From Bacteroidales bacterium (lineage in GTDB: Bacteria; Bacteroidota; Bacteroidia; Bacteroidales; F082), in the NCBI GenBank assembly GCA_024400305.1, contig JAKSMX010000007.1, positions 41,170 through 105,169 on the forward strand: a DNA stretch of 64,000 nucleotides. The letters are read 5' to 3'. How positions within the stretch are numbered: position 1 is the stretch's first letter; the number at the start of each line of letters is the position of its first letter. Below, piece by piece: positions 1-64,000 of this stretch. A program made the position numbers and the translations under genes. The notes beneath the pieces were generated by a model, which did no database searches, was not told the origin of the DNA, and saw nothing but the letters and a program-made list of their open reading frames with translations.

Positions 1-1017
1 GACGGATTTTCCGTTTCCGGAGATGACATTCAGGAAATAGATTCCGTCGTTGAAGCCGCTGACATCTATCGTTGAAGTCTCGTCAACAGCATCAAATATC
101 ATAACTAATTGACCAACAGCGTTATACATATAAACCGCATCGAGATTTTCTCCGCTGACGTTGATTGTTGATGTTGCCGGATTCGGCCACACGTTGACGC
201 TCATCGTGACGTAGTCTTCACTGACGCTCCACGTCGCATCCCAGATCATCTCGGCGTAATCCATGTTGTCGATGAACGGGTTACGGTTTCCCTGAATGTT
301 ATAAGCAGCATTGTTTCTGTCGATTTCCTTTTGGTCAACGGGGTCGTCGCGGTGCCAGCGCAGAAGCATGTCCATCGCCCAGTCTTTGATGACCGACTTG
401 TTTGTCATGTCCGACGTTTTCCAGCTGCCGTCCTCCTGAAAATACCTGACACTCACGTACATAAGCGTGCGTGCGATGTCGCCTTTGTACTCGTCGATAG
501 GCTCGAAAACCGTCCCGCTGAAACCCGATGTCTTGCATTTCCCCAGTTTCGAGCCGTTTTCGGATGTCCACTCGGCGTTTTTCACCTCGCCGAAAGCGTA
601 GTTGCCGCGTTTCCCGTTCACATAGCCGTCGGTCGGGATGACATGCAAGATGTCTGTTTTGTGGTAGCTGTCATCGTTGGTCCACGACTGCGCCCAGAGA
701 TGTTCGCGGTTGTAGCAGTCGCCCTCGCCGCTGTAGTTTCCGCAGTTCTCACCGAAATCGTACTGATAAGGCGGATTTCCGCCCGGCACATCCGAATAAA
801 TGTCCCAGACCTTGCCGTTCGGTTTCATGTCGGTCTGCCTGTATGCGTCAAGCAACTCCTTGTAACTCACATGATTATCATTTTTGATGATATTGTGAAG
901 AGCTGTTTTCAAGGCGTTTCCTGTCTTGCCTTCGGCGGAATCATAATATCCGGCAGGTTGTGCCTCAAGCGCGATTACGCAAACGACCAACGATATAAAA
1001 AAAAATATCTTTTTCAT
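1..1017 (-). CDS. Secreted endonuclease I family nuclease with T9SS sorting domain (3' end cut by window edge)
   Basis: The reading frame is open from ATG at 1017 to base 1, so the C-terminus is outside the window. The protein starts with a signal peptide (MKKIFFFISLVVCVIALEAQ). The middle carries endonuclease I (EndA/NucM-type) hallmarks: the active-site stretch YNREHLWAQSW, then WHRDDPVD and the late motif QGNRNPFID. The last residues seen (WPNPATSTINVSGENL, then NDGIYFLNVISGNGKSV) are the start and body of a type A T9SS C-terminal sorting domain, so only about ten residues are probably missing. It is inferred to be a secreted, non-specific metal-dependent DNase/RNase released or anchored by T9SS, perhaps for scavenging nucleic acids. 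It lies downstream of the MntP-like gene on the same strand, 23 bp away. Confidence 0.88.
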   Translation of the reverse strand, partial: MKKIFFFISLVVCVIALEAQPAGYYDSAEGKTGNALKTALHNIIKNDNHVSYKELLDAYRQTDMKPNGKVWDIYSDVPGGNPPYQYDFGENCGNYSGEGDCYNREHLWAQSWTNDDSYHKTDILHVIPTDGYVNGKRGNYAFGEVKNAEWTSENGSKLGKCKTSGFSGTVFEPIDEYKGDIARTLMYVSVRYFQEDGSWKTSDMTNKSVIKDWAMDMLLRWHRDDPVDQKEIDRNNAAYNIQGNRNPFIDNMDYAEMIWDATWSVSEDYVTMSVNVWPNPATSTINVSGENLDAVYMYNAVGQLVMIFDAVDETSTIDVSGFNDGIYFLNVISGNGKSV

Positions 1018-1040
1018 CACAAATGAATATTATTTTCAAT

Positions 1041-1586
1041 TTAAAATAACGCCACGATTCCGACTGCCAAAATTGCCAAGGCAGCCAAAACGTTGCCCAA
1101 ACTGTTGATTAACAGCTTGATTTGCGAGAATTTCGTTCCGATTCCAATCAATCCCCAGAAAATTCCAAAACCTGAAATATATAAAGGTGTCTTGCTTCCA
1201 AACAAAGGCAGAAACGCCTCATTTGACATCAGTCCGGCGATGAAAGGGTTGATTCCCAATGCGATGGCGAGAATCAGAAGATGTTTTTTCCTGTCAATTA
1301 AAAAAAGGTTCTTACCGCTTTTGATTTTCAGCGTGTCAGTGATTGTCCTGAAGGCAATCATGAAACACAAGACGAGCACCACGATTTTTGCGATGCTGTC
1401 GAATTTCGGCATGAAAGTGCCTCCGAGCAATCCTCCGAGGTAATAAAAAAGACCTTGTCCGAATGCCAAGGCGCACACGAACAAGAAGTTACGTCCCCAA
1501 CTGTTTTTCGCTTCCACATTGAAAGCCGTCGAAGCCGTCTCGACGCAGAAAGTGAGGGCGATGATGAAGACAAAGCTTAATGCCAT
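1041..1586 (-). CDS. MntP-like multi-pass membrane protein with altered metal-site residues
   Basis: This 181-aa protein has about six hydrophobic segments. Its layout resembles MntP manganese exporters: a first helix with VETASTAF, a second with ALAFGQGLFYYLGGLLGG, and a fourth with ALGINPFIAGLM. In MntP the first and fourth helices carry conserved Asp residues (DAFA and SLDAMAVG type). Here the first is Glu and the fourth is Asn-Pro, so the metal site may be changed or lost. The link to MntP is by eye and uncertain; it could be another cation transporter of the same fold. The ATG at 1586 is preceded by the repeat at 1597-1670, which separates it from tryptophanase. Confidence 0.5.
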   Translation of the reverse strand: MALSFVFIIALTFCVETASTAFNVEAKNSWGRNFLFVCALAFGQGLFYYLGGLLGGTFMPKFDSIAKIVVLVLCFMIAFRTITDTLKIKSGKNLFLIDRKKHLLILAIALGINPFIAGLMSNEAFLPLFGSKTPLYISGFGIFWGLIGIGTKFSQIKLLINSLGNVLAALAILAVGIVALF

Positions 1587-1596
1587 ATTTTTTCAG

Positions 1597-1670
1597 TTAA
1601 GAGAGTAGAGAGCAGAGTCAAGAGAAAATCTCACGACTCTCTTAACTCTACTCTCTCATCTCTACTCTTT
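1597..1670. repeat. Purine/pyrimidine low-complexity inverted repeat between two genes
   Basis: The stretch is built from AGAGTAGAGA-type units that read the same way on both arms: GTTAAGAGAGT on the left and ACTCTCTTAAC on the right form an 11-bp perfect inverted repeat, with further AGAG/CTCT pairing outside. Related sequence (CTCTTAACTCTnCTCTCT) is found at 17968-18002 and 21338-21362, directly after other genes. It may act as a bidirectional transcription stop between tnaA and the MntP-like gene, but there is no clear T tract. Confidence 0.6.
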
Positions 1671-3045
1671 ATTTGATTCTTTCAAGCTGCACTGTGAAGT
1701 GACGCATGAGTTCGGCTTCCCAGGTGATGCGGACGCCGTGGGTTATGGTGTCGCGGCGTTCATAGACGTTCTTCAGGGCTGCCGCGATGACGTCCATGTG
1801 GTTGTTTGTATAGACACGACGCGGGATGCAGAGGCGCACGAAGTCGAGGCCGCCGAAACGGTTCTCGCGTGTGACCGGGTCGCGGTCGGCGAGCATGTAA
1901 CCTATCTCGCAGGCGCGGATGCCGGCTTCAAGATAAAGCTCGCATGTCAATGTCTGGGCCGGGAACTCTTCCTTGGGCACGTTGACCAAGATCTTGTCGG
2001 CATCGACGAAGATGGCGTGACCGCCGGCAGGACGCTGGTAAGGGATGCCGTATTCATCGAGTTTGTCGGCGAGGTATCTCACCTGTTTGATACGTGTCTC
2101 GACCATGTCGAACTCGCAGTTTTCCTTCAGACCGACTGCAAGTGCGTCCATGTCGCGGCCGTTCATGCCGCCGTATGTGAGGAAGCCCTCAAACGGGATG
2201 CAGAACAGCTTGGCGCCTTCGTACCATTCTTTCTTGTTGGTGGCGATGAAACCGCCCATGTTGACGAGACCGTCCTTCTTCGCGCTCATCGTCATGCTGT
2301 CGGCGTAGCTGAACATCTCTTTCGCGATTTCGGCGATCGACTTGTCAGCGTAGCCTTCTTCGCGTGTCTTGATGAAATAGGCGTTCTCGACGAAACGTGC
2401 GCTGTCCATGTTGACCGGCACGCCGTATTTGTGGCAGAGTTCGCAGGTCTCGCGGATGTTCTTCATGCTGACCGGCTGGCCGCCCACTGTGTTGTTGGTG
2501 ACGGTGAGGACCATGAACGGCACTTTGCCTTCGTTCTCTTTCAAGACTTTCTCAAGGAGTTCGAGGCTGACGTTGCCCTTGAATGGCAGTTCGAGCTGGG
2601 TGTCTTTCGCCTCCGGGATTGTGACGTCGATGGCGAATGCCTTGCGGCTCTCGATATGACCCTTTGTGGTGTCGAAGTGGGCGTTGCCCGGGACGACCAT
2701 ACCCGGTTTCACGAGGTATGAGAACAGCACGTTCTCGGCGGCGCGGCCCTGGTGAGTCGGGATGACGTAGTTGAAACCTGTGATCTCGGTGATAGTGTCT
2801 TTCATGTGATAGAAACTGCGGGCGCCGCCGTAGCTCTCATCACCCATCATCATCGCCGACCACTGGCGGTCGCTCATCGCGCCTGTGCCAGAGTCAGTCA
2901 GCAAATCGATGTAAACGTGGTCAGACTTGAGCATGAACACATTGTTGTGAGCTTCTTCCAACCATTTCGCACGTTCTTCGCGTGTGCTTTTCTTGATGGG
3001 TTCAACCATCTTAATCTTCCAAGATTCTGCAAATGGTAATTCCAT
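1669..3045 (-). CDS. tnaA: Tryptophanase (tryptophan indole-lyase)
   Basis: A 458-aa, PLP-dependent beta-eliminating lyase that splits L-tryptophan into indole, pyruvate and ammonia in the cytoplasm. It is collinear with tryptophanase and tyrosine phenol-lyase over the full length. The PLP lysine is Lys257 in MTMSAKKDG, the substrate/PLP region has IDLLTDSGTGAMS (47-59) and THQGRAAEN (97-105), and PRRVYTNNHMD is near the end. DSARFVENAYFIK and the EIGYMLADRDP stretch match tryptophanases rather than tyrosine phenol-lyases, which have DATR and ERG at these places. It has its own promoter-like -7 element at 3127-3134 with a leader of roughly 75 bases; no TnaC-like leader peptide was seen. Gene order suggests a single-gene transcript. 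Confidence 0.85.
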   Translation of the reverse strand: MELPFAESWKIKMVEPIKKSTREERAKWLEEAHNNVFMLKSDHVYIDLLTDSGTGAMSDRQWSAMMMGDESYGGARSFYHMKDTITEITGFNYVIPTHQGRAAENVLFSYLVKPGMVVPGNAHFDTTKGHIESRKAFAIDVTIPEAKDTQLELPFKGNVSLELLEKVLKENEGKVPFMVLTVTNNTVGGQPVSMKNIRETCELCHKYGVPVNMDSARFVENAYFIKTREEGYADKSIAEIAKEMFSYADSMTMSAKKDGLVNMGGFIATNKKEWYEGAKLFCIPFEGFLTYGGMNGRDMDALAVGLKENCEFDMVETRIKQVRYLADKLDEYGIPYQRPAGGHAIFVDADKILVNVPKEEFPAQTLTCELYLEAGIRACEIGYMLADRDPVTRENRFGGLDFVRLCIPRRVYTNNHMDVIAAALKNVYERRDTITHGVRITWEAELMRHFTVQLERIK

Positions 3046-3126
3046 GATACTATATTTTTAAGTTGTGTTTGATTTTGAATTTTTGAATAAATTTTTAAAT
3101 ACTAAATCTCTAAATTTAAAAACGTG

Positions 3127-3134
3127 CAAAATTA
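3127..3134 (-). promoter_or_regulatory. Bacteroidetes -7 element for tnaA
   Basis: The minus strand reads TAATTTTG, which fits TAnnTTTG, about 80 bases before the tnaA ATG. No matching -33 TTTG was found at the expected spacing. Confidence 0.5.
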
Positions 3135-3162
3135 CGAAAGATTTTTGAATAAAAAAATAAAA

Positions 3163-3798
3163 TCACGATTTAGTTTCGATTTGGTAATATTTGTCGAAAC
3201 AAGCCCGTAACTGCGTCTTGTCCTTAACCATTTCGCGCAATTCCTGAAGACGGACAGCGTTTTTCGACTCCGGAATCCACAGCTTGAGATAGCCGCCTTC
3301 GAGATATTTGTCCTTAAGATGATCGCAAACACGTTGATAATGTTGCTCTTCGGTATAATCCGGGAAATGTTTCAGACTGTATTGGACGGTGCGTTGGATT
3401 ACAACGTCGGTGTCGATGATTCTGTCGGCCTCGGCCACGATTTTGCCGTAGATGGTGCGCGGCTCGTGGTCGGATGAGGCTCGGTGGTCTTCGGCGGCGT
3501 CGCGCATGATTTGAAGCTGCCCGTCGGTGAACCACTGCTTCAGATTTTCATCCGCCATGATGATTTTCCCGGAGTCAATGTGATGATTGTCACGTCCGTT
3601 CACAAGGCCGGTGTCGTGATACGCAGCGATGGCGTAAACCATGTTGAGGTCAGTCTCGGGATAGTTTTTCGCGATATTCAGGCTTTCCTCAATGACCGTC
3701 GTGACATGGTCGAGGCGGTGAGCCTTGTCGAAATTCCCATAACGAGGCAGAATCTCCTTTTCAATGTATGATTTTAACGATAAATTTATTGGGTTCAT
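3163..3798 (-). CDS. HD-domain phosphohydrolase
   Basis: About 211 aa from the ATG at 3798 (MNPINLSLKS). An upstream in-frame extension to 3876 exists but overlaps AT-rich promoter-like DNA, so the shorter start is preferred. The HD metal-binding pattern is visible: His27 and His31 in AHRLDH, the HD pair at 61-62 in AAYHDTG, and a later EDHR. The family hydrolyses phosphoesters such as nucleotides or cyclic nucleotides; the substrate here cannot be told. The gene is divergent from the YafQ-type locus that starts at 3921. Confidence 0.8.
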   Translation of the reverse strand: MNPINLSLKSYIEKEILPRYGNFDKAHRLDHVTTVIEESLNIAKNYPETDLNMVYAIAAYHDTGLVNGRDNHHIDSGKIIMADENLKQWFTDGQLQIMRDAAEDHRASSDHEPRTIYGKIVAEADRIIDTDVVIQRTVQYSLKHFPDYTEEQHYQRVCDHLKDKYLEGGYLKLWIPESKNAVRLQELREMVKDKTQLRACFDKYYQIETKS

Positions 3799-3896
3799 TT
3801 TTTCAAATTTGATTGCAAAAGTAAAAATAAAAGCGCAAACAGTATCAGTCCAATAAAATTTTTTCAGACAAACCATTAAAAATCAAATATTAATTG

Positions 3897-3904
3897 TACT
3901 TTTG
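3897..3904 (+). promoter_or_regulatory. Bacteroidetes -7 element for the antitoxin at 3921
   Basis: TACTTTTG fits TAnnTTTG and sits 16 bases before the ATG. No -33 TTTG is seen at the usual 19-20 base spacing. Confidence 0.5.
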
Positions 3905-3920
3905 CAAAAATTATTGGAAA

Positions 3921-4127
3921 ATGGCAATTGTAACTTTGGAATATGACGGCAGAAATTCCGCAATTAAAAAACTCATCGAGGTAATCGTCTCTTTAGGAGC
4001 AAAAGACATGACATCTGGTTACAGGAAAAATGAATGTGGATTGGATAAAGCCATCAGAGAAATCGAGTCAGGCAAAACAATAAAATGTGAAGATTACGAT
4101 GATTATCTCAAAAAGATCAGGTCATGA
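3921..4127 (+). CDS. Antitoxin partner of a YafQ/RelE-type toxin
   Basis: A 68-aa protein starting at ATG 3921 (MAIVTLEYDGRNSAIKK). The N-terminal strand-like segment, central helix (AIKKLIEVIVSLG) and acidic C-terminus (DKAIREIESGK, then EDYDDYLKKI) are the usual plan of small type II antitoxins. It resembles the antitoxin at 20839 in arrangement, including the A-I-x-E-[VI] segment before GK. Its TGA overlaps the toxin ATG by two bases (ATGA), so the two were translationally coupled. The frame is intact while the toxin is broken, which is the expected order of decay. Confidence 0.7.
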   Translation: MAIVTLEYDGRNSAIKKLIEVIVSLGAKDMTSGYRKNECGLDKAIREIESGKTIKCEDYDDYLKKIRS

Positions 4128-4402
4128 AGTTTAAGATTGAGTTCTCAAAGGCATATAAAAAATCGTACAAACGCGCTGAAAAACGAGGTCTTGACATGAA
4201 CAAACTTGATGATGTAGTTTAAATCATCGCGAACGGAGGAAATCTTCCTGAGATTTACAAAGACCATAGTTTAAGCGGCAAATACAAAAATTGCAGAGAA
4301 TGTCATATTCTTCCAGATTGGCTGCTGATTTATAGAAAGTTAGAAAACGTGTTGATATTATACCTTATTGAAACAGGAACGCATTCTGATTTATTTGAAT
4401 AG
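4124..4402 (+). pseudogene. YafQ-family toxin with an in-frame stop
   Basis: Read from ATG 4124, the frame encodes MKFKIEFSKAYKKSYKRAEK and so on for 32 codons, then TAA at 4220-4222, then continues in the same frame to TAG at 4400-4402. The part after the stop keeps the family features: LSGKYKNCRECHILPDW and the C-terminal ETGTHSDLF, whose His is the catalytic residue in E. coli YafQ. A single base change (for example CAA or AAA to TAA) explains the break. YafQ-type toxins are ribosome-dependent mRNA endonucleases. The truncated 32-aa product lacks the catalytic end, so toxicity should be lost unless the stop is suppressed. Confidence 0.85.
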
Positions 4403-4441
4403 AATTTGAAAAAAGATTGAATTTTTTAAATCAGCTTATTT

Positions 4442-5062
4442 TTAAAACTCTTCCGGCAGCAGCAGCGAGTCAGGCGCACCCTGTTCAACAAGTATCTTAT
4501 TGTATCTCTTTCGGTTACGGAGCATTTTGCGTTTCAACCTTTCATTTTTGTTGAAACGGTTGTAAATCAACGAGACAGGGTTGATAACTGACGCCGGCGG
4601 CTGCTTGACCGGCTTCCTGTTCAAAATCTTCGGATCAACGGTTTTTGTGACATGAGGTATGGAAAAAGGCTGCTTAATCGGCATTTTAGCTATGATTTCA
4701 TTGATGGCCGCCCTGTCCAAATACGGATAGACATCGACTTCATGAAGAACAATAACAGCCCTTTTCATTTTGATTATCAATTCTTTATCAGAAACATCGT
4801 CACGATTAACGATAATATTTCCATCTTCAAAGCCCACGCAGCTCACCCACAAAGTGTCGGTTTTCTTCAACATCATCGAGAAAATCCCGTCGGCACCGGC
4901 GATTGCGCCGTAAAGCGAAGTCTTGCTGATTATGTGAGCGTCGGGAACCGGCTGCAGACTGTCTTCAGAAACGATCTGGCCTTTCACCAAAGAAAAGACA
5001 TCCTGCCCGTGCAAACAAATCACACAGAAAAACAATATCGCAAGAAAGACGGTTCTTTTCAT
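4442..5062 (-). CDS. Secreted protein with carboxypeptidase-regulatory-like domain
   Basis: About 206 aa from the ATG at 5062 (MKRTVFLAILFFCVICLHGQ, a clear signal peptide); an ATG six codons earlier is possible. After the signal, residues about 25-105 look like the CarboxypepD_reg-like beta-sandwich found at the start of TonB-dependent receptors and in Bacteroidetes envelope proteins (VKGQIVSEDSLQPVPDAHI ... GADGIFSMML ... DTLWVSCVGFED). The rest is basic and proline-rich, with no recognised domain, and ends in SLLLPEEF. It is probably periplasmic or outer-membrane associated. Function unknown. Confidence 0.65.
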   Translation of the reverse strand: MKRTVFLAILFFCVICLHGQDVFSLVKGQIVSEDSLQPVPDAHIISKTSLYGAIAGADGIFSMMLKKTDTLWVSCVGFEDGNIIVNRDDVSDKELIIKMKRAVIVLHEVDVYPYLDRAAINEIIAKMPIKQPFSIPHVTKTVDPKILNRKPVKQPPASVINPVSLIYNRFNKNERLKRKMLRNRKRYNKILVEQGAPDSLLLPEEF

Positions 5063-5282
5063 TATTTTGCTCGTTAGCAACCATTTAACGATTTAAACCA
5101 TCTTTTATTATCAAGAAAAGATTTTCCGGAATGAACATTTTTCGGTGAAGTTCTGAAAAAGCCTCCTGTCTTTCCTCATGGCGCTGACTCATTACAAAAA
5201 ACAGGATGACTGTCGTCATCCTGTTTTCATTGTTACGGGTGAAACGAAACCGGATATAACCGTCTTTCGCTTTTCTCATTTC
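5063..5282. other. Intergenic region with a strong hairpin
   Basis: No convincing gene. A 64-codon frame on the minus strand here runs through the terminator hairpin at 5201-5224 and has no family resemblance, so it is not called. Confidence 0.6.
5201..5224 (-). terminator. Rho-independent terminator
   Basis: ACAGGATGAC (5201-5210) and GTCATCCTGT (5215-5224) form a perfect 10-bp stem with a 4-base loop. On the minus strand the stem is followed by TTTTTTG, so it ends transcription coming from the 5283-11351 genes. The plus strand also has a short T run, so it may work both ways. Confidence 0.85.
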
Positions 5283-5528
5283 CTATTTTTCATCTCTCCT
5301 CTTTCTCAAAGCCGCGTATCCCGCGCCGAGGGCTGTGAGAATGAGCAGGCCGCCGCCGAGCGGCGCATCCTGGTCGCCGTAAAGACCGTGTGCCGGAAGA
5401 GACGGCATTTCAAACTCGTCTTCCCTGTTCTCAAAATCTTTCCAGTTGTTGAAGAAACCGTCTGACTGTGCCATCGCACCCATTGTGAGACCTAATGTAA
5501 TTGCTATAGTTAAGAATATCTTTTTCAT
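5283..5528 (-). CDS. Small secreted protein with C-terminal Pro-Leu-Gly-Gly membrane anchor
   Basis: 81 aa from ATG 5528: a signal peptide ending near AMAQ, a short acidic middle (DFENREDEFEMPSLP), then DAPLGGGLLILTALGAGYA and a basic tail RKRRDEK. The tail has the three-part form of CTERM-type sorting signals: a Pro motif, a hydrophobic helix and a basic end. It resembles the short Bacteroidetes proteins that carry P-I-D-G-G tails. It lies 63 bp downstream of the giant T9SS gene on the same strand and before a strong terminator, so the two may be co-transcribed. Function unknown. Confidence 0.6.
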   Translation of the reverse strand: MKKIFLTIAITLGLTMGAMAQSDGFFNNWKDFENREDEFEMPSLPAHGLYGDQDAPLGGGLLILTALGAGYAALRKRRDEK

Positions 5529-5591
5529 TTTTCCAATTTTTAAAGTTAAACTTTGAAATCTCAAAAACCTGTTTTTGAAAATCCCTGTTAT

Positions 5592-8500
5592 TTATTTCAC
5601 TATAATCTTCTGTGTCATGACATTCTCGCCTGTCATTCTCACGATGTAGGCTCCCTTTATGAGGCTGCCGATGTTCACTCTCTGGCCGTGGACCTCTTCG
5701 CTGATGACAACTCTTCCGAGCACGTCGAACACCTGAAGCATGCCTTCGCCGTCGATGACCAGCTCGTTGCCGTACTGATAGACGAAGTGTTCGTTATCGT
5801 TCTGGCCGTTGTTCTGGCTGATGCCGAGTTTCACCGTGAAACGGTTATCTCTGTCGGCAGGTGAGCCGATGAACGAGTAGCTTTCTTCGAGAAGCATGTT
5901 GGTCTCGGTGCCTGTCATGTTGTCGATGAGCACGAGTGTGTTGACATCTTCGGTGGCCTTGAGGCTGATGCTGTATTTGCCTGTCGTCATGGCCTTGAAG
6001 CTGACAGGGAACAATGTGGTGTTCTCGTCCATGAACGCGATTGCGAAGTCTTCGCCGCCCTGCGGGATGTAAACCATCGGGGCTTCGGCGTTGCGGTGGC
6101 TGATCTTGTTGAGGCCGGTGCCTTCGCCGAACATCGCGTATGCGTTGTCGCGGTAGTTGCTGTTGGAGACGATGACCTCAATGTTGGTGTTCTTCTCATT
6201 CGAGCGTTCGCCCTTGCCTGTTGAAGCCGGCTTGCTGATTGTGGCGTTGCCGGCTGTCGTTGCCTGGACGAGGAAGCCCTGGAGCGGTGCGATGTTTCCT
6301 GTTTCAATCATCGCGCCCCAAGTGTTCTCATTGGAGAGGACGTAATAACCTCCTGCCAATTCAGCTGTTCCTGCAACATCTGCCAAAGTGATGTTCTGCG
6401 AGAACGGGTTGCCGATGAGGTTGAAGCCGTGACCGCCACCGTTTGTGAGTGTGCATTCAACATCTTCAACATTTATTTCGCCTGCGAATGCGATGTAATC
6501 CGCACCGGCGTTGTTAGAGTAGATGTAGCCGACACCTTTGTCAATTGTGGTGAAAGCAGGTTCTTGGTTGGTTTCCGGTCTTGCGTTCTCCCAGCTGAAA
6601 GCAGTTTCATTGAGGCGGTAGAGGTCGTAGTCGGTTTCTGTCACTGTTGTCGGGATGAGGTTGGTGACATCCGTGACATTGACGCTTTCCGCGAGCGGCG
6701 AGCTGATTGTGTACCATTCAGTGCCGTTGATGTGCTTCTTCATTGTAGCAAGCACGCCGGTGTTGTCGGTGATGAGCTGTGCGCCGTATCCAAACACGAA
6801 GTTGGCGGCGTTTTCGTTTCTGAAGAGACCGTTTTCGTTCATTGTCAAAACAACGTCCTCATTGACAGTAACCGTTCCAGTTGTGATGATGATGTTCTTC
6901 GCGGTGGTGTTTTCAGTAACTTCACCGTCGGTGAGGACTGAAGTCATGTAGTAGGTGGCTAAAGCTCCTTGTTGCTTGTACAGGTATGCTGCATCGTAAT
7001 AACCAGGTTGAATTTGTTCAATGCCAAAGCGCATATTGATTCCGCCGTATGAATCATAATTGTGGAGAATCACGTACAATTCGTCCCAATCAGAGGTATA
7101 GCCAGCTACAAGTTTGCTATCGTAGAACTCGAACCAATTGTCTGTCGTTTCCGGTTCAGCTCCTGCAGGAACATTCAGGTTGTAATCCCAGTGGACTAAA
7201 TCTCCGTTTTCGCCGGTAAGAGAGAGATAATTGGCATAGATAGTGTTCAGGCCAACCGTGAATTGTGTAGTGCCTTCAGGAAGTGCGGCAATCGTAGCAC
7301 CTGAATTGCCGAATGTGGCAGGCAGGGCTGAACAAGTTGCCGAACCAGTGAATTCGCAGCTTTCGTTCAAGGTGTAGCCGGTATTTTCACCGTTCATTGC
7401 GGCAATCACGACCTTGTTGCCATTTTGGAGTTCTGAGAAGTCGGTAACCTTTGTCCAAGCGGTTGCGCCGCCCATTTCCGAGTAGCTGAGTACGGCATAC
7501 AAACTGCAGTCTTCGGTAGGATGTTCGGTGTTACCGACAAAGACTGGTTCTGTGGTTTGATAGGTTGTGATGTCTTCACGGCTCCAACCTGCGAAGGTTG
7601 TGCCAGCAGGAATGACTGTTGAAGATGGCTCAACTATGCTGATGAAGGCGTTTTCCTTTGGATGCAAAGTCTTCTGGACACTGCCGTTCACATAATAGGT
7701 AATGGTGTAGGACTGAAGCTGGCGGAACGAGGCGCCAATTTCGATAGCGCTTGTACCCATAGTGTAAGTGTTGCCTTCAATCTGAACGCCATCAACAGTG
7801 AAGTATTCAAAGATGTAGTCAGTAGCTGCTTCAGCAACCAATGTTATCACGGTCCCTTCTATAGCTTGGGTAATGGTTACATCATTACATTCGGCATGGA
7901 CTGTACCACCAGTAACAGTTGCGCTAATGATGTCATACTTTGGAAGTTCACTGAAAGTGGCCGAAATATTGACATCGTGTTCAGGCATGGTGAATTGGTT
8001 GTTGACGATTTCGACATCTTCATAATTTTCAACCCAAGCACCGAATTCATAGCCATAATCAGGAGTTGCCGAAAGGTTGACAACCGTTCCAGCGGCTGCT
8101 TTGACTGGGTCGGCTGAGATAGAACCGCCCGTTATTGCATCGTCACAGGTGATGTTGTAGCGTGTGGCACCTGGAGTGTAGATGAAAGTGGTCTTGGGAA
8201 GGAATGATGATGTTTGTCCCCATGACGTGACATTATTCAATGATACGCTGTTGTACCCTCTGCCTGAACTCACATAACCGTATGTGTTGTCTTTGCCAAA
8301 GAAGTAAACGTGGCTGTAACTCATATCAGTGGTATTTTGTGTCGCAATGAGCAAGTTGCCACCATTGTATGCAAATGGTTCAGTGAAATTAATGGTGATT
8401 TCTGCAACTTTGAAATCAATTACACCTTCATAAACCATTGTCGCTGTCGTAACATCAACAGGTCCCGTTGTTTCATTCTCGCTGACTTCTTTGAGATAGA

Positions 8501-11351
8501 CTTGCCAATTACTATAACAAATGCGATCATCAGTAATTCTAGAAACATAAAACTTCATTGAGCTGATTGTGCCACCTGCCATGTCTGCAAGGTCAGCTGC
8601 TGGCATAATCATATTCGACTTTGTGAAGTCGTCAGCATAAAAAACATAAAATGGACAATAGTCGTTGTCACTTAATCCGTCATAAACTGTATGTGCCAAA
8701 AGGAAGGTGGCCGAAACCGTAATTTCGCTATCCGGCATTGTGTAGGTGTTGCCAACAATCGGTTCGCCGTTAACAATGAAGTGGTCGAAGCTATAGCTGG
8801 TATTTGCTTCGGCAACCAATGTTATCTCGGTTCCTGCCGGAGCCTCGCTGATGGTAACGCCGTTGTATTCGGCATGGATTGTGCCTTCGTCAAGTGTAGC
8901 GCAGTTGATGTTGTATTGTGTGAGAGCCTCATAGTTGGCTGCAACAGTGACAGCGTTTGCCGGCATCTCAAAGGTGTTGCCCGAAATCTGTTCGCCATTG
9001 ACGGTCCAATAATTGAACCGATAGCCCAAATTGAAATTGTGCTCAAGTGTTATTTGCGTTCCTTCCGATGCCTTGCTGACTTCAACGCCATTGGCGTATG
9101 CTGCAATCGTTCCGATTTCATCTTCATCCTCAGGCTGCACCAGTGTAATGGCGTAATTCACAACAGGTTCATAGATGATGGTTGTCTTTGGGAGGAAGCA
9201 AAATTGTTCAGGTTCCTGGTTATAGTTTGTTGCAATTGAATGGTAGGCATCATAATTGTTGAAATCGCCAAGCCATTGAGTCCAAAGAAAAACGCCCCAT
9301 TCATTTTCCCTGAAACCAATCATCAGGTTGCCACCATTATATTCAAAAGGTGTGCTTAAATGGATGGTGAGCTTATAGTCACTGATATTGATGGTGCCTT
9401 CATACACATTTGTCATATCATTCCAATCTACAAAAGAACTCGGTGTGATGTAGTCCACTTCTTTCATGAAGACTGTCCAAGTTAAATCTCCGAAATTGCC
9501 AGCGCTAACATTTTGTGTATAAAAAGTCAGATCGGTAATTTTTGTGTCCTTTATGGCTGTCAGGTCGGCAGCTGGAAATATGAACTGGCTCTTTGTATTG
9601 TAGGTGTCAGCATAACTACCGTAAACAGGAATATTATCACTAACGTCAGTGCCGTCATGAACGGTGATGCCCATAACAAATGAAGCGTTGATGGTGACAG
9701 CTGCTTCAGGCATGGTGAAATAGTAGTATCCCCAATAGCTATCGTACCAAATATTGACGGTCTGACCGCAAATGTATGTCACTTCATCTATCATATAACC
9801 AGCGTCAGGTGTCACATTAAACTTCACCTGCTGGCCTTGGTAATACTTGTTATCAGCTGGCGCTTCGATGAGGTTTATTGTTCCGTTTTCAGTGGTTCCG
9901 ATGGAGACTGTGTAAAGTTCCTTTGCCGTGAATGTGGCAGTAACGGTGACGGCTGCAACTGGCATTTCAAACCGATTGTATTCAACCGTAATTTTATTGT
10001 CGGGATTTTCTGTGTAATAAACATCCCATCCGCCAAAATCATAACCTGCATCTGGGTATGGATTTAACTGCACCATAGTACCTGCGGTAATGTGTTGGCT
10101 CGGAGAAGCATAAACATCCCCGTGTTCTATTCCGTTGTCGATAGTCAAGGCATAATAGGTTTCCTGTTCATATTCGGCTGAAACAGTGACAGGATAATCT
10201 GGCATGGTGAAATGATAGCTAGAACCCCAATCAGGGATAACACTGACCGTCGTCGTTGGATCATCGGTTTTATAAACGGTCCAACCAGTGAATTTGTAGC
10301 CATAGCCGTCATATTGTTTCAAGTTGTATGACAAATTGATGCGTTCGTCCTTATAAGCTTGCGTTGGATCAGCCGTAAAAGTGCCGACTTCCTCTTGGTT
10401 GTCGGGCTGTATGACGGTGATAGCATGTTGTGTAAGTGAATTGAACGTAGCCGACACGGTGACGTTGCTTTCAGGCATCGAGAAACCATTGGTGGCAGCG
10501 GTGGCTTCGCCGTTAAGGATGACAGGGTTGCCGCCTTCATCCACGACAGTCCATTGTCCGAATTCGTAACCGAAAGAAGGAGTTGCCGACAATGTGACAG
10601 CGGTTTCTGGGGCTACATTGGCCATTGGGTCGGCTGAAATTGTGCCGCCAACTTCTGGCTGGTTGATGGTGACATTGAATTTAGGGCCAGTTTCAATACT
10701 TAATTTGATGTTAGGTCTAATATAGTTAACATCGAAATAATTATTGTAGTTATCGTAAGAAGTTGGAGGATTTGATGGATCAAAATTATTGACGTCAGAA
10801 TATGCAGCTTTAGCACGATATGTATAATCATCTGAGTTTTGGAAACAGTAAAATTTCTTATTACCATAAACACTCGAATTGTTATCAAATGCAATTAAAA
10901 GGTTACTTGTTCCGTCCCAATCAAAAGGATTGGAAAGATTAAATGTCACCCATCCAGTTGTTGCACTCGTAATCGTTCCTTGGCCAACAAGGTTTGCATC
11001 TGATATTGTTTCCCAATCATCCAGAGAATTGGCAAAATTGTTTCGGGAGACGTTCTTCATATAAATGTTGAACGAATATGTTCTGGTATAGTCATCACCA
11101 CCAGCATCGAAACTAATCGAATTGATTGTGCATCCATTAATTGTGCCTACGCCTGCATTTTGAGCAGCGGTGCTTATTTCTGCAGCGGTGTAAAAAAATT
11201 GATTGTACGAATAATTGTAATAGCTCTGAAAAGGATACACTGTGGATAATTGACTACCCGATCCAATTTGAACCTCAGTTTCTTGTCCCCAGCTCTTAAA
11301 GCCGGCAAGCGCCAAGAGCACCATGAGTAGAAATGTAAATTTTTTTCTCAT
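5592..11351 (-). CDS. Giant modular T9SS-secreted protein with InlB-type B-repeats
   Basis: 1,919 aa. A signal peptide (MRKKFTFLLMVLLALAGF) is followed by three copies of a 170-190-aa beta-rich module, each with a VY/VHDG-like start, a YMK/FMKEV/YLKEV strand, a [FY]xYNGGNL-type segment and a PKT/PNI end. After the modules come B-repeat-like units of 70-90 aa (GTI...GTxVTLxAxxxxGYxFxxW...FTMPxxxVTVxATF): about four after the first, two after the second and two to three after the third. The C-terminal third holds a beta region (LATYYMTSVLTDGEV onward) and ends with a T9SS sorting domain (QVFDVLGRVVISEE ... GAYIVRMTGENVMTQKIIVK). It is probably a cell-surface adhesin or carbohydrate-contacting protein. 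The ligand is unknown. Confidence 0.85.
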   Translation of the reverse strand: MRKKFTFLLMVLLALAGFKSWGQETEVQIGSGSQLSTVYPFQSYYNYSYNQFFYTAAEISTAAQNAGVGTINGCTINSISFDAGGDDYTRTYSFNIYMKNVSRNNFANSLDDWETISDANLVGQGTITSATTGWVTFNLSNPFDWDGTSNLLIAFDNNSSVYGNKKFYCFQNSDDYTYRAKAAYSDVNNFDPSNPPTSYDNYNNYFDVNYIRPNIKLSIETGPKFNVTINQPEVGGTISADPMANVAPETAVTLSATPSFGYEFGQWTVVDEGGNPVILNGEATAATNGFSMPESNVTVSATFNSLTQHAITVIQPDNQEEVGTFTADPTQAYKDERINLSYNLKQYDGYGYKFTGWTVYKTDDPTTTVSVIPDWGSSYHFTMPDYPVTVSAEYEQETYYALTIDNGIEHGDVYASPSQHITAGTMVQLNPYPDAGYDFGGWDVYYTENPDNKITVEYNRFEMPVAAVTVTATFTAKELYTVSIGTTENGTINLIEAPADNKYYQGQQVKFNVTPDAGYMIDEVTYICGQTVNIWYDSYWGYYYFTMPEAAVTINASFVMGITVHDGTDVSDNIPVYGSYADTYNTKSQFIFPAADLTAIKDTKITDLTFYTQNVSAGNFGDLTWTVFMKEVDYITPSSFVDWNDMTNVYEGTINISDYKLTIHLSTPFEYNGGNLMIGFRENEWGVFLWTQWLGDFNNYDAYHSIATNYNQEPEQFCFLPKTTIIYEPVVNYAITLVQPEDEDEIGTIAAYANGVEVSKASEGTQITLEHNFNLGYRFNYWTVNGEQISGNTFEMPANAVTVAANYEALTQYNINCATLDEGTIHAEYNGVTISEAPAGTEITLVAEANTSYSFDHFIVNGEPIVGNTYTMPDSEITVSATFLLAHTVYDGLSDNDYCPFYVFYADDFTKSNMIMPAADLADMAGGTISSMKFYVSRITDDRICYSNWQVYLKEVSENETTGPVDVTTATMVYEGVIDFKVAEITINFTEPFAYNGGNLLIATQNTTDMSYSHVYFFGKDNTYGYVSSGRGYNSVSLNNVTSWGQTSSFLPKTTFIYTPGATRYNITCDDAITGGSISADPVKAAAGTVVNLSATPDYGYEFGAWVENYEDVEIVNNQFTMPEHDVNISATFSELPKYDIISATVTGGTVHAECNDVTITQAIEGTVITLVAEAATDYIFEYFTVDGVQIEGNTYTMGTSAIEIGASFRQLQSYTITYYVNGSVQKTLHPKENAFISIVEPSSTVIPAGTTFAGWSREDITTYQTTEPVFVGNTEHPTEDCSLYAVLSYSEMGGATAWTKVTDFSELQNGNKVVIAAMNGENTGYTLNESCEFTGSATCSALPATFGNSGATIAALPEGTTQFTVGLNTIYANYLSLTGENGDLVHWDYNLNVPAGAEPETTDNWFEFYDSKLVAGYTSDWDELYVILHNYDSYGGINMRFGIEQIQPGYYDAAYLYKQQGALATYYMTSVLTDGEVTENTTAKNIIITTGTVTVNEDVVLTMNENGLFRNENAANFVFGYGAQLITDNTGVLATMKKHINGTEWYTISSPLAESVNVTDVTNLIPTTVTETDYDLYRLNETAFSWENARPETNQEPAFTTIDKGVGYIYSNNAGADYIAFAGEINVEDVECTLTNGGGHGFNLIGNPFSQNITLADVAGTAELAGGYYVLSNENTWGAMIETGNIAPLQGFLVQATTAGNATISKPASTGKGERSNEKNTNIEVIVSNSNYRDNAYAMFGEGTGLNKISHRNAEAPMVYIPQGGEDFAIAFMDENTTLFPVSFKAMTTGKYSISLKATEDVNTLVLIDNMTGTETNMLLEESYSFIGSPADRDNRFTVKLGISQNNGQNDNEHFVYQYGNELVIDGEGMLQVFDVLGRVVISEEVHGQRVNIGSLIKGAYIVRMTGENVMTQKIIVK

Positions 11352-11882
11352 ACTTTTTGTAATTTAATTTGTAACTTATTGAATTTCTTTCATTTATATT
11401 TTAATAATACAATTATACATTCCGATATTTTAAGATTGTGAAAATAAAAAATATTTTATTACGATTTACAAAATTTATACATTTTGTTGAAAAAATTTTT
11501 ACATCAGCACTTTGGCCTTTGGGAAAAGCCTTTCGGCACACACGAAGCCTGAAAAATATGGTGCATACCCGTTGGCGGAATAAAATCATCTGAAAATTTC
11601 AGGACGCAGTTACGTCTTTTTTTTGAGTTTTTCACGAAAAAGACGTAGCTACGCCCCTTTTTTGAGTTTTTCACAGAAATTGGACATGGCCACGTCTTTT
11701 TTCTGAGTTTTTCACACGAAATGACGATTGCGATTGTTTTTTTGCAAAATATAAACATCACGTGTATTCCCCAACAATCAAAAGCCATCAAAATGTTGAG
11801 CCAGCCTTCCTCAGGTCCTTTCACCTTTATAAACTTTATTACAAACTTCACTCTCAACTCTCCACACTCCAAACTTTTTTGT
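11352..11882. other. AT-rich intergenic region with short direct repeats, no gene
   Basis: It separates the divergent giant T9SS gene and the PDDEXK_9 ATPase. A 122-codon frame on the minus strand is composed largely of the repeats listed separately and has no family resemblance. The stretch 11844-11867 is a 24-base copy (one mismatch, opposite strand) of the sequence at 46403-46426. Confidence 0.6.
11623..11715. repeat. Three direct copies of a TGAGTTTTTCAC repeat
   Basis: TTGAGTTTTTCAC occurs at 11623-11635 and 11662-11674 and, with one change, at 11703-11715, so the period is 39-41 bp. The sequence between copies also shares GACGT/ACGTC pieces. The spacing is close to four DNA turns. The role is unknown. 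Confidence 0.75.
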
Positions 11883-11890
11883 TATTTTTG
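11883..11890 (+). promoter_or_regulatory. Bacteroidetes -7 element for the ATPase at 11917
   Basis: TATTTTTG fits TAnnTTTG and sits 26 bases before the ATG. No good -33 element was seen. Confidence 0.45.
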
Positions 11891-11916
11891 CAGCCGTAAA
11901 AAATTTTCAAGCCGTT

Positions 11917-13467
11917 ATGAAGTACCCCATCGGAACCCAGACGTTCAGCACCATCATCGAAAACGGGATGGTATATGTCGATAAGACCGCCCTTGTTTAC
12001 GACCTCGCGCAGAAACATATATGCTTCCTGTGCCGCCCGCGCAGGTTCGGAAAATCATTGCTAATATCAACGCTCGAAAGCTATTTCAAGGGCGAGAGGG
12101 AGCTTTTCAAAGGTCTGAAGATTGATGAATTGGAGAAGGAATGGGTGCAATATCCGGTGTTCAGAATGGATTTCGCACAAGGCGGTTTTGAGGATTCTGA
12201 AAGTCTTAAGAAGACAATCTCATCGTATTTGGACGACTGGGAGGAATTGTATGGGGTTGAGAGCAAATACGACAAATTGGGTCTCCGTTTCTCAAAAATC
12301 CTCGCCGAAGCCCACAGAAAAACTGGCAAAAAGTGCGTCGTTCTCATCGACGAGTATGACAAGCCGCTTCTCGATGTCTTGATGGATCCTGTGGAGGCTC
12401 AAAACAGAGCCGTGCTGAAGGAATTCTACGGAACGTTCAAGGTCGCCGATGAGCATCTCCGCTTCGTGCTTCTCACAGGCGTGACGAAATTCTCGCAGGT
12501 GAGCGTGTTCAGCGGCTTCAACCAGCCGGAGGACATCAGCATGGACAGCGGGTTCGATGCGCTGTGCGGCATAACGAAAGACGAACTTAAAAAATACTTC
12601 GACGGCGAGATAAGGGCGATGGCGGTGAAGATGAAATGTACCAAGGGAGAGATGTACCGGCGTCTTAAAAACCAGTACGACGGCTATCACTTCTCGGAGG
12701 GAATGACAGACATCTTCAACCCTTTCAGTGTGTTGAGTGCAATGTCAAAGAAGAGACTTGATGACTATTGGTTTGCAACGGCCACGCCCACATATCTGAT
12801 AAGACTCATCAACCGGAGCAAGACGGACATCAAGGAGATTGTGGGCAAGATGTATGACAAAAGCTATTTCATGGACTACAAGGCGGACACCGAGGACCCT
12901 CTGGCGATGATCTATCAGAGCGGATACCTCACGATAAAGAGATATGAAGAGGCGAGAGACCAATATGCGCTCGACTTCCCGAACAACGAAGTGCGCAAGG
13001 GCTTTGTGGCACTTCTCGCCAATGATTACTGCGGCCGCAGGAACGACACGAAGAACCTTGTCTTGGACATCAACGACATGCTGAAACAATGCCGCCTCGA
13101 CGACCTGCGCGACGCGTTGACCGGCTTCTTCGGCAGCATCCCTTACGACGCGAACTACCAGGAACGCGTGTGGAGCTACGAGAGCCATTACCATTACACG
13201 TTATACCTGATATTCAATCTGTTGTCGTGCTACACCATCCTGACGGAAAAAGAAAACTCGCGCGGTCGCGCCGACATCATTGTTGAGACGGATGATTACG
13301 TCTATATCTTCGAGTTCAAGCTTGACGGCACCGCCGCCGAAGCGTTGAAGCAGATTGATGACAAAGGCTACGCCGAGCCTTACGCCGCCGATCCGAGGAA
13401 ACTGTTCCGCATCGGAGTGAGTTTCTCGAGCGAGAAGAAGAATATCGTCGAGTGGAAGGCGGTTTAG
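11917..13467 (+). CDS. AAA-ATPase-like / PDDEXK_9 (DUF1703) protein
   Basis: 516 aa. The N-terminus (KYPIGTQTFSTIIENGMVYV, then FLCRPRRFGKSLLISTLESY) is the hallmark of the AAA-ATPase_like family with a P-loop of form RPRRFGKS. LIDEYDKPL at about 142-150 is the Walker B region. The C-terminus (RADIIVETDDYVYIFEFKL) is a PD-(D/E)XK nuclease-like domain with the E-x-K signature. These proteins are very common in Bacteroidetes and often occur in many copies per genome. Their function is not established; roles in defence or mobile elements have been suggested. A -7 element precedes it, and it appears to be transcribed alone. Confidence 0.85.
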   Translation: MKYPIGTQTFSTIIENGMVYVDKTALVYDLAQKHICFLCRPRRFGKSLLISTLESYFKGERELFKGLKIDELEKEWVQYPVFRMDFAQGGFEDSESLKKTISSYLDDWEELYGVESKYDKLGLRFSKILAEAHRKTGKKCVVLIDEYDKPLLDVLMDPVEAQNRAVLKEFYGTFKVADEHLRFVLLTGVTKFSQVSVFSGFNQPEDISMDSGFDALCGITKDELKKYFDGEIRAMAVKMKCTKGEMYRRLKNQYDGYHFSEGMTDIFNPFSVLSAMSKKRLDDYWFATATPTYLIRLINRSKTDIKEIVGKMYDKSYFMDYKADTEDPLAMIYQSGYLTIKRYEEARDQYALDFPNNEVRKGFVALLANDYCGRRNDTKNLVLDINDMLKQCRLDDLRDALTGFFGSIPYDANYQERVWSYESHYHYTLYLIFNLLSCYTILTEKENSRGRADIIVETDDYVYIFEFKLDGTAAEALKQIDDKGYAEPYAADPRKLFRIGVSFSSEKKNIVEWKAV

Positions 13468-13520
13468 CTATAAAGCAGAAAGTTTATAAAGTTATAAGGT
13501 AGAAAGTGGCCGGCGCATGC

Positions 13521-13547
13521 AAAAAATCCGCACTTGATTTGCGGAAT
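13521..13547 (-). terminator. Rho-independent terminator after the ABC permease
   Basis: On the minus strand TCCGCA ... TGCGGA is followed by TTTTTT, with a loop of about 7 bases. It lies just past the stop of the permease gene at 13582 and should end the ATPase-permease transcript. Confidence 0.8.
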
Positions 13548-13581
13548 CCACAAGGCTGAAAAACATCAAAATCAAAACCTA

Positions 13582-15975
13582 TTAACTATCTTTCAGCGCC
13601 TCCACCGGATTGGCATTCGCCGATTTCCAACATCTTATCAAAACTATTGAAATGGTGATAACCAACACGATAGCGAGCGAAAGCGCAAAGACCCACCAAG
13701 GCATCGGAGTGCGGTAGGCGAACTTCCCGAGCCATCTGTCGATGATGACATACGAGACCGGCGCGGCAGCGACAAAACTCACCGACACGATTTTAACAAA
13801 CTGACTGCTGAAGATGCCGAGAACCTCACGGACCGTCGCACCGTTCACCCTGCGAAGCGCAATTTCCTTCCTGCGGTATTGGGTCTCAAAGAGAATCAAG
13901 CCGAAAACACCCATCAGCGAGATGACGATCGACACCAACGAGAACGTCGTGATCAACGCCGCAAACTTCCTGTCGTAATCGTATATCCGAGCAAGCTCCT
14001 CATCGAAGAAGTCGTAGTCCAGATAGCCGCGCTTCACCTCCGGCACGTATTTCACAACTTCATCTTTTATGAAATCGATGACAGCCCCGACATCGGCGTC
14101 AGGCGTTATTCTGACATAAAGATTGTCGAGCGACTTCCACGAATCCGGGCCGAAGACATAAAACGCAAACGGTTCATTATCATATTGCAACGGCTTGAAA
14201 TTGAAATCCTTGCAAAAACCGACAATCTTGGTTTCCTCATTATGGCCGACGATTCTGTCCTCCAACGTGAGACCGAATTTATTCTTCGCGACCTCATTGA
14301 AGACAAACGTTCCGAGGCTGTCGTTTTCAGCCACTTTCGAGAAATCTTCGCCTTCAACGATGTCTATTCCCATGAATTTCAGGAAATTATATGAAACAGG
14401 ATAACAGCTGAAATGGATTTCCTCATTATTGAAGTCACGCCCCCAGCCCATACGTCCGACCGAGACCATCTGTCCGCTTGCGTATGCGACATCAACAATC
14501 TGCGGGTTTTTCTTCAGTTCCGACGCGAACGCCTCCCTGTCGGAGAAATAATAGCCGATTCGTGACGGCACCACGCCGGTGAGCAACAGATCCTTGTTGA
14601 AACCCATATCGTGCCGCAGCATGTAATCGTGTTGAAGTTTTATAAACAACGAACTGATTATCAAGGCAATGGAAACAGCGAACTGTACTCCGATGAGCAT
14701 TGTGCGAAGTCTCTTCCCTGCCTTTGAGGAAACGAAGCTGCCCTTCGCGGCGACCGCCAACGGGAACGACGTGATGTAATTAGCGGGATAGATGTTAGCG
14801 ACCACAGCGAAAACCAACCCGACGGCGCAAATCGCAAGGAAAATATCGTAATTGCTTGAAAGCGATAATGTTGGCGACACGAAACCTGCTATAAACGATG
14901 TCTCAACCGAACCGATGACCGGCAGCGAAGCCACAAGCGCGATCACCACAAGACCGGCGGCCTCAAAGAGGAAACTCATCTTCATCTGGGTCTTCGTGCA
15001 TCCGTAAACACGGTAGGTGTTCACGCCACGCAGCCGCTGCGGCACCATCGCCATGAAGAAATTCACGAAGTTGATGAACGCTATCACTATGATTAACAAG
15101 GCAATGGCAACGAGCATCCGTGTTGTGGCAAGATTGCCTTTGTTGCCGCTTCCGCTCTTTTCATCAAAATAAGTCTTGGTGACAGGGATAACACGCACCT
15201 TCTTGATTTTGTCCGCATAATACTGACTTTCGTCTGAATCTGACAGGTCTTCTCCGAAATATCCGGCAAGATTCGCACGGCAAATCCCGGCCACATACTC
15301 AAGGTCGTCGGTGTTGACTTTTGCCATGCCCTGAAACGACCACTCACTCCTGTCATCAATCCAATCGTCACCAATTGAAACAACCGCATTCCACCATTTG
15401 AAATCACTGTTTTCAGGTATGTCGGGAATTATGGCGATAATGCTGTACACCATATCTTCATCCCAATTAGCTGAAAAACAGACACTTCCGCCAACATCAC
15501 GGTTTAACCGTTTAGCTGTCGATTCGGTCAGCACGACGGTTTTCGGCTCATCAAATTTGGAAAAATCGCCACGTACAGGCTCGATCCCCAATACTTTAAA
15601 GATTTCGGAACTTGCTCTTACAGTACTCATTTGGCAGGTTTCAAAGCCATCGCCAACGCGTATTATCACCCCTTTCGGGCTACAATTGAACGTGGCCAAA
15701 ACACAATGAGACTCCACAGCCGGGTTGTCGCCGAACGCCGATTCAATCATCGGCCGCGAGATAAAATCAGTGTAAGAGTCATCGGCATAAGGGCTTGGCC
15801 ATTCGAGGGTGACGATATGGTCGGCATCCTTGAAGCTTTTGTTGAAGGTCAGCTCATAGCGCACCTGCACCATGATGACGTATGCCGTTGCGAAGGCGAC
15901 CGCCATCCCGACCACGTTGAGAACCGACGACGCGGTGAAACGCTTGAGGAGACCGAGGAAGTTCTTGAAAAACAT
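13582..15975 (-). CDS. ABC exporter permease, MacB/FtsX type (permease 1)
   Basis: 797 aa. An N-terminal membrane helix (SSVLNVVGMAVAFATAYVIMV) is followed by a MacB-like periplasmic core, a three-helix FtsX domain near 285-400, a second membrane entry (MLIGVQFAVSIALIISSLFI), a second periplasmic core and a second FtsX domain at the end. It is therefore a tandem FtsX protein, as is usual for Bacteroidetes. The end, ANANPVEALKDS, matches the C-termini of permeases 2 and 3. It is the second gene of a transcript with the ATPase 84 bp upstream, driven by the sigma-54-type promoter at 16777. Probably part of a tripartite efflux complex with the TolC and adaptor encoded at 23738-26492. Substrate unknown. 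Confidence 0.85.
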   Translation of the reverse strand: MFFKNFLGLLKRFTASSVLNVVGMAVAFATAYVIMVQVRYELTFNKSFKDADHIVTLEWPSPYADDSYTDFISRPMIESAFGDNPAVESHCVLATFNCSPKGVIIRVGDGFETCQMSTVRASSEIFKVLGIEPVRGDFSKFDEPKTVVLTESTAKRLNRDVGGSVCFSANWDEDMVYSIIAIIPDIPENSDFKWWNAVVSIGDDWIDDRSEWSFQGMAKVNTDDLEYVAGICRANLAGYFGEDLSDSDESQYYADKIKKVRVIPVTKTYFDEKSGSGNKGNLATTRMLVAIALLIIVIAFINFVNFFMAMVPQRLRGVNTYRVYGCTKTQMKMSFLFEAAGLVVIALVASLPVIGSVETSFIAGFVSPTLSLSSNYDIFLAICAVGLVFAVVANIYPANYITSFPLAVAAKGSFVSSKAGKRLRTMLIGVQFAVSIALIISSLFIKLQHDYMLRHDMGFNKDLLLTGVVPSRIGYYFSDREAFASELKKNPQIVDVAYASGQMVSVGRMGWGRDFNNEEIHFSCYPVSYNFLKFMGIDIVEGEDFSKVAENDSLGTFVFNEVAKNKFGLTLEDRIVGHNEETKIVGFCKDFNFKPLQYDNEPFAFYVFGPDSWKSLDNLYVRITPDADVGAVIDFIKDEVVKYVPEVKRGYLDYDFFDEELARIYDYDRKFAALITTFSLVSIVISLMGVFGLILFETQYRRKEIALRRVNGATVREVLGIFSSQFVKIVSVSFVAAAPVSYVIIDRWLGKFAYRTPMPWWVFALSLAIVLVITISIVLIRCWKSANANPVEALKDS

Positions 15976-15991
15976 AATTCAGAGTTTTTTA

Positions 15992-16054
15992 ACACGAGCT
16001 GCACAAGTTTTTGACACGAGTTACACAAGTTTTTTCTGCTCGTGAAACTTGTGT
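15992..16054. repeat. Direct repeats and alternative hairpins between ATPase and permease genes
   Basis: ACACGAGCTGCACAAGTTTTT (15992-16012) recurs with two changes at 16014-16034. The second copy pairs with AAACTTGTGT (16045-16054) through ACACAAGTTT (16023-16032), and CACGAG/CTCGTG gives competing pairs. In the transcript this makes a strong intercistronic stem. It could tune the relative expression of the ATPase and the permease by processing or partial termination. Confidence 0.7.
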
Positions 16055-16059
16055 TTAAA

Positions 16060-16740
16060 TTACAACTCATCGTTCACATTATCAACTATTTTGCCATCGA
16101 ACAGGTTGATGATTCTGTCGGCGTATGACGCATCTTTGCGCGAGTGTGTCACCATGACGACCGTGGTGCCGTCGTTGTGAAGTTCTGAAAGGAGTTTCAT
16201 CACTTCCTGACCGTTTCTTGAGTCGAGGTTGCCTGTCGGCTCGTCGGCGAGGATTAGTTTCGGGTTGGCGACGACGGCGCGTGCTATCGCCACACGCTGC
16301 TGCTGTCCGCCGGAGAGCTGCTGCGGAAAATGGTCGCAGCGATGCAGAATCCCCATGCGGCGCATTATCGCCTCAACCTTCTCGCGGCGTTCCGCCTTGT
16401 TGATTCTCAGATAGATAAGCGGAAGCTCGATGTTTTCATAAACGCTCAGCTCATCGATGAGGTTGAAGCTCTGAAACACGAAGCCGATGTTTCCCTTGCG
16501 GAAAAGCGTGCGGTCTTTCTCCTTCAGCTTGCCCACTTCCCTTCCGAGAAGTTCGTATTCGCCTTCCGTCGGGTTGTCAAGCAGGCCCAAGATGTTCAGC
16601 AGCGTTGACTTTCCGCAGCCGGAAGGTCCCATGATGGCTACAAATTCGCCGTCTTTGATTTCAAACGACACGCCGGCGAGGGCCGTTGTAATGATGTCTT
16701 CGGTTCTGAATTCCTTTACGAGGTTGTTTACTTTAATCAT
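16060..16740 (-). CDS. ABC exporter ATP-binding protein, MacB/LolD type
   Basis: 226 aa with all ABC motifs: Walker [10 protein letters not shown] (38-46), Q-loop in FVFQSFNL, signature [14 protein letters not shown] near 142, Walker [13 protein letters not shown], and the switch His in VVMVTHS. Length and sequence style match ATPases that drive MacB/FtsX permeases by mechanotransmission. It is the only ATPase in the 13.6-26.5 kb exporter region, while there are three permeases, so it may serve all of them. It is the first gene after the sigma-54-type promoter at 16777-16794 and its two upstream palindromes. Confidence 0.92.
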
Positions 16741-16776
16741 GATATTTTACATTTATAATCAAACCAACGAAAATAC

Positions 16777-16794
16777 ATCATATTTCGTGCCAAA
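16777..16794 (-). promoter_or_regulatory. Sigma-54-type promoter for the ATPase-permease unit
   Basis: The minus strand reads TTTGGCACGAAATATGAT. The -24 part TTGGCACG is exact, and the -12 G is 12 bases after the first -24 G, as sigma-54 requires. The -12 box is ATGA rather than TTGC. The predicted start is near 16767, 27 bases before the ATG. Confidence 0.75.
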
Positions 16795-16844
16795 CTTATA
16801 AATTATTAACAATCAATATTTTACAAAACAAGCAAAATAAAAAC

Positions 16845-16883
16845 CGTCCAAAATTTGGACAGTAGGTGTCTAATTTTTGGACA
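16845..16883 (-). promoter_or_regulatory. Twin 17-bp palindromes, likely enhancer sites for an NtrC-type regulator
   Basis: Sites CGTCCAAAATTTGGACA (16845-16861) and TGTCTAATTTTTGGACA (16867-16883) start 22 bp apart. Their centres are about 86 and 108 bp upstream of the predicted start, a normal position for sigma-54 enhancers. The same pair, spacing and distance recur at 20442-20480 and 26587-26625. Confidence 0.75.
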
Positions 16884-16902
16884 GTCTTTATTTTGAATCT
16901 CA

Positions 16903-16955
16903 TTTGAGTTTTGGCCAAAAAGTTAATTTTTTTTCGTTTTTGGCTAAAACTCAAA
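16903..16955. repeat. 19-bp inverted repeat (possible terminator of the vapC-like locus)
   Basis: TTTGAGTTTTGGCCAAAAA (16903-16921) pairs with 16937-16955 with one G-T mismatch and a 15-base loop. It lies downstream of the broken vapC on the minus strand and upstream of the exporter enhancer sites. The T run sits in the loop rather than after the stem. With the enhancer, promoter and the repeat at 17099 it accounts for the gene-free stretch 16741-17213. Confidence 0.65.
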
Positions 16956-17098
16956 GCAAAAAACTGTCAATTTTCATCGACGGACACCTTTGACAACAAT
17001 TGGTTTATGACCTTTGGTGTTTTTCCACTCCAACAAAATATTTTCAATTTTTCGCCCAAACATATTCAGTTGTTTTTCAATATGTTATAATTTACAAA

Positions 17099-17151
17099 CA
17101 CATTTTCCACCCGAGTTTTTCGGATATTTCACACATTTTCCACCCGAGTTT
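17099..17151. repeat. Two direct copies of a 20-base sequence
   Basis: CACATTTTCCACCCGAGTTT occurs at 17099-17118 and again, identical, at 17132-17151, so the period is 33 bp. It lies between the exporter promoter region and the vapC pseudogene. No function is apparent. Confidence 0.8.
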
Positions 17152-17213
17152 CGGTTGCAAAAATACGAAAAATCATAATCCGAAACTGTTTATGAAAAAT
17201 TTTTCAACTAATT

Positions 17214-17627
17214 TCAGTTTCTCACCACCCAATTATCAATCTTTATGCCCTTAATGTTTTGAAAATGTTTTATATTATCTGTTATCAACGTCAAATCATT
17301 GGCATACGCAGTACCAGCAATCAGCAAATCTATTAAATCATTTACTTCAGTACCTGCGAGTTGCAATCTGGCTTTCTCTTTTGCTGCAAATTCTATTGAT
17401 GGCTCAACAGGTAAGATTGTCACAGAATTTTCAAAAAGTTTAAGATTTTCGTACTTGTTTACTCCTGTATTTTGAAGAGTATATTCTACTCCGACCATCA
17501 ACTCCGCAATTGTCAATAAAGAAACCGCACAATTTTCAAGTCCGACTTACTTGATTTTTTCCTTAATGCCATATTTATTGCGAAACAAGAAACCACAAAT
17601 ATTTGTGTCGAGCAGATACTTTGCCAT
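17214..17627 (-). pseudogene. VapC-type PIN-domain toxin with an in-frame stop
   Basis: From ATG 17627 the frame reads MAKYLLDTNICGFLFRN and on to KEKIK, then TAA at 17547-17549 (codon 27), then continues in frame as VGLENCAVSLLTIAELMVG to the normal PIN end. The first part holds the catalytic Asp of LLDTN; the later part has the NDLIDLLIAGTAYANDL and LITDN motifs with the other acidic residues. A truncated start at a TTG or ATG inside the frame would lack the first Asp. VapC proteins are RNases that cut tRNA or rRNA. The antitoxin gene ends 2 bp upstream. One base change (for example CAA or GAA to TAA) explains the stop. Confidence 0.85.
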
Positions 17628-17629
17628 AA

Positions 17630-17887
17630 TCAGATTTCAACTATTTCACGTTTTTTATTTCTCCCCGACTCGCAAACTTCAACAAATTCATCGGCTGTCA
17701 GCCCATCATCAGGCCATGAGGATGAGATTTTATCAAGAACATCATCACAATCTTCCGCCGTGATTTTTGGCTCTTTTCTTAACGATATATAAATCAATTC
17801 AATAAGGTTAAGTTTAACCTCATTACTTGAATTTTTTATTAAATTCCAGTATTTTTTTGCGGCTGGAATTGGCACGACGTCATTCAT
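17630..17887 (-). CDS. Antitoxin-like partner of the broken vapC
   Basis: 85 aa, acidic near the C-terminus (EDCDDVLDKISSSWPDDGL, TADEFVEVCESGRNKKREI). It sits directly upstream of the PIN-domain gene with a 2-bp gap, which is the standard order for vapBC-type pairs. The N-terminal part (VVPIPAAKKYWNLIKNSSNE) does not show a clear MazE/AbrB or ribbon-helix-helix pattern to me. The reading frame is intact. The assignment rests mostly on context. Confidence 0.6.
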   Translation of the reverse strand: MNDVVPIPAAKKYWNLIKNSSNEVKLNLIELIYISLRKEPKITAEDCDDVLDKISSSWPDDGLTADEFVEVCESGRNKKREIVEI

Positions 17888-17993
17888 ATCAAAATTTTTA
17901 TTTGCAAAAGTACACTAAATTTTTGATTCACACATGTATTCTTTAAAAAAATCACACCCGCTCTGGCACTCTCTTAACTCTCCTCTCTAATCT

Positions 17994-20336
17994 TTACTCT
18001 TTCTTCAGGCTCTCCACCGGATTCGCGTTGGCGGCCTTAAGGCTCTGCCACGAAATTGACAACGCCGCCATCAGAAACACCGCGAGACCGGCGGCGATGA
18101 AAATCAACGGCGAGACGCTGATCCTGTAACTGTAGTCTTCAAGCCAGTAATCTATTAAGAACCAAGCGATTGGGACGGCTATCACAAAAGACGCGAGGAA
18201 CATTTTCAGGAAACCGCCTGTCAGACGTCTGAACGCCTCGGCGTTGGTAGAACCGAAAACCTTGTTGACGGCAATCTCCTTTGAACGCTGCTTCGCATAA
18301 TACGTTGACATCGCCACCATTCCCAAAATCGAAATTATCAACGCTACAATGCTGAAAACCAGTATGATATTACGAATGTCCCTCAAATCTTTGTAATAAG
18401 TCTCAGCCAGATAATCATCAAGATACATGCAATCCACATCAACATTCGCCAATTCCTTAATCTTGCCTTTCACCTCCTCCATCGCCTTTGCGTGACGACC
18501 CGTCGTCTTTAAAATCAGATGCCACGGCGAGCCGGATTCTTCCCCCAACATCCTGACCAAATAAACGTCATTTTCGTTATTCTGCAAACAATTATAATCC
18601 TTGATGACGCCACAGACATTAAAACGCCAATCGTATTCCGGATCCAAGACAAGTTCGGTGGCATCGTAGTCGAGGCCGAAACGACGCATCGCCTTTTCTG
18701 TAATCCACCACGTATCCGGCAAGGGCTCGCCATTTTTCGTAATCACCTCAAAACCAAGGATTTCAAAAGATGAAGTATCGCATGTCATCCAGTTCAGTGA
18801 ATAAAGTCCGTCTTCTCTTTCAAAAGTTGAATTATTAGCATAACCGAGCGGGAAACCTTGAGAAAACCCGACCCCGATAACATCAGGGAGCTTCTCCAAC
18901 TCATCCTTGAGCATCGGCAATGATTTCTCCTCAACAGCTTGATAGACATTTGTTATATTTACCTCCATGATGTCGTGGGTTTCATGATTTAACGGTTTGT
19001 TCATCAGATGGTTAAACTGCCACGACAAAGCTATCGTCAGCGAAAGCATCGTTATCGTCACCACATTTTGAATCATGATGAAAACCTTTCCGAAAACGAG
19101 CTTCGACTTCAGCCTGAAGCTGCCTTTCACCACGTCAACAGGCTTGAATCTTGAGATCATCAGGGCGGGAATCAAGCCTGCGAGGACGCCGACAAGCAGG
19201 ACTAACGCGGAACAGACCGCGACCTCATCAGCGGTGATGTCGTGAAACACGTTCACGTTCTTTCCGAGCAGCGGCAACGTCACCGGCTCGGCGAGTCCTG
19301 CAAACAACGTTCCGAACACGAATGCGATGATTGTCAGCAATATGGCTTCCGAAATCATTCGCATTATCACACCGTGTTTTGACGTTCCGAGAAGCCGCCT
19401 CGTTGCCATTTCCTTGGCACGGAAACCGGTCTGCGCAACAGTGAGGTTGATGTAATTTATCAAGGCGAAAAGCAGGATGAAAAACGCCACCGCCATCAAA
19501 ACATTGATAAAAATCTTGTTTCCGCGATTGCAATTATTAAGGGCATAGAAATCCAAATCACTGAAATACAATTCATTGTAATTATAAATATGCAATTCTT
19601 TCCGTGCGCCGGACGCATAAATCCAATAAAACTCATTGAAATATCCGAGCATATCGGCTTCCTTTTCCTTGAAATCCGCACCGGGATAAGTCTGGATGAA
19701 AAGCGTCACACCGGCAGCATTGTCAAAACTGTCATTTTTAACAGATTCATTTATAAACTCGCCATAACACTGCAAGTTATAAATGAAGTCAACATCCGGA
19801 AAAAAAGAGTTTTCGATCTTCTCGAACACGCCGCCTACCACGACGTTTGTTGACGCCGCGCCCCATTTCACAAGGATCGACTTCCCCACCGGCGACAGTC
19901 CGTGAAACGCCCGCCTTGCGAACTCCTCCGAAATTATCACCTTGTCCTTCGTATCCAATGCCGTCTCACGGTCGCCTTCCAAAAGCCTGAAAGAGAACAT
20001 CTTAAGGAAAGTCGTATCGACAGCGAGCGACTTTGGCGAATAGTCAACATCATAGATGTTAACGACTTGAATATCAGTGTTTTTAACAGCGCAGACAATT
20101 TTTATTTCCGGATAACGGCTCGTGAGATAAGGCGTCAGGCCGTAGGCACACGCCACGAAGTCCTCGGTTCCGATCGTGTAAATGTCTTCGGTGTTTTCCT
20201 GAAATGAATCGACGGTGAACTCCAGTTTCGCGAACTTCGCGATGAGCACGATGAACATCATGGCGACCGCCAACCCTAAAATATTAATTAAGGTGTAAAG
20301 TTTGTTTCGGTAGAGAAATCTGAAATATGACAGCAT
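17994..20336 (-). CDS. ABC exporter permease, MacB/FtsX type (permease 2)
   Basis: 780 aa with the same tandem FtsX plan as permease 1: an N-terminal helix (INILGLAVAMMFIVLIAKF), a periplasmic core, membrane helices around 275-400, a second entry near VFIMIQNVVTITMLSLTIAL, a second core and the final FtsX helices, ending in ANANPVESLKKE. It forms its own transcription unit with a sigma-54-type promoter at 20374-20391 and twin enhancer palindromes. The first 72 bases of the gene and the 4 before it are identical to those of permease 3. No ATPase or adaptor is in this unit, so it probably uses the ATPase at 16060. Its stop codon lies inside an AGAGTAAAGA low-complexity repeat. Confidence 0.85.
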   Translation of the reverse strand: MLSYFRFLYRNKLYTLINILGLAVAMMFIVLIAKFAKLEFTVDSFQENTEDIYTIGTEDFVACAYGLTPYLTSRYPEIKIVCAVKNTDIQVVNIYDVDYSPKSLAVDTTFLKMFSFRLLEGDRETALDTKDKVIISEEFARRAFHGLSPVGKSILVKWGAASTNVVVGGVFEKIENSFFPDVDFIYNLQCYGEFINESVKNDSFDNAAGVTLFIQTYPGADFKEKEADMLGYFNEFYWIYASGARKELHIYNYNELYFSDLDFYALNNCNRGNKIFINVLMAVAFFILLFALINYINLTVAQTGFRAKEMATRRLLGTSKHGVIMRMISEAILLTIIAFVFGTLFAGLAEPVTLPLLGKNVNVFHDITADEVAVCSALVLLVGVLAGLIPALMISRFKPVDVVKGSFRLKSKLVFGKVFIMIQNVVTITMLSLTIALSWQFNHLMNKPLNHETHDIMEVNITNVYQAVEEKSLPMLKDELEKLPDVIGVGFSQGFPLGYANNSTFEREDGLYSLNWMTCDTSSFEILGFEVITKNGEPLPDTWWITEKAMRRFGLDYDATELVLDPEYDWRFNVCGVIKDYNCLQNNENDVYLVRMLGEESGSPWHLILKTTGRHAKAMEEVKGKIKELANVDVDCMYLDDYLAETYYKDLRDIRNIILVFSIVALIISILGMVAMSTYYAKQRSKEIAVNKVFGSTNAEAFRRLTGGFLKMFLASFVIAVPIAWFLIDYWLEDYSYRISVSPLIFIAAGLAVFLMAALSISWQSLKAANANPVESLKKE

Positions 20337-20373
20337 AATTTTTTGATTTATTTAATTCAATCGTCAAAATCCC

Positions 20374-20391
20374 ATCATATTTCGTGCCAAA
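20374..20391 (-). promoter_or_regulatory. Sigma-54-type promoter for permease 2
   Basis: The minus strand has TTTGGCACGAAATATGAT, the same 18 bases as at 16777-16794, with correct -24/-12 spacing. The predicted start is near 20364, 28 bases before the ATG. Confidence 0.75.
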
Positions 20392-20441
20392 CTTTTAAAT
20401 TATTGACAATCAAATTTTTATAAAAACAGTAAAAAATCAAA

Positions 20442-20480
20442 TGTCCAATTTTTGGACAGTGGGTGTCTAATTTTTGGACA
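20442..20480 (-). promoter_or_regulatory. Twin 17-bp enhancer palindromes for permease 2
   Basis: TGTCCAATTTTTGGACA (20442-20458) and TGTCTAATTTTTGGACA (20464-20480) are 22 bp apart, with centres about 86 and 108 bp upstream of the predicted start. The second is identical to the second site at 16867-16883. Confidence 0.75.
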
Positions 20481-20532
20481 GTTGGCACGTAAAATATTTT
20501 GTCAAAATTTAAATTATTTTACACAAAATTAT

Positions 20533-20540
20533 TACTTTTG
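20533..20540 (+). promoter_or_regulatory. Bacteroidetes -7 element before the DUF3791-like gene
   Basis: TACTTTTG fits TAnnTTTG, 21 bases before ATG 20562. It points away from permease 2. No -33 element was recognised. Confidence 0.45.
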
Positions 20541-20561
20541 CAGCCAAATCATATAAAGAAT

Positions 20562-20793
20562 ATGACTGACAAAATACATTACATAGTTGCATTGATTGCT
20601 GAATTTGCCGAACATTACGGACTTACCGACGCACAAGCTGCACGTTGCATAAGCCGTTTCGGTGCTTTGCAACTTTGTGATGAACATTATGCACACACTC
20701 ACTTTCCACGAAAACATTGAAAACATTGCAACGTATTGCAGAAGAATGGGTGGCAAGACGCTTGAAGAATTTCTGAAAACTGATCAAAATTAA
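20562..20793 (+). pseudogene. DUF3791-like small protein gene, frameshifted
   Basis: From ATG 20562 the product (MTDKIHYIVALIAEFAEHYG, then ALQLCDEHY) has the plan of DUF3791, whose members usually continue as HYxxLHT followed by a helix. Here the frame goes off at about 20689. The matching continuation, MHTLTFHENIENIATYCRRM and on to LKTDQN, is in another frame and ends with TAA at 20791-20793. A small deletion or insertion near 20689 explains this. DUF3791 genes are often found beside DUF3990 genes in Bacteroidetes, a proposed toxin-antitoxin-like pair; no DUF3990 is here. Confidence 0.65.
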
Positions 20794-20814
20794 TGGTACA
20801 TCAAAACTTTTTAG

Positions 20815-20822
20815 TACTTTTG
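20815..20822 (+). promoter_or_regulatory. Bacteroidetes -7 element for the intact toxin-antitoxin pair
   Basis: TACTTTTG fits TAnnTTTG, 16 bases before ATG 20839. The same arrangement precedes the antitoxin at 3921. Confidence 0.5.
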
Positions 20823-20838
20823 CAAAAAATTCATACCA

Positions 20839-21036
20839 ATGGCAACATATACAATTAACATTAACGAAAGGACTTCAGCAGGAAAATACTTATTAAAAAT
20901 CTTGCAAGATGCACCTTTCGTAACATTCAAACACACAGAGAAAACCGAGCTTGAAAAAGCAATTGATGAGGTCGAAGGTGGCAAGGTCTATAAGGCTGAA
21001 AGTGTTGAAAAATTAATGGACATAATAAATGGCTAA
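20839..21036 (+). CDS. Antitoxin of an intact YafQ-type pair
   Basis: 65 aa, beginning MATYTININERTSAGKYLLK and ending in an acidic segment (ELEKAIDEVEGGKVYKAESVE). It has the order and size of antitoxins that pair with YafQ/RelE toxins and shares the K-A-I-x-E-[VI]-E-x-G-K pattern with the antitoxin at 3921. Its end overlaps the toxin start by 8 bp, so translation is coupled. Antitoxins of this type bind their own promoter; the -7 element is at 20815-20822. Confidence 0.75.
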   Translation: MATYTININERTSAGKYLLKILQDAPFVTFKHTEKTELEKAIDEVEGGKVYKAESVEKLMDIING

Positions 21037-21307
21037 ATATCAAATTTACTATACCAAAAAATTCATCAGACAAGCAAAATTGTGTAAAAAGCGAGGCTAT
21101 GACATGAATTTATTGCAAAATGTCATCTCTCTTCTGTCAGAAAATGGGTGTCTTGAAGCAAAATATAATCCACACAAATTATCTGGTGACAAAGTTGGCT
21201 ACATGGAATGTCACATTAAAGCAGACTGGTTATTAATATGGAAACATATTGATAATCAACTGATTTTAACAATGACAGCTACTGGTACTCATTCCGATTT
21301 ATTTTAA
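21029..21307 (+). CDS. YafQ-family mRNA interferase toxin
   Basis: 92 aa, complete. The family features are LCKKRGYDMNLLQNVISLL, the central HKLSGDKVGYMECHIKADW and the end TATGTHSDLF with the catalytic His. YafQ toxins cut mRNA in the ribosome. The partner is the overlapping upstream antitoxin. It is a close structural match to the broken toxin at 4124 (same RGxDMN, LSG, CHI, GTHSDLF landmarks) but differs enough in sequence to be a separate lineage. It is the only toxin-antitoxin pair in the window that reads intact. Confidence 0.85.
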   Translation: MAKYQIYYTKKFIRQAKLCKKRGYDMNLLQNVISLLSENGCLEAKYNPHKLSGDKVGYMECHIKADWLLIWKHIDNQLILTMTATGTHSDLF

Positions 21308-21354
21308 ATATTTCAAAATATTACAGTAACTTTTCGCTCTTTAATCTCTCATCT

Positions 21355-23724
21355 CTACTCTTTCTTCAAACTCTCAACCGGATTCGCGTTGGCGGCCTTC
21401 CACGTCTGGAAAAAGACCGAAAGCACCGCTATCAACAGCGAGAACAGCATCGCCGCGAGGAAAATCCACGGACTCAATGAGATACGGTACGAAAAACCTT
21501 TCAGCCACTCGTTCATCACGAAATACGAAAGCGGCACGGCAAGCACGAACGACACCAACAACGGCGTACAGAACTTGCTGAGTGTCAACACAGTAACCTC
21601 TTTCACGGTGCTTCCCATGATTCTTCTGATGCCGATTTCCTTTTTCCTCTGACGAAGGAAGAAAACCGAGATGCCGAGAAGCCCGAGAACCGAAATCACC
21701 ACCGCTATCGCCGTGAAAAGCGAGACGATTTTCAACGTATTGCGCTCATTCTCAAAGTTTACACTGATGGAACTCTGAAGGTCTTCATCTTTCTCGCCCG
21801 CTTCAACATCATAACCTTTAACAACCGACATCGCTTCATAAATCTTCCGTCCCGCATCGCGCGAGCCGTCTGACTTCACTATCAAAGAAGCATGAGGCAT
21901 ATCCTCCTGTTTTTTGATGCGAATCATAACCGGTTGAGGATCAGCGAGAATGCTTCCCATGTGAAAATCAGCTACAACGCCGGCGATGGCAATCTCATCA
22001 CCAAATATCTTCAACGACCTCGCTGATTTGTCAAGATTGAGATGCCGCATCGCCGCCTCATTAAGATACGCCGAACCCCATGAAAAACCGTAGTCTTCAA
22101 GAATCGTAAAACCAATTATCTCAAAACCAACACTATCCATGTCCGCAACCTGAAGTACGATATATTTCCCATTTTCATCCTGATAGAAATAAGCCGACGA
22201 ACACCCGTTGGCAAGATCCGGCCCGATTCCGACTTTCTCGACGCAGGAAAGACTTTCAAGAGCATCACGTGCGACATCCTTGTTGTCGGAATAAACGCTG
22301 AAAACATTTTTTGTGTTTATCCCGAGCGGCGCGTTCACAAGATGATTTATCTGCAAGACTATCACCAACGAGGCGGTCAGCATCGTGATTGTTATCACGT
22401 TCTGAATGATGATGAAGAGACGGCTCATCACCATTTTCGAGTTGTATCTGAACGAGCCTTTCACCACGTCGATCGGCTTGAACTTCATTATCTGAACGCT
22501 CGGAATGACGCCTGAAATTATCCCTGTGAAAAGGATGAAGACGACACTCAGACCGATTGTATTGACATTCAAATCATTAGCGAGACATATTTTCCCCTGG
22601 AAAAGATTCATGAAATCCTCTTGCAAATTATAGGCCAGGAAGAACCCGATGAGGAAAGCCACAAGCACCATCAACGTCGATTCGGCGATGAGCGCGATGA
22701 AGACGCTACTGGCGCGGCTACCGAGAAGCCTTTTCGTCGCCATCTCACGTGCGCGGAAACCCGTGTTGGCAGTCGTGAGGTTGATGTAATTCATGATTGC
22801 GAAAACCAGAATCGCGATGACGGCCGAAAGCAGAATCCTTATGCGGTTCTTCTCGCCTTTCAACATGCCTTCGCCGTAATTCTGCGGCGCAAACATAATC
22901 TCGTTCAAAGGCGTCAGCGTCACCTCTTTTGATTCCAAGTAATTGAATGCCGCGACATTTTTTGTTTCATATTCATAGACAGACTCAAGTTTCGGGTTCA
23001 GATTTTCGCCTTCTTTCACCATCAGGAAGGAGCTGACGCCGCCATAAGGTCCGGCAGAATAACAAGTCTTATCAAATTTGAAGCCATAAATCTGCGGTTG
23101 GCGTTCGATTCGGGTGATGATTTTCGTCTCGTTCGGGAAAATCGTCCTGTCGAAATCCTCGACCACCGCCGAAACGGTGTAAACCAAGGTCGTATCGTAT
23201 GGGTCGATATAATTTTCTCCATCTATCCTCATATAACGGTCGCCTGTGATATTCAACGGCTTGCCGATCGGGTCGGCGTCTTTGAAGAAAAATTCGGCCA
23301 GCGACTCGGTGATGACGCATTTGTCGGGAGAGCTGAGCGCGGTGTTACGGTCGCCTTTCACAATCCTGAAATCGAAGAAGTCGAAGAAAGTGGAGTCGGC
23401 GAGCATGACGTTCGCGAACTGATTGATTTCATAGTATTTCCAGCCGCTTTTTATTATCCCGGAGGTCGAAAGGACGCAGCAAGTCTTCTCGATTTCGGGG
23501 TACGTCGCTCCTATTTCGCGGGTCGCGTCGGGCCATGAATAGAAATACTTTTCGCTTCCGAGAAGGAAGATGCGGTCTTTGTTCTTGTGCCACGAATCGA
23601 CGCTGAACTGACGCCATGTGTAGTCGCCGATGAGAATCACGAACATCATCGAGACCGCCAACCCTAAAATATTAATTAAGGTGTAAAGTTTGTTTCGGTA
23701 GAGAAATCTGAAATATGACAGCAT
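21355..23724 (-). CDS. ABC exporter permease, MacB/FtsX type (permease 3)
   Basis: 789 aa, tandem FtsX plan as in permeases 1 and 2, ending in ANANPVESLKKE. It is the third gene of the TolC-adaptor-permease unit, 13 bp after the adaptor stop, and so has no separate promoter. Its N-terminus (MLSYFRFLYRNKLYTLINIL) is the same as that of permease 2, and the DNA is identical for 76 bp there. The stop codon is again within an AGAGTAGAGATGAGAG low-complexity sequence. With the TolC and adaptor proteins it should form a tripartite pump powered by a MacB-like ATPase encoded elsewhere, most likely at 16060. Confidence 0.85.
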   Translation of the reverse strand: MLSYFRFLYRNKLYTLINILGLAVSMMFVILIGDYTWRQFSVDSWHKNKDRIFLLGSEKYFYSWPDATREIGATYPEIEKTCCVLSTSGIIKSGWKYYEINQFANVMLADSTFFDFFDFRIVKGDRNTALSSPDKCVITESLAEFFFKDADPIGKPLNITGDRYMRIDGENYIDPYDTTLVYTVSAVVEDFDRTIFPNETKIITRIERQPQIYGFKFDKTCYSAGPYGGVSSFLMVKEGENLNPKLESVYEYETKNVAAFNYLESKEVTLTPLNEIMFAPQNYGEGMLKGEKNRIRILLSAVIAILVFAIMNYINLTTANTGFRAREMATKRLLGSRASSVFIALIAESTLMVLVAFLIGFFLAYNLQEDFMNLFQGKICLANDLNVNTIGLSVVFILFTGIISGVIPSVQIMKFKPIDVVKGSFRYNSKMVMSRLFIIIQNVITITMLTASLVIVLQINHLVNAPLGINTKNVFSVYSDNKDVARDALESLSCVEKVGIGPDLANGCSSAYFYQDENGKYIVLQVADMDSVGFEIIGFTILEDYGFSWGSAYLNEAAMRHLNLDKSARSLKIFGDEIAIAGVVADFHMGSILADPQPVMIRIKKQEDMPHASLIVKSDGSRDAGRKIYEAMSVVKGYDVEAGEKDEDLQSSISVNFENERNTLKIVSLFTAIAVVISVLGLLGISVFFLRQRKKEIGIRRIMGSTVKEVTVLTLSKFCTPLLVSFVLAVPLSYFVMNEWLKGFSYRISLSPWIFLAAMLFSLLIAVLSVFFQTWKAANANPVESLKKE

Positions 23725-23737
23725 AATTCAACATTTT

Positions 23738-24994
23738 TTAATTATTCAGAATCAAAACATCAGCATCGCCGAACTTGTCGTAGCCGCTTGTGACGACTTG
23801 TTCGCCGGGATTCAGGCCTTGCGTCACCTCGTAGTAGTTCGGGTTCTGGCGGCCGATTTTTATGTCGCGTTTGTAGGCCTTGTCGCCATCGACGACGAAG
23901 ATCCAGTTGCCGCCGGTTTTTTGGTAGAACGCGCCGCGCGGGATGAGAACCGAGCTGACCGCCTGTCCGAGCTGGAGGTTGAGATAATATGTCTGTCCGG
24001 CGCGTATGTTGTCGGGACGCTCGCCGGTGAGTTTGAAGTCGGCCTTGAAACGACCGTCACGCACCTCGGGATAGACCTTGCGCAACGAGGCGGTGAACTG
24101 CTCGCCATTGCGGTCGAAGGTGGCTTCGAGGCCAGCCGTCACGCGGTCGATGTAATGCTCATCTATCTGAGCCTCAATCTTATAGCTCGACAAATCGTTA
24201 ATCTGTCCGATTTTCATTCCGGAGGAGATGTTCTGTCCGAGCACGGCGTCGAGCAGTCCGAGTTCGCCGTCAATCGGGGCTTTGACCGTGAGGTTGTCCT
24301 TGCGCTGACGGATCATCAGCATGTTGCGGCGCATGTTTTCGAGACTCTCCTGCATCCTTTCCACCTCGACGGAACGATAAAGGCTGTCCTGTTTCTGGCG
24401 GTTGACGATGAGTTTCAGCTTGTCGCACGCCAGCTCGTAGTTTTCCTTTGCCTGAAGGAACGTCTCGCGTGAAATCAGCGAGTCGCGGTAAAGAGCCTCG
24501 TTCTGCTCGAAGGCGCGTCGCTGACGGCGGACATCGAGATTGTATTGCAGACGCTCCTGTTCGACGCTCAGTTTCTGTTGCTCCATGGAAATCAAAGTGT
24601 TACGAAGGATATTTTCTTTCTCGGCGAGTTCCGCCTCCGAATTCAAGATCTGCAGGTCAAGGTTCGGATTACTTAAAATTATTATTACATCGCCTTTTTT
24701 CACTGGGCTGCCTTCTTCTGTCACGATTTGTTCTACAACGCCGCCTTCGAGCGGGCTGATCTGCACAGTGCTAACGGGTTGCACCTGTCCGTTGACGCGG
24801 ATGTAATCGTTGAACTCGCCTTGTTTCACGGTACTTACCGTGATGGTTCGGGCATCGATGCGCAGCGACGAAGTGTTGTCACGCAACACGAGCCACAGCA
24901 CGAAAGCCACAAACGCCGCGAGAAACACGAATTTGATGTTCTTCTTCTGAAAAACGGCCGCAAAGCCTGTCTTCTTTTCAATTTTTCTATCCAT
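23738..24994 (-). CDS. Periplasmic adaptor (HlyD/MacA-type membrane fusion protein)
   Basis: 418 aa. One N-terminal membrane helix (FVFLAAFVAFVLWLVL) is followed by a barrel-sandwich (lipoyl) half with VNGQVQPVSTVQISPLEGG, a long coiled-coil hairpin at about 110-215 (QILNSEAELAEKENILRN ... SLENMRRNMLMIRQRKDN), the second lipoyl half (VKAPIDGELGLL) and beta-barrel and membrane-proximal domains. The family joins an inner-membrane ABC or RND pump to TolC. It is the middle gene of the TolC-adaptor-permease unit. The 150 bp before it hold the REP-like element at 25028-25143. Confidence 0.88.
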   Translation of the reverse strand: MDRKIEKKTGFAAVFQKKNIKFVFLAAFVAFVLWLVLRDNTSSLRIDARTITVSTVKQGEFNDYIRVNGQVQPVSTVQISPLEGGVVEQIVTEEGSPVKKGDVIIILSNPNLDLQILNSEAELAEKENILRNTLISMEQQKLSVEQERLQYNLDVRRQRRAFEQNEALYRDSLISRETFLQAKENYELACDKLKLIVNRQKQDSLYRSVEVERMQESLENMRRNMLMIRQRKDNLTVKAPIDGELGLLDAVLGQNISSGMKIGQINDLSSYKIEAQIDEHYIDRVTAGLEATFDRNGEQFTASLRKVYPEVRDGRFKADFKLTGERPDNIRAGQTYYLNLQLGQAVSSVLIPRGAFYQKTGGNWIFVVDGDKAYKRDIKIGRQNPNYYEVTQGLNPGEQVVTSGYDKFGDADVLILNN

Positions 24995-25027
24995 AGTTTA
25001 AATTTTTGTTTCTTTAAATTATTGAGT

Positions 25028-25143
25028 TTGCTCGACTTCGCTCGCAATGACAAAGTGTTTTGGGTATAACTTGGCGCGGCGAAGCCGCGCCGTCTCATTC
25101 CCCAAACTGCCGTCATTGCGAGCGACCGAAGGGAGTCGAGCAA
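25028..25143. repeat. REP-like inverted-repeat element between TolC and adaptor genes
   Basis: TTGCTCGACTTCGCTCGCAA (start 25028) pairs with a right arm at 25112-25143 that begins GTCATTGCGAGCG and ends AGTCGAGCAA. At the centre is the GC-rich palindrome GGCGCGGCGAAGCCGCGCC (25073-25091). Elements with CATTGCGAGCGA...GTCGAGCAA arms are widespread dispersed repeats in bacteria. Here it fills the gap inside an operon, so the transcript will contain a stable stem, which may lower or process expression of the downstream genes. Confidence 0.8.
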
Positions 25144-25145
25144 CC

Positions 25146-26492
25146 TCATTCTAAATACCTGACACCTTTATAATAATTCACGACTTTCGATTTTATGACG
25201 AAAGTGAAATACGCATGAAGCCGCGCCGCCTCCGATTCAAGGCGGTTGTTGCCCGATGCCTGAAGTTCGAGGACGGAGATGAGACCCTGCTCGTAGCGTT
25301 TCTGATTCAGTTTATACGCAACAGCCTGACTGTCAGCGCGTTTGTCGGCCTGAACGAAAGCCTTCAAAGCCGCGTCCCTGTCCTGAACGGCGAGTTCTAT
25401 TTCAACTTCGAGGTCCTTCGTTTTCTGTTCAAACTCATATTGTGCGATTTTCCAGTTGTTTTTCCTGATTCTCATATTCGTCTGTCGCGACAACCCATTG
25501 AAAATCGGGATGTTGAGATTCAGCTGGACGTATTCGCCTTGGCGGTCGGTCATCTGTTGCCAGAACGGGTCGGCATTGTAACCTTCCATGAAAGAATTGA
25601 TGTAACCCGTTGAATATCCGGCGTATGCGTAAAGCGACGGGGTCATCTGCCATTTCGAGGTCTTGAACCTCAGACGCGCCGCCTCGATATTGTTTTTCGC
25701 AATCATCATCGAAGGATGGTTCTCTTTCGCGAAAGCGTAAATATCCTCAACATTTTCAGCATTTGAACCTTCAATCAATTGAATATCAACGCTGTCATCA
25801 ACCATCAGCTCATCGCCCATCGGGAAATACATCTTCTGTTTCAGCACCGACAAGGCGTTGGCGCAGCTGTTCTGCATCATCACGAGATTATAATCTTTTT
25901 CAGCGACGAGAGCCTCTATCTCGGCGACATCGGCATAACTCTTAAGTCCTTGTTTCTCTTGGCTTTGCGTAAATTTCAGATTTTGATTCGCCTCATCGAG
26001 CTGCTGCTGCGCCAGCACGCTCATCTGCGAGTAGTAAATGACGTTGTAATAAGCCTGAATCACTTCAAGGCAAAGCTCATCTTCTATCTGCTGCTGTTCG
26101 GCGACACCTAACTCCTTGGCGTTCTTTGCGATACGGAAGTTATTCACCACGCTGAACCCGTCGAAGACCGTCCAGCCCGCCGAAAGCGAGTAGCTGTTGT
26201 TGAAAGTTGTATAATTTGAATATACATTCGTCTCCGGGTCGATGGAGCGACCGAAATTCGCCGATGCGCCGACACCGCCGCTCACCGACGGGAGGAAGCC
26301 CATGCCCGCAGCGAGTTTTTCATCTTTAAGTATCTGATTCTGTGCGGCTTTAATCTTGGTTCTCGGAGCGTTCTCCATTGCATAACGCATACAATCATTT
26401 AAAGAGAAAACCGAAGTTGTCTGGGCTTGAGACGTGCAGCAACACATCTCTGTAACAGCCAAAACAGCAATTATTGCAAAAAATCTCTTCAT
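25146..26492 (-). CDS. TolC-family outer membrane efflux protein
   Basis: 448 aa with a signal peptide (MKRFFAIIAVLAVTEMCCC, cut near SQAQ) and two OEP repeats rich in long helices: LNDCMRYAMENAPRTKIKAA at the start of the first, AYYNVIYYSQMSVLAQQQLD, and the second repeat from DIYAFAKENHPSM to LNLNIPIFNGLSRQTN. TolC-family trimers form the exit duct of tripartite pumps. It is the first gene of the exporter unit controlled from 26517-26534, with the adaptor and permease 3 downstream. Confidence 0.9.
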   Translation of the reverse strand: MKRFFAIIAVLAVTEMCCCTSQAQTTSVFSLNDCMRYAMENAPRTKIKAAQNQILKDEKLAAGMGFLPSVSGGVGASANFGRSIDPETNVYSNYTTFNNSYSLSAGWTVFDGFSVVNNFRIAKNAKELGVAEQQQIEDELCLEVIQAYYNVIYYSQMSVLAQQQLDEANQNLKFTQSQEKQGLKSYADVAEIEALVAEKDYNLVMMQNSCANALSVLKQKMYFPMGDELMVDDSVDIQLIEGSNAENVEDIYAFAKENHPSMMIAKNNIEAARLRFKTSKWQMTPSLYAYAGYSTGYINSFMEGYNADPFWQQMTDRQGEYVQLNLNIPIFNGLSRQTNMRIRKNNWKIAQYEFEQKTKDLEVEIELAVQDRDAALKAFVQADKRADSQAVAYKLNQKRYEQGLISVLELQASGNNRLESEAARLHAYFTFVIKSKVVNYYKGVRYLE

Positions 26493-26516
26493 TTTTCAAA
26501 AATTTGCGATATCGCT

Positions 26517-26534
26517 ATCAATCATCGTGCCAAA
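26517..26534 (-). promoter_or_regulatory. Sigma-54-type promoter for the TolC-adaptor-permease unit
   Basis: The minus strand reads TTTGGCACGATGATTGAT. The -24 TTGGCACG is exact and the -12 box is TTGA with its G at the correct distance. The predicted start is near 26507, 15 bases before the ATG. Confidence 0.78.
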
Positions 26535-26586
26535 GTATTTAAACCGATGATTGTCAAGTTTTTAAATAAAAACAAAATTCCGAGAG

Positions 26587-26625
26587 TGTCAAAAAATTGG
26601 ACAGCGGGTGTCAAGAAATTGGACA
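26587..26625 (-). promoter_or_regulatory. Twin 17-bp enhancer palindromes for the TolC unit
   Basis: TGTCAAAAAATTGGACA (26587-26603) and TGTCAAGAAATTGGACA (26609-26625) are 22 bp apart, with centres about 88 and 110 bp upstream of the predicted start. The left halves differ from the other two loci, while TTGGACA and the spacing are kept. Confidence 0.75.
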
Positions 26626-26712
26626 CAAAATGTTTCTTTGATCCATTTTGTTTGCAGATACAGTCACATCCGAATTACCAAACCGCTTGCATTTCAAGAA
26701 GACGGGGTGGTT

Positions 26713-27996
26713 TCAATTCTTCAAGCACCCTATCGGCACGACATAAACGCCATCTTGACGGCGGTAGGCGAAACGTCCGACGGCGATTAGAACCATCATG
26801 AACGACGGTGCTTTCATCTTTGCCGTGTCAATCTTTGCGGCGAGCGACTTCAGTGTTTTCGCACCGGATTCGATGGCAATGTCACCGCCAAGTTTTATCT
26901 CAACAATCCCATACATTCCGTTGCGTAGATGAACTACGGCATCGCATTCAAGACCGGTCTTGTCGCGATAATGAAAAACCTCGCCATCGCACGACTGGGC
27001 ATAAATCCTCAAGTCGCGAACCGCAAGCGTCTCAAAAAGAAGTCCGAAAGTCTCCAAATCGTTGACAAGGTCGTCCGGCCCGATGCCAAGTGCGGCTACG
27101 GCTATGCTCGGATCGACGAAATAGCGTGTGTCAGATGTGCGGATTGCTGTTTTTGAACGAAGGTTCGGATTCCAGGCAGGCATGTCTTCAACCACAAATA
27201 TCAGTCGCAATGCGTCAAGATACGATACAACTGTTTGCTTGTCCATGCCGCCGTCTTCGTTGCCATTGATGTCTTTCACAATTTCCTCAAGCGATGCCTG
27301 CGAGCCTTGCATCCTTGCATACGAACGCATGAGACGCTTGGCACGGTATGGACTGCGGTTCACTCCGTCGGCACGCTGTATGTCGGCGTTCACGACGATG
27401 TCGTAATAATCTCTGGCTTGGTCAAGGGCTATCTCTTCGTCCTCCATGATGGAGGCTTGCGGCCAACCGCCACGACATGTGAAAAATGCAATTTTGTTAA
27501 TGTCAACAAGGCATTCAGCAGCAATGGTATCAGGAGTATCAAACATGTCAAGCAGACTGATTTTCCCGTTGCTTTCGCCAGACTCCCACAGCGACATCGG
27601 GCGCATCAGCAGACGGCAAAAACGCCCTGCTCCAGTGTGCATGTTTCTGCTCGTATCCGCCGGAACAGAAGAACCGGTGAGAATAAACTGACCCATTCCG
27701 CTGCGATGGTCAACGACAAAACGAATCTGATCCCATAATTTCGGCGCAATCTGCCACTCATCAATCAGACGCGGCGCATCACCATTGAGAATCATGTCTG
27801 GATTTATGTCAACGTAATTGAGATACGCGTTCGTCAATTTCGGGTCTGACATATACACAACACTTTTCGCCTGTTGTTCGGCGGTTGAAGTCTTGCCGCA
27901 CCATTTCGCACCCTCAATCAAAACAGCACTTTTTCCTTTGAGTTTCCTTTGCAGCAGTGCATCAACAACTCTCGGCTTGTACTCCTCGCTTTCCAT
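26713..27996 (-). CDS. ATPase with DUF4143 C-terminal domain
   Basis: About 427 aa from ATG 27996 (MESEEYKPRVVDALLQRKLK); earlier in-frame ATGs exist, but a TTTGCA-like promoter tail lies between them, so the shorter start is preferred. Walker A is GAKWCGKTST. FILTGSSVPADTSRNMHTG is the sensor region. The C-terminal DUF4143 domain ends with a PD-(D/E)XK-like stretch (GLECDAVVHLRNGMYGIVEI, then KLGG). The family is very common in anaerobes, but its role is not settled. The gene is upstream of the TolC unit and ends in the enhancer-flanking region. Confidence 0.85.
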   Translation of the reverse strand: MESEEYKPRVVDALLQRKLKGKSAVLIEGAKWCGKTSTAEQQAKSVVYMSDPKLTNAYLNYVDINPDMILNGDAPRLIDEWQIAPKLWDQIRFVVDHRSGMGQFILTGSSVPADTSRNMHTGAGRFCRLLMRPMSLWESGESNGKISLLDMFDTPDTIAAECLVDINKIAFFTCRGGWPQASIMEDEEIALDQARDYYDIVVNADIQRADGVNRSPYRAKRLMRSYARMQGSQASLEEIVKDINGNEDGGMDKQTVVSYLDALRLIFVVEDMPAWNPNLRSKTAIRTSDTRYFVDPSIAVAALGIGPDDLVNDLETFGLLFETLAVRDLRIYAQSCDGEVFHYRDKTGLECDAVVHLRNGMYGIVEIKLGGDIAIESGAKTLKSLAAKIDTAKMKAPSFMMVLIAVGRFAYRRQDGVYVVPIGCLKN

Positions 27997-28066
27997 AATA
28001 AAATTTTTTGCTGCAAAATTACACATATTTTCAATATAATGCATTGTTAAAATCGAAAATACTTCA

Positions 28067-28135
28067 TTTGGCTAAAAATTTTTACTCTATTTGGCTAAAA
28101 ATTTTTACTCTATTTGGCTAAAAATTTTTACTCTG
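28067..28135. repeat. Three perfect 23-bp tandem repeats upstream of the DUF4143 ATPase
   Basis: The unit starts TTTGGCTAAAAATTTTTACT and repeats at 28067, 28090 and 28113, with only the last base changed in the third copy. A partial TTCGGCCAAAC follows. Each unit contains the palindrome AAAAATTTTT. The array lies about 70-140 bp before the ATPase start, so it could bind a regulator; it has no spacers, so it is not a CRISPR array. Confidence 0.85.
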
Positions 28136-28422
28136 TTCGGCCAAACGTAACGTCTCACTTTCTTTTTGTCTTCATAAACAGAACGTTCATTACATTAATC
28201 ATTATCATTTGATGATTATCAAAGTGATAATTATTTTATGACAAAAAACAGAGAATTGAGTCGGCTTGAACTCATCAACAAAGGGTGTGTTGAAGTAGAT
28301 TGACGACGCATAAGAAAGACCTTCTCGACTCACCGACATTTCAAAGGTATGTTTTCATCCTCCATCTGTGGCACTGCCTGAAATTTTTAAAAAAAATTCT
28401 TGCATTTTTATTTTTTCATTTC

Positions 28423-28430
28423 TACATTTG
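28423..28430 (+). promoter_or_regulatory. Bacteroidetes promoter for the dehydrogenase fusion gene
   Basis: TACATTTG fits TAnnTTTG. CTTG at 28399-28402 is 20 bases upstream, near the -33 position. The start codon is 58 bases downstream of the -7 element. Confidence 0.55.
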
Positions 28431-28488
28431 CAAAAATTTTTATCGGAAAAATTGAAAATAATTACATGCAATTAAACCTTTAAACTTT

Positions 28489-31400
28489 ATGTATAAAATC
28501 ACCACACACCCCATCCTCGACATCGCCGAGAGCGAGAGCGTCGAGTTCACTTTCAACGGGAAGACAGTCAGTGGCCGTAAGGGCTACACCATCGCAGCCG
28601 CCTTGCATCAGGCGGGATTTCCAATACACAGCCACAGCATCGACGGCCGCGTGCGCTCGCTTGAGTGCGGCATCGGCAAATGCGGCGCCTGCGAGATGCT
28701 CGTTGACGGCAAGATACGCCGAATCTGCGTCACACTTGTTGACGGCGTGAAAGAGGTCCGCGAGATCCCGAAGGACCACCAGCCGGAGACGAGCGATAAC
28801 CCGCAGACCGAAGTGAAGATCTACAAGACCACCGTCGCCATCATCGGCGCCGGCCCGGCCGGTCTCGCCTGCCGCGAGCAACTCAACAAACTCGGCATCC
28901 CGAACATCGTCATCGACAACAACTCCAAGATCGGCGGACAGTTCAACATGCAGACCCACCAGTTCTTCTTCTTCGAGAAAGAAAAGAAATTCGGCGGGAT
29001 GCGCGGCTTCGACATCGCCAAGACGCTCGCCGGCGACAACCACGAAGGCATACTGCTCAACAACATGGTGTGGGACATCCTCGAAGGACGGCGTGTGGGT
29101 ATCAAGAATATTGTCACTCAAGAGATTGCATACGTTGACGCGGAACATATCGTGGTGGCGACAGGTGCGCTGCCGTTCATGCCGACATTTGAAAACGACG
29201 ACCTCCCCGGGGTCTATACCGCCGCCGTCTTCCAGAAGATGATGAACCAGGAACACACTCTCCTCGGCAAGAAAGTCCTGACTGTCGGCGCGGGCAACAT
29301 CGGCTACCTCACATCATATCAGGGGATGCAGGCCGGAGCGCACATCAAGGCGATCATCGAAGGCATGGACCATGAGGGCGGATTCCCGGTGCAGGCCAAC
29401 CGCGTGCGTCGTCTCGGCATCCCGATCATGACATCACACGTGCTGCTGAAAGCCATCCCGAACGAAGACCACACAGGCATCGTCGGAGCCGTCATCGCCG
29501 AATGCAAGAACTTCAAGCCGATTCCGGGAACGGAAAAGGTAATCGACGACATCGACATCATTAATATATGTACAGGCCTCATCCCCGACAACAGGATGCT
29601 GACCAAGGCGAAGAACGTGTTCGGCCTGAACTCCTACGGTGTCGGCGACGCGGTGCGCATCGGCGAAGGCACAAGCGCGGTGCTGCGAGGACGTCAGGCG
29701 GCATTTGAGATCGCGATGAACATGTCGGTGCGTTTCAACTACGACGAATATCTCGATGTCTCCAAGCAATACGTTGAGTCACAGCAACATCCGGTCAGGG
29801 TCATCGAAGAGCCGCGCAAGCCGTCGGCGGAACGCATGACAGCGAAGCCGTTCGTCATGGCCGACTGCCTCTACGGTTTCGCCTGCAACCCGTGCTCGTT
29901 CTCCTGCCCGCAGGGCGCGATAACGAAGATCAGCACCTCGCTGACACCCGTCATCGACTACGACAAGTGCATCGGCTGCATGCAATGCGTCAACCACTGC
30001 CCCGGCCTTGCCATCTTCGGCTACGACCTCAAGAAAAACACGCTGTTCCTCCCTGTCGAATACGACGTTCCGGAAGGCGCAGATGTCTATCTCGTCGATG
30101 ACAACGGAAAGAAAGTCGGCGAAGGTGTCGTGGAGAAGATTCTGAAGAAGGACAACAAGACCAACGTGGCTCGTGTGAAAGCCGAAAACATTGAAGGCGA
30201 AGTACTTACCAACGCACGTGGTTTCATCATAAAAGAGAAATATCCGGAGCCGATAGAGTTCAAGCCGGCGGAAGAGGTGGAGACGGAGACATACGTCTGC
30301 CACTGCGAAGACGTGAAGCTGGAAGATTTGCTTGAGGCCATCGGCAACCGCAAGTTCATCTCCGTTGACGAGCTGAAGCACATCACGCGTCTCGGCATGG
30401 GGCCGTGCCGCGGCCGTCGTTGCATCGCCCGCGCGAAACAGATACTCCGCGGCCACGGCATCGAGGTGACAGGCGACAGCACGCCACGCGCCCCGATGGC
30501 GGCGGCGGTGACACTCGGCGACATCTACAACGGGAAGACCAAGGAGGTGTTCGTGTTCCCCGAAAACAACAACGTAAAGAAGGAAGAGGTGCGCGTCCTC
30601 GTGGCGGGCGGCGGCATGGCAGGCTCGGCACTGTTCAGATATTTTGCCGAAGCGAAGATGAACCCGGTCCTCGTCAACTTCGAGCGCGGCTCCACATGGC
30701 GCTGCATCGGCGGCGGACGCCCGGCGTTCTCCAACCCCGACATCTCCGACATCGCCAACCACAACCTCGAGATCTTCAAGGAGAACCAAACGAGACACAA
30801 CATCGGGCTGAAGATGACACGTTACGTCAACCTCGTCCACGATGAAGCGACATACAAGGCCCTCGACGCCTCACGCGCATGGTCAGATGCTTACATGATC
30901 GAGAAGAAAGACTTCCAGAAGGAGATCTCCCCGCTCTGGAACATGAACAACAACGCCTATTCGCACGCCTTGATCTCCAACGACTGCTGGCAGGCGATAC
31001 CGGGTAAGACCATCGACTACGTGCGCGGCATCGCCCGCAGCCTCGGCGGTCGCCTCATGGAAGACTGCGAACTCCTTGAAGTCCACAAGAGCGGCGACAA
31101 ATACGTGGCGTTGGTCAGGACGCACGAGAAACAATACGTCGAGTTCACCTGCGAGCACTTCGTCAACGCGATGGGGCCGGGAGCGGAGAAGTTCACCGAC
31201 ATGCTCGGCATCGACACGCGCCTCTACCCCGTCAAGCACCAGGCGTTCATCACGCGCCGCATCGCCAACCTCGGTGTCAAGGGCGACTCATTGGACATGA
31301 TCATCGACCGCCGTCACTACAAAGGATTCAGTGCGGTGTATGGACAACAGTTCGCGCACACCGGACAGATCATCGGCTGCGCCTCGCCCGACTGCGACGC

Positions 31401-31713
31401 CTACGAAGCCAACAAGAACCTGAAATTCAACAGCAAGGAGTTCCTGCAGGTGGTGAGCGAGATGTTCGCCGACTGGATCCCGAACCTCGCGAGCGTCGGA
31501 TTCCACGCTTGCTGGGCCGGCTACTACACCGAGCCGCGTTACATCGTTGACCCGGAGGTCGGCCTGCTCGTCGGACTGCGCGGCCACGGCTTCATGCTCA
31601 GCCAGTACCTCGCGAAGATCTATGTCGATAAATATCTCGGAAAGCCGGTGCCGGGTTACATGGAAGACCTGAAACTCAGCGGCAACGGCTTGAGCGAGAA
31701 CGCATTCAAGTAG
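28489..31713 (+). CDS. Fused alpha/beta iron-sulfur flavoprotein dehydrogenase (opine/hydroxyproline/sarcosine type)
   Basis: 1,074 aa. Domains in order: a [2Fe-2S] domain with Cys60, 65, 68 and 80; a pyridine-nucleotide-disulfide-type FAD domain with GAGPAG (120-125) and a second GAGNIG (267-272); a two-cluster ferredoxin segment (Cys466, 469, 473 and Cys494, 497, 500, 504); a BFD-like [2Fe-2S] segment with Cys604, 606, 640 and 645; then a DAO-type FAD domain from GGGMAG (707-712) to the end. Separate alpha and beta subunits with these parts form proline, hydroxyproline, opine and HCN-synthase-type dehydrogenases; here they are fused. It should oxidise an amino acid or amine and pass electrons on. 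The substrate cannot be told. The codons are GC-richer than in its neighbours, which may mean high expression. Confidence 0.82.
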   Translation: MYKITTHPILDIAESESVEFTFNGKTVSGRKGYTIAAALHQAGFPIHSHSIDGRVRSLECGIGKCGACEMLVDGKIRRICVTLVDGVKEVREIPKDHQPETSDNPQTEVKIYKTTVAIIGAGPAGLACREQLNKLGIPNIVIDNNSKIGGQFNMQTHQFFFFEKEKKFGGMRGFDIAKTLAGDNHEGILLNNMVWDILEGRRVGIKNIVTQEIAYVDAEHIVVATGALPFMPTFENDDLPGVYTAAVFQKMMNQEHTLLGKKVLTVGAGNIGYLTSYQGMQAGAHIKAIIEGMDHEGGFPVQANRVRRLGIPIMTSHVLLKAIPNEDHTGIVGAVIAECKNFKPIPGTEKVIDDIDIINICTGLIPDNRMLTKAKNVFGLNSYGVGDAVRIGEGTSAVLRGRQAAFEIAMNMSVRFNYDEYLDVSKQYVESQQHPVRVIEEPRKPSAERMTAKPFVMADCLYGFACNPCSFSCPQGAITKISTSLTPVIDYDKCIGCMQCVNHCPGLAIFGYDLKKNTLFLPVEYDVPEGADVYLVDDNGKKVGEGVVEKILKKDNKTNVARVKAENIEGEVLTNARGFIIKEKYPEPIEFKPAEEVETETYVCHCEDVKLEDLLEAIGNRKFISVDELKHITRLGMGPCRGRRCIARAKQILRGHGIEVTGDSTPRAPMAAAVTLGDIYNGKTKEVFVFPENNNVKKEEVRVLVAGGGMAGSALFRYFAEAKMNPVLVNFERGSTWRCIGGGRPAFSNPDISDIANHNLEIFKENQTRHNIGLKMTRYVNLVHDEATYKALDASRAWSDAYMIEKKDFQKEISPLWNMNNNAYSHALISNDCWQAIPGKTIDYVRGIARSLGGRLMEDCELLEVHKSGDKYVALVRTHEKQYVEFTCEHFVNAMGPGAEKFTDMLGIDTRLYPVKHQAFITRRIANLGVKGDSLDMIIDRRHYKGFSAVYGQQFAHTGQIIGCASPDCDAYEANKNLKFNSKEFLQVVSEMFADWIPNLASVGFHACWAGYYTEPRYIVDPEVGLLVGLRGHGFMLSQYLAKIYVDKYLGKPVPGYMEDLKLSGNGLSENAFK

Positions 31714-31746
31714 GATTTGTCTCGCGGATTTCGCAGACGAAACGCG

Positions 31747-31775
31747 GAAACAGCAGGGAAAATCTCTGCTGTTTC
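31747..31775 (+). terminator. Hairpin after the dehydrogenase gene
   Basis: GAAACAGCAG (31747-31756) and CTGCTGTTTC (31766-31775) form a 10-bp stem with a 9-base loop. No T run follows, so termination is likely but not certain. Confidence 0.55.
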
Positions 31776-31821
31776 TGCATGATGAAATGAAATATATAGA
31801 ACCTGCATTGAATAAATAATT

Positions 31822-32847
31822 ATGAGAAAATTGAAAATTGAGAAAACAAAAGATAGTTCTTCTGTAGAACGTTATTTGCAGGAATTAGAGAAAGCATCCA
31901 AGATGGGGGAAAAAGGATTCAGGTTTTTGATGTATGAACACTTGAAACGTGTGTTTCAGACTGGTGATTCCAATTATGTTTCAGACAAGCAAAAGCTGAT
32001 GTATCCAAAAATAGTGGAAGCCATTGAAAATCACAGGAAAACCCGAAAGTTTGAGTATCATCGCTTTTTCGAGGCCGGACATGTGGCCAGTTCGCAGGCC
32101 GCCTGTTTCAACTTGTTTTTGCCTATCATGATTTCAGACCACGCAGCTGAAGTCCTTGCATGTGTCAAACCTGACATGAAAAAGATTGACGATTCTCGCC
32201 TGGACCATGGATTTTGCTTTGAGTACTGGAGAGAGGAACCGCTTTATGCCGAAAGTTCCGACAAGGGATTGCTTAATGATCATTCAAAGATATATGGAAC
32301 GGATGCGGATTTTGCTGTCAGTTATATTGATGAGGATGGGGAAAAATGTCTCTGGCTTATCGAGCATAAACTTACTGAAACAGAGTTCACCCGCTGCAAT
32401 GTCTATCATAATTCAAAGCATTCGGAGGAGCGTGCCGTCTGTGACGGACTGACATTTTCAGAGCTGATAAATGAACCCGATAAATGTTATTACACTTGGA
32501 AAAGGCATTTCGCATATTGGAGTCACACCACCAATGAACTGTTCCCCAATATCAATGCCGACAAGAAAGGATGTCCGTTTAAAGATGGTATGTGTCAGCT
32601 GTGGCGCAATGTCCTTCTTGCTGAAGAGGCACGGAAAGCGTATGGTTATGACAAGGTGTTCTTCTCTGTGGCCAAGCCGGAAGGCAATACTCTCCTCAAT
32701 GACTCCATTGACAGGTTTTCAGAGATTGTGAAGCCTGATGTGTTTTCTGTTTTTAATCCAAGAGAATTGTTTCGCGCCGCCAATGCTTTCGACGACGAGC
32801 TGCTTCATGACTGGCGCAAGTGGTATGCCAAGGTCTATTTGATATGA
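31822..32847 (+). CDS. Putative PD-(D/E)XK restriction-type nuclease (PGN_0703-like)
   Basis: 341 aa. The likely catalytic core is GTDADFAVSYIDED ... CLWLIEHKLTE (about 154-181), in which the Asp and the E-x-K fit PD-(D/E)XK nucleases. The sequence also has four Cys and several His residues near CPFKDGMCQ. It resembles the PGN_0703 group of putative restriction endonucleases of Bacteroidetes. No methyltransferase is adjacent, so it is not a classic restriction-modification pair. It is more AT-rich than the dehydrogenase upstream, consistent with separate acquisition. The assignment is by recall of motifs and is moderate. Confidence 0.6.
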   Translation: MRKLKIEKTKDSSSVERYLQELEKASKMGEKGFRFLMYEHLKRVFQTGDSNYVSDKQKLMYPKIVEAIENHRKTRKFEYHRFFEAGHVASSQAACFNLFLPIMISDHAAEVLACVKPDMKKIDDSRLDHGFCFEYWREEPLYAESSDKGLLNDHSKIYGTDADFAVSYIDEDGEKCLWLIEHKLTETEFTRCNVYHNSKHSEERAVCDGLTFSELINEPDKCYYTWKRHFAYWSHTTNELFPNINADKKGCPFKDGMCQLWRNVLLAEEARKAYGYDKVFFSVAKPEGNTLLNDSIDRFSEIVKPDVFSVFNPRELFRAANAFDDELLHDWRKWYAKVYLI

Positions 32848-32881
32848 CATAAAACAAACCAACCACGTTTTTTTCTATCGG

Positions 32882-32948
32882 TGTCCGATAAAACTTTTTT
32901 AAAGACGAAAACCAAGGGCCGATTTCCGTTTTCAGTTTTTATCGGACA
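32882..32948. terminator. Nested inverted repeat between convergent genes
   Basis: TGTCCGATAAAACT (32882-32895) pairs with AGTTTTTATCGGACA (32934-32948) with one bulged base. Inside, GAAAAC pairs with GTTTTC. It lies between the convergent nuclease and ATPase genes and probably stops transcription from both sides. The TGTCC/GGACA ends look like half of the exporter palindrome, but the spacing is different. Confidence 0.65.
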
Positions 32949-32956
32949 GCAATAGT

Positions 32957-34087
32957 CTAAAACATCCGTTTCAACCATTGATCCATGAAGCGATCGTAAA
33001 CCATATAACCTTCGGGGAGACGATAGAGAAGCTCTTTTTCAGTGAGGACATCAAGTGCGGTTTTGACGCTGCTGGCTCCGGCAAGATTGTGCTTGCCGAT
33101 GAACTCTTTGCTTAGAGGTTGCCCAACGATTCCTTCGACAGCTATGGCACGCAAAAGCGATGACTGATTGATTGTGAGGAAAGACATAAGATTTTCGTAT
33201 TGTGGCGACTTGCTTTTGACAACATCGAGAACTGCTTCTTTGAGTTGAGAAACAGTGGATATGTTTTTGTATTGTTCGTAGAAACGGTTTAAAATTGTTT
33301 GGATATACCATGTGTAGCCGTCGAACATGATGTAGAGTTCGTGAAAGATATCGTGACTTAGGCTGCCCTTGTTTTTTACAAAAAAACCGTTGGCGAACTG
33401 ATAATAGGTTTCTTCCTCAAGCGGAGCAAGATTCATTATTTCGGTGCTTTGATAGAAAGGACGCTTCGGCGATGTAAACATCTCAAACATGAGATGTTTT
33501 TTACTGCCGGAGAATATGAAGTGCACATTGTGGGCGAACTGGATGTAGGAGCGTAACAAGGCTTCGGTGCCAGTTTCGGGATATTCGTTGATTTGCTGAA
33601 ACTCGTCGATGGCTATGAAAACCTCGCGCTGGAGCTTGCCGAGATAGCCGAAGATGTTGCGTATGGTAATGTCGGACTGTGAGGGTTCGACACTAACCGA
33701 CACGCTTGGCATGCCTGTCAAGGCATCAAGACCTACGACTGGACGCAAAGAAGCCAGCATATCGAGAGCCTTGCGGCCGAACATCCTGGTTCTGGATAGT
33801 GATTCGTTGAGAACAGCACTGCCGAGCATACGCACTAACTCACTCTGATTTTTGGTAGGAAAGATGTCGATGTAGATACAGAGAGCATCCTTGTTTTCGG
33901 CTTTTATTTGATGAAAAGAATTCCAAATAAGTCCTGTTTTGCCTAATCTACGTGGAGAAATAAGTGTAACATTTCGCCCATTATAGAGGGTTGAAGACAG
34001 TTTTTTAGTTTCTTCGATGCGGTCACAAAAATAATCAGGATCTTCGTAACCTTGGCAAATAAAAGGATTTACAAGTTTTTTCTTCAT
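32957..34087 (-). CDS. P-loop ATPase of the archaeal-ATPase/STAND-like type
   Basis: 376 aa. Walker A is PRRLGKTG (about 45-52) in TLISPRRLGKTGLIW; Walker B is IAIDEFQQI. IFSGSKKHLMFEMF is a sensor-like region and the C-terminus is a winged-helix-like segment (LLRAIAVEGIVGQPLSKEF, then YMVYDRFMDQWLKRMF). Such ATPases are frequent in Bacteroidetes; the function is unknown. The promoter and a repeated operator-like sequence are at 34114-34158. Confidence 0.75.
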   Translation of the reverse strand: MKKKLVNPFICQGYEDPDYFCDRIEETKKLSSTLYNGRNVTLISPRRLGKTGLIWNSFHQIKAENKDALCIYIDIFPTKNQSELVRMLGSAVLNESLSRTRMFGRKALDMLASLRPVVGLDALTGMPSVSVSVEPSQSDITIRNIFGYLGKLQREVFIAIDEFQQINEYPETGTEALLRSYIQFAHNVHFIFSGSKKHLMFEMFTSPKRPFYQSTEIMNLAPLEEETYYQFANGFFVKNKGSLSHDIFHELYIMFDGYTWYIQTILNRFYEQYKNISTVSQLKEAVLDVVKSKSPQYENLMSFLTINQSSLLRAIAVEGIVGQPLSKEFIGKHNLAGASSVKTALDVLTEKELLYRLPEGYMVYDRFMDQWLKRMF

Positions 34088-34113
34088 AACACTTACATAA
34101 AAATTAAATAAAA

Positions 34114-34158
34114 TGCATTACAGAAATTCCGTTACAGAAATTCCGTAATGCAAAAATA
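34114..34158 (-). promoter_or_regulatory. Promoter and operator-like repeats for the ATPase
   Basis: On the minus strand TATTTTTG (34151-34158) fits the -7 element. Directly downstream, TGCATTAC (34114-34121) and GTAATGCA (34145-34152) are an 8-bp inverted repeat that encloses two direct copies of CAGAAATTCCG (34121-34131, 34135-34145). The repeats cover the expected transcription start, so a repressor site is plausible. Confidence 0.6.
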
Positions 34159-34290
34159 GACAAAATTTGTTTATAGAACGCCAAAATGTTATATTATTTT
34201 TTATTTTGGCTTGATATAAGCATAAAAGTGAAATAAAAAATATTCATTATGGTGCGATAAATCCATTAAAATCTATTAAAATTTATTCAT

Positions 34291-34321
34291 ATTTGTAATG
34301 TTCAAAAAAAAGAGTACTTTT
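34291..34321 (+). promoter_or_regulatory. Complete Bacteroidetes housekeeping promoter for the response regulator
   Basis: TTTG (34291-34294), 19 bases, then TACTTTTG (34314-34321): an exact match to TTTG-N19-TAnnTTTG. The regulator gene is therefore not predicted to need sigma-54, and no TTGGACA palindrome is nearby. Confidence 0.8.
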
Positions 34322-34337
34322 GCAAAAATTTTCGCTC

Positions 34338-35714
34338 ATGAACCACAGCATCCTCATCGTTGACGACAACCGCGGCATCCTCTCCGCACTGAAACTGACT
34401 TTAGGTCACGACTTCAAGAATATAACCACGCTTTCATCACCGAAGACGCTCATCAGCGAACTGTCTGAAAACCAATACGATGTGGTGCTTTTGGACATGA
34501 ACTTCACCGAAGACACAAACACCGGCAACGAAGGGCTTTTCTGGCTCTCGGAGATAAAAAAAAGTTTCGACACCGAAGTCGTACTTTTCACCGCCTACGC
34601 CGACATCGAGCTCGCCGTCACCGGGATAAAACGCGGCGCATACGACTTCATCGTGAAGCCGTGGGACAACGGGAAACTCATCAAGACGCTTGTCGATGCG
34701 GCGAACCTGACAACAAAAAAACGTGACAAAAACGCGGAGACGCTCCGCAGCGCATCTCAACGTCAGAATGAAAACGAATCCGGGAACGTGATGTTCTGGG
34801 GCGAATCAGCCGCCATGCAGTCACTGCGCCGCCTCGTGGAGAAAGCCGCCCCGAGCGACGCAAGCGTCCTCATCACAGGCGAGAACGGCACCGGCAAAGA
34901 CCTGCTCGCCAAAGAGATACACAACCTTTCACCAAGAAAATCAATGTCTTTCGTCGCCGTTGACATGGGTTCGATGCCGGAGACGCTGTTCGAGAGCGAA
35001 CTGTTCGGACACGTCAGAGGAGCCTTCACCGACGCCAAGAGCGACCGCGCCGGAAAGTTCGAAGCCGCCAATAAAGGCACACTTTTCTTCGACGAAATCG
35101 GGAACATCCCGCTGCATCTCCAGGCCAAGCTGCTCCGCGTACTGCAAAACCGCACCATCACTCGCATCGGCGACAACAAAGTGATTCCTGTCGACATACG
35201 CCTCGTCTGCGCCACAAACATGGACATCGAGAAAATGGTGAAAGACGGCACCTTCCGCGAAGACTTATACTACAGAATCAACACGATAAAGATACAGCTG
35301 CCCACATTGAGGCAACGCCGCGAAGACATCATCCCGTTGGCAGAAATGTTCATCCAACATTTTGCAAATCAATATAATAAGACCTTAAACGGCATCAGCG
35401 ACGAGGCGAAGGAGACGCTCGTCAACTGCAAATGGGGAGGCAACATCCGCGAGCTGCAGAACTGCGTCGAGAAAGCCGTGGTGCTATGCGAAAGCAAAAC
35501 GTTGCAAAAGTCCGACTTCCAACTGAATTACCTCGAACTATGGGAGCCTGAAGAACCGGCAAAAGCCGAAGAGGACGCCACGCTCGACGAAATAGAGAAA
35601 AACGCCATCCTCAACGTGATGAGAAAATACGACGGCAACCTCACACTCGTCGCCAGACACCTGAATATCAGCCGGCAGACCCTTTACAACAAACTAAACA
35701 AATACGGCCTCTGA
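34338..35714 (+). CDS. Sigma-54-dependent NtrC-family response regulator
   Basis: 458 aa from ATG 34338 (MNHSILIVDDNRG). The receiver domain has Asp9-Asp10, the phosphoacceptor Asp53 and Lys107. The AAA+ domain has Walker A GENGTGKD (181-188), GAFTDA (228-233) in place of the sigma-54-contact GAFTGA, and Walker B TLFFDEIG (248-255). The C-terminus is a Fis-type helix-turn-helix (LVARHLNISRQTLYNKLNKY). The family is activated by phosphorylation, assembles on enhancers about 100 bp upstream and opens sigma-54 promoters. Its stop overlaps the kinase ATG by one base. I infer that it acts on the three exporter promoters at 16777, 20374 and 26517, whose sites have the right form. Confidence 0.92.
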   Translation: MNHSILIVDDNRGILSALKLTLGHDFKNITTLSSPKTLISELSENQYDVVLLDMNFTEDTNTGNEGLFWLSEIKKSFDTEVVLFTAYADIELAVTGIKRGAYDFIVKPWDNGKLIKTLVDAANLTTKKRDKNAETLRSASQRQNENESGNVMFWGESAAMQSLRRLVEKAAPSDASVLITGENGTGKDLLAKEIHNLSPRKSMSFVAVDMGSMPETLFESELFGHVRGAFTDAKSDRAGKFEAANKGTLFFDEIGNIPLHLQAKLLRVLQNRTITRIGDNKVIPVDIRLVCATNMDIEKMVKDGTFREDLYYRINTIKIQLPTLRQRREDIIPLAEMFIQHFANQYNKTLNGISDEAKETLVNCKWGGNIRELQNCVEKAVVLCESKTLQKSDFQLNYLELWEPEEPAKAEEDATLDEIEKNAILNVMRKYDGNLTLVARHLNISRQTLYNKLNKYGL

Positions 35715-37006
35715 TGCTCAAGAAAGTCGTCATATCACTCATCACTCTCATTGTTTTCACGTTGGGGACGTTCATTCTGTTTTTCAATGAGTTATATATC
35801 GCGGCATCTTTGGCGACACTTGCGACAGCCGGGATTTTCATCGCGCTGGTTTTACAATATCAGGAGAACACGAAGAAACTCATCTTCACCCTGAATGCCT
35901 TGGAATCAGACGATTTCGCTTTCCATTTCGATGACAGATTCTCCAGAAGCAAAGACACCGACAAGATCTTCAACTACATGCTGAACCGCATCAAGGACAT
36001 GACGGAACGCCACAAACTCGAACTTGAGGAACGCGAACGTTATTACGAGACGATGCTCGAACGCGCCGACACCGGAATCATCGCCGTCAACGAAAAAAAC
36101 AATGTCATATACAGAAACACCAAAGCATTGAGTCTCATCGGGTTGCCGGTCTTAAACAATTTAGTTCAAATCAAAAACATCGACACGAAACTTTACGAGA
36201 CGTTTCGTGACGCCGACGAAGGCAACGACCGAAAAGTCAGTTTCAGCAACGAGCACGGCAACATCACGCTTTCGATTGCCTGTTCAAGGGTGACAATCAA
36301 AGACAAGGATGTCAAAATATTGGCAGTCAATAACATAAGCGACGACATTGAGGCAAACGAAGTCGAGGCGTGGACACGTCTGATCCGCGTCCTGACACAC
36401 GAGATCATGAACTCCATCTCCCCTGTCGCCTCGTTAAGTGAAACATTGTCAAAGTTTTACGGCAACGGGAACGCCGAACTCAAGGAAGGTCTCGACGTAA
36501 TCAACAAAACCAGCCGCAGACTAATCGACTTCGTTGAATCATACCGCAGCATAACACGAATCAACAAGCCGATAAGAAAAGCCATTCCTTTCAACCAACT
36601 GATTAACAACATTCTGACACTTGAAAAAGAAGAATTTTCGGCCAACGACATCAGCGTTGAGGTGACGGCCAACCGCGACGACATCATGCTCTACATTGAC
36701 GAAAGCCAGATTTCGCAGGTTATAATCAATGTCATCAAAAACGCTATTCAGGCTGATGCCAACAGATTGAGAATCAGAGCTTTCATCGACAAAGACGAAG
36801 TCATCAGGATTGAGTTCGCCAACAACGGCACCCCGATTTCAAAGTCGATGTCGGAGCAGATCTTCGTGCCATTCTACACCACGAAGCCGTCGGGCAACGG
36901 CATCGGGCTGAGCATCTCGAAAAAGATCATGCAGAACCACGACGGGGCCATACAGCTTTTGCGGTCGAACGACAAAGAGACGGTCTTCCTGATTGTCTTC
37001 AGGTAG
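35714..37006 (+). CDS. Sensor histidine kinase, partner of the sigma-54 regulator
   Basis: 430 aa. Two close N-terminal membrane helices (residues 5-23 and 28-47) leave almost no periplasmic loop, so the stimulus is probably sensed in the membrane or cytoplasm. A PAS-like segment (ERADTGIIAVNEKNNVIYRN) follows, then the H box with His229 (RVLTHEIMNSISPV), the N box (VIINVIKNAIQADA) and the G boxes (PFYTTKPSGNGIGLSISKK). The order and overlap with the regulator make it the cognate kinase. Kinases of this NtrY-like form are typically found beside exporter operons in Bacteroidetes. The signal is unknown. Confidence 0.9.
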   Translation: MLKKVVISLITLIVFTLGTFILFFNELYIAASLATLATAGIFIALVLQYQENTKKLIFTLNALESDDFAFHFDDRFSRSKDTDKIFNYMLNRIKDMTERHKLELEERERYYETMLERADTGIIAVNEKNNVIYRNTKALSLIGLPVLNNLVQIKNIDTKLYETFRDADEGNDRKVSFSNEHGNITLSIACSRVTIKDKDVKILAVNNISDDIEANEVEAWTRLIRVLTHEIMNSISPVASLSETLSKFYGNGNAELKEGLDVINKTSRRLIDFVESYRSITRINKPIRKAIPFNQLINNILTLEKEEFSANDISVEVTANRDDIMLYIDESQISQVIINVIKNAIQADANRLRIRAFIDKDEVIRIEFANNGTPISKSMSEQIFVPFYTTKPSGNGIGLSISKKIMQNHDGAIQLLRSNDKETVFLIVFR

Positions 37007-37053
37007 AAATTGTTTTAATTGATGCAGGTCGGTTCAAAAAGCCACATTGCACC

Positions 37054-37100
37054 AAATTCTTTCCAATTTTTGAAATATTGGAAAGAATTTTATATCTTTG
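37054..37100 (+). promoter_or_regulatory. Fic gene promoter with a perfect 14-bp inverted repeat
   Basis: AAATTCTTTCCAAT (37054-37067) and ATTGGAAAGAATTT (37077-37090) are perfect reverse complements, 9 bases apart. TTTG at 37069-37072 and TATCTTTG at 37093-37100 (20 bases between) make a good housekeeping promoter, so the palindrome covers the -33 element and the spacer. A repressor bound here would block transcription; the Fic protein's own C-terminal winged helix is a candidate. Confidence 0.75.
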
Positions 37101-37119
37101 CCGGAAATTTCAGAGAGAT

Positions 37120-38421
37120 ATGATAGAGAAACCACCTTTTGTTGATGCCGAAAAACTGGCAGAGGTTTTATGGAAAGAGCCATCGGATGAATTACGCAGA
37201 ATCATTGAGAACATCAACGATGACTATGCTCCATGGAGTTCGGTGAAATACAAGAAGACTCCGCAGGGCGTCACATGCGATGACCTCTGGGCTTTGGTCA
37301 AGGCGGAGCGTTACAAGACGTATCAGCCGGTATGGGAAAAATACGGGATAGGTTTCTCTCTCACGAACCACATGCAGCGTCAGTGTCATGATTTTGACAT
37401 GAACTTCGGCGGGACATGGGCTTCAAATTCCGTGATTCCCAATGTCAAGGAACGTTATCTCGTCGGTTCTCTGATGGAAGAGGCCATCGCTTCAAGCCAG
37501 ATGGAAGGCGCATCTACGACAAGAAAGGTCGCGAAAGAGATGTTGAGGAAAAAGACAAGTCCCAAAGGCAAATCCCAACAGATGATTTATAACAACTACC
37601 AGACAATCAATTTCATTGTCGGGAAGAAAGACGAGAACCTCACCGTTGAATTGCTTCTTGAAGTTCACAAGTTGATGACAGAGAACACTTTGGATAATCC
37701 AGATGACGCAGGACGTTTTCGCGCCAATGATGATGTTGTTGTCGAAAACGGCATCACTCACGAGGTCGTCCACACCCCGCCGGCATTTGAGGAAATCCCC
37801 GGATTTGTTGATGAACTGTGTGCCTTTTTCAATGAGAAAGATGCACAAACATTCATCCATCCGATAATACGTGGCATCATAATCCATTTTATGATTTCAT
37901 ACGTCCATCCGTTTGCCGACGGGAACGGACGCACGGCGAGAGCGTTGTTTTACTGGTACATGCTCAAGCAAGGTTATTGGCTGACAGAATACCTGTCAAT
38001 TTCAAGAATCATAGCGAGGTCAAAAAAATCCTACGAAAAATCTTTTCTCAATGCTGAATCTGACGGCAACGACATCGGATATTTCATCGCATATAATCTG
38101 CATGTTTTGGAACAGGCTTACAACGACCTTCAGCAGTACATCAAGCGGAAGATGGATGAGAAAAAAGCAGCCCGCTCGCTATTGCGTATCGGCGGAATCA
38201 ACGAACGGCAGGCTGAAATCATCAATATTTTTTACGACAACCCGGCGGAAGTCATTACTGTCAAGGATTTGCAGGAACGGTTCGGCATCACGGCGACTAC
38301 GGCAAAAACAGATGTCAACGGGCTGCTTTCAATGTCAATTTTGAATGAAATATCATTCAACAAGGTCAAGAAAGGCTATGTCAAAGGTGACAAATTTGAC
38401 GAAATAGTCAATTTTCAATGA
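37120..38421 (+). CDS. Fic-family AMP-transferase with C-terminal winged helix
   Basis: 433 aa from ATG 37120, chosen because it follows the promoter and an AGAGAG ribosome-binding stretch; a longer frame starts inside the promoter. The Fic motif HPFADGNGRTAR is at 263-274. An inhibitory-helix motif S-S-Q-M-E-G (125-130), of the [ST]xxxE[GN] type, lies N-terminal, making it a self-inhibited class II Fic protein. The C-terminus (LRIGGINERQAEIINIFYDN ... DLQERFGITATTAKTDVNGL) is a helix-turn-helix. Such proteins add AMP to target proteins; many Bacteroidetes copies are orphan. No antitoxin gene is next to it. Confidence 0.88.
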   Translation: MIEKPPFVDAEKLAEVLWKEPSDELRRIIENINDDYAPWSSVKYKKTPQGVTCDDLWALVKAERYKTYQPVWEKYGIGFSLTNHMQRQCHDFDMNFGGTWASNSVIPNVKERYLVGSLMEEAIASSQMEGASTTRKVAKEMLRKKTSPKGKSQQMIYNNYQTINFIVGKKDENLTVELLLEVHKLMTENTLDNPDDAGRFRANDDVVVENGITHEVVHTPPAFEEIPGFVDELCAFFNEKDAQTFIHPIIRGIIIHFMISYVHPFADGNGRTARALFYWYMLKQGYWLTEYLSISRIIARSKKSYEKSFLNAESDGNDIGYFIAYNLHVLEQAYNDLQQYIKRKMDEKKAARSLLRIGGINERQAEIINIFYDNPAEVITVKDLQERFGITATTAKTDVNGLLSMSILNEISFNKVKKGYVKGDKFDEIVNFQ

Positions 38422-38440
38422 TATTTGATTGACAATCAAT

Positions 38441-38665
38441 TTAATACTCGTCTTCGTGGAAGAAGAAATCCTCTTTTGTCGGGTAATCAGGCCAGAGGTC
38501 TTCGATGCGTTCGTAAACGTCACCGTCTTCGTCCTCAAGATCTTCAAGATTTTCGATAATCTCACGTGGCAATCCGTATCTCATTGCCCATTCAAGAAGT
38601 TCCTCTCTTGTTGCCGGCCATGGAGCATCCTCCATCTTCGACGCTAATTCTAATGTCCAATACAT
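38441..38665 (-). CDS. DUF2795-like small acidic protein
   Basis: 74 aa (MYWTLELASKMEDAPWPATR). The segment PWPATREELLEWAMRYGLPR, followed by a helix with ENLEDL, is the usual DUF2795 pattern; the rest is very acidic (LEDEDGDVYERIEDLW) and ends in FFFHEDEY. Function is not known. It converges on the Fic gene with about 20 bp between the stops. Confidence 0.7.
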   Translation of the reverse strand: MYWTLELASKMEDAPWPATREELLEWAMRYGLPREIIENLEDLEDEDGDVYERIEDLWPDYPTKEDFFFHEDEY

Positions 38666-38825
38666 TGCACTAAATTTTTAATTTTTCGGGGTGCAAAAAT
38701 ACTACAAAAATAAAATTTGTCAAGTGTTTTTTTCAAAAACAACATAATAATTTAACCATCAATATGTTAAATCAGAATTTCACTCTTTATTCCCCACTCC
38801 GAAAACTCTAATATAAAAACAAAAA

Positions 38826-38900
38826 CTCCACTCTAAACCATTAAAACTCCACTCTAAACCATTAAAACCCCACTCTAAACCCTCAAAATTCCACTCTAAA
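38826..38900. repeat. 21-bp tandem repeat, about 3.6 copies
   Basis: The unit CTCCACTCTAAACCATTAAA plus one A starts at 38826 and 38847 (identical), at 38868 with four changes, and at 38889 as a partial copy. It lies downstream of the cobalamin adenosyltransferase gene. It has no spacers and is a minisatellite, not a CRISPR array. Confidence 0.8.
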
Positions 38901-38906
38901 AAATCG

Positions 38907-39443
38907 TCAGCATTCTTCGGGCTGCCATTTCCTGTCGTTCTCGACAAACGTCCTCGACATCACGAAGAAGAAGTCGGAGAGCCTGTTGAGGTATTTCAGA
39001 ATCGTCTCGCCGACTTCAAAATCCCTGCTCATCCTCACCGCCGCGCGTTCCGCGCGGCGGCACACGGTGCGGCACACATGGCATCTCGACGCCAAGATGT
39101 TGCCGCCCGGAACTATCAGGCTGTTCAGTGCCGGCAGTTCCGCATTCATGGCGTCGATGTTTCTTTCAAGATACTCCACGTCGGCGTCGGTCAGCCGCGG
39201 AAGCCGTTTCTTCAGGTCGCTGCCGTCGTCGGTTGCGAGGAGGCATTCCGCCACCATCAGTTTCTTCTGTATCTCGGCAAATTGCTCCTGAAACTGCTCC
39301 GTCGAGTCCATCAGGACAGCGACGAAAGCACTCAGCTCGTCCAAAGTGCCGTAAGCCTCCAGACGCACGTCGTCCTTCCCGACACGCGTCCCGTTCACCA
39401 ACGACGTCGTCCCACTGTCACCCGTTTTTGTATAAATCTTCAT
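38907..39443 (-). CDS. Corrinoid (cob(I)alamin) adenosyltransferase, PduO type
   Basis: 178 aa from ATG 39443 (MKIYTKTGDSGTTSLVNGTR, the nucleotide-binding start of PduO-type enzymes). The later landmarks RLEAYGTLDELSAFV, GGNILASRCHVCRTVCRRAE and LKYLNRLSDFFFVMSR are all family typical. It transfers an adenosyl group from ATP to cob(I)alamin to make adenosylcobalamin. An in-frame extension to 39485 overlaps the upstream gene region and is not needed. It lies 48 bp after the methyltransferase relic on the same strand. Confidence 0.92.
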   Translation of the reverse strand: MKIYTKTGDSGTTSLVNGTRVGKDDVRLEAYGTLDELSAFVAVLMDSTEQFQEQFAEIQKKLMVAECLLATDDGSDLKKRLPRLTDADVEYLERNIDAMNAELPALNSLIVPGGNILASRCHVCRTVCRRAERAAVRMSRDFEVGETILKYLNRLSDFFFVMSRTFVENDRKWQPEEC

Positions 39444-39491
39444 AACCAAATTCCTTAAGTTCCTTAAATTCCACAATCTCCTCAAACTCCT

Positions 39492-39842
39492 CTAAACCCT
39501 CAACACAAAATGTTCTTTTTTCAATCTTTCCATGATGAAGACCAGTCCGAAACTCCAACAGTCAATGCTCAGACTCACATTCCCGTCCTTGCAGAGCCTC
39601 TTCCAGTCGTCTTCGTTTTTCCTGTTTTCATGAATGCCTTTGACCACCATGATGCAATCGTCTTCCTTGAAAATCAAAGGGTTGTCGTTGACAAAGGCCT
39701 TCAGCCTTCTGTCAAGTTCCGCCTCCCTGCCTTTTCCGGGCAGATGTTTCAGCACCTTGTTGTAAAGGTCAAAAACGAGAGGCGAATGGAGACGGAAATC
39801 CCCCTTCGCCTTTCGCAGATATTTGAAATAGCTGATAATCAC
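39492..39842 (-). CDS. Internally deleted relic of a class I SAM methyltransferase
   Basis: 116 aa starting with GTG at 39842, directly after the TAA of the T9SS gene. The N-terminus (YFKYLRKAKGDFRLHSPLVF) matches the start of a Bacteroidetes methyltransferase family of about 240 aa that has an HSPFVF motif. The C-terminus (DDCIMVVKGIHENRKNEDDW ... VSLSIDCWSFGLVFI ... KEHFVLRV) matches the end of the same family. The SAM-binding core of roughly 130 residues between them is missing, so the product cannot bind SAM as usual. Either it is decaying, or it is a small protein of its own. The comparison is from memory. Confidence 0.55.
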   Translation of the reverse strand: MIISYFKYLRKAKGDFRLHSPLVFDLYNKVLKHLPGKGREAELDRRLKAFVNDNPLIFKEDDCIMVVKGIHENRKNEDDWKRLCKDGNVSLSIDCWSFGLVFIMERLKKEHFVLRV

Positions 39843-41498
39843 TTATTCCTTGACAAATTTGACGACCGATGCGCCCATCCTCACGAAATAGACACCGCTG
39901 CCGAGTTCAGAAACGTTGACGTTGTTTTCGCCTGCCACAGCGTTGACGCTCATCACCGTGCGGCCTGTCATGTCGATGATTTCAACCGTGGCGTCGTTTT
40001 CGGCGTTGAAGCTGAAGCTCGAATTTGCCGGATTCGGATAGATGTTCAAAGCCGAGGCGTTGACTTCCTCAACGGCATCGTAGCCCATGCCATAGACTTC
40101 GACGTCGGTGATTTCCCATGTCGAAGCCTCCGCAGCCGACGATGTATAGACGAAAGCGATGTAAAGCGAGTTGGCGTTTTCTATTTCCAATGTCAGTTCG
40201 CCCGACTCCTGCCAGACGTAGTTGCCTTCCGACCAGTCGAATTCATCGGTGATGTCTTCCCACTGGAAGTCATTCGGGTCGCCTTGTCCGTCGTATGCGC
40301 CAGAAACCAAGACCATCAGGGCGTTGCCGTCGAACTTATAGGCATTCTCGAAGCTGATGGAGATGCTTTCATATTTGCCGTTTGCGAAGAGGTTCGGTGA
40401 GATGAGCCAGTCTTCATTCACGTTTGAAGCGCCGCTTGCATAGCCGCTCATCTTCGCGAAGTTGACACCGCTGTACGATGAAGGCGCCCACTCCTGTTCG
40501 CCGATGACGTTGTAAGCCGTGAACGGGGCGAGGCTGCCGTTGAAGTCTGTGTCAACGAGACAGGTCACGTTTTCCGTTGTCACAGAAACGGTCGGATATG
40601 TCCCGTCGGTTTTGTAATTGATGTTTTCGCCGCTGTTGGTGTATGGGAAAATGGCAAAGTTGTATGTGGTGTTTCCCATGAGACCGTTGAATTCGCATTC
40701 TGTTTCCGAGAGGACGTTGAAAGCGACGTGGCCGTCAGAGGCGTTGAGGTCGTTGGCGACCGGCGTGCCGTCTGCCGGGACGGTGATCGCGCCTGTCGAG
40801 CCGAGCACGAGGTAGCCTCTCGGGAGCTGCGCGCCTGTCGATGCGTTCCATTCGAGGTCAACTGTCGTGCGCTCCGTTTCGGCCGTGAACTGTGTCGGGT
40901 AGCTGCTCGGTTCCGGGTCGATGGTCGGCTGTCCGCCGGCGATGAAGATATACACCTGGTCAACAATTGTTGAGTTTGAGGCATAGCAGTTGAAAAGCAC
41001 GTTGGTCAGGTCGGAGTCGTTGAAACGCATGATGTTGCGTGTGTTGCTTCCCTGCGCAACAGGCTCGCATGCGCCGTTGTCGCCGAACGTGATGACCCAT
41101 TCCCCATTGGCGTCAAGCGTACTTTGTGTCTTAAGTTTGTTGCCGTCGCTGGCTGCGGCATAAAGATAGCCGTTGTTAAGGGCGTCAAAAAATGTCCAAT
41201 GACCATTTGACGTTCCAAGGGTGAATTCGAAAGGAGCCGTCTGGCTTGTTGGGTCGGTGGCCGGAGTCACCGTGGCAACACCTCCGTTTTCACTCACTGT
41301 GAGGGCAAAACGGTTATTTGACTTTTGATATCCCATTGCATAGGCTGTCCCGTCGTCGGCGTAACCGACAAACAGGAATGATGCTCCTTCATAGAGGTCA
41401 GCAGTTGATGTCACCATGCTGTAGGTGTTTGTCTGTGCTTTCGCACCGAAGCCCAAGACCAATGCCAAGAGGCTGAATAATAATAGATTACGTTTCAT
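39843..41498 (-). CDS. T9SS-secreted protein with choice-of-anchor J-type domain
   Basis: 551 aa. Signal peptide MKRNLLLFSLLALVLGFGAK, cut near KAQ. Residues about 22-185 form a beta domain (YSMVTSTADLYEGASFLFVG) of a type also found in Bacteroidetes extracellular nucleases; 205-310 look like a fibronectin-type region; 318-470 is a choice-of-anchor J-like domain (DTDFNGSLAPFTAYNVIGEQ, EDWLISPNLF). The end (NIYPNPANSSFSFN ... GSGVYFVRMGASVVKFVKE) is a T9SS sorting domain. No enzyme motif is visible; it may bind substrates at the surface or be what remains of a larger nuclease-type protein. Confidence 0.8.
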   Translation of the reverse strand: MKRNLLLFSLLALVLGFGAKAQTNTYSMVTSTADLYEGASFLFVGYADDGTAYAMGYQKSNNRFALTVSENGGVATVTPATDPTSQTAPFEFTLGTSNGHWTFFDALNNGYLYAAASDGNKLKTQSTLDANGEWVITFGDNGACEPVAQGSNTRNIMRFNDSDLTNVLFNCYASNSTIVDQVYIFIAGGQPTIDPEPSSYPTQFTAETERTTVDLEWNASTGAQLPRGYLVLGSTGAITVPADGTPVANDLNASDGHVAFNVLSETECEFNGLMGNTTYNFAIFPYTNSGENINYKTDGTYPTVSVTTENVTCLVDTDFNGSLAPFTAYNVIGEQEWAPSSYSGVNFAKMSGYASGASNVNEDWLISPNLFANGKYESISISFENAYKFDGNALMVLVSGAYDGQGDPNDFQWEDITDEFDWSEGNYVWQESGELTLEIENANSLYIAFVYTSSAAEASTWEITDVEVYGMGYDAVEEVNASALNIYPNPANSSFSFNAENDATVEIIDMTGRTVMSVNAVAGENNVNVSELGSGVYFVRMGASVVKFVKE

Positions 41499-41533
41499 AA
41501 GCGTTTTATAATTTCTATTGACTTTTGATTTAT

Positions 41534-41770
41534 TTAAACTTTTTCGACCGATTTTATTTCAGGAAGAACGCTCTTGATGGTTTTCTCGATGCCGTTTTTC
41601 AGCGTCTGCATGCTGTGAGGGCAGTCGCCGCAGGCACCTGTCAGACGCACCATCACGGTCATGTCGTCGGTGAGTTCCACGAACTCCACGCCGCCGCCGT
41701 CAGCCTTGAGGTAAGGCTCTATCTGAACGAGTATGTTCTTGATTTTCTTTATTAAAACTTCTCTTTCCAT
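41534..41770 (-). CDS. NFU-type iron-sulfur cluster carrier (NifU C-terminal domain)
   Basis: 78 aa, only the NFU domain. GDCPHS within TGACGDCPHSMQTLKNGIE carries the C-x-x-C pair that holds a [4Fe-4S] cluster between two subunits; LKADGGGVEFVEL is the conserved first part. It delivers clusters to apo-proteins. Its gene follows the Mrp-type ATPase by 2 bp, so the two cluster-carrier genes form one unit. Confidence 0.92.
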   Translation of the reverse strand: MEREVLIKKIKNILVQIEPYLKADGGGVEFVELTDDMTVMVRLTGACGDCPHSMQTLKNGIEKTIKSVLPEIKSVEKV

Positions 41771-41772
41771 GA

Positions 41773-42804
41773 CTAAAGGATTTCTTGTATGATGTTATTT
41801 GCCAATTTGTTGAATGCTGCCGTGACTGGTGAACACGGGTTGTTGAACGTGTAAGGCTGTCCTGTGTCGCCTGCGTTTGCGACCTTCTCGTCGATCGGGA
41901 TCTGAGCGAGGAACGGGATGTCCAATTCTTTTGCGAACTCACGTCCGTGGCAGTCGCCGTAGATGAAATATTTTTTCTCCGGCATGTCGGACGGCGTGAA
42001 GTAAGCCATGTTCTCGACGAGTCCGAGGATCGGGACGTTGACACCTTTGTGCTTGAACATCATGGCGGCGCGGCGCACGTCGGCGAAGGCCACCTTCTGC
42101 GGCGTCGTCACGATGACGGCCCCGTCGATGTTGTAGTTCTGCGCGATGCAGAGCTGGATGTCGCCCGTTCCCGGAGGCATGTCAACGACCATGAAGTCAA
42201 CCTCGCCCCAGTCGGTGTCGCCCATGAGCTGCGTCAACGCGCTCGACGCCATAGGCCCGCGCCAGATGAGAGGCTGGTTGGAATCGACCATGTTGCCGAT
42301 GCTCATCAGCTTGATGCCGAACTTCTCCACCGGCACCATGATGGCCTTGCCGTCCTTGTCGTAGCATTCCGGCTGCATGCCTTCCGTGCCGAACATAATC
42401 GGCACCGACGGCCCGTAGATGTCAGCGTCGAGCAGACCGACCCTGAAACCCTGCAACGCGAGCGCGATGGCGAGGTTCGCCGAAACCGTCGATTTGCCGA
42501 CACCGCCCTTGCCCGACGCAACGGCGATGATATGATGCACTTTACTGAGGTTGTTCGGAATCTCCTCGACGATGATGTCAACTTTCACGCCTTTGAAGGC
42601 CTCCTCCAAAGCGTTTTTCGCTGAATCAATCAAAAACTGGTTCTTCTCATCACCGAGTTTTTCAAAATAAAGATGGAAACGAATGAGGTCAACACCCACT
42701 TCTATTTCCTTAACCATCTCTAAATCAACGATGTTACTCCCTTTCGGGAAATAAACAACGTTTCTCAAGACTTCAATTACATTTTGTTTTGCTGGTATCA
42801 TCAT
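41773..42804 (-). CDS. Mrp/ApbC-type iron-sulfur cluster carrier ATPase
   Basis: 343 aa. An N-terminal DUF59-like domain (VIEVLRNVVYFPKGSNIVDL) precedes the P-loop domain with the deviant Walker A GKGGVGKST, switch DADIYGPSVPIMFG, and VDMPPGTGD. These proteins bind and transfer Fe-S clusters. The C-x-x-C motif of some Mrp proteins is not seen; only scattered Cys residues are present. A -7 element TATATTTG lies at 42831-42838 on the minus strand, so this is the first gene of a two-gene unit with NFU. Confidence 0.92.
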   Translation of the reverse strand: MMIPAKQNVIEVLRNVVYFPKGSNIVDLEMVKEIEVGVDLIRFHLYFEKLGDEKNQFLIDSAKNALEEAFKGVKVDIIVEEIPNNLSKVHHIIAVASGKGGVGKSTVSANLAIALALQGFRVGLLDADIYGPSVPIMFGTEGMQPECYDKDGKAIMVPVEKFGIKLMSIGNMVDSNQPLIWRGPMASSALTQLMGDTDWGEVDFMVVDMPPGTGDIQLCIAQNYNIDGAVIVTTPQKVAFADVRRAAMMFKHKGVNVPILGLVENMAYFTPSDMPEKKYFIYGDCHGREFAKELDIPFLAQIPIDEKVANAGDTGQPYTFNNPCSPVTAAFNKLANNIIQEIL

Positions 42805-42890
42805 GTAAAAATTAATTCTCTAAAAGGCTGCAAATATACAACTTTTTTCAATATCACAACTTATTAATTAGGCATTTCAAAACACTGTTT

Positions 42891-43667
42891 TCAAGATATG
42901 AAACGCTCGGTCGCCATGATAAAATCATCGGTTGCGTCAACATGAATCCAATGCCCCGACTTCCCGAAAGTAATCATTTCATGGTGCGGGAAATGGTGTT
43001 TCATCGCCGGAATGTCCTTTTCAAGAATGTAATCTGATTCACCGCCTTTTATGAACAAGGTCCTGCCTTCAAAAACACATTGATTGTCAAAGCCCTTGCC
43101 GATTTCGCCAATATTCCTGTAAATCGACTTCAGATACGGTTTCCAGCGGAATCCGTGCTCGTGTGTGTATGACAGGTTTTTCATAAGGAAAAGAAGAGTG
43201 CGTTTGTCGTAATTATATTTCTCAAGCTGTTCCATCACTTCCATCCTTCTCGTAACTTTCTTCAAATCAACGCTTTCCATCGCGGCGATGAAACCGATAT
43301 GTTCCAATGGGTTGTCGAACGCACGCGGACTGATGTCGAGGATTTCGAGCCTGTCAACCATTTCCGGATGCTTGAATGCAAGGGTCATAGCTATTTTCCC
43401 TCCCATGCTGTGACCGACGACACTGCAACGCGTAACATTTTCATTTTCGAGCACTTTCTTGACATCATTTGCCATCACGTTGTAGTTGAACGCTTCCATC
43501 CGCGGCGACATCCCGTGGTTTCGCATGTCGGGGACGATGACGTAGAAACCGCGCTCGGAAAAATGTTTCCCGAAGAAGTCCCAGTTGTCGGAAAGTCCCA
43601 ACAGCCCGTGAAGCACGAGGATCGCGGGGTTCTCAGGATTGCCGTATTTTCTGTAAAAAAGTATCAT
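42891..43667 (-). CDS. Alpha/beta hydrolase (YbfF-like esterase)
   Basis: 258 aa. VLHGLLGLSDNW is the oxyanion-hole region, VVGHSMGGKIAM holds the nucleophile Ser, and SGHWIHVDA the catalytic His. The sequence style is that of the YbfF acyl-CoA/ester hydrolases. The start overlaps the end of dtd by 4 bp, so the two are co-translated. The physiological ester is unknown. Confidence 0.85.
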   Translation of the reverse strand: MILFYRKYGNPENPAILVLHGLLGLSDNWDFFGKHFSERGFYVIVPDMRNHGMSPRMEAFNYNVMANDVKKVLENENVTRCSVVGHSMGGKIAMTLAFKHPEMVDRLEILDISPRAFDNPLEHIGFIAAMESVDLKKVTRRMEVMEQLEKYNYDKRTLLFLMKNLSYTHEHGFRWKPYLKSIYRNIGEIGKGFDNQCVFEGRTLFIKGGESDYILEKDIPAMKHHFPHHEMITFGKSGHWIHVDATDDFIMATERFIS

Positions 43668-44116
43668 TCTTTGTTTTGCGAGTCAATCAGTATTGTCACC
43701 GGGCCGTCGTTGATGAGTTCGACCTGCATGTTCGCGCCGAACTCGCCGCATCTCACCGGAAGCCCTGAAATTTCGGCCAACCGTTTGAGGAACAATTCAT
43801 AAAGCGGGACCGCATGTTCGGGCCGCGCGGCTCGGATGAAGCTCGGCCGGTTGCCTTTCTTCGTCATCGCGTGCAGCGTGAACTGGCTGACGACGAGGAA
43901 CTCGCCGCCGACCTGGTTGATGTCCAAGTTCATCGCCTCGTTCTCATCCTCAAAGATGCGCAGTCTGGTCACTTTCTGGCAGAGCCATTCCACATCTTCC
44001 TGACTATCAGCGTCTTCAACGCCGAGAAGAATCATCAGTCCCTTTCCTATTTCCGACTTAAGAACGCCCCCGATTGTCACCGAAGCGCGTGAAACACGTT
44101 GAATTACAAGTCTCAT
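43664..44116 (-). CDS. dtd: D-aminoacyl-tRNA deacylase
   Basis: 150 aa, full length for DTD. It starts MRLVIQRVSRASVTI and has the SQFTL motif (VVSQFTLHA) and the NDGPVT motif near the end (LINDGPVTILID), which form the proofreading site. It removes D-amino acids mischarged on tRNA. It lies 6 bp after the restriction gene with no visible terminator between them, so it may be read through from the restriction-modification genes. Confidence 0.94.
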   Translation of the reverse strand: MRLVIQRVSRASVTIGGVLKSEIGKGLMILLGVEDADSQEDVEWLCQKVTRLRIFEDENEAMNLDINQVGGEFLVVSQFTLHAMTKKGNRPSFIRAARPEHAVPLYELFLKRLAEISGLPVRCGEFGANMQVELINDGPVTILIDSQNKE

Positions 44117-44122
44117 AATAAA

Positions 44123-44980
44123 TCAAACAGCTAAATCCATTGGCAAATCGCTTATATCTTTCAGTCGTCTGCCTTTTATCAAAATATCAAGCATTTCCAT
44201 TGAGTCTTCTGCTCCCGTAAGTCTAACAGACTCAACAAGTTCGTACAATGCGAAATGATACACACAGTCAATATCACCTGTTCCCAAAGCAAGTGAAGCG
44301 AGACGCGACGGCATCGGTTCGCCAGTCACAACAACTATATGAGGAAGATGGCCTTTGCGATTTCTGATTAAACCGAGAGCTTCAGTCCTACTGTTTTGAG
44401 CCCTGTCAGAACGCATTGTCCATTTTGCGGAGACAGAGGCGTGGAGTATGGGCATGTTATTGATTTTCCTTCGAATATCCGAAAGATTACAAACATTATC
44501 ATCAATGATTATTGTATCGGAATTTATCATCTCGTCTGGTTCCGGATCTCTATAGACCACAATATCAGGCGATACCATGTAATCATTTCCGATAGTCGCG
44601 GCAAGTTTTGAATCATTCTTTGTCAATGAATTCAAATAGTCAAGATGTTCGTATTGCACGAAGCTGGAAGTTTTCATCGAATTTCTATTTCCCAGTTTTT
44701 CAACATGCCACGAACCTGGCCTGAGGCTCTGCAACAACGGGAATGTGGCGTTTAAGAAATTCATGTTCACCTGTTCAAACTTCGCACCGGAAGTCTGGCC
44801 GATGATTTTTTCATGGACATCGGCCACGAGAATGTCGCAGATGCCTTTCGCTATTGATATCGACAATTTAGACGAGCTGTCGGCGTTACTTGGCGTTCCT
44901 TTTTTGTCAATTGAAAGAATCCCTTCAGACAGCAATTCCTTGTGATAGTTCTTTCTTGCTGTTGCTATTATTGCATTCAT
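44123..44980 (-). CDS. Type II restriction endonuclease, NgoMIV family
   Basis: 285 aa from ATG 44980; a TTG two codons earlier is possible. The NgoMIV active-site residues (Glu70, Asp140, Ser185, Lys187, Glu201) line up with Glu69, Asp139 (MVSPDI), Ser184 and Lys186 (SVSAKW) and Glu200 (SRTEAL) here, each one position off. RSDRAQ right after the Lys is the base-contact motif of that family. The predicted target is GCCGGC, by family. The gene overlaps the end of the methyltransferase gene by 56 bp in another frame. GCCGGC is present in the window, for example at 4593-4598, so the host must be protected by methylation. Confidence 0.88.
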   Translation of the reverse strand: MNAIIATARKNYHKELLSEGILSIDKKGTPSNADSSSKLSISIAKGICDILVADVHEKIIGQTSGAKFEQVNMNFLNATFPLLQSLRPGSWHVEKLGNRNSMKTSSFVQYEHLDYLNSLTKNDSKLAATIGNDYMVSPDIVVYRDPEPDEMINSDTIIIDDNVCNLSDIRRKINNMPILHASVSAKWTMRSDRAQNSRTEALGLIRNRKGHLPHIVVVTGEPMPSRLASLALGTGDIDCVYHFALYELVESVRLTGAEDSMEMLDILIKGRRLKDISDLPMDLAV

Positions 44981-45920
44981 AATCAAGAGTTTTTAAAATT
45001 TGTAATCCGATTTTCATTGCCACCGGCGGAGGGAAAGCATTTCCGATCATTCTGCATGCAGCTGTTTTCTTCTCTCCAAAATTCCATTCGTCGGGAAATC
45101 CCTGTATCCTTGCGAGCATCCTCGGTGTCAGTTTAGGCATACCTTCAAATTCAGCATTCGGAGCTTCATTCGCAACGCTTGTGCCATCAACACCCAATTC
45201 AGCCCAGGTTTTTCTGGCCCGGGTCGGACCGAGGTCTGGACCACCATGCTTTTTGCTGCCTCCGACAACAGTCGGCGCAATCTTGTCAGCATTTTTCCGC
45301 CATGCCTGCGCACCTTTCCAGCCTTTTGCAGCCATCAAATCATATAACGCCTCACCGACTGTAGGCTTCTGTTTGAAAACATCAACACAAGGGAACTCAA
45401 AAACATCATTGAAATCTTTTCTTATCCCAACGATTACTACCCTCGGCCTTGACTGCGGCACACCGAAATCACATGCGTTGAGCAGCTGTATATGAGTACT
45501 ATATCCAAGATTATCAAGCTTTTTCAAAATGGAATAACGGTACAAAGCAAAACTTGAACCCATCAATCCACGAACATTTTCTATCATGACCGCCTTCGGT
45601 CTTATCTCATCAACAAGCCGGAGCATCTGCGGGAACAAATCTCTCTCATCATCTGCACCAAGCTGTTTGCCTGCAATACTGAAAGGCGGACATGGCACAC
45701 CGCCAGCAAGCAAATCAATTTTACCTTTGTAAGCATTACCATCAAAATCATGAACATCGCCACATATCACATTCCAACCAGGACGGTTCCTTTTCAGACA
45801 TGAACAATAATCCCTTTCATATTCGACCAATGCAACATGGTCAAAACCAGCCTGTTCAAGCCCCAAAGCCTGACCGCCGGCACCTGCACAAATCTCAAGG
45901 CAATTATATCTCTTTTTCAT
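44925..45920 (-). CDS. DNA (cytosine-5) methyltransferase, partner of the NgoMIV-type enzyme
   Basis: 331 aa from ATG 45920 (MKKRYNCLEICAGAGGQALG). Motif I is CAGAGGQALGL, motif IV is GGVPCPPFS with catalytic Cys77, ENV is in AVMIENVRGL, and motif VIII is QSRPRVVIVG; the target-recognition region lies around 190-275, and GNAFPPPVA is motif X. The upstream -7 element TAATTTTG overlaps the longer frame to 45968, which supports this start. With the endonuclease it forms a complete type II system inserted between housekeeping genes. Confidence 0.93.
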   Translation of the reverse strand: MKKRYNCLEICAGAGGQALGLEQAGFDHVALVEYERDYCSCLKRNRPGWNVICGDVHDFDGNAYKGKIDLLAGGVPCPPFSIAGKQLGADDERDLFPQMLRLVDEIRPKAVMIENVRGLMGSSFALYRYSILKKLDNLGYSTHIQLLNACDFGVPQSRPRVVIVGIRKDFNDVFEFPCVDVFKQKPTVGEALYDLMAAKGWKGAQAWRKNADKIAPTVVGGSKKHGGPDLGPTRARKTWAELGVDGTSVANEAPNAEFEGMPKLTPRMLARIQGFPDEWNFGEKKTAACRMIGNAFPPPVAMKIGLQILKTLDYECNNSNSKKELSQGIAV

Positions 45921-46026
45921 AGCTTGCAAAATTACTCTTTTTTCCGATTTCAGAGACTCCTGCGGCAAGATTAATTTTTATTTTCAAATAATGAAAGGAA
46001 AATCGCACGGCAATCACTTTTCTTTG

Positions 46027-46034
46027 TAATTTTG
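46027..46034 (+). promoter_or_regulatory. Bacteroidetes -7 element for rbfA
   Basis: TAATTTTG fits TAnnTTTG and ends 8 bases before the rbfA ATG, so the leader would be very short. Confidence 0.45.
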
Positions 46035-46042
46035 CATCCATT

Positions 46043-46384
46043 ATGGAGACAAAAAGACAACAGAAAATTTCCAAGCTGATCCAGAAGGAACTTGGTGAGA
46101 TATTTCAGAGAGATATCAAGACGAATGGCAACGTAATGATCACAGTGACAAAGGTCAACGTCACTTCCGACATGTCGTACGCCCGCATTCACCTGAGCAT
46201 TTTCGGCCCGTCGCACGAGGCGAAAGCCAACGTCGTGAAAGAGGTCAACGAGATGAGCCGCTACCTGCGCGGACTCCTCGGCGGACGTGTCGGGAAACAA
46301 CTGCGCATCATTCCCGAACTACAGTTCTTCGAGGACGACTCGCTCGACTACATCGAAAACATCGACAACCTGCTTAGGAGTTGA
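46043..46384 (+). CDS. rbfA: Ribosome-binding factor A
   Basis: 113 aa with the KH-like fold landmarks: QQKISKLIQKELGEIFQRDI, VTKVNVTSDMSYARIHLSIF, YLRGLLGGRVGKQLRIIPEL, and the final FFEDDSLDYIENIDNLL. It helps mature the 5' end of 16S rRNA in the small subunit. It is followed by the LolCE-like permease gene on the same strand. Confidence 0.92.
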   Translation: METKRQQKISKLIQKELGEIFQRDIKTNGNVMITVTKVNVTSDMSYARIHLSIFGPSHEAKANVVKEVNEMSRYLRGLLGGRVGKQLRIIPELQFFEDDSLDYIENIDNLLRS

Positions 46385-46418
46385 AAGTTTGAAAGTTATA
46401 AAGTGTGGAGGGTTGAGA

Positions 46419-47648
46419 GTGAAGTTACCACTTTTCATAGCGCAACGTTATCTTCTCGCGAAGAAAAGCCACAACCTCATCAACATAATCACCTGGATTT
46501 CAATAGTGAGTGTCGGCGTGGCGGCTTTCGCCATGATTTTCGTGCTGTCGGTGTTCAACGGCTTCAACGCGGTCATCTCCGACTCCATCCACAAGCTCTC
46601 GCCCGACCTGCGCATCACCGCAACGGAAGGCAAGACCGTGAACCTCAAGGACTTCCCTTTCGACAAGATAAAAAACGTGAATAACGTTGACTTCGTGCTT
46701 CCCACGATCACCGAAGATGCGCTTTTCCGTAACGCCGACAAGCAACAGATCGGGCAGATAAAAGGCGTGCCTGACGACTATGAAAACATCGACCGCATCA
46801 ACGGCTCCGTGGTTGGCGGCAAAGGCCTGCGGCTTCACCGTGAGAAATATGACTTCGCGACACCCGGCTCCGGGATGGCCTATTACCTCGGCATCAACCC
46901 GAACAGACCGTACTCCATGGTGCAGGTGTATGTCCCGCGACGCGGCAACGCTTCGTCATTCAACATCGAGAACAGCTTCAACAACGGACAACTGTTCGTG
47001 AATCAGGTGTTTTCAACACAACAGGAGATTGACGACCAGCTGATTCTCGCGCCTTACCAATGGCTTTCAGACCTGATAGGTTACGACAGCCTTTCGACTG
47101 CCGTGGAGATTTTCGTCTCAAACGGCAAAGAGGCCGCACACAGCCTATCCGCCGTCAAAAAGGAAATACAAAACATTCTCGGCCCCGGTTTCAATGTCGA
47201 TGACCAGTACGAGCAGCAGTCCACATTATATAAAATGATGAAATCGGAGAAACTCGCCGTCTATCTGATACTCACATTCATCTTGATAATGGCGACGTTC
47301 AACGTGGCAGGCTCGCTTTCGATGCTCATCATCGAGAAGAAGAAAGACACTTGCACCCTGCGTGCCATAGGAGCCGACAACACTTTGATACACAACATCT
47401 TCCTCAACGAAGGAACACTCATCGCCGTGGTTGGCGGCATCATCGGACTTATATTAGGAATCATTGCAGTGCTGCTTCAGCAATACGTCGGGATAATACG
47501 CCTCGGCGACGGCACCGGAAACTATATCGTTGACTATTACCCGGTTGCGCTCAAACTCGCCGACATCATCGTGGTGCTTGCGACGATAGCGGTCATTGGC
47601 GGGATAGCGGCATGGGCCACGGTCAAGGTGGCAATGAAAAAATTATGA
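46419..47648 (+). CDS. LolCE/FtsX-type ABC permease starting with GTG
   Basis: 409 aa from GTG 46419 (VKLPLFIAQRYLLAKKSHNL). The start is supported by GGAGGG 6-11 bases upstream. One N-terminal membrane helix (IITWISIVSVGVAAFAMIFV), a periplasmic domain, then three helices (AVYLILTFILIMATFNVAGS ... EGTLIAVVGGIIGLILGIIA ... ADIIVVLATIAVIGGIAAWA). This is the single-FtsX plan of LolC/LolE, which release lipoproteins from the inner membrane. No ATPase is adjacent. Its stop is one base from the convergent rsmA stop. Confidence 0.82.
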   Translation: MKLPLFIAQRYLLAKKSHNLINIITWISIVSVGVAAFAMIFVLSVFNGFNAVISDSIHKLSPDLRITATEGKTVNLKDFPFDKIKNVNNVDFVLPTITEDALFRNADKQQIGQIKGVPDDYENIDRINGSVVGGKGLRLHREKYDFATPGSGMAYYLGINPNRPYSMVQVYVPRRGNASSFNIENSFNNGQLFVNQVFSTQQEIDDQLILAPYQWLSDLIGYDSLSTAVEIFVSNGKEAAHSLSAVKKEIQNILGPGFNVDDQYEQQSTLYKMMKSEKLAVYLILTFILIMATFNVAGSLSMLIIEKKKDTCTLRAIGADNTLIHNIFLNEGTLIAVVGGIIGLILGIIAVLLQQYVGIIRLGDGTGNYIVDYYPVALKLADIIVVLATIAVIGGIAAWATVKVAMKKL

Positions 47649-47649
47649 T

Positions 47650-48477
47650 TTACCGGTCAACATCCAACATCTTCGTCAACTCCACGAACTCCGCCACCGA
47701 CAGCTGCTCCGGCCTTTTATTAAATATCTCGTTGTCAATCATTTCAGCCGGAATCAATGAACGCAGGGAATTGCGCATCGTCTTGCGCCGCTGGTTGAAA
47801 GCCTGTTTCACAACCGTCACGAAAAGTTTCTCGTCGCAGCCGAGTTCCTTCACGCCGTTGCGCTTGAGCCTTATCACCGCCGACTTCACCTTCGGGGGCG
47901 GGTTGAACACGTTTTCATGAACGGTGAACAGATATTCGATGTCGTAATACGCCTGCAGCAGCACACTCAGGATCCCGTATGTCTTGCTCCCCGGCCCGGC
48001 GGCCAAACGCTCCGCCACCTCCTTCTGTATCATGCCCACCGACTCCGAAACGCAATCACGGTACTTCAAAATCTGGAAGAAAATCTGCGACGAAATGTTA
48101 TACGGGAAATTCCCGATCACCGCAACATCAACGGATGCGGAATCGCCATGCGGTTCTCCTATCTCCTCTTTCTTCGCCAAAGCTGCGATGTCGTATTTCA
48201 GGAAATCACCGAAGACGATATGCCCGTCGAGCATCGGGAACTTCTTCAGCAGATAGTCAACCGACTCGCCGTCAATCTCAACGACTTGAAGTTTTTCTAA
48301 TTGGTTTTCAATGAGATACTGTGTCAGCACGCCCATTCCCGCACCGACTTCAACGATGACACCGTGGTCTTTCGACAAGGCATCGACGATGTTTCTCGCG
48401 ATGTTCTGGTCAACAAGGAAATGCTGCCCCAAGGCTTTCTTGGGTTTCACTGCATTGATTTTTGAATTTTCGCCCAT
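47650..48477 (-). CDS. rsmA: 16S rRNA dimethyladenosine transferase
   Basis: 275 aa. KKALGQHFLVDQNIARNIV is the family start, VEVGAGMGVLTQYL the SAM-binding motif, VIGNFPYNISSQIFF the catalytic N-x-P-Y motif, and FNQRRKTMRNSLRSL the end segment. It dimethylates two adenines of the 16S 3' hairpin. The gene starts 4 bp after the TPR gene stop on the same strand. Confidence 0.94.
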   Translation of the reverse strand: MGENSKINAVKPKKALGQHFLVDQNIARNIVDALSKDHGVIVEVGAGMGVLTQYLIENQLEKLQVVEIDGESVDYLLKKFPMLDGHIVFGDFLKYDIAALAKKEEIGEPHGDSASVDVAVIGNFPYNISSQIFFQILKYRDCVSESVGMIQKEVAERLAAGPGSKTYGILSVLLQAYYDIEYLFTVHENVFNPPPKVKSAVIRLKRNGVKELGCDEKLFVTVVKQAFNQRRKTMRNSLRSLIPAEMIDNEIFNKRPEQLSVAEFVELTKMLDVDR

Positions 48478-48481
48478 ATCA

Positions 48482-50326
48482 CTATTTTATTTCGTCACGG
48501 AGACGGCGGTAACTTTTGCGTGCCTGCGCCACATAGACGCTGGCGGTGTAATAATCGAACAATTTTGCGTAACACTCCATCGCATCTTCTTTCTTTCCGA
48601 GCTGATATTCAAGGAGTTGCGCATCTTCCATCAAAGCCTCATCGGCGATATAACTGTCGGCGTAGCCTTCATAAATGCGTTTGTAAAGGCTGTCAGACAG
48701 CTGGTAATCGCCGTTTTCCCTTGCGATTTTCGCCTTTCTGTAAAGCAGGCTCGGCATGCTCACCTCATTGGGATTGTAAGCATTGATTGAGTCAAGCATC
48801 TGATTTGCAAGGTCATAGCGATGTTGATATATGTAATAATCCGCTTTCGCGAGACGTTTCAAAGCAATCGTGTCAAACTCCAGATTGTCGCTTATCGTGA
48901 GTGACAGCGTCATGGCGTCGTTGGCGATGAGCTTTGAGGTGGCGGCCTTCAGTATGTCGAGCGACGCCTGCGCCCACTCGAACTCCCCGATGAAATAACG
49001 GAGCTGCCCGTTTTTAAACCGCGCCTCATGCGCTACCGGCTCGTTTTTCATCGACTTCTCGACCTGCGAATAAAGCAATGTCGCCTCCCACACCTCGTCA
49101 TTGAAAAGATAAATGTCGGCGAGTTCCATCTTCAAAACGGCATTGTCTGCATTAGTGAATCCGAGTTGCAACGCATTGTTTATCAATTCTATCGCCTCAT
49201 CAGACCTGTCAAGCTCGAAAGCGAGGATGTGAGCCTGGATTGTCATCAGCGACTTCGTATATTTATAAAATCCTATTTCCCTGAAAGCCTCGGAGATGTG
49301 TCCCGACAGTTTTTCATAAAACACCTTGTCGTGATTTCCTTCAAGAGTCGCTTTCCGGTATTGCGTCTCCAAAAGCCCCACTTCGGCATCGATATAGAAA
49401 ACGCCCTCCTTCGACTTTGCGGCGACGTATTCATAGCCGTCGATGGCGACATCAAACTGCAGGTTATCAAGCGCAATCTGCGAGATGTAAATGATGTCAC
49501 TCTCGTGGTCGCCCTTGCGCCGGTCGAGTGCTTTCAGCTGCATCATGGCGAGTTCGTAGTCTTTCTGCTGAAGCGAATACCACATCAGAAGTTGCGAAAA
49601 CTCCTCATTTTCAGGCTTTTCCTGCGTGCTTCGCAGAAGCGCCATCCTGATGATGTCGCTGACATTTCCGTTCATGTCGTACATCAGCAGGATGCGGAAC
49701 CTGTTTTTCACATTGTCGTACTGATTCGGATTCTCCTCCAGATAAAGAAGGTAATATTTCACGCAGTTCTCGAAGTCAAGCAGTGAATTATATGTGTAAG
49801 CTTTTTCGGAATAGAAGTTGTAACCGACCTTCGCACTTTGCGCACCTTTGTCGTACAATGTAACCGCTGCTTCGTTGAAAGTTCTGTTTCTCAACAAGTT
49901 AGCGACTTCTGATATTGAATTTTTGTTTTCAGGGACATCTTTTATAATCTTCGCGACATACTTCTCCGACTTCTCGCCTTCGCCGTTTTTCAAGTAAACG
50001 AATGCAAGGTCAACACGCGATTTCCAGGCGTTTGGATTTGTTTTCAAATAATCTTTCAATTTGTCTTTTGCCGTTTCAAAATCATTTTTTTGCAAAAGGC
50101 AGTCAACGAGTTGGTTGAAATACTGCGACCTTTTCGTGTCATTGTAAAGCTGCTGATACAAATCGGCGGCCTTGTCAAATTCCTTGTTGGCGTAAAACTG
50201 GTATGCCAGCCTTTCGTTAGTGGAGTTCGCAGGTATTTGAGCCTCAACGTGATACGACACGAAAAATGACATCACAAAGAGCAATGTCATTATTTTGTCA
50301 TACATTTTATGAGGCAGCCGCATCAT
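48482..50326 (-). CDS. Secreted TPR-repeat protein
   Basis: 614 aa with a signal peptide (KIMTLLFVMSFFVSYHVEAQ). The mature part is a long array of TPR-like helix pairs, for example AYQFYANKEFDKAADLYQQL, FETAKDKLKDYLKTNP and FENCVKYYLLYLEENP. It has no enzyme motif. It overlaps the start region of the lipoprotein gene by 4 bp, so the two are translated together, and the periplasmic pair may work as a complex. Function unknown. Confidence 0.8.
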   Translation of the reverse strand: MMRLPHKMYDKIMTLLFVMSFFVSYHVEAQIPANSTNERLAYQFYANKEFDKAADLYQQLYNDTKRSQYFNQLVDCLLQKNDFETAKDKLKDYLKTNPNAWKSRVDLAFVYLKNGEGEKSEKYVAKIIKDVPENKNSISEVANLLRNRTFNEAAVTLYDKGAQSAKVGYNFYSEKAYTYNSLLDFENCVKYYLLYLEENPNQYDNVKNRFRILLMYDMNGNVSDIIRMALLRSTQEKPENEEFSQLLMWYSLQQKDYELAMMQLKALDRRKGDHESDIIYISQIALDNLQFDVAIDGYEYVAAKSKEGVFYIDAEVGLLETQYRKATLEGNHDKVFYEKLSGHISEAFREIGFYKYTKSLMTIQAHILAFELDRSDEAIELINNALQLGFTNADNAVLKMELADIYLFNDEVWEATLLYSQVEKSMKNEPVAHEARFKNGQLRYFIGEFEWAQASLDILKAATSKLIANDAMTLSLTISDNLEFDTIALKRLAKADYYIYQHRYDLANQMLDSINAYNPNEVSMPSLLYRKAKIARENGDYQLSDSLYKRIYEGYADSYIADEALMEDAQLLEYQLGKKEDAMECYAKLFDYYTASVYVAQARKSYRRLRDEIK

Positions 50327-50793
50327 TTCGCAAGCTCCTTCGCGACTTTTTCCTGTTCGTCGAATTTCTCCTGAAAATACTTCACCTGCGCCTCGATCTT
50401 GTGCAGCGCAGCCTCCTCTTCGGAGATGTATTTCAAAACTTTCTCTTCCGGCAACACGCCTGAAACCAAATCATCTTTGAGGTTGGAAAGCTGTTGTCGC
50501 GAGAAATCGATGTCGCTTTGCATTATCGGATGCATCGTCTCAAACTGTTGCAGATACATCGTCATGAGTTCAATCGCCTCGACGTTCGCAGCGGTTCTCG
50601 AAACTGTGGTGTCGAGCACCTGACATTTACTGACGAGACTGTTAAAATCCTCATTATAAATGACTTCGAGTTGGCTCTCGGCCTTCGTCAGGCGTTTCTG
50701 CATGGAGTCAATCTGTCCTGACGGCGACTTGGATGAGCAAGCCGCCATCAGGAACAGAACTGTTATCGCCAATATTTTACTTAATGATTTCAA
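50323..50793 (-). CDS. Coiled-coil lipoprotein
   Basis: 156 aa. The lipobox LMAACSSKS follows a hydrophobic signal (ILAITVLFLMAAC), so it should be lipid-anchored. The rest is helical and charged (IDSMQKRLTKAESQLEVIYN ... SEEEAALHKIEAQVKYFQEK), a coiled coil. It overlaps serS by 17 bp upstream and the TPR gene by 4 bp downstream, so serS, this gene, the TPR gene and rsmA look like one operon. Confidence 0.8.
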   Translation of the reverse strand: MKSLSKILAITVLFLMAACSSKSPSGQIDSMQKRLTKAESQLEVIYNEDFNSLVSKCQVLDTTVSRTAANVEAIELMTMYLQQFETMHPIMQSDIDFSRQQLSNLKDDLVSGVLPEEKVLKYISEEEAALHKIEAQVKYFQEKFDEQEKVAKELAK

Positions 50794-52048
50794 AGCCTGT
50801 GTATGGTTGAAGTGCCTTTGGAATTAAAATGCCGTCTTCTGTCTGGTTGTTTTCGAGCAACGCCGCCACTATTCTCGGCAACGCCAATGCGCTGCCGTTC
50901 AGAGTGTGAGCCAGCTGGATGTTGCCGTCTTTGTCTTTGAACCTGAGTTTCAATCTGTTAGACTGGAATGTCTCGAAGCAAGAAACGGAGCTTACTTCAA
51001 GCCAGAGCTGCTGTGCCGCCGACCATACTTCGTAGTCGTAGGTCATCGCCGACGTCCAGCTCATGTCGCCGCCGCAGAGACGGAGGACGTGGAACGGAAG
51101 TTCGAGCTTGCGGAGCAGGTTGGCGACGTGTTCCTTCATCGCCTCGAGGCGTTCGTATGAGTTGTCGGGGTGAGCGATCTCGACGATTTCGACCTTGTCG
51201 AACTGATGCAGACGGTTGAGACCGCGGACGTTCTTGCCCCACGAGCCGGCTTCACGACGGAAGCAGTTTGAATAAGCCACCGTCTTGATCGGCAACTGGC
51301 TTTCCTGCACGATCTGGTCGCGGAAGATGTTCGTCACCGGCACCTCGGCTGTAGGTATCATGTACATCTTGTCCAACGGGACGGCGTACATCTGCGCCTC
51401 CTTGTCAGGAAGCTGGCCTGTGGCGTATGCCGACGCCTCGTTCACGAGAATCGGAGGCTGAACCTCGAAGTAACCGTCAGCCACCGCCTCATCGAGGAAG
51501 AAGTTGATGAGGGCGCGTTGCAGACGTGCGCCTTTTCCTTTGTAGAACGGGAAACCTGCGCCTGTTACCTTGTTGCCGAGTTCAAAATCAGCGAGTTGAT
51601 ATTTATTGAGAAGCTCCCAGTGAGGAAGCGCGTTCTTCGGAAGTTCCGGCATCTTGCCCTCTTCACTGACAACGAGGTTGTCGGCGGCTGTCCTGCCGCG
51701 CGGGACGAGGAGGTTCGGGGTGTTCGGGATTTCAACCAACTTGCTGTTAATCATGCGTTTCACTTCTTCAAGACGTTCGCCTTTCACCTTGGTGAGTTCT
51801 TTGAGTTCGGCGACGCGTGCCTTCAGCGGAGCGGCTTCGGCTGCCTTGCCCTGTTTGCAAAGGTCGCCGATCTGACGTGCGATTGAATTTGCTTCGGCCA
51901 GAGCCTCATCGTTTTCCTGCTGTGTCTTACGGCGTTCATCGTCCAAAGCAAGGATCTCGTCGAGCAGTTCGAAACGTGTGAAATTCTTGATACTCAAACG
52001 GTTTATACATTCTTCTTTATGTTCTCTGATATAAGGAATTGTTAGCAT
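50777..52048 (-). CDS. serS: Seryl-tRNA synthetase
   Basis: 423 aa, full length. The N-terminal coiled-coil arm (DDERRKTQQENDEALAEANS) is present. Class II motif 2 is NCFRREAGSWGKNVRGLNRL and motif 3 is LNGSALALPRIVAALLENNQ. It charges tRNA-Ser. It is the first gene of the serS-lipoprotein-TPR-rsmA run. Confidence 0.95.
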   Translation of the reverse strand: MLTIPYIREHKEECINRLSIKNFTRFELLDEILALDDERRKTQQENDEALAEANSIARQIGDLCKQGKAAEAAPLKARVAELKELTKVKGERLEEVKRMINSKLVEIPNTPNLLVPRGRTAADNLVVSEEGKMPELPKNALPHWELLNKYQLADFELGNKVTGAGFPFYKGKGARLQRALINFFLDEAVADGYFEVQPPILVNEASAYATGQLPDKEAQMYAVPLDKMYMIPTAEVPVTNIFRDQIVQESQLPIKTVAYSNCFRREAGSWGKNVRGLNRLHQFDKVEIVEIAHPDNSYERLEAMKEHVANLLRKLELPFHVLRLCGGDMSWTSAMTYDYEVWSAAQQLWLEVSSVSCFETFQSNRLKLRFKDKDGNIQLAHTLNGSALALPRIVAALLENNQTEDGILIPKALQPYTGFEIIK

Positions 52049-52087
52049 AACTATATAAAAATTTTGCGTGCAAAGGTAACAAAAACT

Positions 52088-53665
52088 TTATTTCCTGACC
52101 ATCTTTTTCACAACTTTATTTCCATTTTTGTCGATAATGCTGAAGAAATAGACGCCGCTTTCGAGACTTGCGATGTCAATCTTGTTCTCATCGGCAAGAT
52201 TTACATTCATAACCAATTGACCGACAGCGTTATAGACTTCAAGATGCTCAAGGTTTTCACCTGTGACATTCACGAAGTCATCGGCGGGATTCGGAAAAAA
52301 TACAAGATCTGTGATGATATTTTCTTCAACATCGTCTTCGGTTATCCAACGAATGTTTATATCATCAATCGCCCAGCCGCATCTGCCACTCTTCATGAAT
52401 GCTATGTAAACCACATTATCGCTAAAGGTATAATCATCAATGTCAACAACAATTTCATCATAACAATAATGACCGCCATCTCCAATCTCCAGAGACGTCC
52501 ACATTTCTTCCCAGCTTGATGGTTCAATTAAATTTTCAAGAGAAGGATTTGTTGATATATATACATTATCATAATAAGACCAATCGCCATGCGTCAGTAA
52601 ATTGAATACAAGTTGGTGCCAATTTGGACAACCGCAATAAGTCTCAAGATAGAGCGGTCCAATAATCAACGCATTCATGGTCTCAGGCGAATTGTAGCAT
52701 TCATCGGAATAAGCGCAGAAATATCCGCCATGCGCCGGAATTTCGTCATCGCCGCTGTGATGTTGCCATGCGCAGTTTGACGGCTCGGAAGAAAATGTGA
52801 CCCTTCTCAATTTATCAAAATCGCTCGCAAGTTCAAAATCCAGATTATATTCATTATACATGCCAACCGTATCAATTTCAGGATATTCGTATGCATCAAT
52901 GAATTGCGCTGAAATAGTCATGTTGTTTGTGACAATGACAGTGCGCGGGTTCTGTGTGTTCCCGTCGCTCCACCCCTGGAACAAATATCCGTTTCTGCCT
53001 TCGGCGATGAGGTTGACGGCCGTGCCTTCGATATACTCTCCGTAGCCGGTCACGTTTCCGCCGAAGAAAGGTTCAACCTCGCCTGTTATCGAATAATATT
53101 GCAGTTCGGTCTCTTCGATGCTGATGTCGTCGAGACACCAGCCGTGGCCGTTCTCCGACCATTTCTGGAAGTCGAGATAGACGGTGTGGCCCGCGTAGGC
53201 GGAGATGTCGATTATCAAGATGCGCCATGAGTCTTCGGGGGTGTTCTCTACCCAGATCTCATGGGTGTTCGCGGTGTTTTCGGGGTCATATTCATCGAGA
53301 TGAAGCACGAGGCCTGAATGCACGTAATCGTCGGGATATGCCGTGTAAGTGTGGAAACGCAAGACGTATCTGTTCCCGGCTTCGAGATCGATCGCCGGGC
53401 TGACGAGGTCGTTGCGTTCGTATGCGGCGGATCCGGCGCTTCGCACCATGTAATCGCCGGTGTTGGGTTGCGTCTGATACGTCGTGGTCCTCGCCCATGC
53501 CGTCGCGTCGGAGCCTTCGGCATGCACCACGGTCCAGTCGCCGAATGTGGATTCATCTTCAAAGCCCTCATTCCACGGGAAAGTGGTGACGTTTGCTCTC
53601 ATGTTGATGCTCAAGCAGATGACTGCAAGCATCAGTGATTTCTTAAATAACGTTGTCATATTCAT
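52088..53665 (-). CDS. T9SS-secreted protein with choice-of-anchor J domains
   Basis: 525 aa with a signal peptide (LFKKSLMLAVICLSINMRAN). Residues about 28-185 are a choice-of-anchor J domain (FPWNEGFEDESTFGDWTVVH ... GHGWCLDDISIEE), followed by one B-repeat-like unit (GEVEPFFGGNVTGYGEY ... LFQGWSDGNTQNPRTVIVTN) like those of the giant protein at 5592, and a second anchor-J-like domain. The end (FFPNPADDFVNVTGEN ... SGVYFFSIIDKNGNKVVKK) is a T9SS sorting domain. Probably a surface-bound adhesive or substrate-binding protein. The start could be the first or the third codon (both ATG). Confidence 0.8.
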   Translation of the reverse strand: MNMTTLFKKSLMLAVICLSINMRANVTTFPWNEGFEDESTFGDWTVVHAEGSDATAWARTTTYQTQPNTGDYMVRSAGSAAYERNDLVSPAIDLEAGNRYVLRFHTYTAYPDDYVHSGLVLHLDEYDPENTANTHEIWVENTPEDSWRILIIDISAYAGHTVYLDFQKWSENGHGWCLDDISIEETELQYYSITGEVEPFFGGNVTGYGEYIEGTAVNLIAEGRNGYLFQGWSDGNTQNPRTVIVTNNMTISAQFIDAYEYPEIDTVGMYNEYNLDFELASDFDKLRRVTFSSEPSNCAWQHHSGDDEIPAHGGYFCAYSDECYNSPETMNALIIGPLYLETYCGCPNWHQLVFNLLTHGDWSYYDNVYISTNPSLENLIEPSSWEEMWTSLEIGDGGHYCYDEIVVDIDDYTFSDNVVYIAFMKSGRCGWAIDDINIRWITEDDVEENIITDLVFFPNPADDFVNVTGENLEHLEVYNAVGQLVMNVNLADENKIDIASLESGVYFFSIIDKNGNKVVKKMVRK

Positions 53666-53892
53666 TGTTTTGGGGATTATCGGGGACTTCTGTTTTTACT
53701 TTTTCCGCGCCGCCCTTCCGAATTTCGCGAAGTCCTTTGAACAAAATTCCAGAGGGAAACGACACTGCAAAGTTACAAATTACTTTCTCATTTCCAACAA
53801 TTTTGCAATAATTTTTTTAAATTTCAGGGGGGGGGTAAATTGTTATTTATCAATATGTTATACAAACTAATTCATTCCTGATCTCACAATTT

Positions 53893-54058
53893 GCTCATAT
53901 CGGCACACGTTGTAAACCATGCTCCACCCGCACCCTCGTCAAGGTTTTTGCGCCGCCAGGCACGCATACCGCGTACCCGGTTACTGAGGTACTGCCCTGC
54001 GGGCAGCCCAGACACGGACAGGAAACCGGCGCATGAGGGAGAGAACCTTCGTGCGTCA
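53893..54058. ncRNA. Candidate structured RNA, GC-rich and of unknown family and strand
   Basis: Inside an AT-rich gap this stretch is GC-rich and can fold as a rod. Read on the plus strand, CGCAC/GTGCG, AAGGTT/AACCTT, GCGCC/GGCGC, CGGTT/AACCG and CTGCCC/GGGCAG pair in nested order around a three-base apical loop. I could not match it to SRP RNA (no GGAAG/AGCA signature), RNase P, tmRNA or 6S. No clear promoter is seen on either strand. The rest of the gene-free stretch 53666-54156 holds the upstream AT-rich DNA of the T9SS gene and the rpmA terminator. Confidence 0.35.
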
Positions 54059-54097
54059 GCCACTTTCTACTTTATACTTTCTATTTATACTTTATAA

Positions 54098-54127
54098 TAA
54101 AAAACCCGGCCACTTTTGCGGTCGGGT
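54098..54127 (-). terminator. Rho-independent terminator after rpmA
   Basis: ACCCGGCC (54104-54111) and GGTCGGGT (54120-54127) form an 8-bp stem with one G-T pair, followed on the minus strand by a run of T at 54098-54103. A T run on the plus side suggests it works both ways. Confidence 0.85.
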
Positions 54128-54156
54128 CTTTTATCTGTTCGTTATCCTAAAACGAC

Positions 54157-54429
54157 TTATTCTGTGACTTCAGCCTCCACCGGGATGACTGAAACGTATG
54201 AGCGGTCGTCTCTTTTTCTACGGAATTCCACGATGCCGTCTGTGAGAGCGAATAAAGTATGATCTCTACCCATACCGACGTTTTCACCTGGATTGTGTTT
54301 TGTGCCACGCTGACGGACAATAATGTTACCAGCGATAACTGCCTGTCCACCGAAAACCTTTACTCCGAGTCGTTTGCTATGTGATTCACGACCGTTTTCT
54401 GAACTACCAACGCCTTTCTTGTGTGCCAT
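54157..54429 (-). CDS. rpmA: 50S ribosomal protein L27
   Basis: 90 aa: [20 protein letters not shown], then [20 protein letters not shown] and [12 protein letters not shown]. It matches L27 over its length. L27 sits near the peptidyl-transferase centre. It is the second gene of the usual rplU-rpmA operon, 23 bp after rplU. Confidence 0.96.
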
Positions 54430-54452
54430 AACTTCTTGATTTTTTAGGTTAA

Positions 54453-54764
54453 TTATTCAGTGATGTTTTCGATGCTGATTCTGCTCAAACACTGGCGGTG
54501 GCCATTGAGTTTCTGATAGCCTTTTCTTCTTTTCTTCTTGAAGACCAAGACTTTGTCAGCTTTGAGATGTTCTATGATTTTAGCATCAACTTTAGCGCCT
54601 TGGAGGACGGGGGCGCCAACCCTTGTGTTGCCGTCATTGTCGATCATCAACACCTTGTCGAAAGTCACTGAACTTCCGATTTCGCCGTTCAAACGGTTGC
54701 AATAGATCTTGTCGCCATTGCTGACTTTGAACTGCTGCCCTGCGATTTCTACGATTGCGTACAT
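54453..54764 (-). CDS. rplU: 50S ribosomal protein L21
   Basis: 103 aa: [53 protein letters not shown]. It binds 23S rRNA near the L27 side of the subunit. A -7 element for the operon lies at 54804-54811. Confidence 0.96.
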
Positions 54765-54803
54765 TACTTTGTATTAATTAGAAAATTTAAATTTTTCGAG
54801 CTG

Positions 54804-54811
54804 CAAAAGTA
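54804..54811 (-). promoter_or_regulatory. Bacteroidetes -7 element for rplU-rpmA
   Basis: The minus strand reads TACTTTTG, 40 bases before the rplU ATG. No -33 TTTG is found at the expected place. Confidence 0.5.
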
Positions 54812-54982
54812 CAACTTTTTTCAATACGCCACACATTCCCATGAAAATTAATTTTCTTGATGACTACAGTTCTAAATGCAACAGAAAATTCAATATTTTT
54901 CCCAACCTTGAAATTTAATTTCAATTTTCCTCACCTGAATGAAATATTTTGTATTTTTGCAACTGATTTTCAGTTACAAAAA

Positions 54983-55223
54983 ATGAGCAAAAAGCGATAC
55001 AAAGATTACTGATGTTACCAAAAGATTTCACATTTACTGAATTGGAGTCTTTACTGATACAATTAGGTTTTGAGATTGACAATAAAGGCAGGACGTCCGG
55101 TTCACGAATAAGATTTATAATCCAGAAAAACAGATGCAGTATTTGGCTCATAAACCACATCCATCGTCAGTCATCAAGGAAAAGGCATTGAAAGACATTG
55201 TTTTTTACAGGAAAATAAATTAA
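54983..55223 (+). pseudogene. HicA-type toxin gene with two frameshifts
   Basis: ATG 54983 opens only nine codons (MSKKRYKDY). The body, AIQRLLMLPKDFTFTELESL and then LGFEIDNKGRTSGSRIRFI, is in another frame from about 54994 to 55130. The end, KQMQYLAHKPHPSSVIKEKA and LKDIVFYRKIN, is in a third frame from about 55128 to TAA 55221-55223. All three pieces match HicA in order, including the LPKDFTF, TSGSR and HKPHP landmarks. HicA toxins cleave mRNA. With two shifts the gene cannot make the protein. A -7 element TATTTTTG lies at 54952-54959. Confidence 0.8.
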
Positions 55224-55231
55224 TTTAAAAA

Positions 55232-55369
55232 ATGGAGACATTAAAATACAAAGGGTTTATTGGCAGCATTGAGGCAGAACTCGATGATGACACATTATAC
55301 GGGAAAGTTCTTGGTCTTGATAAAAAAACTCTGATATATAATCAAAAAATTAAAAAATCCACTTTTTAA
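55232..55369 (+). pseudogene. HicB-type antitoxin, truncated
   Basis: From ATG 55232 the product METLKYKGFIGSIEAELDDD and then TLYGKVLGLDKKTLIY is the start of a HicB antitoxin (usual form: ...GSIEFxxxDxxxxGKVLGI...LISYEG). After about 36 residues it runs into unrelated AT-rich codons and stops at 55367-55369, whereas HicB normally has more than 100 residues. The truncation point is about 50 bp before the palindromic element at 55399-55479. The order hicA then hicB, 8 bp apart, is normal. Confidence 0.75.
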
Positions 55370-55398
55370 AATTAAAAAGTACATTTTCAGACAAAAAT

Positions 55399-55479
55399 AT
55401 AAGGCTGTGTTTTAGTGAAGTGACCCCGAAAAGTTGGACGAAAAACTTTCGGGGTCACTTCATAGTTGCACAGCCTTAT
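55399..55479. repeat. Palindromic 81-bp element resembling paired insertion-sequence ends
   Basis: ATAAGGCTGTG (55399-55409) pairs with CACAGCCTTAT (55469-55479). Inside, GAAGTGACCCCGAAAAGTT (55417-55435) pairs with AACTTTCGGGGTCACTTC (55444-55461) with one bulged base. TGAAGTGACCCCGAAAAGTT is like terminal repeats of IS3-type elements in Bacteroidetes, so this may be a relic with both ends joined, or a small non-autonomous element. It lies between the dead hicB and the prophage end and may also act as a terminator. Confidence 0.6.
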
Positions 55480-55506
55480 TTGTTTAATGACTTTAAATGC
55501 CTTTTG

Positions 55507-56145
55507 TCAGACGTTTAAATCGAATTTGACACCTGCTTCACCGGCTAACAGCTGCTTGGTTCTCTCTATATTGTTTTCATATATGTGAACATTCCCAAGA
55601 TAAAGCGTTATAGAGTTTAAAGGCAAGTTTATTTGACGTGAAATCAAATATAAGTGATACATGTCAGCTGGCAAACCCAAATTCGCGTCACTGCTTCTTT
55701 GGTATGCTGTCATAACAAGTTCACCGTTTTCTATCTGGAACTGCACAAGCGAAATACATGGCGCCTGGTTGCTTTCCGCATCGGTAGCTCCGAGAAACAG
55801 TACGTAGTTCTTGCTGTTGCGTTTTTCTCTGTTGATTTTGGCTATAAGCGGCGGCAGCTTCTCCATATAAATCGGGTAACTGTTAACCAGGACTGAACCG
55901 CAATAGTCCCACCACGTTATTCCGGCTTCGCGGTAGCGTTCTGTCATACGTTCGCCTTCCATAAAAAGCTGCAACTCGCTTTTCAGCTTGCCTCGCGCTA
56001 TCGGATGGCCTTCAAATATTTCCAGAAGGTCGGCAGGTGTCAGAACCATGCTCTCATTGATGAGATATCGAATATTACCCTTCTTGTTCGTCTGGCTTTT
56101 GCCTTCAGTCAGAATCTTTTCGAGAATATCATGGTATTTGTTCAT
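55507..56145 (-). CDS. Thymidylate-synthase-fold protein, candidate dCMP hydroxymethylase/methylase
   Basis: 212 aa, shorter than thymidylate synthase (about 264). Catalytic Cys130 lies in SNQAPCISLVQFQ, the phosphate-binding QRSSD in 149-153, and GNVHIYENN holds the His-Tyr pair (187, 189). In E. coli thymidylate synthase Asn177 of PFNIAS selects dUMP; dCMP hydroxymethylase of phage T4 has Asp there. Here the matching residue is Asp161 (LGLPADMY), so dCMP is the likely substrate. That would mean a modified cytosine in phage DNA. It overlaps the Dam-type gene by 4 bp at the end of the prophage operon. The exact product is uncertain. Confidence 0.7.
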   Translation of the reverse strand: MNKYHDILEKILTEGKSQTNKKGNIRYLINESMVLTPADLLEIFEGHPIARGKLKSELQLFMEGERMTERYREAGITWWDYCGSVLVNSYPIYMEKLPPLIAKINREKRNSKNYVLFLGATDAESNQAPCISLVQFQIENGELVMTAYQRSSDANLGLPADMYHLYLISRQINLPLNSITLYLGNVHIYENNIERTKQLLAGEAGVKFDLNV

Positions 56146-56984
56146 ACAATCTCCTTTCTCTTGTACATCATGATGTCAAGATACGATGTGTTGTAATTCA
56201 TGTTTTCCTTGACGGTAATCTTCTCGGCTCCGATAAACGGATTGGCGGTCACACGGCCGTCACCAAGCCACTCGCACAATTCGACGATGGAACTCTTGTT
56301 AGAGGTGAAGTAAACGTAACTGGTGCCCTGTAAAACGCGCAGAACGTCAAGATAGTCGCCAAGTTTCCAGTAGAGGTTGTTGTAGGTGGTGCAGTCGGTG
56401 CTCAAATACGGAGGGTCAACGAGCCAAAGCACGTTTTTCTCATTTTTGAACCGCTCAAATATTTCCTTGTAGTCGCCTTTCACAACCTCTATGCCGTCAA
56501 GGTAACCGTCTGCAGGGCTGTAATCGTTAAGGCGCACATTGTTGTAGAAGGTCTGCTTTTTCAGTCCCTCAAGCGAGGTTTCGTACTTCATCGAGAACAA
56601 CAGGGATGACGAAATCGACACAAAGTCAACAAAGCCAGTCTCTTTTTCAAGAATTGAAATAATGGCTTCCTTTTTCTCCTTCGGGATCAGCGAATGCCTC
56701 TTCAGTCCGGCCACAACCTCCCTGAAGGCGTGCAGCAGACGGTTTGTGTTCGGGATGTTTCTGACCCTGTCGGCAAAGTTGTCGAAATCGTTGAAGATGA
56801 CTCTCGCATCAGGCCTTTCGTCCTTTGATATGCGTGCCAGAAGCCCGGAGCCGCCGAACAGGTCAACGATTGTTGTACACTCTGGATACAGCTTCAGAAC
56901 CTCTCTGTAAGCCGATGCGAAGTTCCGCTTCTGCCCTTGGAACGGCAATGGTGCGGACGACCAATTTTTGGTTTTTGCTGTCAT
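56142..56984 (-). CDS. Prophage DNA adenine-N6 methyltransferase (D12/Dam class)
   Basis: 280 aa. PLPFQGQKRNFA is the start motif of the D12 class, DLFGGSGLLA (41-50) the SAM-binding motif, and LVDPPYLSTD (188-197) the catalytic DPPY. It methylates adenine at a site that cannot be told from sequence. It is an orphan with no restriction gene, as is common in phages, and sits between the tail genes and the thymidylate-synthase-like gene. It starts 123 bp past the strong inverted repeat at 57108-57165. Confidence 0.88.
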   Translation of the reverse strand: MTAKTKNWSSAPLPFQGQKRNFASAYREVLKLYPECTTIVDLFGGSGLLARISKDERPDARVIFNDFDNFADRVRNIPNTNRLLHAFREVVAGLKRHSLIPKEKKEAIISILEKETGFVDFVSISSSLLFSMKYETSLEGLKKQTFYNNVRLNDYSPADGYLDGIEVVKGDYKEIFERFKNEKNVLWLVDPPYLSTDCTTYNNLYWKLGDYLDVLRVLQGTSYVYFTSNKSSIVELCEWLGDGRVTANPFIGAEKITVKENMNYNTSYLDIMMYKRKEIV

Positions 56985-57107
56985 TTTTTGTTTTGGTTTT
57001 AAGTTATTGTATATGCGGTTTCAAAATTTTGGTTTTGGCTCTGAAAAAATTTTGGTCTTTGGTCTCAAAAAAATATCTGTCTTTGCAGTCTCCTACATTT
57101 AATGAAA

Positions 57108-57165
57108 AAAGGTGCACGAACACCGTGAAGACTTACGCCTTCTGTCGTGGTGTTCGTGCACCTTT
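57108..57165. terminator. Perfect 17-bp inverted repeat within the prophage operon
   Basis: AAAGGTGCACGAACACC (57108-57124) and GGTGTTCGTGCACCTTT (57149-57165) are perfect reverse complements with a 24-base spacer in which GAAG also pairs with CTTC. It separates the tail genes from Dam. On the minus strand TTTTTTCATT follows the stem, so it should terminate the tail transcript. Confidence 0.75.
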
Positions 57166-57211
57166 GTCATTAGCCTGGGGTAGGAGCCGACTAATGGAGA
57201 TGGAGGGCTTT

Positions 57212-57427
57212 TTATGTCCCAACAGGGACAATGTTGTTTTCGGTATAGTATTTCACAACCCTCTTGTTTGTCGGATCAGGCACTTTCAATGTGCTGCCTG
57301 CACTGACCGGACTGGTGGGCAGTTCGCCGTTCATGCCTGCAATATCGAAAGCCGCTTCAGCCGAGCCGCAATGCTGCACGGCAACATCCCAAATGTTTTG
57401 TCTCGCCTGTACTGTTATTTTCTTCAT
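57212..57427 (-). CDS. LysM-like tail protein (gpX type)
   Basis: 71 aa. QARQNIWDVAVQHCGSAEAA, then FDIAGMNGELPTSPVSAGST and LKVPDP, is a LysM-like fold as in phage tail protein X, which sits at the baseplate hub. It is the last of the structural genes on the minus strand. Confidence 0.75.
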   Translation of the reverse strand: MKKITVQARQNIWDVAVQHCGSAEAAFDIAGMNGELPTSPVSAGSTLKVPDPTNKRVVKYYTENNIVPVGT

Positions 57428-57432
57428 AACAA

Positions 57433-58224
57433 CTAACTAATAGGGGGTTCGGGTGTTTGTTGTTCATTGTCATTAATAGTGTTGGTGTCTCGTATTGCGT
57501 ATTGCGTGGCTGCGACATAGATCAGACCGCTGATTCTATCTTCCTGCTCACCTCGCCATGTACCAGACCCATTAATAATGTGCAGATAACCACCGGGAGT
57601 TGACAGATATGTGCCATTCTGTATCGGCGCAGGCAGTCCTGTCATTGTGTCGTTGTCATACACGATGCCACGCAGCACGACAAGTCTGCCGATACGTTTA
57701 AATTGCACGTTCTCGTTTGATGTGTCAATCCAATCGCTTTCGGCTTCTGCGTGGTTGTATTTGATGATGTCTCTCAATGTCCATGCACCTACACCGAGAC
57801 GTATTCCTGAATTATATGCAGCTGACCTCTCCACCACAGTAGGGGTCAGGTAATCATCACGCCACACATTGGCGACATTTTCAGTTGTCAAGTCGGCGTG
57901 TATGAAGTCTTTAGCTCCGTTCGGGTCATAATATGTGGTGCGTGTAAGTTTGACAACAGGGTTGGTGAACGATGTCACATTTGTTGTGGGCAATGCCCTC
58001 ACCGGCAGAATTTCACCTCCCCACCAGAACCAGCCCGCAGGCATGGCAAGGGTATTTGTGGCCGGTTTGTATGGCGAGCAGCCACTTATTGCGAAATAGC
58101 TTTTCGACAGTCCAAGTTCAGCTACAATGGCTTCAATGGCCTCTTTAAAACCGTCTTGGATGAATTTGATGTCCGACTGCCACAATGGCATTCTGCCTGC
58201 GCTGTTTGTTTCAAGTTTTTTCAT
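57433..58224 (-). CDS. Prophage tail-fibre-like protein
   Basis: 263 aa. The N-terminus (LWQSDIKFIQDGFKEAIEAI) resembles the attachment end of tail fibres in Bacteroides phages; the rest is beta-rich with Gly, Asn and Thr turns (GAWTLRDIIKYN, VLRGIVYDNDTMTGLPAPIQ). It lies between the gpX-like and unknown phage genes, where a receptor-binding protein is usual. No domain was recognised with certainty. Confidence 0.5.
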   Translation of the reverse strand: MKKLETNSAGRMPLWQSDIKFIQDGFKEAIEAIVAELGLSKSYFAISGCSPYKPATNTLAMPAGWFWWGGEILPVRALPTTNVTSFTNPVVKLTRTTYYDPNGAKDFIHADLTTENVANVWRDDYLTPTVVERSAAYNSGIRLGVGAWTLRDIIKYNHAEAESDWIDTSNENVQFKRIGRLVVLRGIVYDNDTMTGLPAPIQNGTYLSTPGGYLHIINGSGTWRGEQEDRISGLIYVAATQYAIRDTNTINDNEQQTPEPPIS

Positions 58225-58245
58225 TTTATTTGTGTTTTAGTTTGA

Positions 58246-58842
58246 TTAATCCTGGATCACAGTGTATTGTTTCCCTGCAAGTTTGTATGTGTCCACAATT
58301 TTTCTCAAAGCGTCAATGCCGCCGTTGTTGTTGAATGCCTGCTTCGCCTGGTTGTTCATGGCGGTCAGCCTTAAAACCTCGGTCAAGTGCACCTCGAATC
58401 CGAAGCCTGACGCGCCTTTCGACCGGTCAAATACTATGCTGTAGTCTTCCGGCGGTTCCTCGGGGTCATGGTTCTGCATATCCCAATCCTGTTTGCCTGC
58501 GACATCATAGTGTATGGAATTCTGCAAGTCCCAGCTGCCGTCTGGTGAGATGTAGAATTCCTTCACCATTTCGGGCTCGCTCAGGTAGATGACAGGCGAA
58601 ACCGCATCGTAACTGCCGATCATAAGCCTGTTAATGATATTCTCAAGCAGCCGCACTTGGCCGTTGTACGACATGCGCTGTCTTTTATTGGACACAAACG
58701 AATTGAAATGTGCGTTAATGCTCTTTATTGGCGCAAGAAGCGCTTTGATGAAGGCAAGCAATACCGGCTTCCTTATGGCAATTGGTGTCAACTGTTCCGC
58801 CAAAGTGTCATAGTTCATGTCTGTGCTTATATTTTTCGGCAT
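58246..58842 (-). CDS. Prophage protein of unknown function (position of tail protein I)
   Basis: 198 aa: MPKNISTDMNYDTLAEQLTP, a helical region with IKALLAPIKSINAHFNSFVS, then a beta-rich C-terminal part. No family recognised. Its place after the baseplate J-like gene and before the fibre gene is where tail protein I is found in P2-type phages, which is the best guess. Confidence 0.5.
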   Translation of the reverse strand: MPKNISTDMNYDTLAEQLTPIAIRKPVLLAFIKALLAPIKSINAHFNSFVSNKRQRMSYNGQVRLLENIINRLMIGSYDAVSPVIYLSEPEMVKEFYISPDGSWDLQNSIHYDVAGKQDWDMQNHDPEEPPEDYSIVFDRSKGASGFGFEVHLTEVLRLTAMNNQAKQAFNNNGGIDALRKIVDTYKLAGKQYTVIQD

Positions 58843-58846
58843 TGTA

Positions 58847-59689
58847 TTACTGGTTTATCATATCATAACAAACAATTTCATCCAACAGGAAATGACCGCT
58901 GTTGGAACGGTGGTTTTGGATGAAATCCCCAAAATTGCGTGTTGTGTCGTTCGACGGGCTGTATATGCTGCCGTCCGCTATGGTGACATCCTCAACACCG
59001 TCAACAGACTGTATGGCATCCAGCAGCTTCGTTTTGTTGAACACACCGCCGTACACTATACCGTTAAGATATTCAAGGACGGCGTTCTCAATGACCGATT
59101 CGCCGTCACTGATGCGATTCATGTTTGAATCAAGCACCATCGGATTTCGCCAAATGTTCAATTCAATGGCTACCTCGTCAGGGTCATAGCTGTAGCACAC
59201 GGCGTATGTACCCGCAAACTTTATCTCATTGACATAGTTTTGCAGAGCCGCCAGTTCCGTGGCAGTCAGAGCCTCGTATGTGCTGTCGCCTTTGTTGACT
59301 TTGACAAGGATTCCGTTTTCGACTTCCAATACGGCGCAATGTGTGATGATGCGCTTGGTCTCATCAACCACGTCGTAAGTGCCGTTTTCATTGAGTTCGT
59401 CGCCGTACTGGAACTGCATGACTTTATTCCAATACCACGACACGGTACCCGGTAAGGCGGCGGCTATGCGTTCCTCAACTTCCTCGCAAAACTGGCCATA
59501 GAGCCATTCGACGGTACGTGCCGCCATCGCCATAATGTAAATGAGAAGGTTAAGTATGGAAACAGACGAGACCTGGCTGTCCCATTCCTCATTGGAACTG
59601 AGTCCAAAAGCGGTGCGGAGTGTCTCATCGGCAAGCACCGCATCCGTTATTTCTTTTTTAATCTCTTCTTTCGTTCTCATATTCAGCAT
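58847..59689 (-). CDS. Baseplate J-like protein
   Basis: 280 aa. VSILNLLIYIMAMAARTVEW followed by FAGTYAVCYSYDPDEVAIEL, and NKTKLLDAIQSVDGVEDVTI near the end, are typical of baseplate J/gp47 proteins. It joins baseplate wedges in contractile tails. Its start overlaps the gp25-like gene by 23-32 bp depending on which ATG is used. Confidence 0.75.
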   Translation of the reverse strand: MLNMRTKEEIKKEITDAVLADETLRTAFGLSSNEEWDSQVSSVSILNLLIYIMAMAARTVEWLYGQFCEEVEERIAAALPGTVSWYWNKVMQFQYGDELNENGTYDVVDETKRIITHCAVLEVENGILVKVNKGDSTYEALTATELAALQNYVNEIKFAGTYAVCYSYDPDEVAIELNIWRNPMVLDSNMNRISDGESVIENAVLEYLNGIVYGGVFNKTKLLDAIQSVDGVEDVTIADGSIYSPSNDTTRNFGDFIQNHRSNSGHFLLDEIVCYDMINQ

Positions 59690-59969
59690 CTATTTTTATA
59701 TGGTCATTTGTTATCTCAAGCGAACGCACCTTGATTCCGTCTCTTGACAGTTCCTCGCGTATCTGGCGCTTCCAATGGCTGCCGTCGTCATCATTCAGCG
59801 CATCGTCAATGCCGCAGCCAATCATGGGCTTTTCCTTCCATTCCCCCTTGTTTGACTTGAGTATCAGAGCCTGGTTCTGTACCGTGACATCACCGACGAC
59901 AAGGTCATGTGCGCTTGGGTCGGCCAGCAACCCATATTCATCAGTAAGCAGTATGTCCGTTCCTTTCAT
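59658..59969 (-). CDS. gp25-like baseplate wedge protein (gpW type)
   Basis: 103 aa: LTDEYGLLADPSAHDLVVGD, TVQNQALILKSNKGEWKEKP, GCGIDDALND. This matches gp25/GPW baseplate proteins, which start sheath assembly. It overlaps the next gene upstream by 4 bp (59966-59969), as the tail genes here are tightly packed. Confidence 0.85.
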   Translation of the reverse strand: MKGTDILLTDEYGLLADPSAHDLVVGDVTVQNQALILKSNKGEWKEKPMIGCGIDDALNDDDGSHWKRQIREELSRDGIKVRSLEITNDHIKIDAEYENERRD

Positions 59970-60166
59970 GATACCGCACCATTTAGGGTTGCAGGCTTTG
60001 TTTCGCCAACGCCTGTTTTCGGATCGACAGTCACAGGAAGTGACGGCACCGTAATAGTTGCCGATTTAAGCCAGTTCTCAAAAGCTGTTGCCATCGCATC
60101 AATAATATCCGATGTCAATGGGTCAATGTTCCTCAATGCGGTTTTTAATGAATCAGTGTTTAGCAT
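59966..60166 (-). CDS. Small prophage protein, unknown
   Basis: 66 aa (MLNTDSLKTALRNIDPLTSD), helical first half, then TVPSLPVTVDPKTGVGETKP. No family recognised. It is kept as a gene because it has a start, overlaps its downstream neighbour by 4 bp, and begins 4 bp after the gpV-like gene. Confidence 0.6.
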   Translation of the reverse strand: MLNTDSLKTALRNIDPLTSDIIDAMATAFENWLKSATITVPSLPVTVDPKTGVGETKPATLNGAVS

Positions 60167-60170
60167 GTTA

Positions 60171-60731
60171 TCAGTGTTTTACTTTTTCGTTCTCCAGATC
60201 TTGATATTTTGTTATCGGCTGCAGCTGCTTTGCCGCCCACGGCGTTATGGCCGTTTTGAGTGCGGCGCCGCCGTCGTAAACAACAGGCGCCCATCCGTTG
60301 ATTTTGTTCTTCAGATCGTTGATGTCTTTTTCAATGGCGCTGATCTTGTCGGCGACGGCTTCCACCTTCGCCATCCCGTGGTTGTCGCCGCCGTTAATGA
60401 CAACAGTGCCTTTGCAGTTTATGTTGATGTCGCCGCCTGTCTCGATGTCGATTTTCTCTATCTCCGACCAGCCGATTACTTCAAGCTGCCTCAATTCGCC
60501 GCTGATGTCCACGGCTGTAACATAACTGCCTGTCTTGGGCGTGACAAGCAGTTGTGATTCCTCGCCGTTGATGACGGAACGCAGCCGGACTTTCGTCAGC
60601 TTGAGTTCCCCGACTGATATGGTGCATGTGTCACCATCGACGCTTTCAACCTTCCCGGTGAGAAGCAACGGGGTGTTCTTCCCGTTCATCGCGCGGATGG
60701 ACCGCTTTATTTGCCCGTAAACATCACCCAT
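60171..60731 (-). CDS. gpV-like baseplate spike/assembly protein
   Basis: 186 aa. The OB-like start (LLLTGKVESVDGDTCTISVG) and a beta middle (DIETGGDININCKGTVVING) fit the gpV/gp45 baseplate spike plan. A coiled-coil stretch (ADKISAIEKDINDLKNKI) and a C-terminal tail follow. Its start shares one base with the stop of the gpD-like gene. Confidence 0.65.
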   Translation of the reverse strand: MGDVYGQIKRSIRAMNGKNTPLLLTGKVESVDGDTCTISVGELKLTKVRLRSVINGEESQLLVTPKTGSYVTAVDISGELRQLEVIGWSEIEKIDIETGGDININCKGTVVINGGDNHGMAKVEAVADKISAIEKDINDLKNKINGWAPVVYDGGAALKTAITPWAAKQLQPITKYQDLENEKVKH

Positions 60732-61687
60732 CAGCCGATTCTCCTTCCAAATTTAACAATGCGCTTGCCGCCGTTGGCCGAAAAATCTATTTCCGTGCCT
60801 GTCACGTAGTAAACGCCTTCTTTGTATTCGTAATCCTTGTCGCACAGTTTCACCGCGGAACCGGGTTCAACGTAAGGAACCAGCCAGCCCGTGAACGAGC
60901 CTTCATACCCGTCGTAGCACCACATATTAAACTCATTCTCGGCCACATTTTGGGCTTGCGACTCTGATATGCCGCTGACTATCCTCTTGACTGACCTGCC
61001 GCCTGTGCTGCCGTGTTTTATCTCTTTCTTTGTGCCGTCAGGATTGGTTATTTCAATAGTCACCTCAACCTTGCGGTCGCTTGCCTTGCGGTATTTCAGG
61101 CTTGAAGTCTCGATGTTTTTTGTGAAGTCGAAAACAACCGTGTCACCGGCCACATCGGCGTATTGCGGCTGAACATGGAGCGTCTGCCCGTCGAAAAAGA
61201 TGTTAGCCTTGGTCTCCTCTTGGATTTTTTTGAGGACGTCACAGCCGGTCGCCCTGTATATGGTGAATTTCTCCCATGTGAAGTCAAATGCGCATTCGAC
61301 GTTATATGACGAGTCTATCTGCGAACAGACTTTATTGAGCAGGGCGTTCAGGCTTATTTCCGTCATTTCCTCGTCTTTCAGCGACTTGTCAAACAGATAG
61401 ATGGCGTCTTCACATTCTAATGTAAGATTCCCCGCATCCGTATTTATGGCTTTTAAATAGCCCTTAAACTCCGTTTCAAGATCGTCATCATAACCGAGGT
61501 TGATTGTGACCTCATCACCGGCGGTCAGCTTGTCTTCGACTTTCAAAGCGCTTCCCTCCACCATTGCCGGCAATGTGATTGTCGCGGTGTCGCTTAACTG
61601 TTCCACTGAATGTTTGATTTTCACGGAATCAATCATTTTAAGGCGGTACCTGCCAATGGTTATGTCGAAATCCATCCTCAACATCAT
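60731..61687 (-). CDS. gpD-like tail/baseplate hub protein
   Basis: 318 aa. DITIGRYRLKMIDSVKIKHS and DKLTAGDEVTINLGYDDDLE are like the first domain of gpD/gp27 hub proteins; CDVLKKIQEETKANIFFDG and the RKVEVTIEITNPDGTKK stretch fit the later domains. It would cap the tail tube together with the gpV-like spike. It overlaps the 166-aa gene by 4 bp. Confidence 0.7.
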   Translation of the reverse strand: MMLRMDFDITIGRYRLKMIDSVKIKHSVEQLSDTATITLPAMVEGSALKVEDKLTAGDEVTINLGYDDDLETEFKGYLKAINTDAGNLTLECEDAIYLFDKSLKDEEMTEISLNALLNKVCSQIDSSYNVECAFDFTWEKFTIYRATGCDVLKKIQEETKANIFFDGQTLHVQPQYADVAGDTVVFDFTKNIETSSLKYRKASDRKVEVTIEITNPDGTKKEIKHGSTGGRSVKRIVSGISESQAQNVAENEFNMWCYDGYEGSFTGWLVPYVEPGSAVKLCDKDYEYKEGVYYVTGTEIDFSANGGKRIVKFGRRIG

Positions 61688-62184
61688 GCCTCCTCCAGCA
61701 ACTCATAGCTTGAGTCGCTCAATGCGGTTATTGTGAACTGTTGGTTAAGCACGCCTGGCGTGAAAGGGAGTTCCAGCCCCTTGATCGCAATGCGCGTAAC
61801 GTCATATTGCTCATTCACCGGCGGACAGGTTATCTCGACGGATTCCCTCAAAGAACATATCTCGGCGAGTTCTTTAATGGCCGACGCCAGCTCCTCTGAT
61901 GTTTTGCAGATGATAACGCCGCTGATGTTGATACTCCAGTCACCGACAGCCCAGCTTTCTTTTATCGTGCCTTGTTGCCGTGGTTTCGCAACCTGACGGC
62001 ATACAATGGTGTTTTCCCTTGACACTGCAATCAACGGGTCGCTTTGCAGGTTGCAGCGCTTACCGCCGCCTTCAAGGGTGACCGGGCATACATATTCAGC
62101 AAAGCCTTTGTCCCCCATACCCTCCGGCAGCGGGAATTCTTTGGCTATCGCAGCCCTGACCAAATTCAAACCACCTACCAACAT
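61684..62184 (-). CDS. Prophage structural protein of unknown family
   Basis: 166 aa: LVGGLNLVRAAIAKEFPLPE, TIKESWAVGDWSINISGVII, and VTRIAIKGLELPFTPGVLNQ at the end. It is a common partner between tape measure and gpD genes in Bacteroidetes phages. The place suggests a tail-tube or tail-assembly role. I cannot name a domain with certainty. Confidence 0.55.
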   Translation of the reverse strand: MLVGGLNLVRAAIAKEFPLPEGMGDKGFAEYVCPVTLEGGGKRCNLQSDPLIAVSRENTIVCRQVAKPRQQGTIKESWAVGDWSINISGVIICKTSEELASAIKELAEICSLRESVEITCPPVNEQYDVTRIAIKGLELPFTPGVLNQQFTITALSDSSYELLEEA

Positions 62185-62185
62185 A

Positions 62186-63781
62186 TCAACCGGCTGTTGT
62201 TTCCGCCATGCCTAAAATGCGTGCCAGCATAGAAGCAAGGCGCTGTTCCATATCCTGTTCGTTCTCATCATAACCCCCGCTGAAGTTGATGCTCTCCACC
62301 ATCTTCCCGAGGTTGATATTCACCGTGGTGTTACGTGTGCCGCCCGTGGCTGTGGCTGAAACGCTTTTGTCAAGCGTAACATCAAGTTCCTTGCCGCCGC
62401 CACCTCCGAGTCCGCCATTGGCGGCACCCATAAGACCTTCCATTGTTCCGGCAAGACCGGGCTTGCTTTTTTCATCAAACTCTTTCCATTTCACCTGCCA
62501 GATGTCAATGTCCTGACGAGCCTGTCTCAATTCATCGATCTTGCCCTGCGCCTCGGCGATGGCTTCAAGACGTTTATTTCGTTGTTCCTCAATCCTGGCG
62601 AGACCTTCACCGGCACCCTCCGAATCCCAAAGCGCCTGTACTTTATACCATCCCTCTGCAATGGTTTCAAAGCCTGTCAAGAAAAAGTTCTCGATCTCAA
62701 GCCATTTCTTGTGGAGCCATGCGCCGCACTGCTCGAACGTAACCTTCAGATACTCCATCAGGTTGCCCCATGTCTCGCCCCAGCCTTTTGTTTTGCTCAC
62801 GACAGCCACAATGGCCGCTATGAGTGCCGCGACAAGAATGATGACAACACCTATGGGGTTGGCTGCCAGCACGGCGTTGAGGATGCCTTGCACGAGCACC
62901 CAGCCTTTTACGACCACAACGATTGTGCCTATGACGGCCGCAAGCGTCGCGAACAACGTCTGGTGATCTTCGATATAACCAATGACATTGTTGACCAGAT
63001 TCATGACCTTTTCCACCGTCGGCATCAAATCAGCCTTGACTTTCACCCACAATGCGCCGATACGCTCCTGAATGTCGCCAAGGTTGTTGTCAACCTGCTT
63101 TATTTGCCCTTCCGGCGTGGCCGCGAGGGCCTCGTTCATGCCGCCGACACTTTGCCCGATGACTTCCGCGAGCGTCTCGACCCTTTTGGCTTCCGTGCCG
63201 TATTTGAGAATCTGCTCCTGAGCTTCGTCGAATTTGTACCCGTAACGGCTCAACGCGCCGACCTGCCCTTCCATAACCTTACCCATCATGCTGCCGATGG
63301 TGACGGCCTGCTCCTGCGAGGCGTTAAGGCCGTATTGCTGCGCCAGCATGTCGTTCATCACGGGGAGAAGTTTCTGCAGGCTCTCCGTCTTGGAAAGGTA
63401 CGTGCCGAGTTCCTGGGCGCCGGCGAGCTGGACCTCGTCGCCGATCACGCCGAGCTGCTGCTGCGCCGACGCCAGATCTTTTATGGATTGTATCTCCTCG
63501 TCGGTCGCACCCATGGTGTTACGCATGACACGCGCCAGCTTGGCTTCCGCCTCCTGTTGGATGTTGTTGGCGGACGTGCATTGGTCCAACGTCGAAGTGA
63601 GACGCCCGAACATGTTGTTGACCGCCTCGAAAGCCAGGCCTGCATCGCGTATCTTGGCCATTGACTCAGAGAAGTTGTTGACCTTTGCCGTGGCCGTCAC
63701 CGCGTTTTGGGAGATGGCGTTTATGGACTGTTCCGCATTCCCTACAACATTTATTACAAATTGAACGTTACCGTTTGACAT
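62186..63781 (-). CDS. Tail tape-measure protein
   Basis: 531 aa. The N-terminal part is helical and Ala/Gln-rich with repeats of tape-measure type (QEQAVTIGSMMGKVMEGQ); the middle has a long hydrophobic block (LFATLAAVIGTIVVVVKGWV ... NPIGVVIILVAALIAAIVAV) typical of these proteins; the C-terminus holds Gly-rich (GGLGGGGGKELD) and coiled parts. At 531 aa it is short for a tape measure, so the tail should be short. It is the first prophage gene inside the window; the rest lies to the right. Confidence 0.82.
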   Translation of the reverse strand: MSNGNVQFVINVVGNAEQSINAISQNAVTATAKVNNFSESMAKIRDAGLAFEAVNNMFGRLTSTLDQCTSANNIQQEAEAKLARVMRNTMGATDEEIQSIKDLASAQQQLGVIGDEVQLAGAQELGTYLSKTESLQKLLPVMNDMLAQQYGLNASQEQAVTIGSMMGKVMEGQVGALSRYGYKFDEAQEQILKYGTEAKRVETLAEVIGQSVGGMNEALAATPEGQIKQVDNNLGDIQERIGALWVKVKADLMPTVEKVMNLVNNVIGYIEDHQTLFATLAAVIGTIVVVVKGWVLVQGILNAVLAANPIGVVIILVAALIAAIVAVVSKTKGWGETWGNLMEYLKVTFEQCGAWLHKKWLEIENFFLTGFETIAEGWYKVQALWDSEGAGEGLARIEEQRNKRLEAIAEAQGKIDELRQARQDIDIWQVKWKEFDEKSKPGLAGTMEGLMGAANGGLGGGGGKELDVTLDKSVSATATGGTRNTTVNINLGKMVESINFSGGYDENEQDMEQRLASMLARILGMAETTAG

Positions 63782-63817
63782 TTTTTATTATTTTTGCAGC
63801 GTTATTAGATACCGGTT

Positions 63818-63970
63818 ATGAAAGTTGGTGCTTCTTTTTGGATATTCATGCTGTTGTCGGTGGCTTCGATTATAACTCTTGTAATTGCCGCCATCCGCAT
63901 CCGCCGCAGACAAAGACGTCAGAAACAGGGTACATCTTCCCAGATAATCATCACTATTAGAAAAAACTGA
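63818..63970 (+). CDS. Small membrane protein, divergent from the tape-measure gene
   Basis: 50 aa (MKVGASFWIFMLLSVASIIT, then LVIAAIRIRRRQRRQKQG). One membrane helix at about 6-26 and a strongly basic segment follow. A good -7 element TATTTTTG lies at 63789-63796, 22 bases before the ATG. It is on the opposite strand from the whole tail cluster. Small membrane proteins of prophages include holins and exclusion proteins; no family was recognised. Confidence 0.5.
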   Translation: MKVGASFWIFMLLSVASIITLVIAAIRIRRRQRRQKQGTSSQIIITIRKN

Positions 63971-64000
63971 ACCGTCACGCCTTTTGCCGCGCCTTTTCAG

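Follow-up and report, generated by a model that had tools for sequence, protein, structure and literature searches.

Twin palindromic sites and sigma-54-type promoters of a probable two-component exporter regulon in Bacteroidales

Exporter genes and a two-component pair

The window, a 64,000-nucleotide stretch of a Bacteroidales genome, carries three exporter units and, ~7.7 kb from them with unrelated genes between, a response regulator and its kinase (Table 1). All three permeases are 780-797 aa long and lack an ATPase domain, the ATPase being a separate protein, and an adaptor and a TolC-type channel are encoded together with permease 3. A preliminary description of this DNA had proposed a MacAB-TolC-like pump. 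The adaptor and channel beside a permease fit that likeness, but MacB is by definition an ATPase fused to a permease, and the separate ATPase rules out MacB identity in the strict sense. The nearest specific NCBIfam models for the ATPase, adaptor and permeases are those of the darobactin exporter DarBCD and of ADOP duplicated permeases, yet all of these proteins score under the model cut-offs (DarD, 280.8 bits against 375; DarC, 203.2 against 450; DarB, at most 80.6 against 700), and assignment to DarBCD was rejected.

The sigma-54 regulator and kinase previously placed at 34338-37006 are indeed cognate neighbours with the domains expected. The sigma-54 contact loop GAFTGA reads GAFTDA in the window regulator, whose best NCBIfam match is PrsR (405.3 bits, cut-off 502.6); the GlrR model gives 299.9 bits against a cut-off of 763. 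Elsewhere the genome encodes one rpoN gene and two other full sigma-54 activators, here called C5 and C25.

Table 1. Features of the window, numbered from its first nucleotide
Feature	Positions	Strand	Basis and remarks
Permease 1, FtsX/MacB type, ADOP-like duplicated	13582-15975	-	NCBIfam match under cut-off
ABC ATPase	16060-16740	-	best NCBIfam model DarD, under cut-off
Sigma-54-type promoter, ATPase-permease 1 unit	16778-16793	-	sequence; TTGGCACG at 16786-16793, -12 G at 16779
IHF-like element TAAAATATTGATT	16811-16823	-	by eye; 31 bp before T of TGG
Twin palindromes, ATPase-permease 1 unit	16867-16883, 16845-16861	-	upstream; pattern match
Permease 2, FtsX/MacB type, ADOP-like duplicated	17994-20336	-	NCBIfam match under cut-off
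Sigma-54-type promoter, permease 2	20375-20390	-	sequence; TTGGCACG at 20383-20390, -12 G at 20376
IHF-like element TAAAAATTTGATT	20408-20420	-	by eye; 31 bp before T of TGG
Twin palindromes, permease 2	20464-20480, 20442-20458	-	upstream; pattern match
Permease 3, FtsX/MacB type, ADOP-like duplicated	21355-23724	-	NCBIfam match under cut-off
Periplasmic adaptor, HlyD/MacA type	23738-24994	-	general RND adaptor model passed; DarC model under cut-off
Outer-membrane channel (OEP), TolC type	25146-26492	-	model match
Sigma-54-type promoter, TolC-adaptor-permease 3 unit	26518-26533	-	sequence; TTGGCACG at 26526-26533, -12 G at 26519
IHF-like element TAAAAACTTGACA, one base off YAANNNNTTGATW	26552-26564	-	by eye; 32 bp before T of TGG
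Twin palindromes, TolC-adaptor-permease 3 unit	26609-26625, 26587-26603	-	upstream; pattern match
NtrC-type response regulator	34338-35714	+	receiver, sigma-54 AAA+ domain, Fis-type HTH; recognition helix SRQTLYNK
Histidine kinase	35714-37006	+	PAS, HisKA, HATPase; two hydrophobic segments, very short loop

Twin palindromes ahead of sigma-54-type promoters

As the preliminary description had claimed, the three exporter units have a common upstream plan, a -24 element preceded by two 17-bp palindromes. Each pair consists of TGTC-N9-GACA palindromes with a centre-to-centre distance of 22 bp, and the site pattern first proposed is exact in five of the six sites (read on the plus strand), that at 16845 being one base off. 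Defined as twin sites with at most one mismatch in 16 fixed bases, then TGGCAC 44-70 bp on, the whole plan occurs three times in the window and in none of 100 dinucleotide shuffles. With one mismatch allowed, the twin pattern is found in the source genome (2.86 Mb, 76 contigs) at just these three places, and a reversed-pattern control gave no match. Inspection of the regulator's own promoter revealed no twin site before that gene.

The shared -24 octamer TTGGCACG is accompanied in all three promoters by a -12 G at the claimed spacing, and the next base is A, making these GA elements weaker than the usual GC. Four further copies bring the octamer to seven in the window (shuffle mean 3.06), a number reached in 3 of 100 shuffles; because this barely exceeds chance, we regard the octamer alone as weak and did not use it as evidence by itself. 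Scanning both strands of the genome for TGGCAC with a -12 element yielded 31 matches versus 40 in the control, hence no excess. IHF-like sequences sit between the twin sites and the promoter of each unit. Of the 83 unique Bacteroidota promoters among the matches listed, 17 contain YAANNNNTTGATW (shuffle mean, 0.65), and 15 of its 18 occurrences there fall at -31/-32.

Spread, linkage and site dialects among relatives

A scan of genome contigs that left the box-to-TGG distance free at 40-70 bp returned at least 84 matches to twin sites plus promoter in Bacteroidota. Among the 84 listed, the second box lies 51-55 bp from TGG in 78, and an exporter-like gene comes next in 69 but not in the other 15. 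Within the window's family the twin TGTC pattern occurs in 13 of 173 genomes, against 2 of 173 for the reversed control. Judged by eye, two of the 13 (G083 and G166) appear chance-like and the other 11 hold promoters; ten of these 11 genomes proved to have the regulator, and the one where it was not found is 83% complete. Across the order, a relaxed pattern with GGCA marked 9 of 148 genomes (reversed control, 1). The co-occurrence check that had been proposed for the regulator bore the idea out, with a homologue in all nine, on the same contig in all nine and within 1.4 kb in six. As homologues occur in 80 of the 148 genomes overall, the probability of this co-occurrence is ~0.003 by hand arithmetic that ignores relatedness. 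An exporter-like gene is present in 83 of 96 regulator loci, a count that leaves out short loci chosen for their boxes, and four of the other 13 have a second regulator type. In several loci the regulator gene lies downstream of genes for an ATPase or a permease in the same orientation, and in several genomes the boxes sit in the gap that separates the regulator gene from a divergently oriented exporter gene. Overall, gene neighbourhood, same-contig co-occurrence and tandem sites set some two helical turns apart support the link drawn earlier between sites, sigma-54 and regulator, and the exporter regulon is wide.

Relatives keep the geometry and change the letters, to TGTA-N9-TACA or to hybrids. 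The TGTC/GACA letters and 22-bp spacing originally described hold for the window's lineage and for pattern-selected matches; relatives show box pairs at 22 bp in 35 cases, 23 bp in 11, 21 bp in 9 and 19 bp in 2, and exact 22-bp spacing was dropped as a rule. Their second box lies 52-55 or 64-65 bp ahead of the promoter. A gap of 63-66 bp appears in 5 of the 84 named Bacteroidota loci listed. In L082, L116, L152 and L171 it seems to reflect a second TGGCAC that overlies the -12 element, because by eye a TGG (a near-TGG in L152) occurs 11 bp earlier; in the fifth, L132, no earlier TGG was seen at that distance. Other genera of the window's family do seem to have a true 64-65 bp gap, because the TGAT element keeps its usual distance, as judged by eye in one promoter (L210). 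A general palindrome scan of 37 further loci returned four rows, credible in the two of L362 alone, and looser inspection turned up box pairs in many of those loci.

Among 17 genomes of the genus, the recognition helix of the regulator has SRQ or TRQ in the nine with TGTC sites and SRP in the six that had by then been assigned to TGTA, and those of the other two activators are constant in all 17 (SERTLYRK and DRKTLYNKM). Loci with Pro had TGTA-only sites in 11 of 11, and loci with Gln had TGTC-only (7), mixed (16) or TGTA-only (13) sites; no box pair was seen in the stretch read at 9 of 21 genus loci with an SRP regulator. The residue changes just twice on the tree, leaving two independent pairs, and the association between helix and letters was not significant in a test that dropped three loci without a readable helix, did not count loci without a regulator and included one genome twice. 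Since Gln occurs with all site types and the tree offers two independent pairs, Gln/Pro was rejected as a code for TGTC/TGTA. A single clade of TGTA genomes was not rejected by a tree of the two other activators (p 0.148), and species-tree conflict was not decisive.

Proposed activation, alternatives and related systems

We consider it very probable that a dedicated two-component system controls this dispersed exporter regulon through the candidate twin sites and sigma-54, in a mechanism that, from its sequence features, would belong to the ordinary NtrC-type class. The kinase would phosphorylate the regulator, whose dimers would bind the two palindromes, centred near -109 and -87 relative to the predicted start and two helical turns apart, and then oligomerise. 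The AAA+ ring would next touch sigma-54 RNA polymerase waiting at the -24/-12 element and, by ATP hydrolysis, open the promoter. Between sites and promoter, the DNA is probably bent at the TTGAT element by a protein of the IHF or HU kind. The ABC ATPase, the three long permeases, the adaptor and the TolC channel are predicted to be co-expressed and would assemble into tripartite exporters with common components. As to signal and cargo, our guess is stress on the envelope or a toxic compound resembling a peptide.

The twin sites could instead belong to C5 or C25, with the window regulator nearby by accident. Although both activators are encoded in the genome and the C5 type was found in all 22 genomes searched, the C25 type fell below threshold in five searched genomes of other genera that keep twin boxes, the recognition helices of both are unchanged between TGTC and TGTA genomes, and the order-wide pattern shares a contig with a homologue of the window regulator in every genome where it occurs; this reading is thus very unlikely. 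Such palindromes would also fit many dimeric regulators, including a repressor overlapping sigma-54 control rather than an activator at enhancers. The near-fixed distance to the -24 element and the two-turn tandem spacing suit an activator, and the placement of sites between regulator gene and divergent exporter gene in several genomes likewise argues against this improbable alternative. Hardly credible is an exporter cluster of duplicated DNA whose promoters resemble one another through recent copying without selection: the upstream sequences of units 1 and 2 are similar, but many families retain boxes, spacing and the -24 element although the intervening DNA differs, as do the box letters themselves.

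Returning to control by the window's own two-component system, a broader version is doubtful. It would be an order-wide envelope-defence regulon with an unusually rigid enhancer, comprising two dimer sites two turns apart in one of two helical phases from the promoter (52-55 bp or, a turn further, 64-65 bp) and an IHF-like bend, its letters having drifted in step with the regulator helix and its exporters possibly acting as the sensor. Because the window kinase is almost without an outside sensor, the exporters may themselves sense, in a Bce-like arrangement wired to sigma-54. BceRS-BceAB of Firmicutes likewise pairs a two-membrane-segment kinase, almost devoid of an outside loop, with genes near FtsX-type transporters; there the transporter acts as sensor, and the regulator is of the OmpR type.

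Two known regulators come closest to that of the window. GlrR (QseF) of enterobacteria shares the response-regulator architecture, sigma-54 promoters and TGTC/GACA half-sites, and its enhancers are given as TGTC(N)10GACA in the accessible text of PMC4987338. In contrast, a spacer of 9 separates the half-sites in each of the six window sites, which are therefore not GlrR sites. The window system differs further in that its sites come in pairs, two turns apart and at a near-fixed distance, and in having exporters as targets rather than the small RNAs listed for GlrR. PrsR of the PrsK-PrsR system (PEP-CTERM box) is the best regulator match yet lies under the cut-off, so membership is not assigned. 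Its targets are PEP-CTERM proteins, whose genes are described as sigma-54-dependent in the accessible text of PMC9850573, whereas those in the window are exporters.

The accessible text of Carrera-Reyna et al. 2025 (PMC12316311) reports that in Bacteroidia sigma-54 promoters are enriched at COG0577/FtsX-like permeases, which its authors claim as first evidence for the link, and thus places the same permease class under predicted sigma-54 promoters as in the window. That text concerns -24/-12 promoter statistics; for the permease genes it names neither a regulator nor an enhancer site. Our literature search, thin on subscription journals, turned up no publication that deals with the regulator or with the sites and their geometry; within that scope the earlier statement that no published description of the site was known stands, but the sigma-54 link of these permeases is already in print. 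On sigma-54 activators of Bacteroidales and the sites they use, the search likewise yielded little.

Across many families, cultured gut species included, the sequence shows a regulator together with its predicted sites and targets, and an exporter class of unassigned cargo therefore becomes experimentally tractable. The site dialects, the spacing of the boxes and their distance from the promoter each form a natural series for testing how much rigidity bacterial enhancers require.

Promoters of the window exporters

Twin 17-bp palindromes (TGTC-N9-GACA) and a -24 element precede all three exporter units of the window, bearing out both the shared upstream plan proposed in the preliminary description and its placement. 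The window contains three instances of twin sites (at most one mismatch) with TGGCAC after them, and 100 dinucleotide shuffles yielded none. Across the whole host genome (2.86 Mb, 76 contigs), the one-mismatch twin pattern occupies three places, all in the window exporter region, and the reversed-pattern control gave no match. Taken alone, the -24 octamer is not unusually frequent in the window.

Features of the window
Feature	Position	Strand
ABC ATPase + permease 1 unit	16740-13582	minus
Permease 2 unit	20336-17994	minus
TolC-type channel + adaptor + permease 3 unit	26492-21355	minus
Protein of 1919 aa; InlB-like B-repeats; weak type IX secretion tail match	5592-11351	

The permeases of the three units are 780-797 aa long and the exporter ATPase is a separate protein; a single ATPase gene would therefore need to supply all three permeases. 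A MacB periplasmic-domain model has eight matches in the genome, with frames of ~790 aa only in the three window permease genes and open frames of 428-463 aa for the remaining matches. The exporter proteins are 92-99.6% identical to those in close matches titled Candidatus Limimorpha caballi or Bacteroidales bacterium.

Recurrence and geometry of the layout

Genome contigs were scanned for twin sites with TGGCAC 40-70 bp away, affording at least 123 matches in at least 119 stretches. The layout recurs in related genomes, where the preliminary description had proposed to look: at least 84 of the 123 matches listed belong to Bacteroidota, including Bacteroides, Parabacteroides, Phocaeicola, Prevotella, Rikenella and Alistipes. 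An exporter-like ORF, counted as next when it starts within -100 to +450 bp of TGG (in the -24 element), lies behind 69 of these 84, encoding a channel in 27, a permease in 28, an ATPase in 10 and an adaptor in 4. The distance from second box to TGG is 51-55 bp in 78 of the 84 listed, 63-66 bp in five and 43 bp in one. Of the 15 listed Bacteroidota matches without an exporter next, one (L099) is a stretch that ends too soon, and five proteins were scanned, three with DUF2807 (loci L061, L076 and L106) and two (L070 and L093) with a carboxypeptidase-regulatory-like domain, one of them under the cut-off; their hosts are Rikenellaceae, Alistipes, Lentimicrobiaceae and Prevotella. Because twin-site promoters stand before these proteins, the regulon may extend beyond exporters.

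Of the 39 listed matches from other groups than Bacteroidota, two of them with no phylum assigned, 38 have no exporter behind them; the sole one preceding an exporter is in a record titled Ruminococcus flavefaciens, which may be a mislabelled Bacteroidota bin. In alpha- and betaproteobacteria, a GC-rich version of the twin TGTC-N9-GACA and TGGCAC layout stands before a repeat protein of ~230-300 aa that looks secreted (L053, L066, L072, L081, L091, L094, L097, L101, L109, L111, L124, L125, L129 and similar loci), and the one such protein scanned had no Pfam match. A sigma-54 activator gene resembling the window regulator, mostly 34-38% identical, is present in 25 of the 39 listed non-Bacteroidota loci.

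Geometry was tallied in 98 loci, the window among them, most picked around the regulator and four for their boxes, with close relatives counted separately, hence the events are not independent. Second boxes with a -24-like element numbered 78. With any spacing from 17 to 40 allowed, 57 first boxes were found, against a shuffle expectation of 3.7 summed over all 24 spacings. The 22-bp spacing put forward in the preliminary description proved the commonest (35 of 57) without being exact, as 23 bp (11), 21 bp (9) and 19 bp (2) also occur. The second box ends 52-55 bp before TGG in 47 cases and 64-65 bp before it in 10. In genome G299 (L308, L312 and L338), one box pair is apparently shared by two promoters that diverge from it, the first at 53 bp and the second at 65 bp.

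Among 83 unique Bacteroidota promoters, a positioned TGAT lies between box and promoter, with 42 instances placed 24 or 23 bp ahead of TGG. Three IHF-type patterns are present in 17, 7 and 12 promoters versus shuffle means of 0.65, 0.23 and 0.09, and in none of 342 other upstream stretches, a control that is less AT-rich (49% versus 70%).

The regulator and its recognition helix

The host genome encodes three full sigma-54 activators. Homologues of the window regulator frequently adjoin exporters within the family. An exporter-like gene is present in 88 of the 102 regulator-bearing loci among all loci read, or 83 of 96 once eleven short loci chosen for their boxes are left out, a loose test in which the stretches reached 20 kb (64 kb in the case of the window) and which counted any ABC ATPase of similar sequence and included a second, more distant regulator type. 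Among 148 sampled genomes of the order, a relaxed twin pattern with GGCA is found in 9 (reversed-pattern control, 1); 80 of the genomes, these 9 among them, encode a regulator homologue (E <= 1e-105). Sites and regulator, whose co-occurrence the preliminary description had singled out for checking, share a contig in 9 of 9 genomes and lie at most 1.4 kb apart in six.

The second regulator type in the family (L214, L216 and L217) is 44-45% identical, has the helix TRASLYRR and also adjoins exporters; by eye, it has apparent tandem sites of its own, TGTACGN4TGTACA-like and again ~22 bp apart. In the window, genes for a PD-(D/E)XK nuclease, an archaeal-type ATPase and a Fic-domain protein (31822-34087 and 37078-38421) flank the regulator genes, the first two sitting between the window exporters and the regulator.

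Within the genus, 21 loci possess a regulator with SRP in its recognition helix (SRQTLYNK in the window); 12 have TGTA-N9-TACA pairs arranged in the same way, and in 9 the stretch that was read contains no box pair. Hybrid boxes occur in two other loci of the genus. Across 17 genomes compared, the helix reads RQ in the nine TGTC genomes and RP in the TGTA genomes, whereas neither of the two other activators varies in its helix among the 17. A single clade (99/98) of the regulator tree unites the TGTA genomes with two others that were unassigned at the time. A proxy species tree built from the two other activators splits this clade, yet its union is not rejected (p 0.148); tested on the regulator data, the grouping of the species tree is rejected (p 0.001). 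In 47 loci, Pro accompanies TGTA-only sites in 11 of 11 and Gln every site type, a pairing for which the tree offers just two independent contrasts; covariation of helix and site dialect is suggestive, not proof. Overall, assignment of the window regulator to the predicted sites is strong by inference from sequence.

Sensing, published relatives and the regulon

The whole arrangement fits a standard NtrC-type system. The window kinase consists of two hydrophobic segments with few residues between them, then PAS, HisKA and HATPase domains. Such a form, with the hydrophobic pair at the N-terminus, is known from intramembrane-sensing kinases such as BceS. Kinases of the TGTA lineages are shorter, at about 290 aa. 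By analogy, our guess is that the kinase may sense through the exporter.

Among the published passages encountered, the closest enhancer is that of GlrR, TGTC(N)10GACA (PMC4987338). Passages of a 2025 study describe an enrichment of sigma-54 promoters at the COG0577 permeases of Bacteroidia, claimed by its authors as the first evidence tying sigma-54 to the FtsX-like permease family (PMC12316311), and those of a Flavobacterium study map promoters of the sigma-54 type to functions in motility, the envelope and protein quality control. None of these published passages mentions the window regulator, the sites assigned to it or how they are arranged. The system stands out by a tight geometry that is widely conserved and by an output that is largely single, and on comparative grounds we consider the predicted regulon real and conserved.
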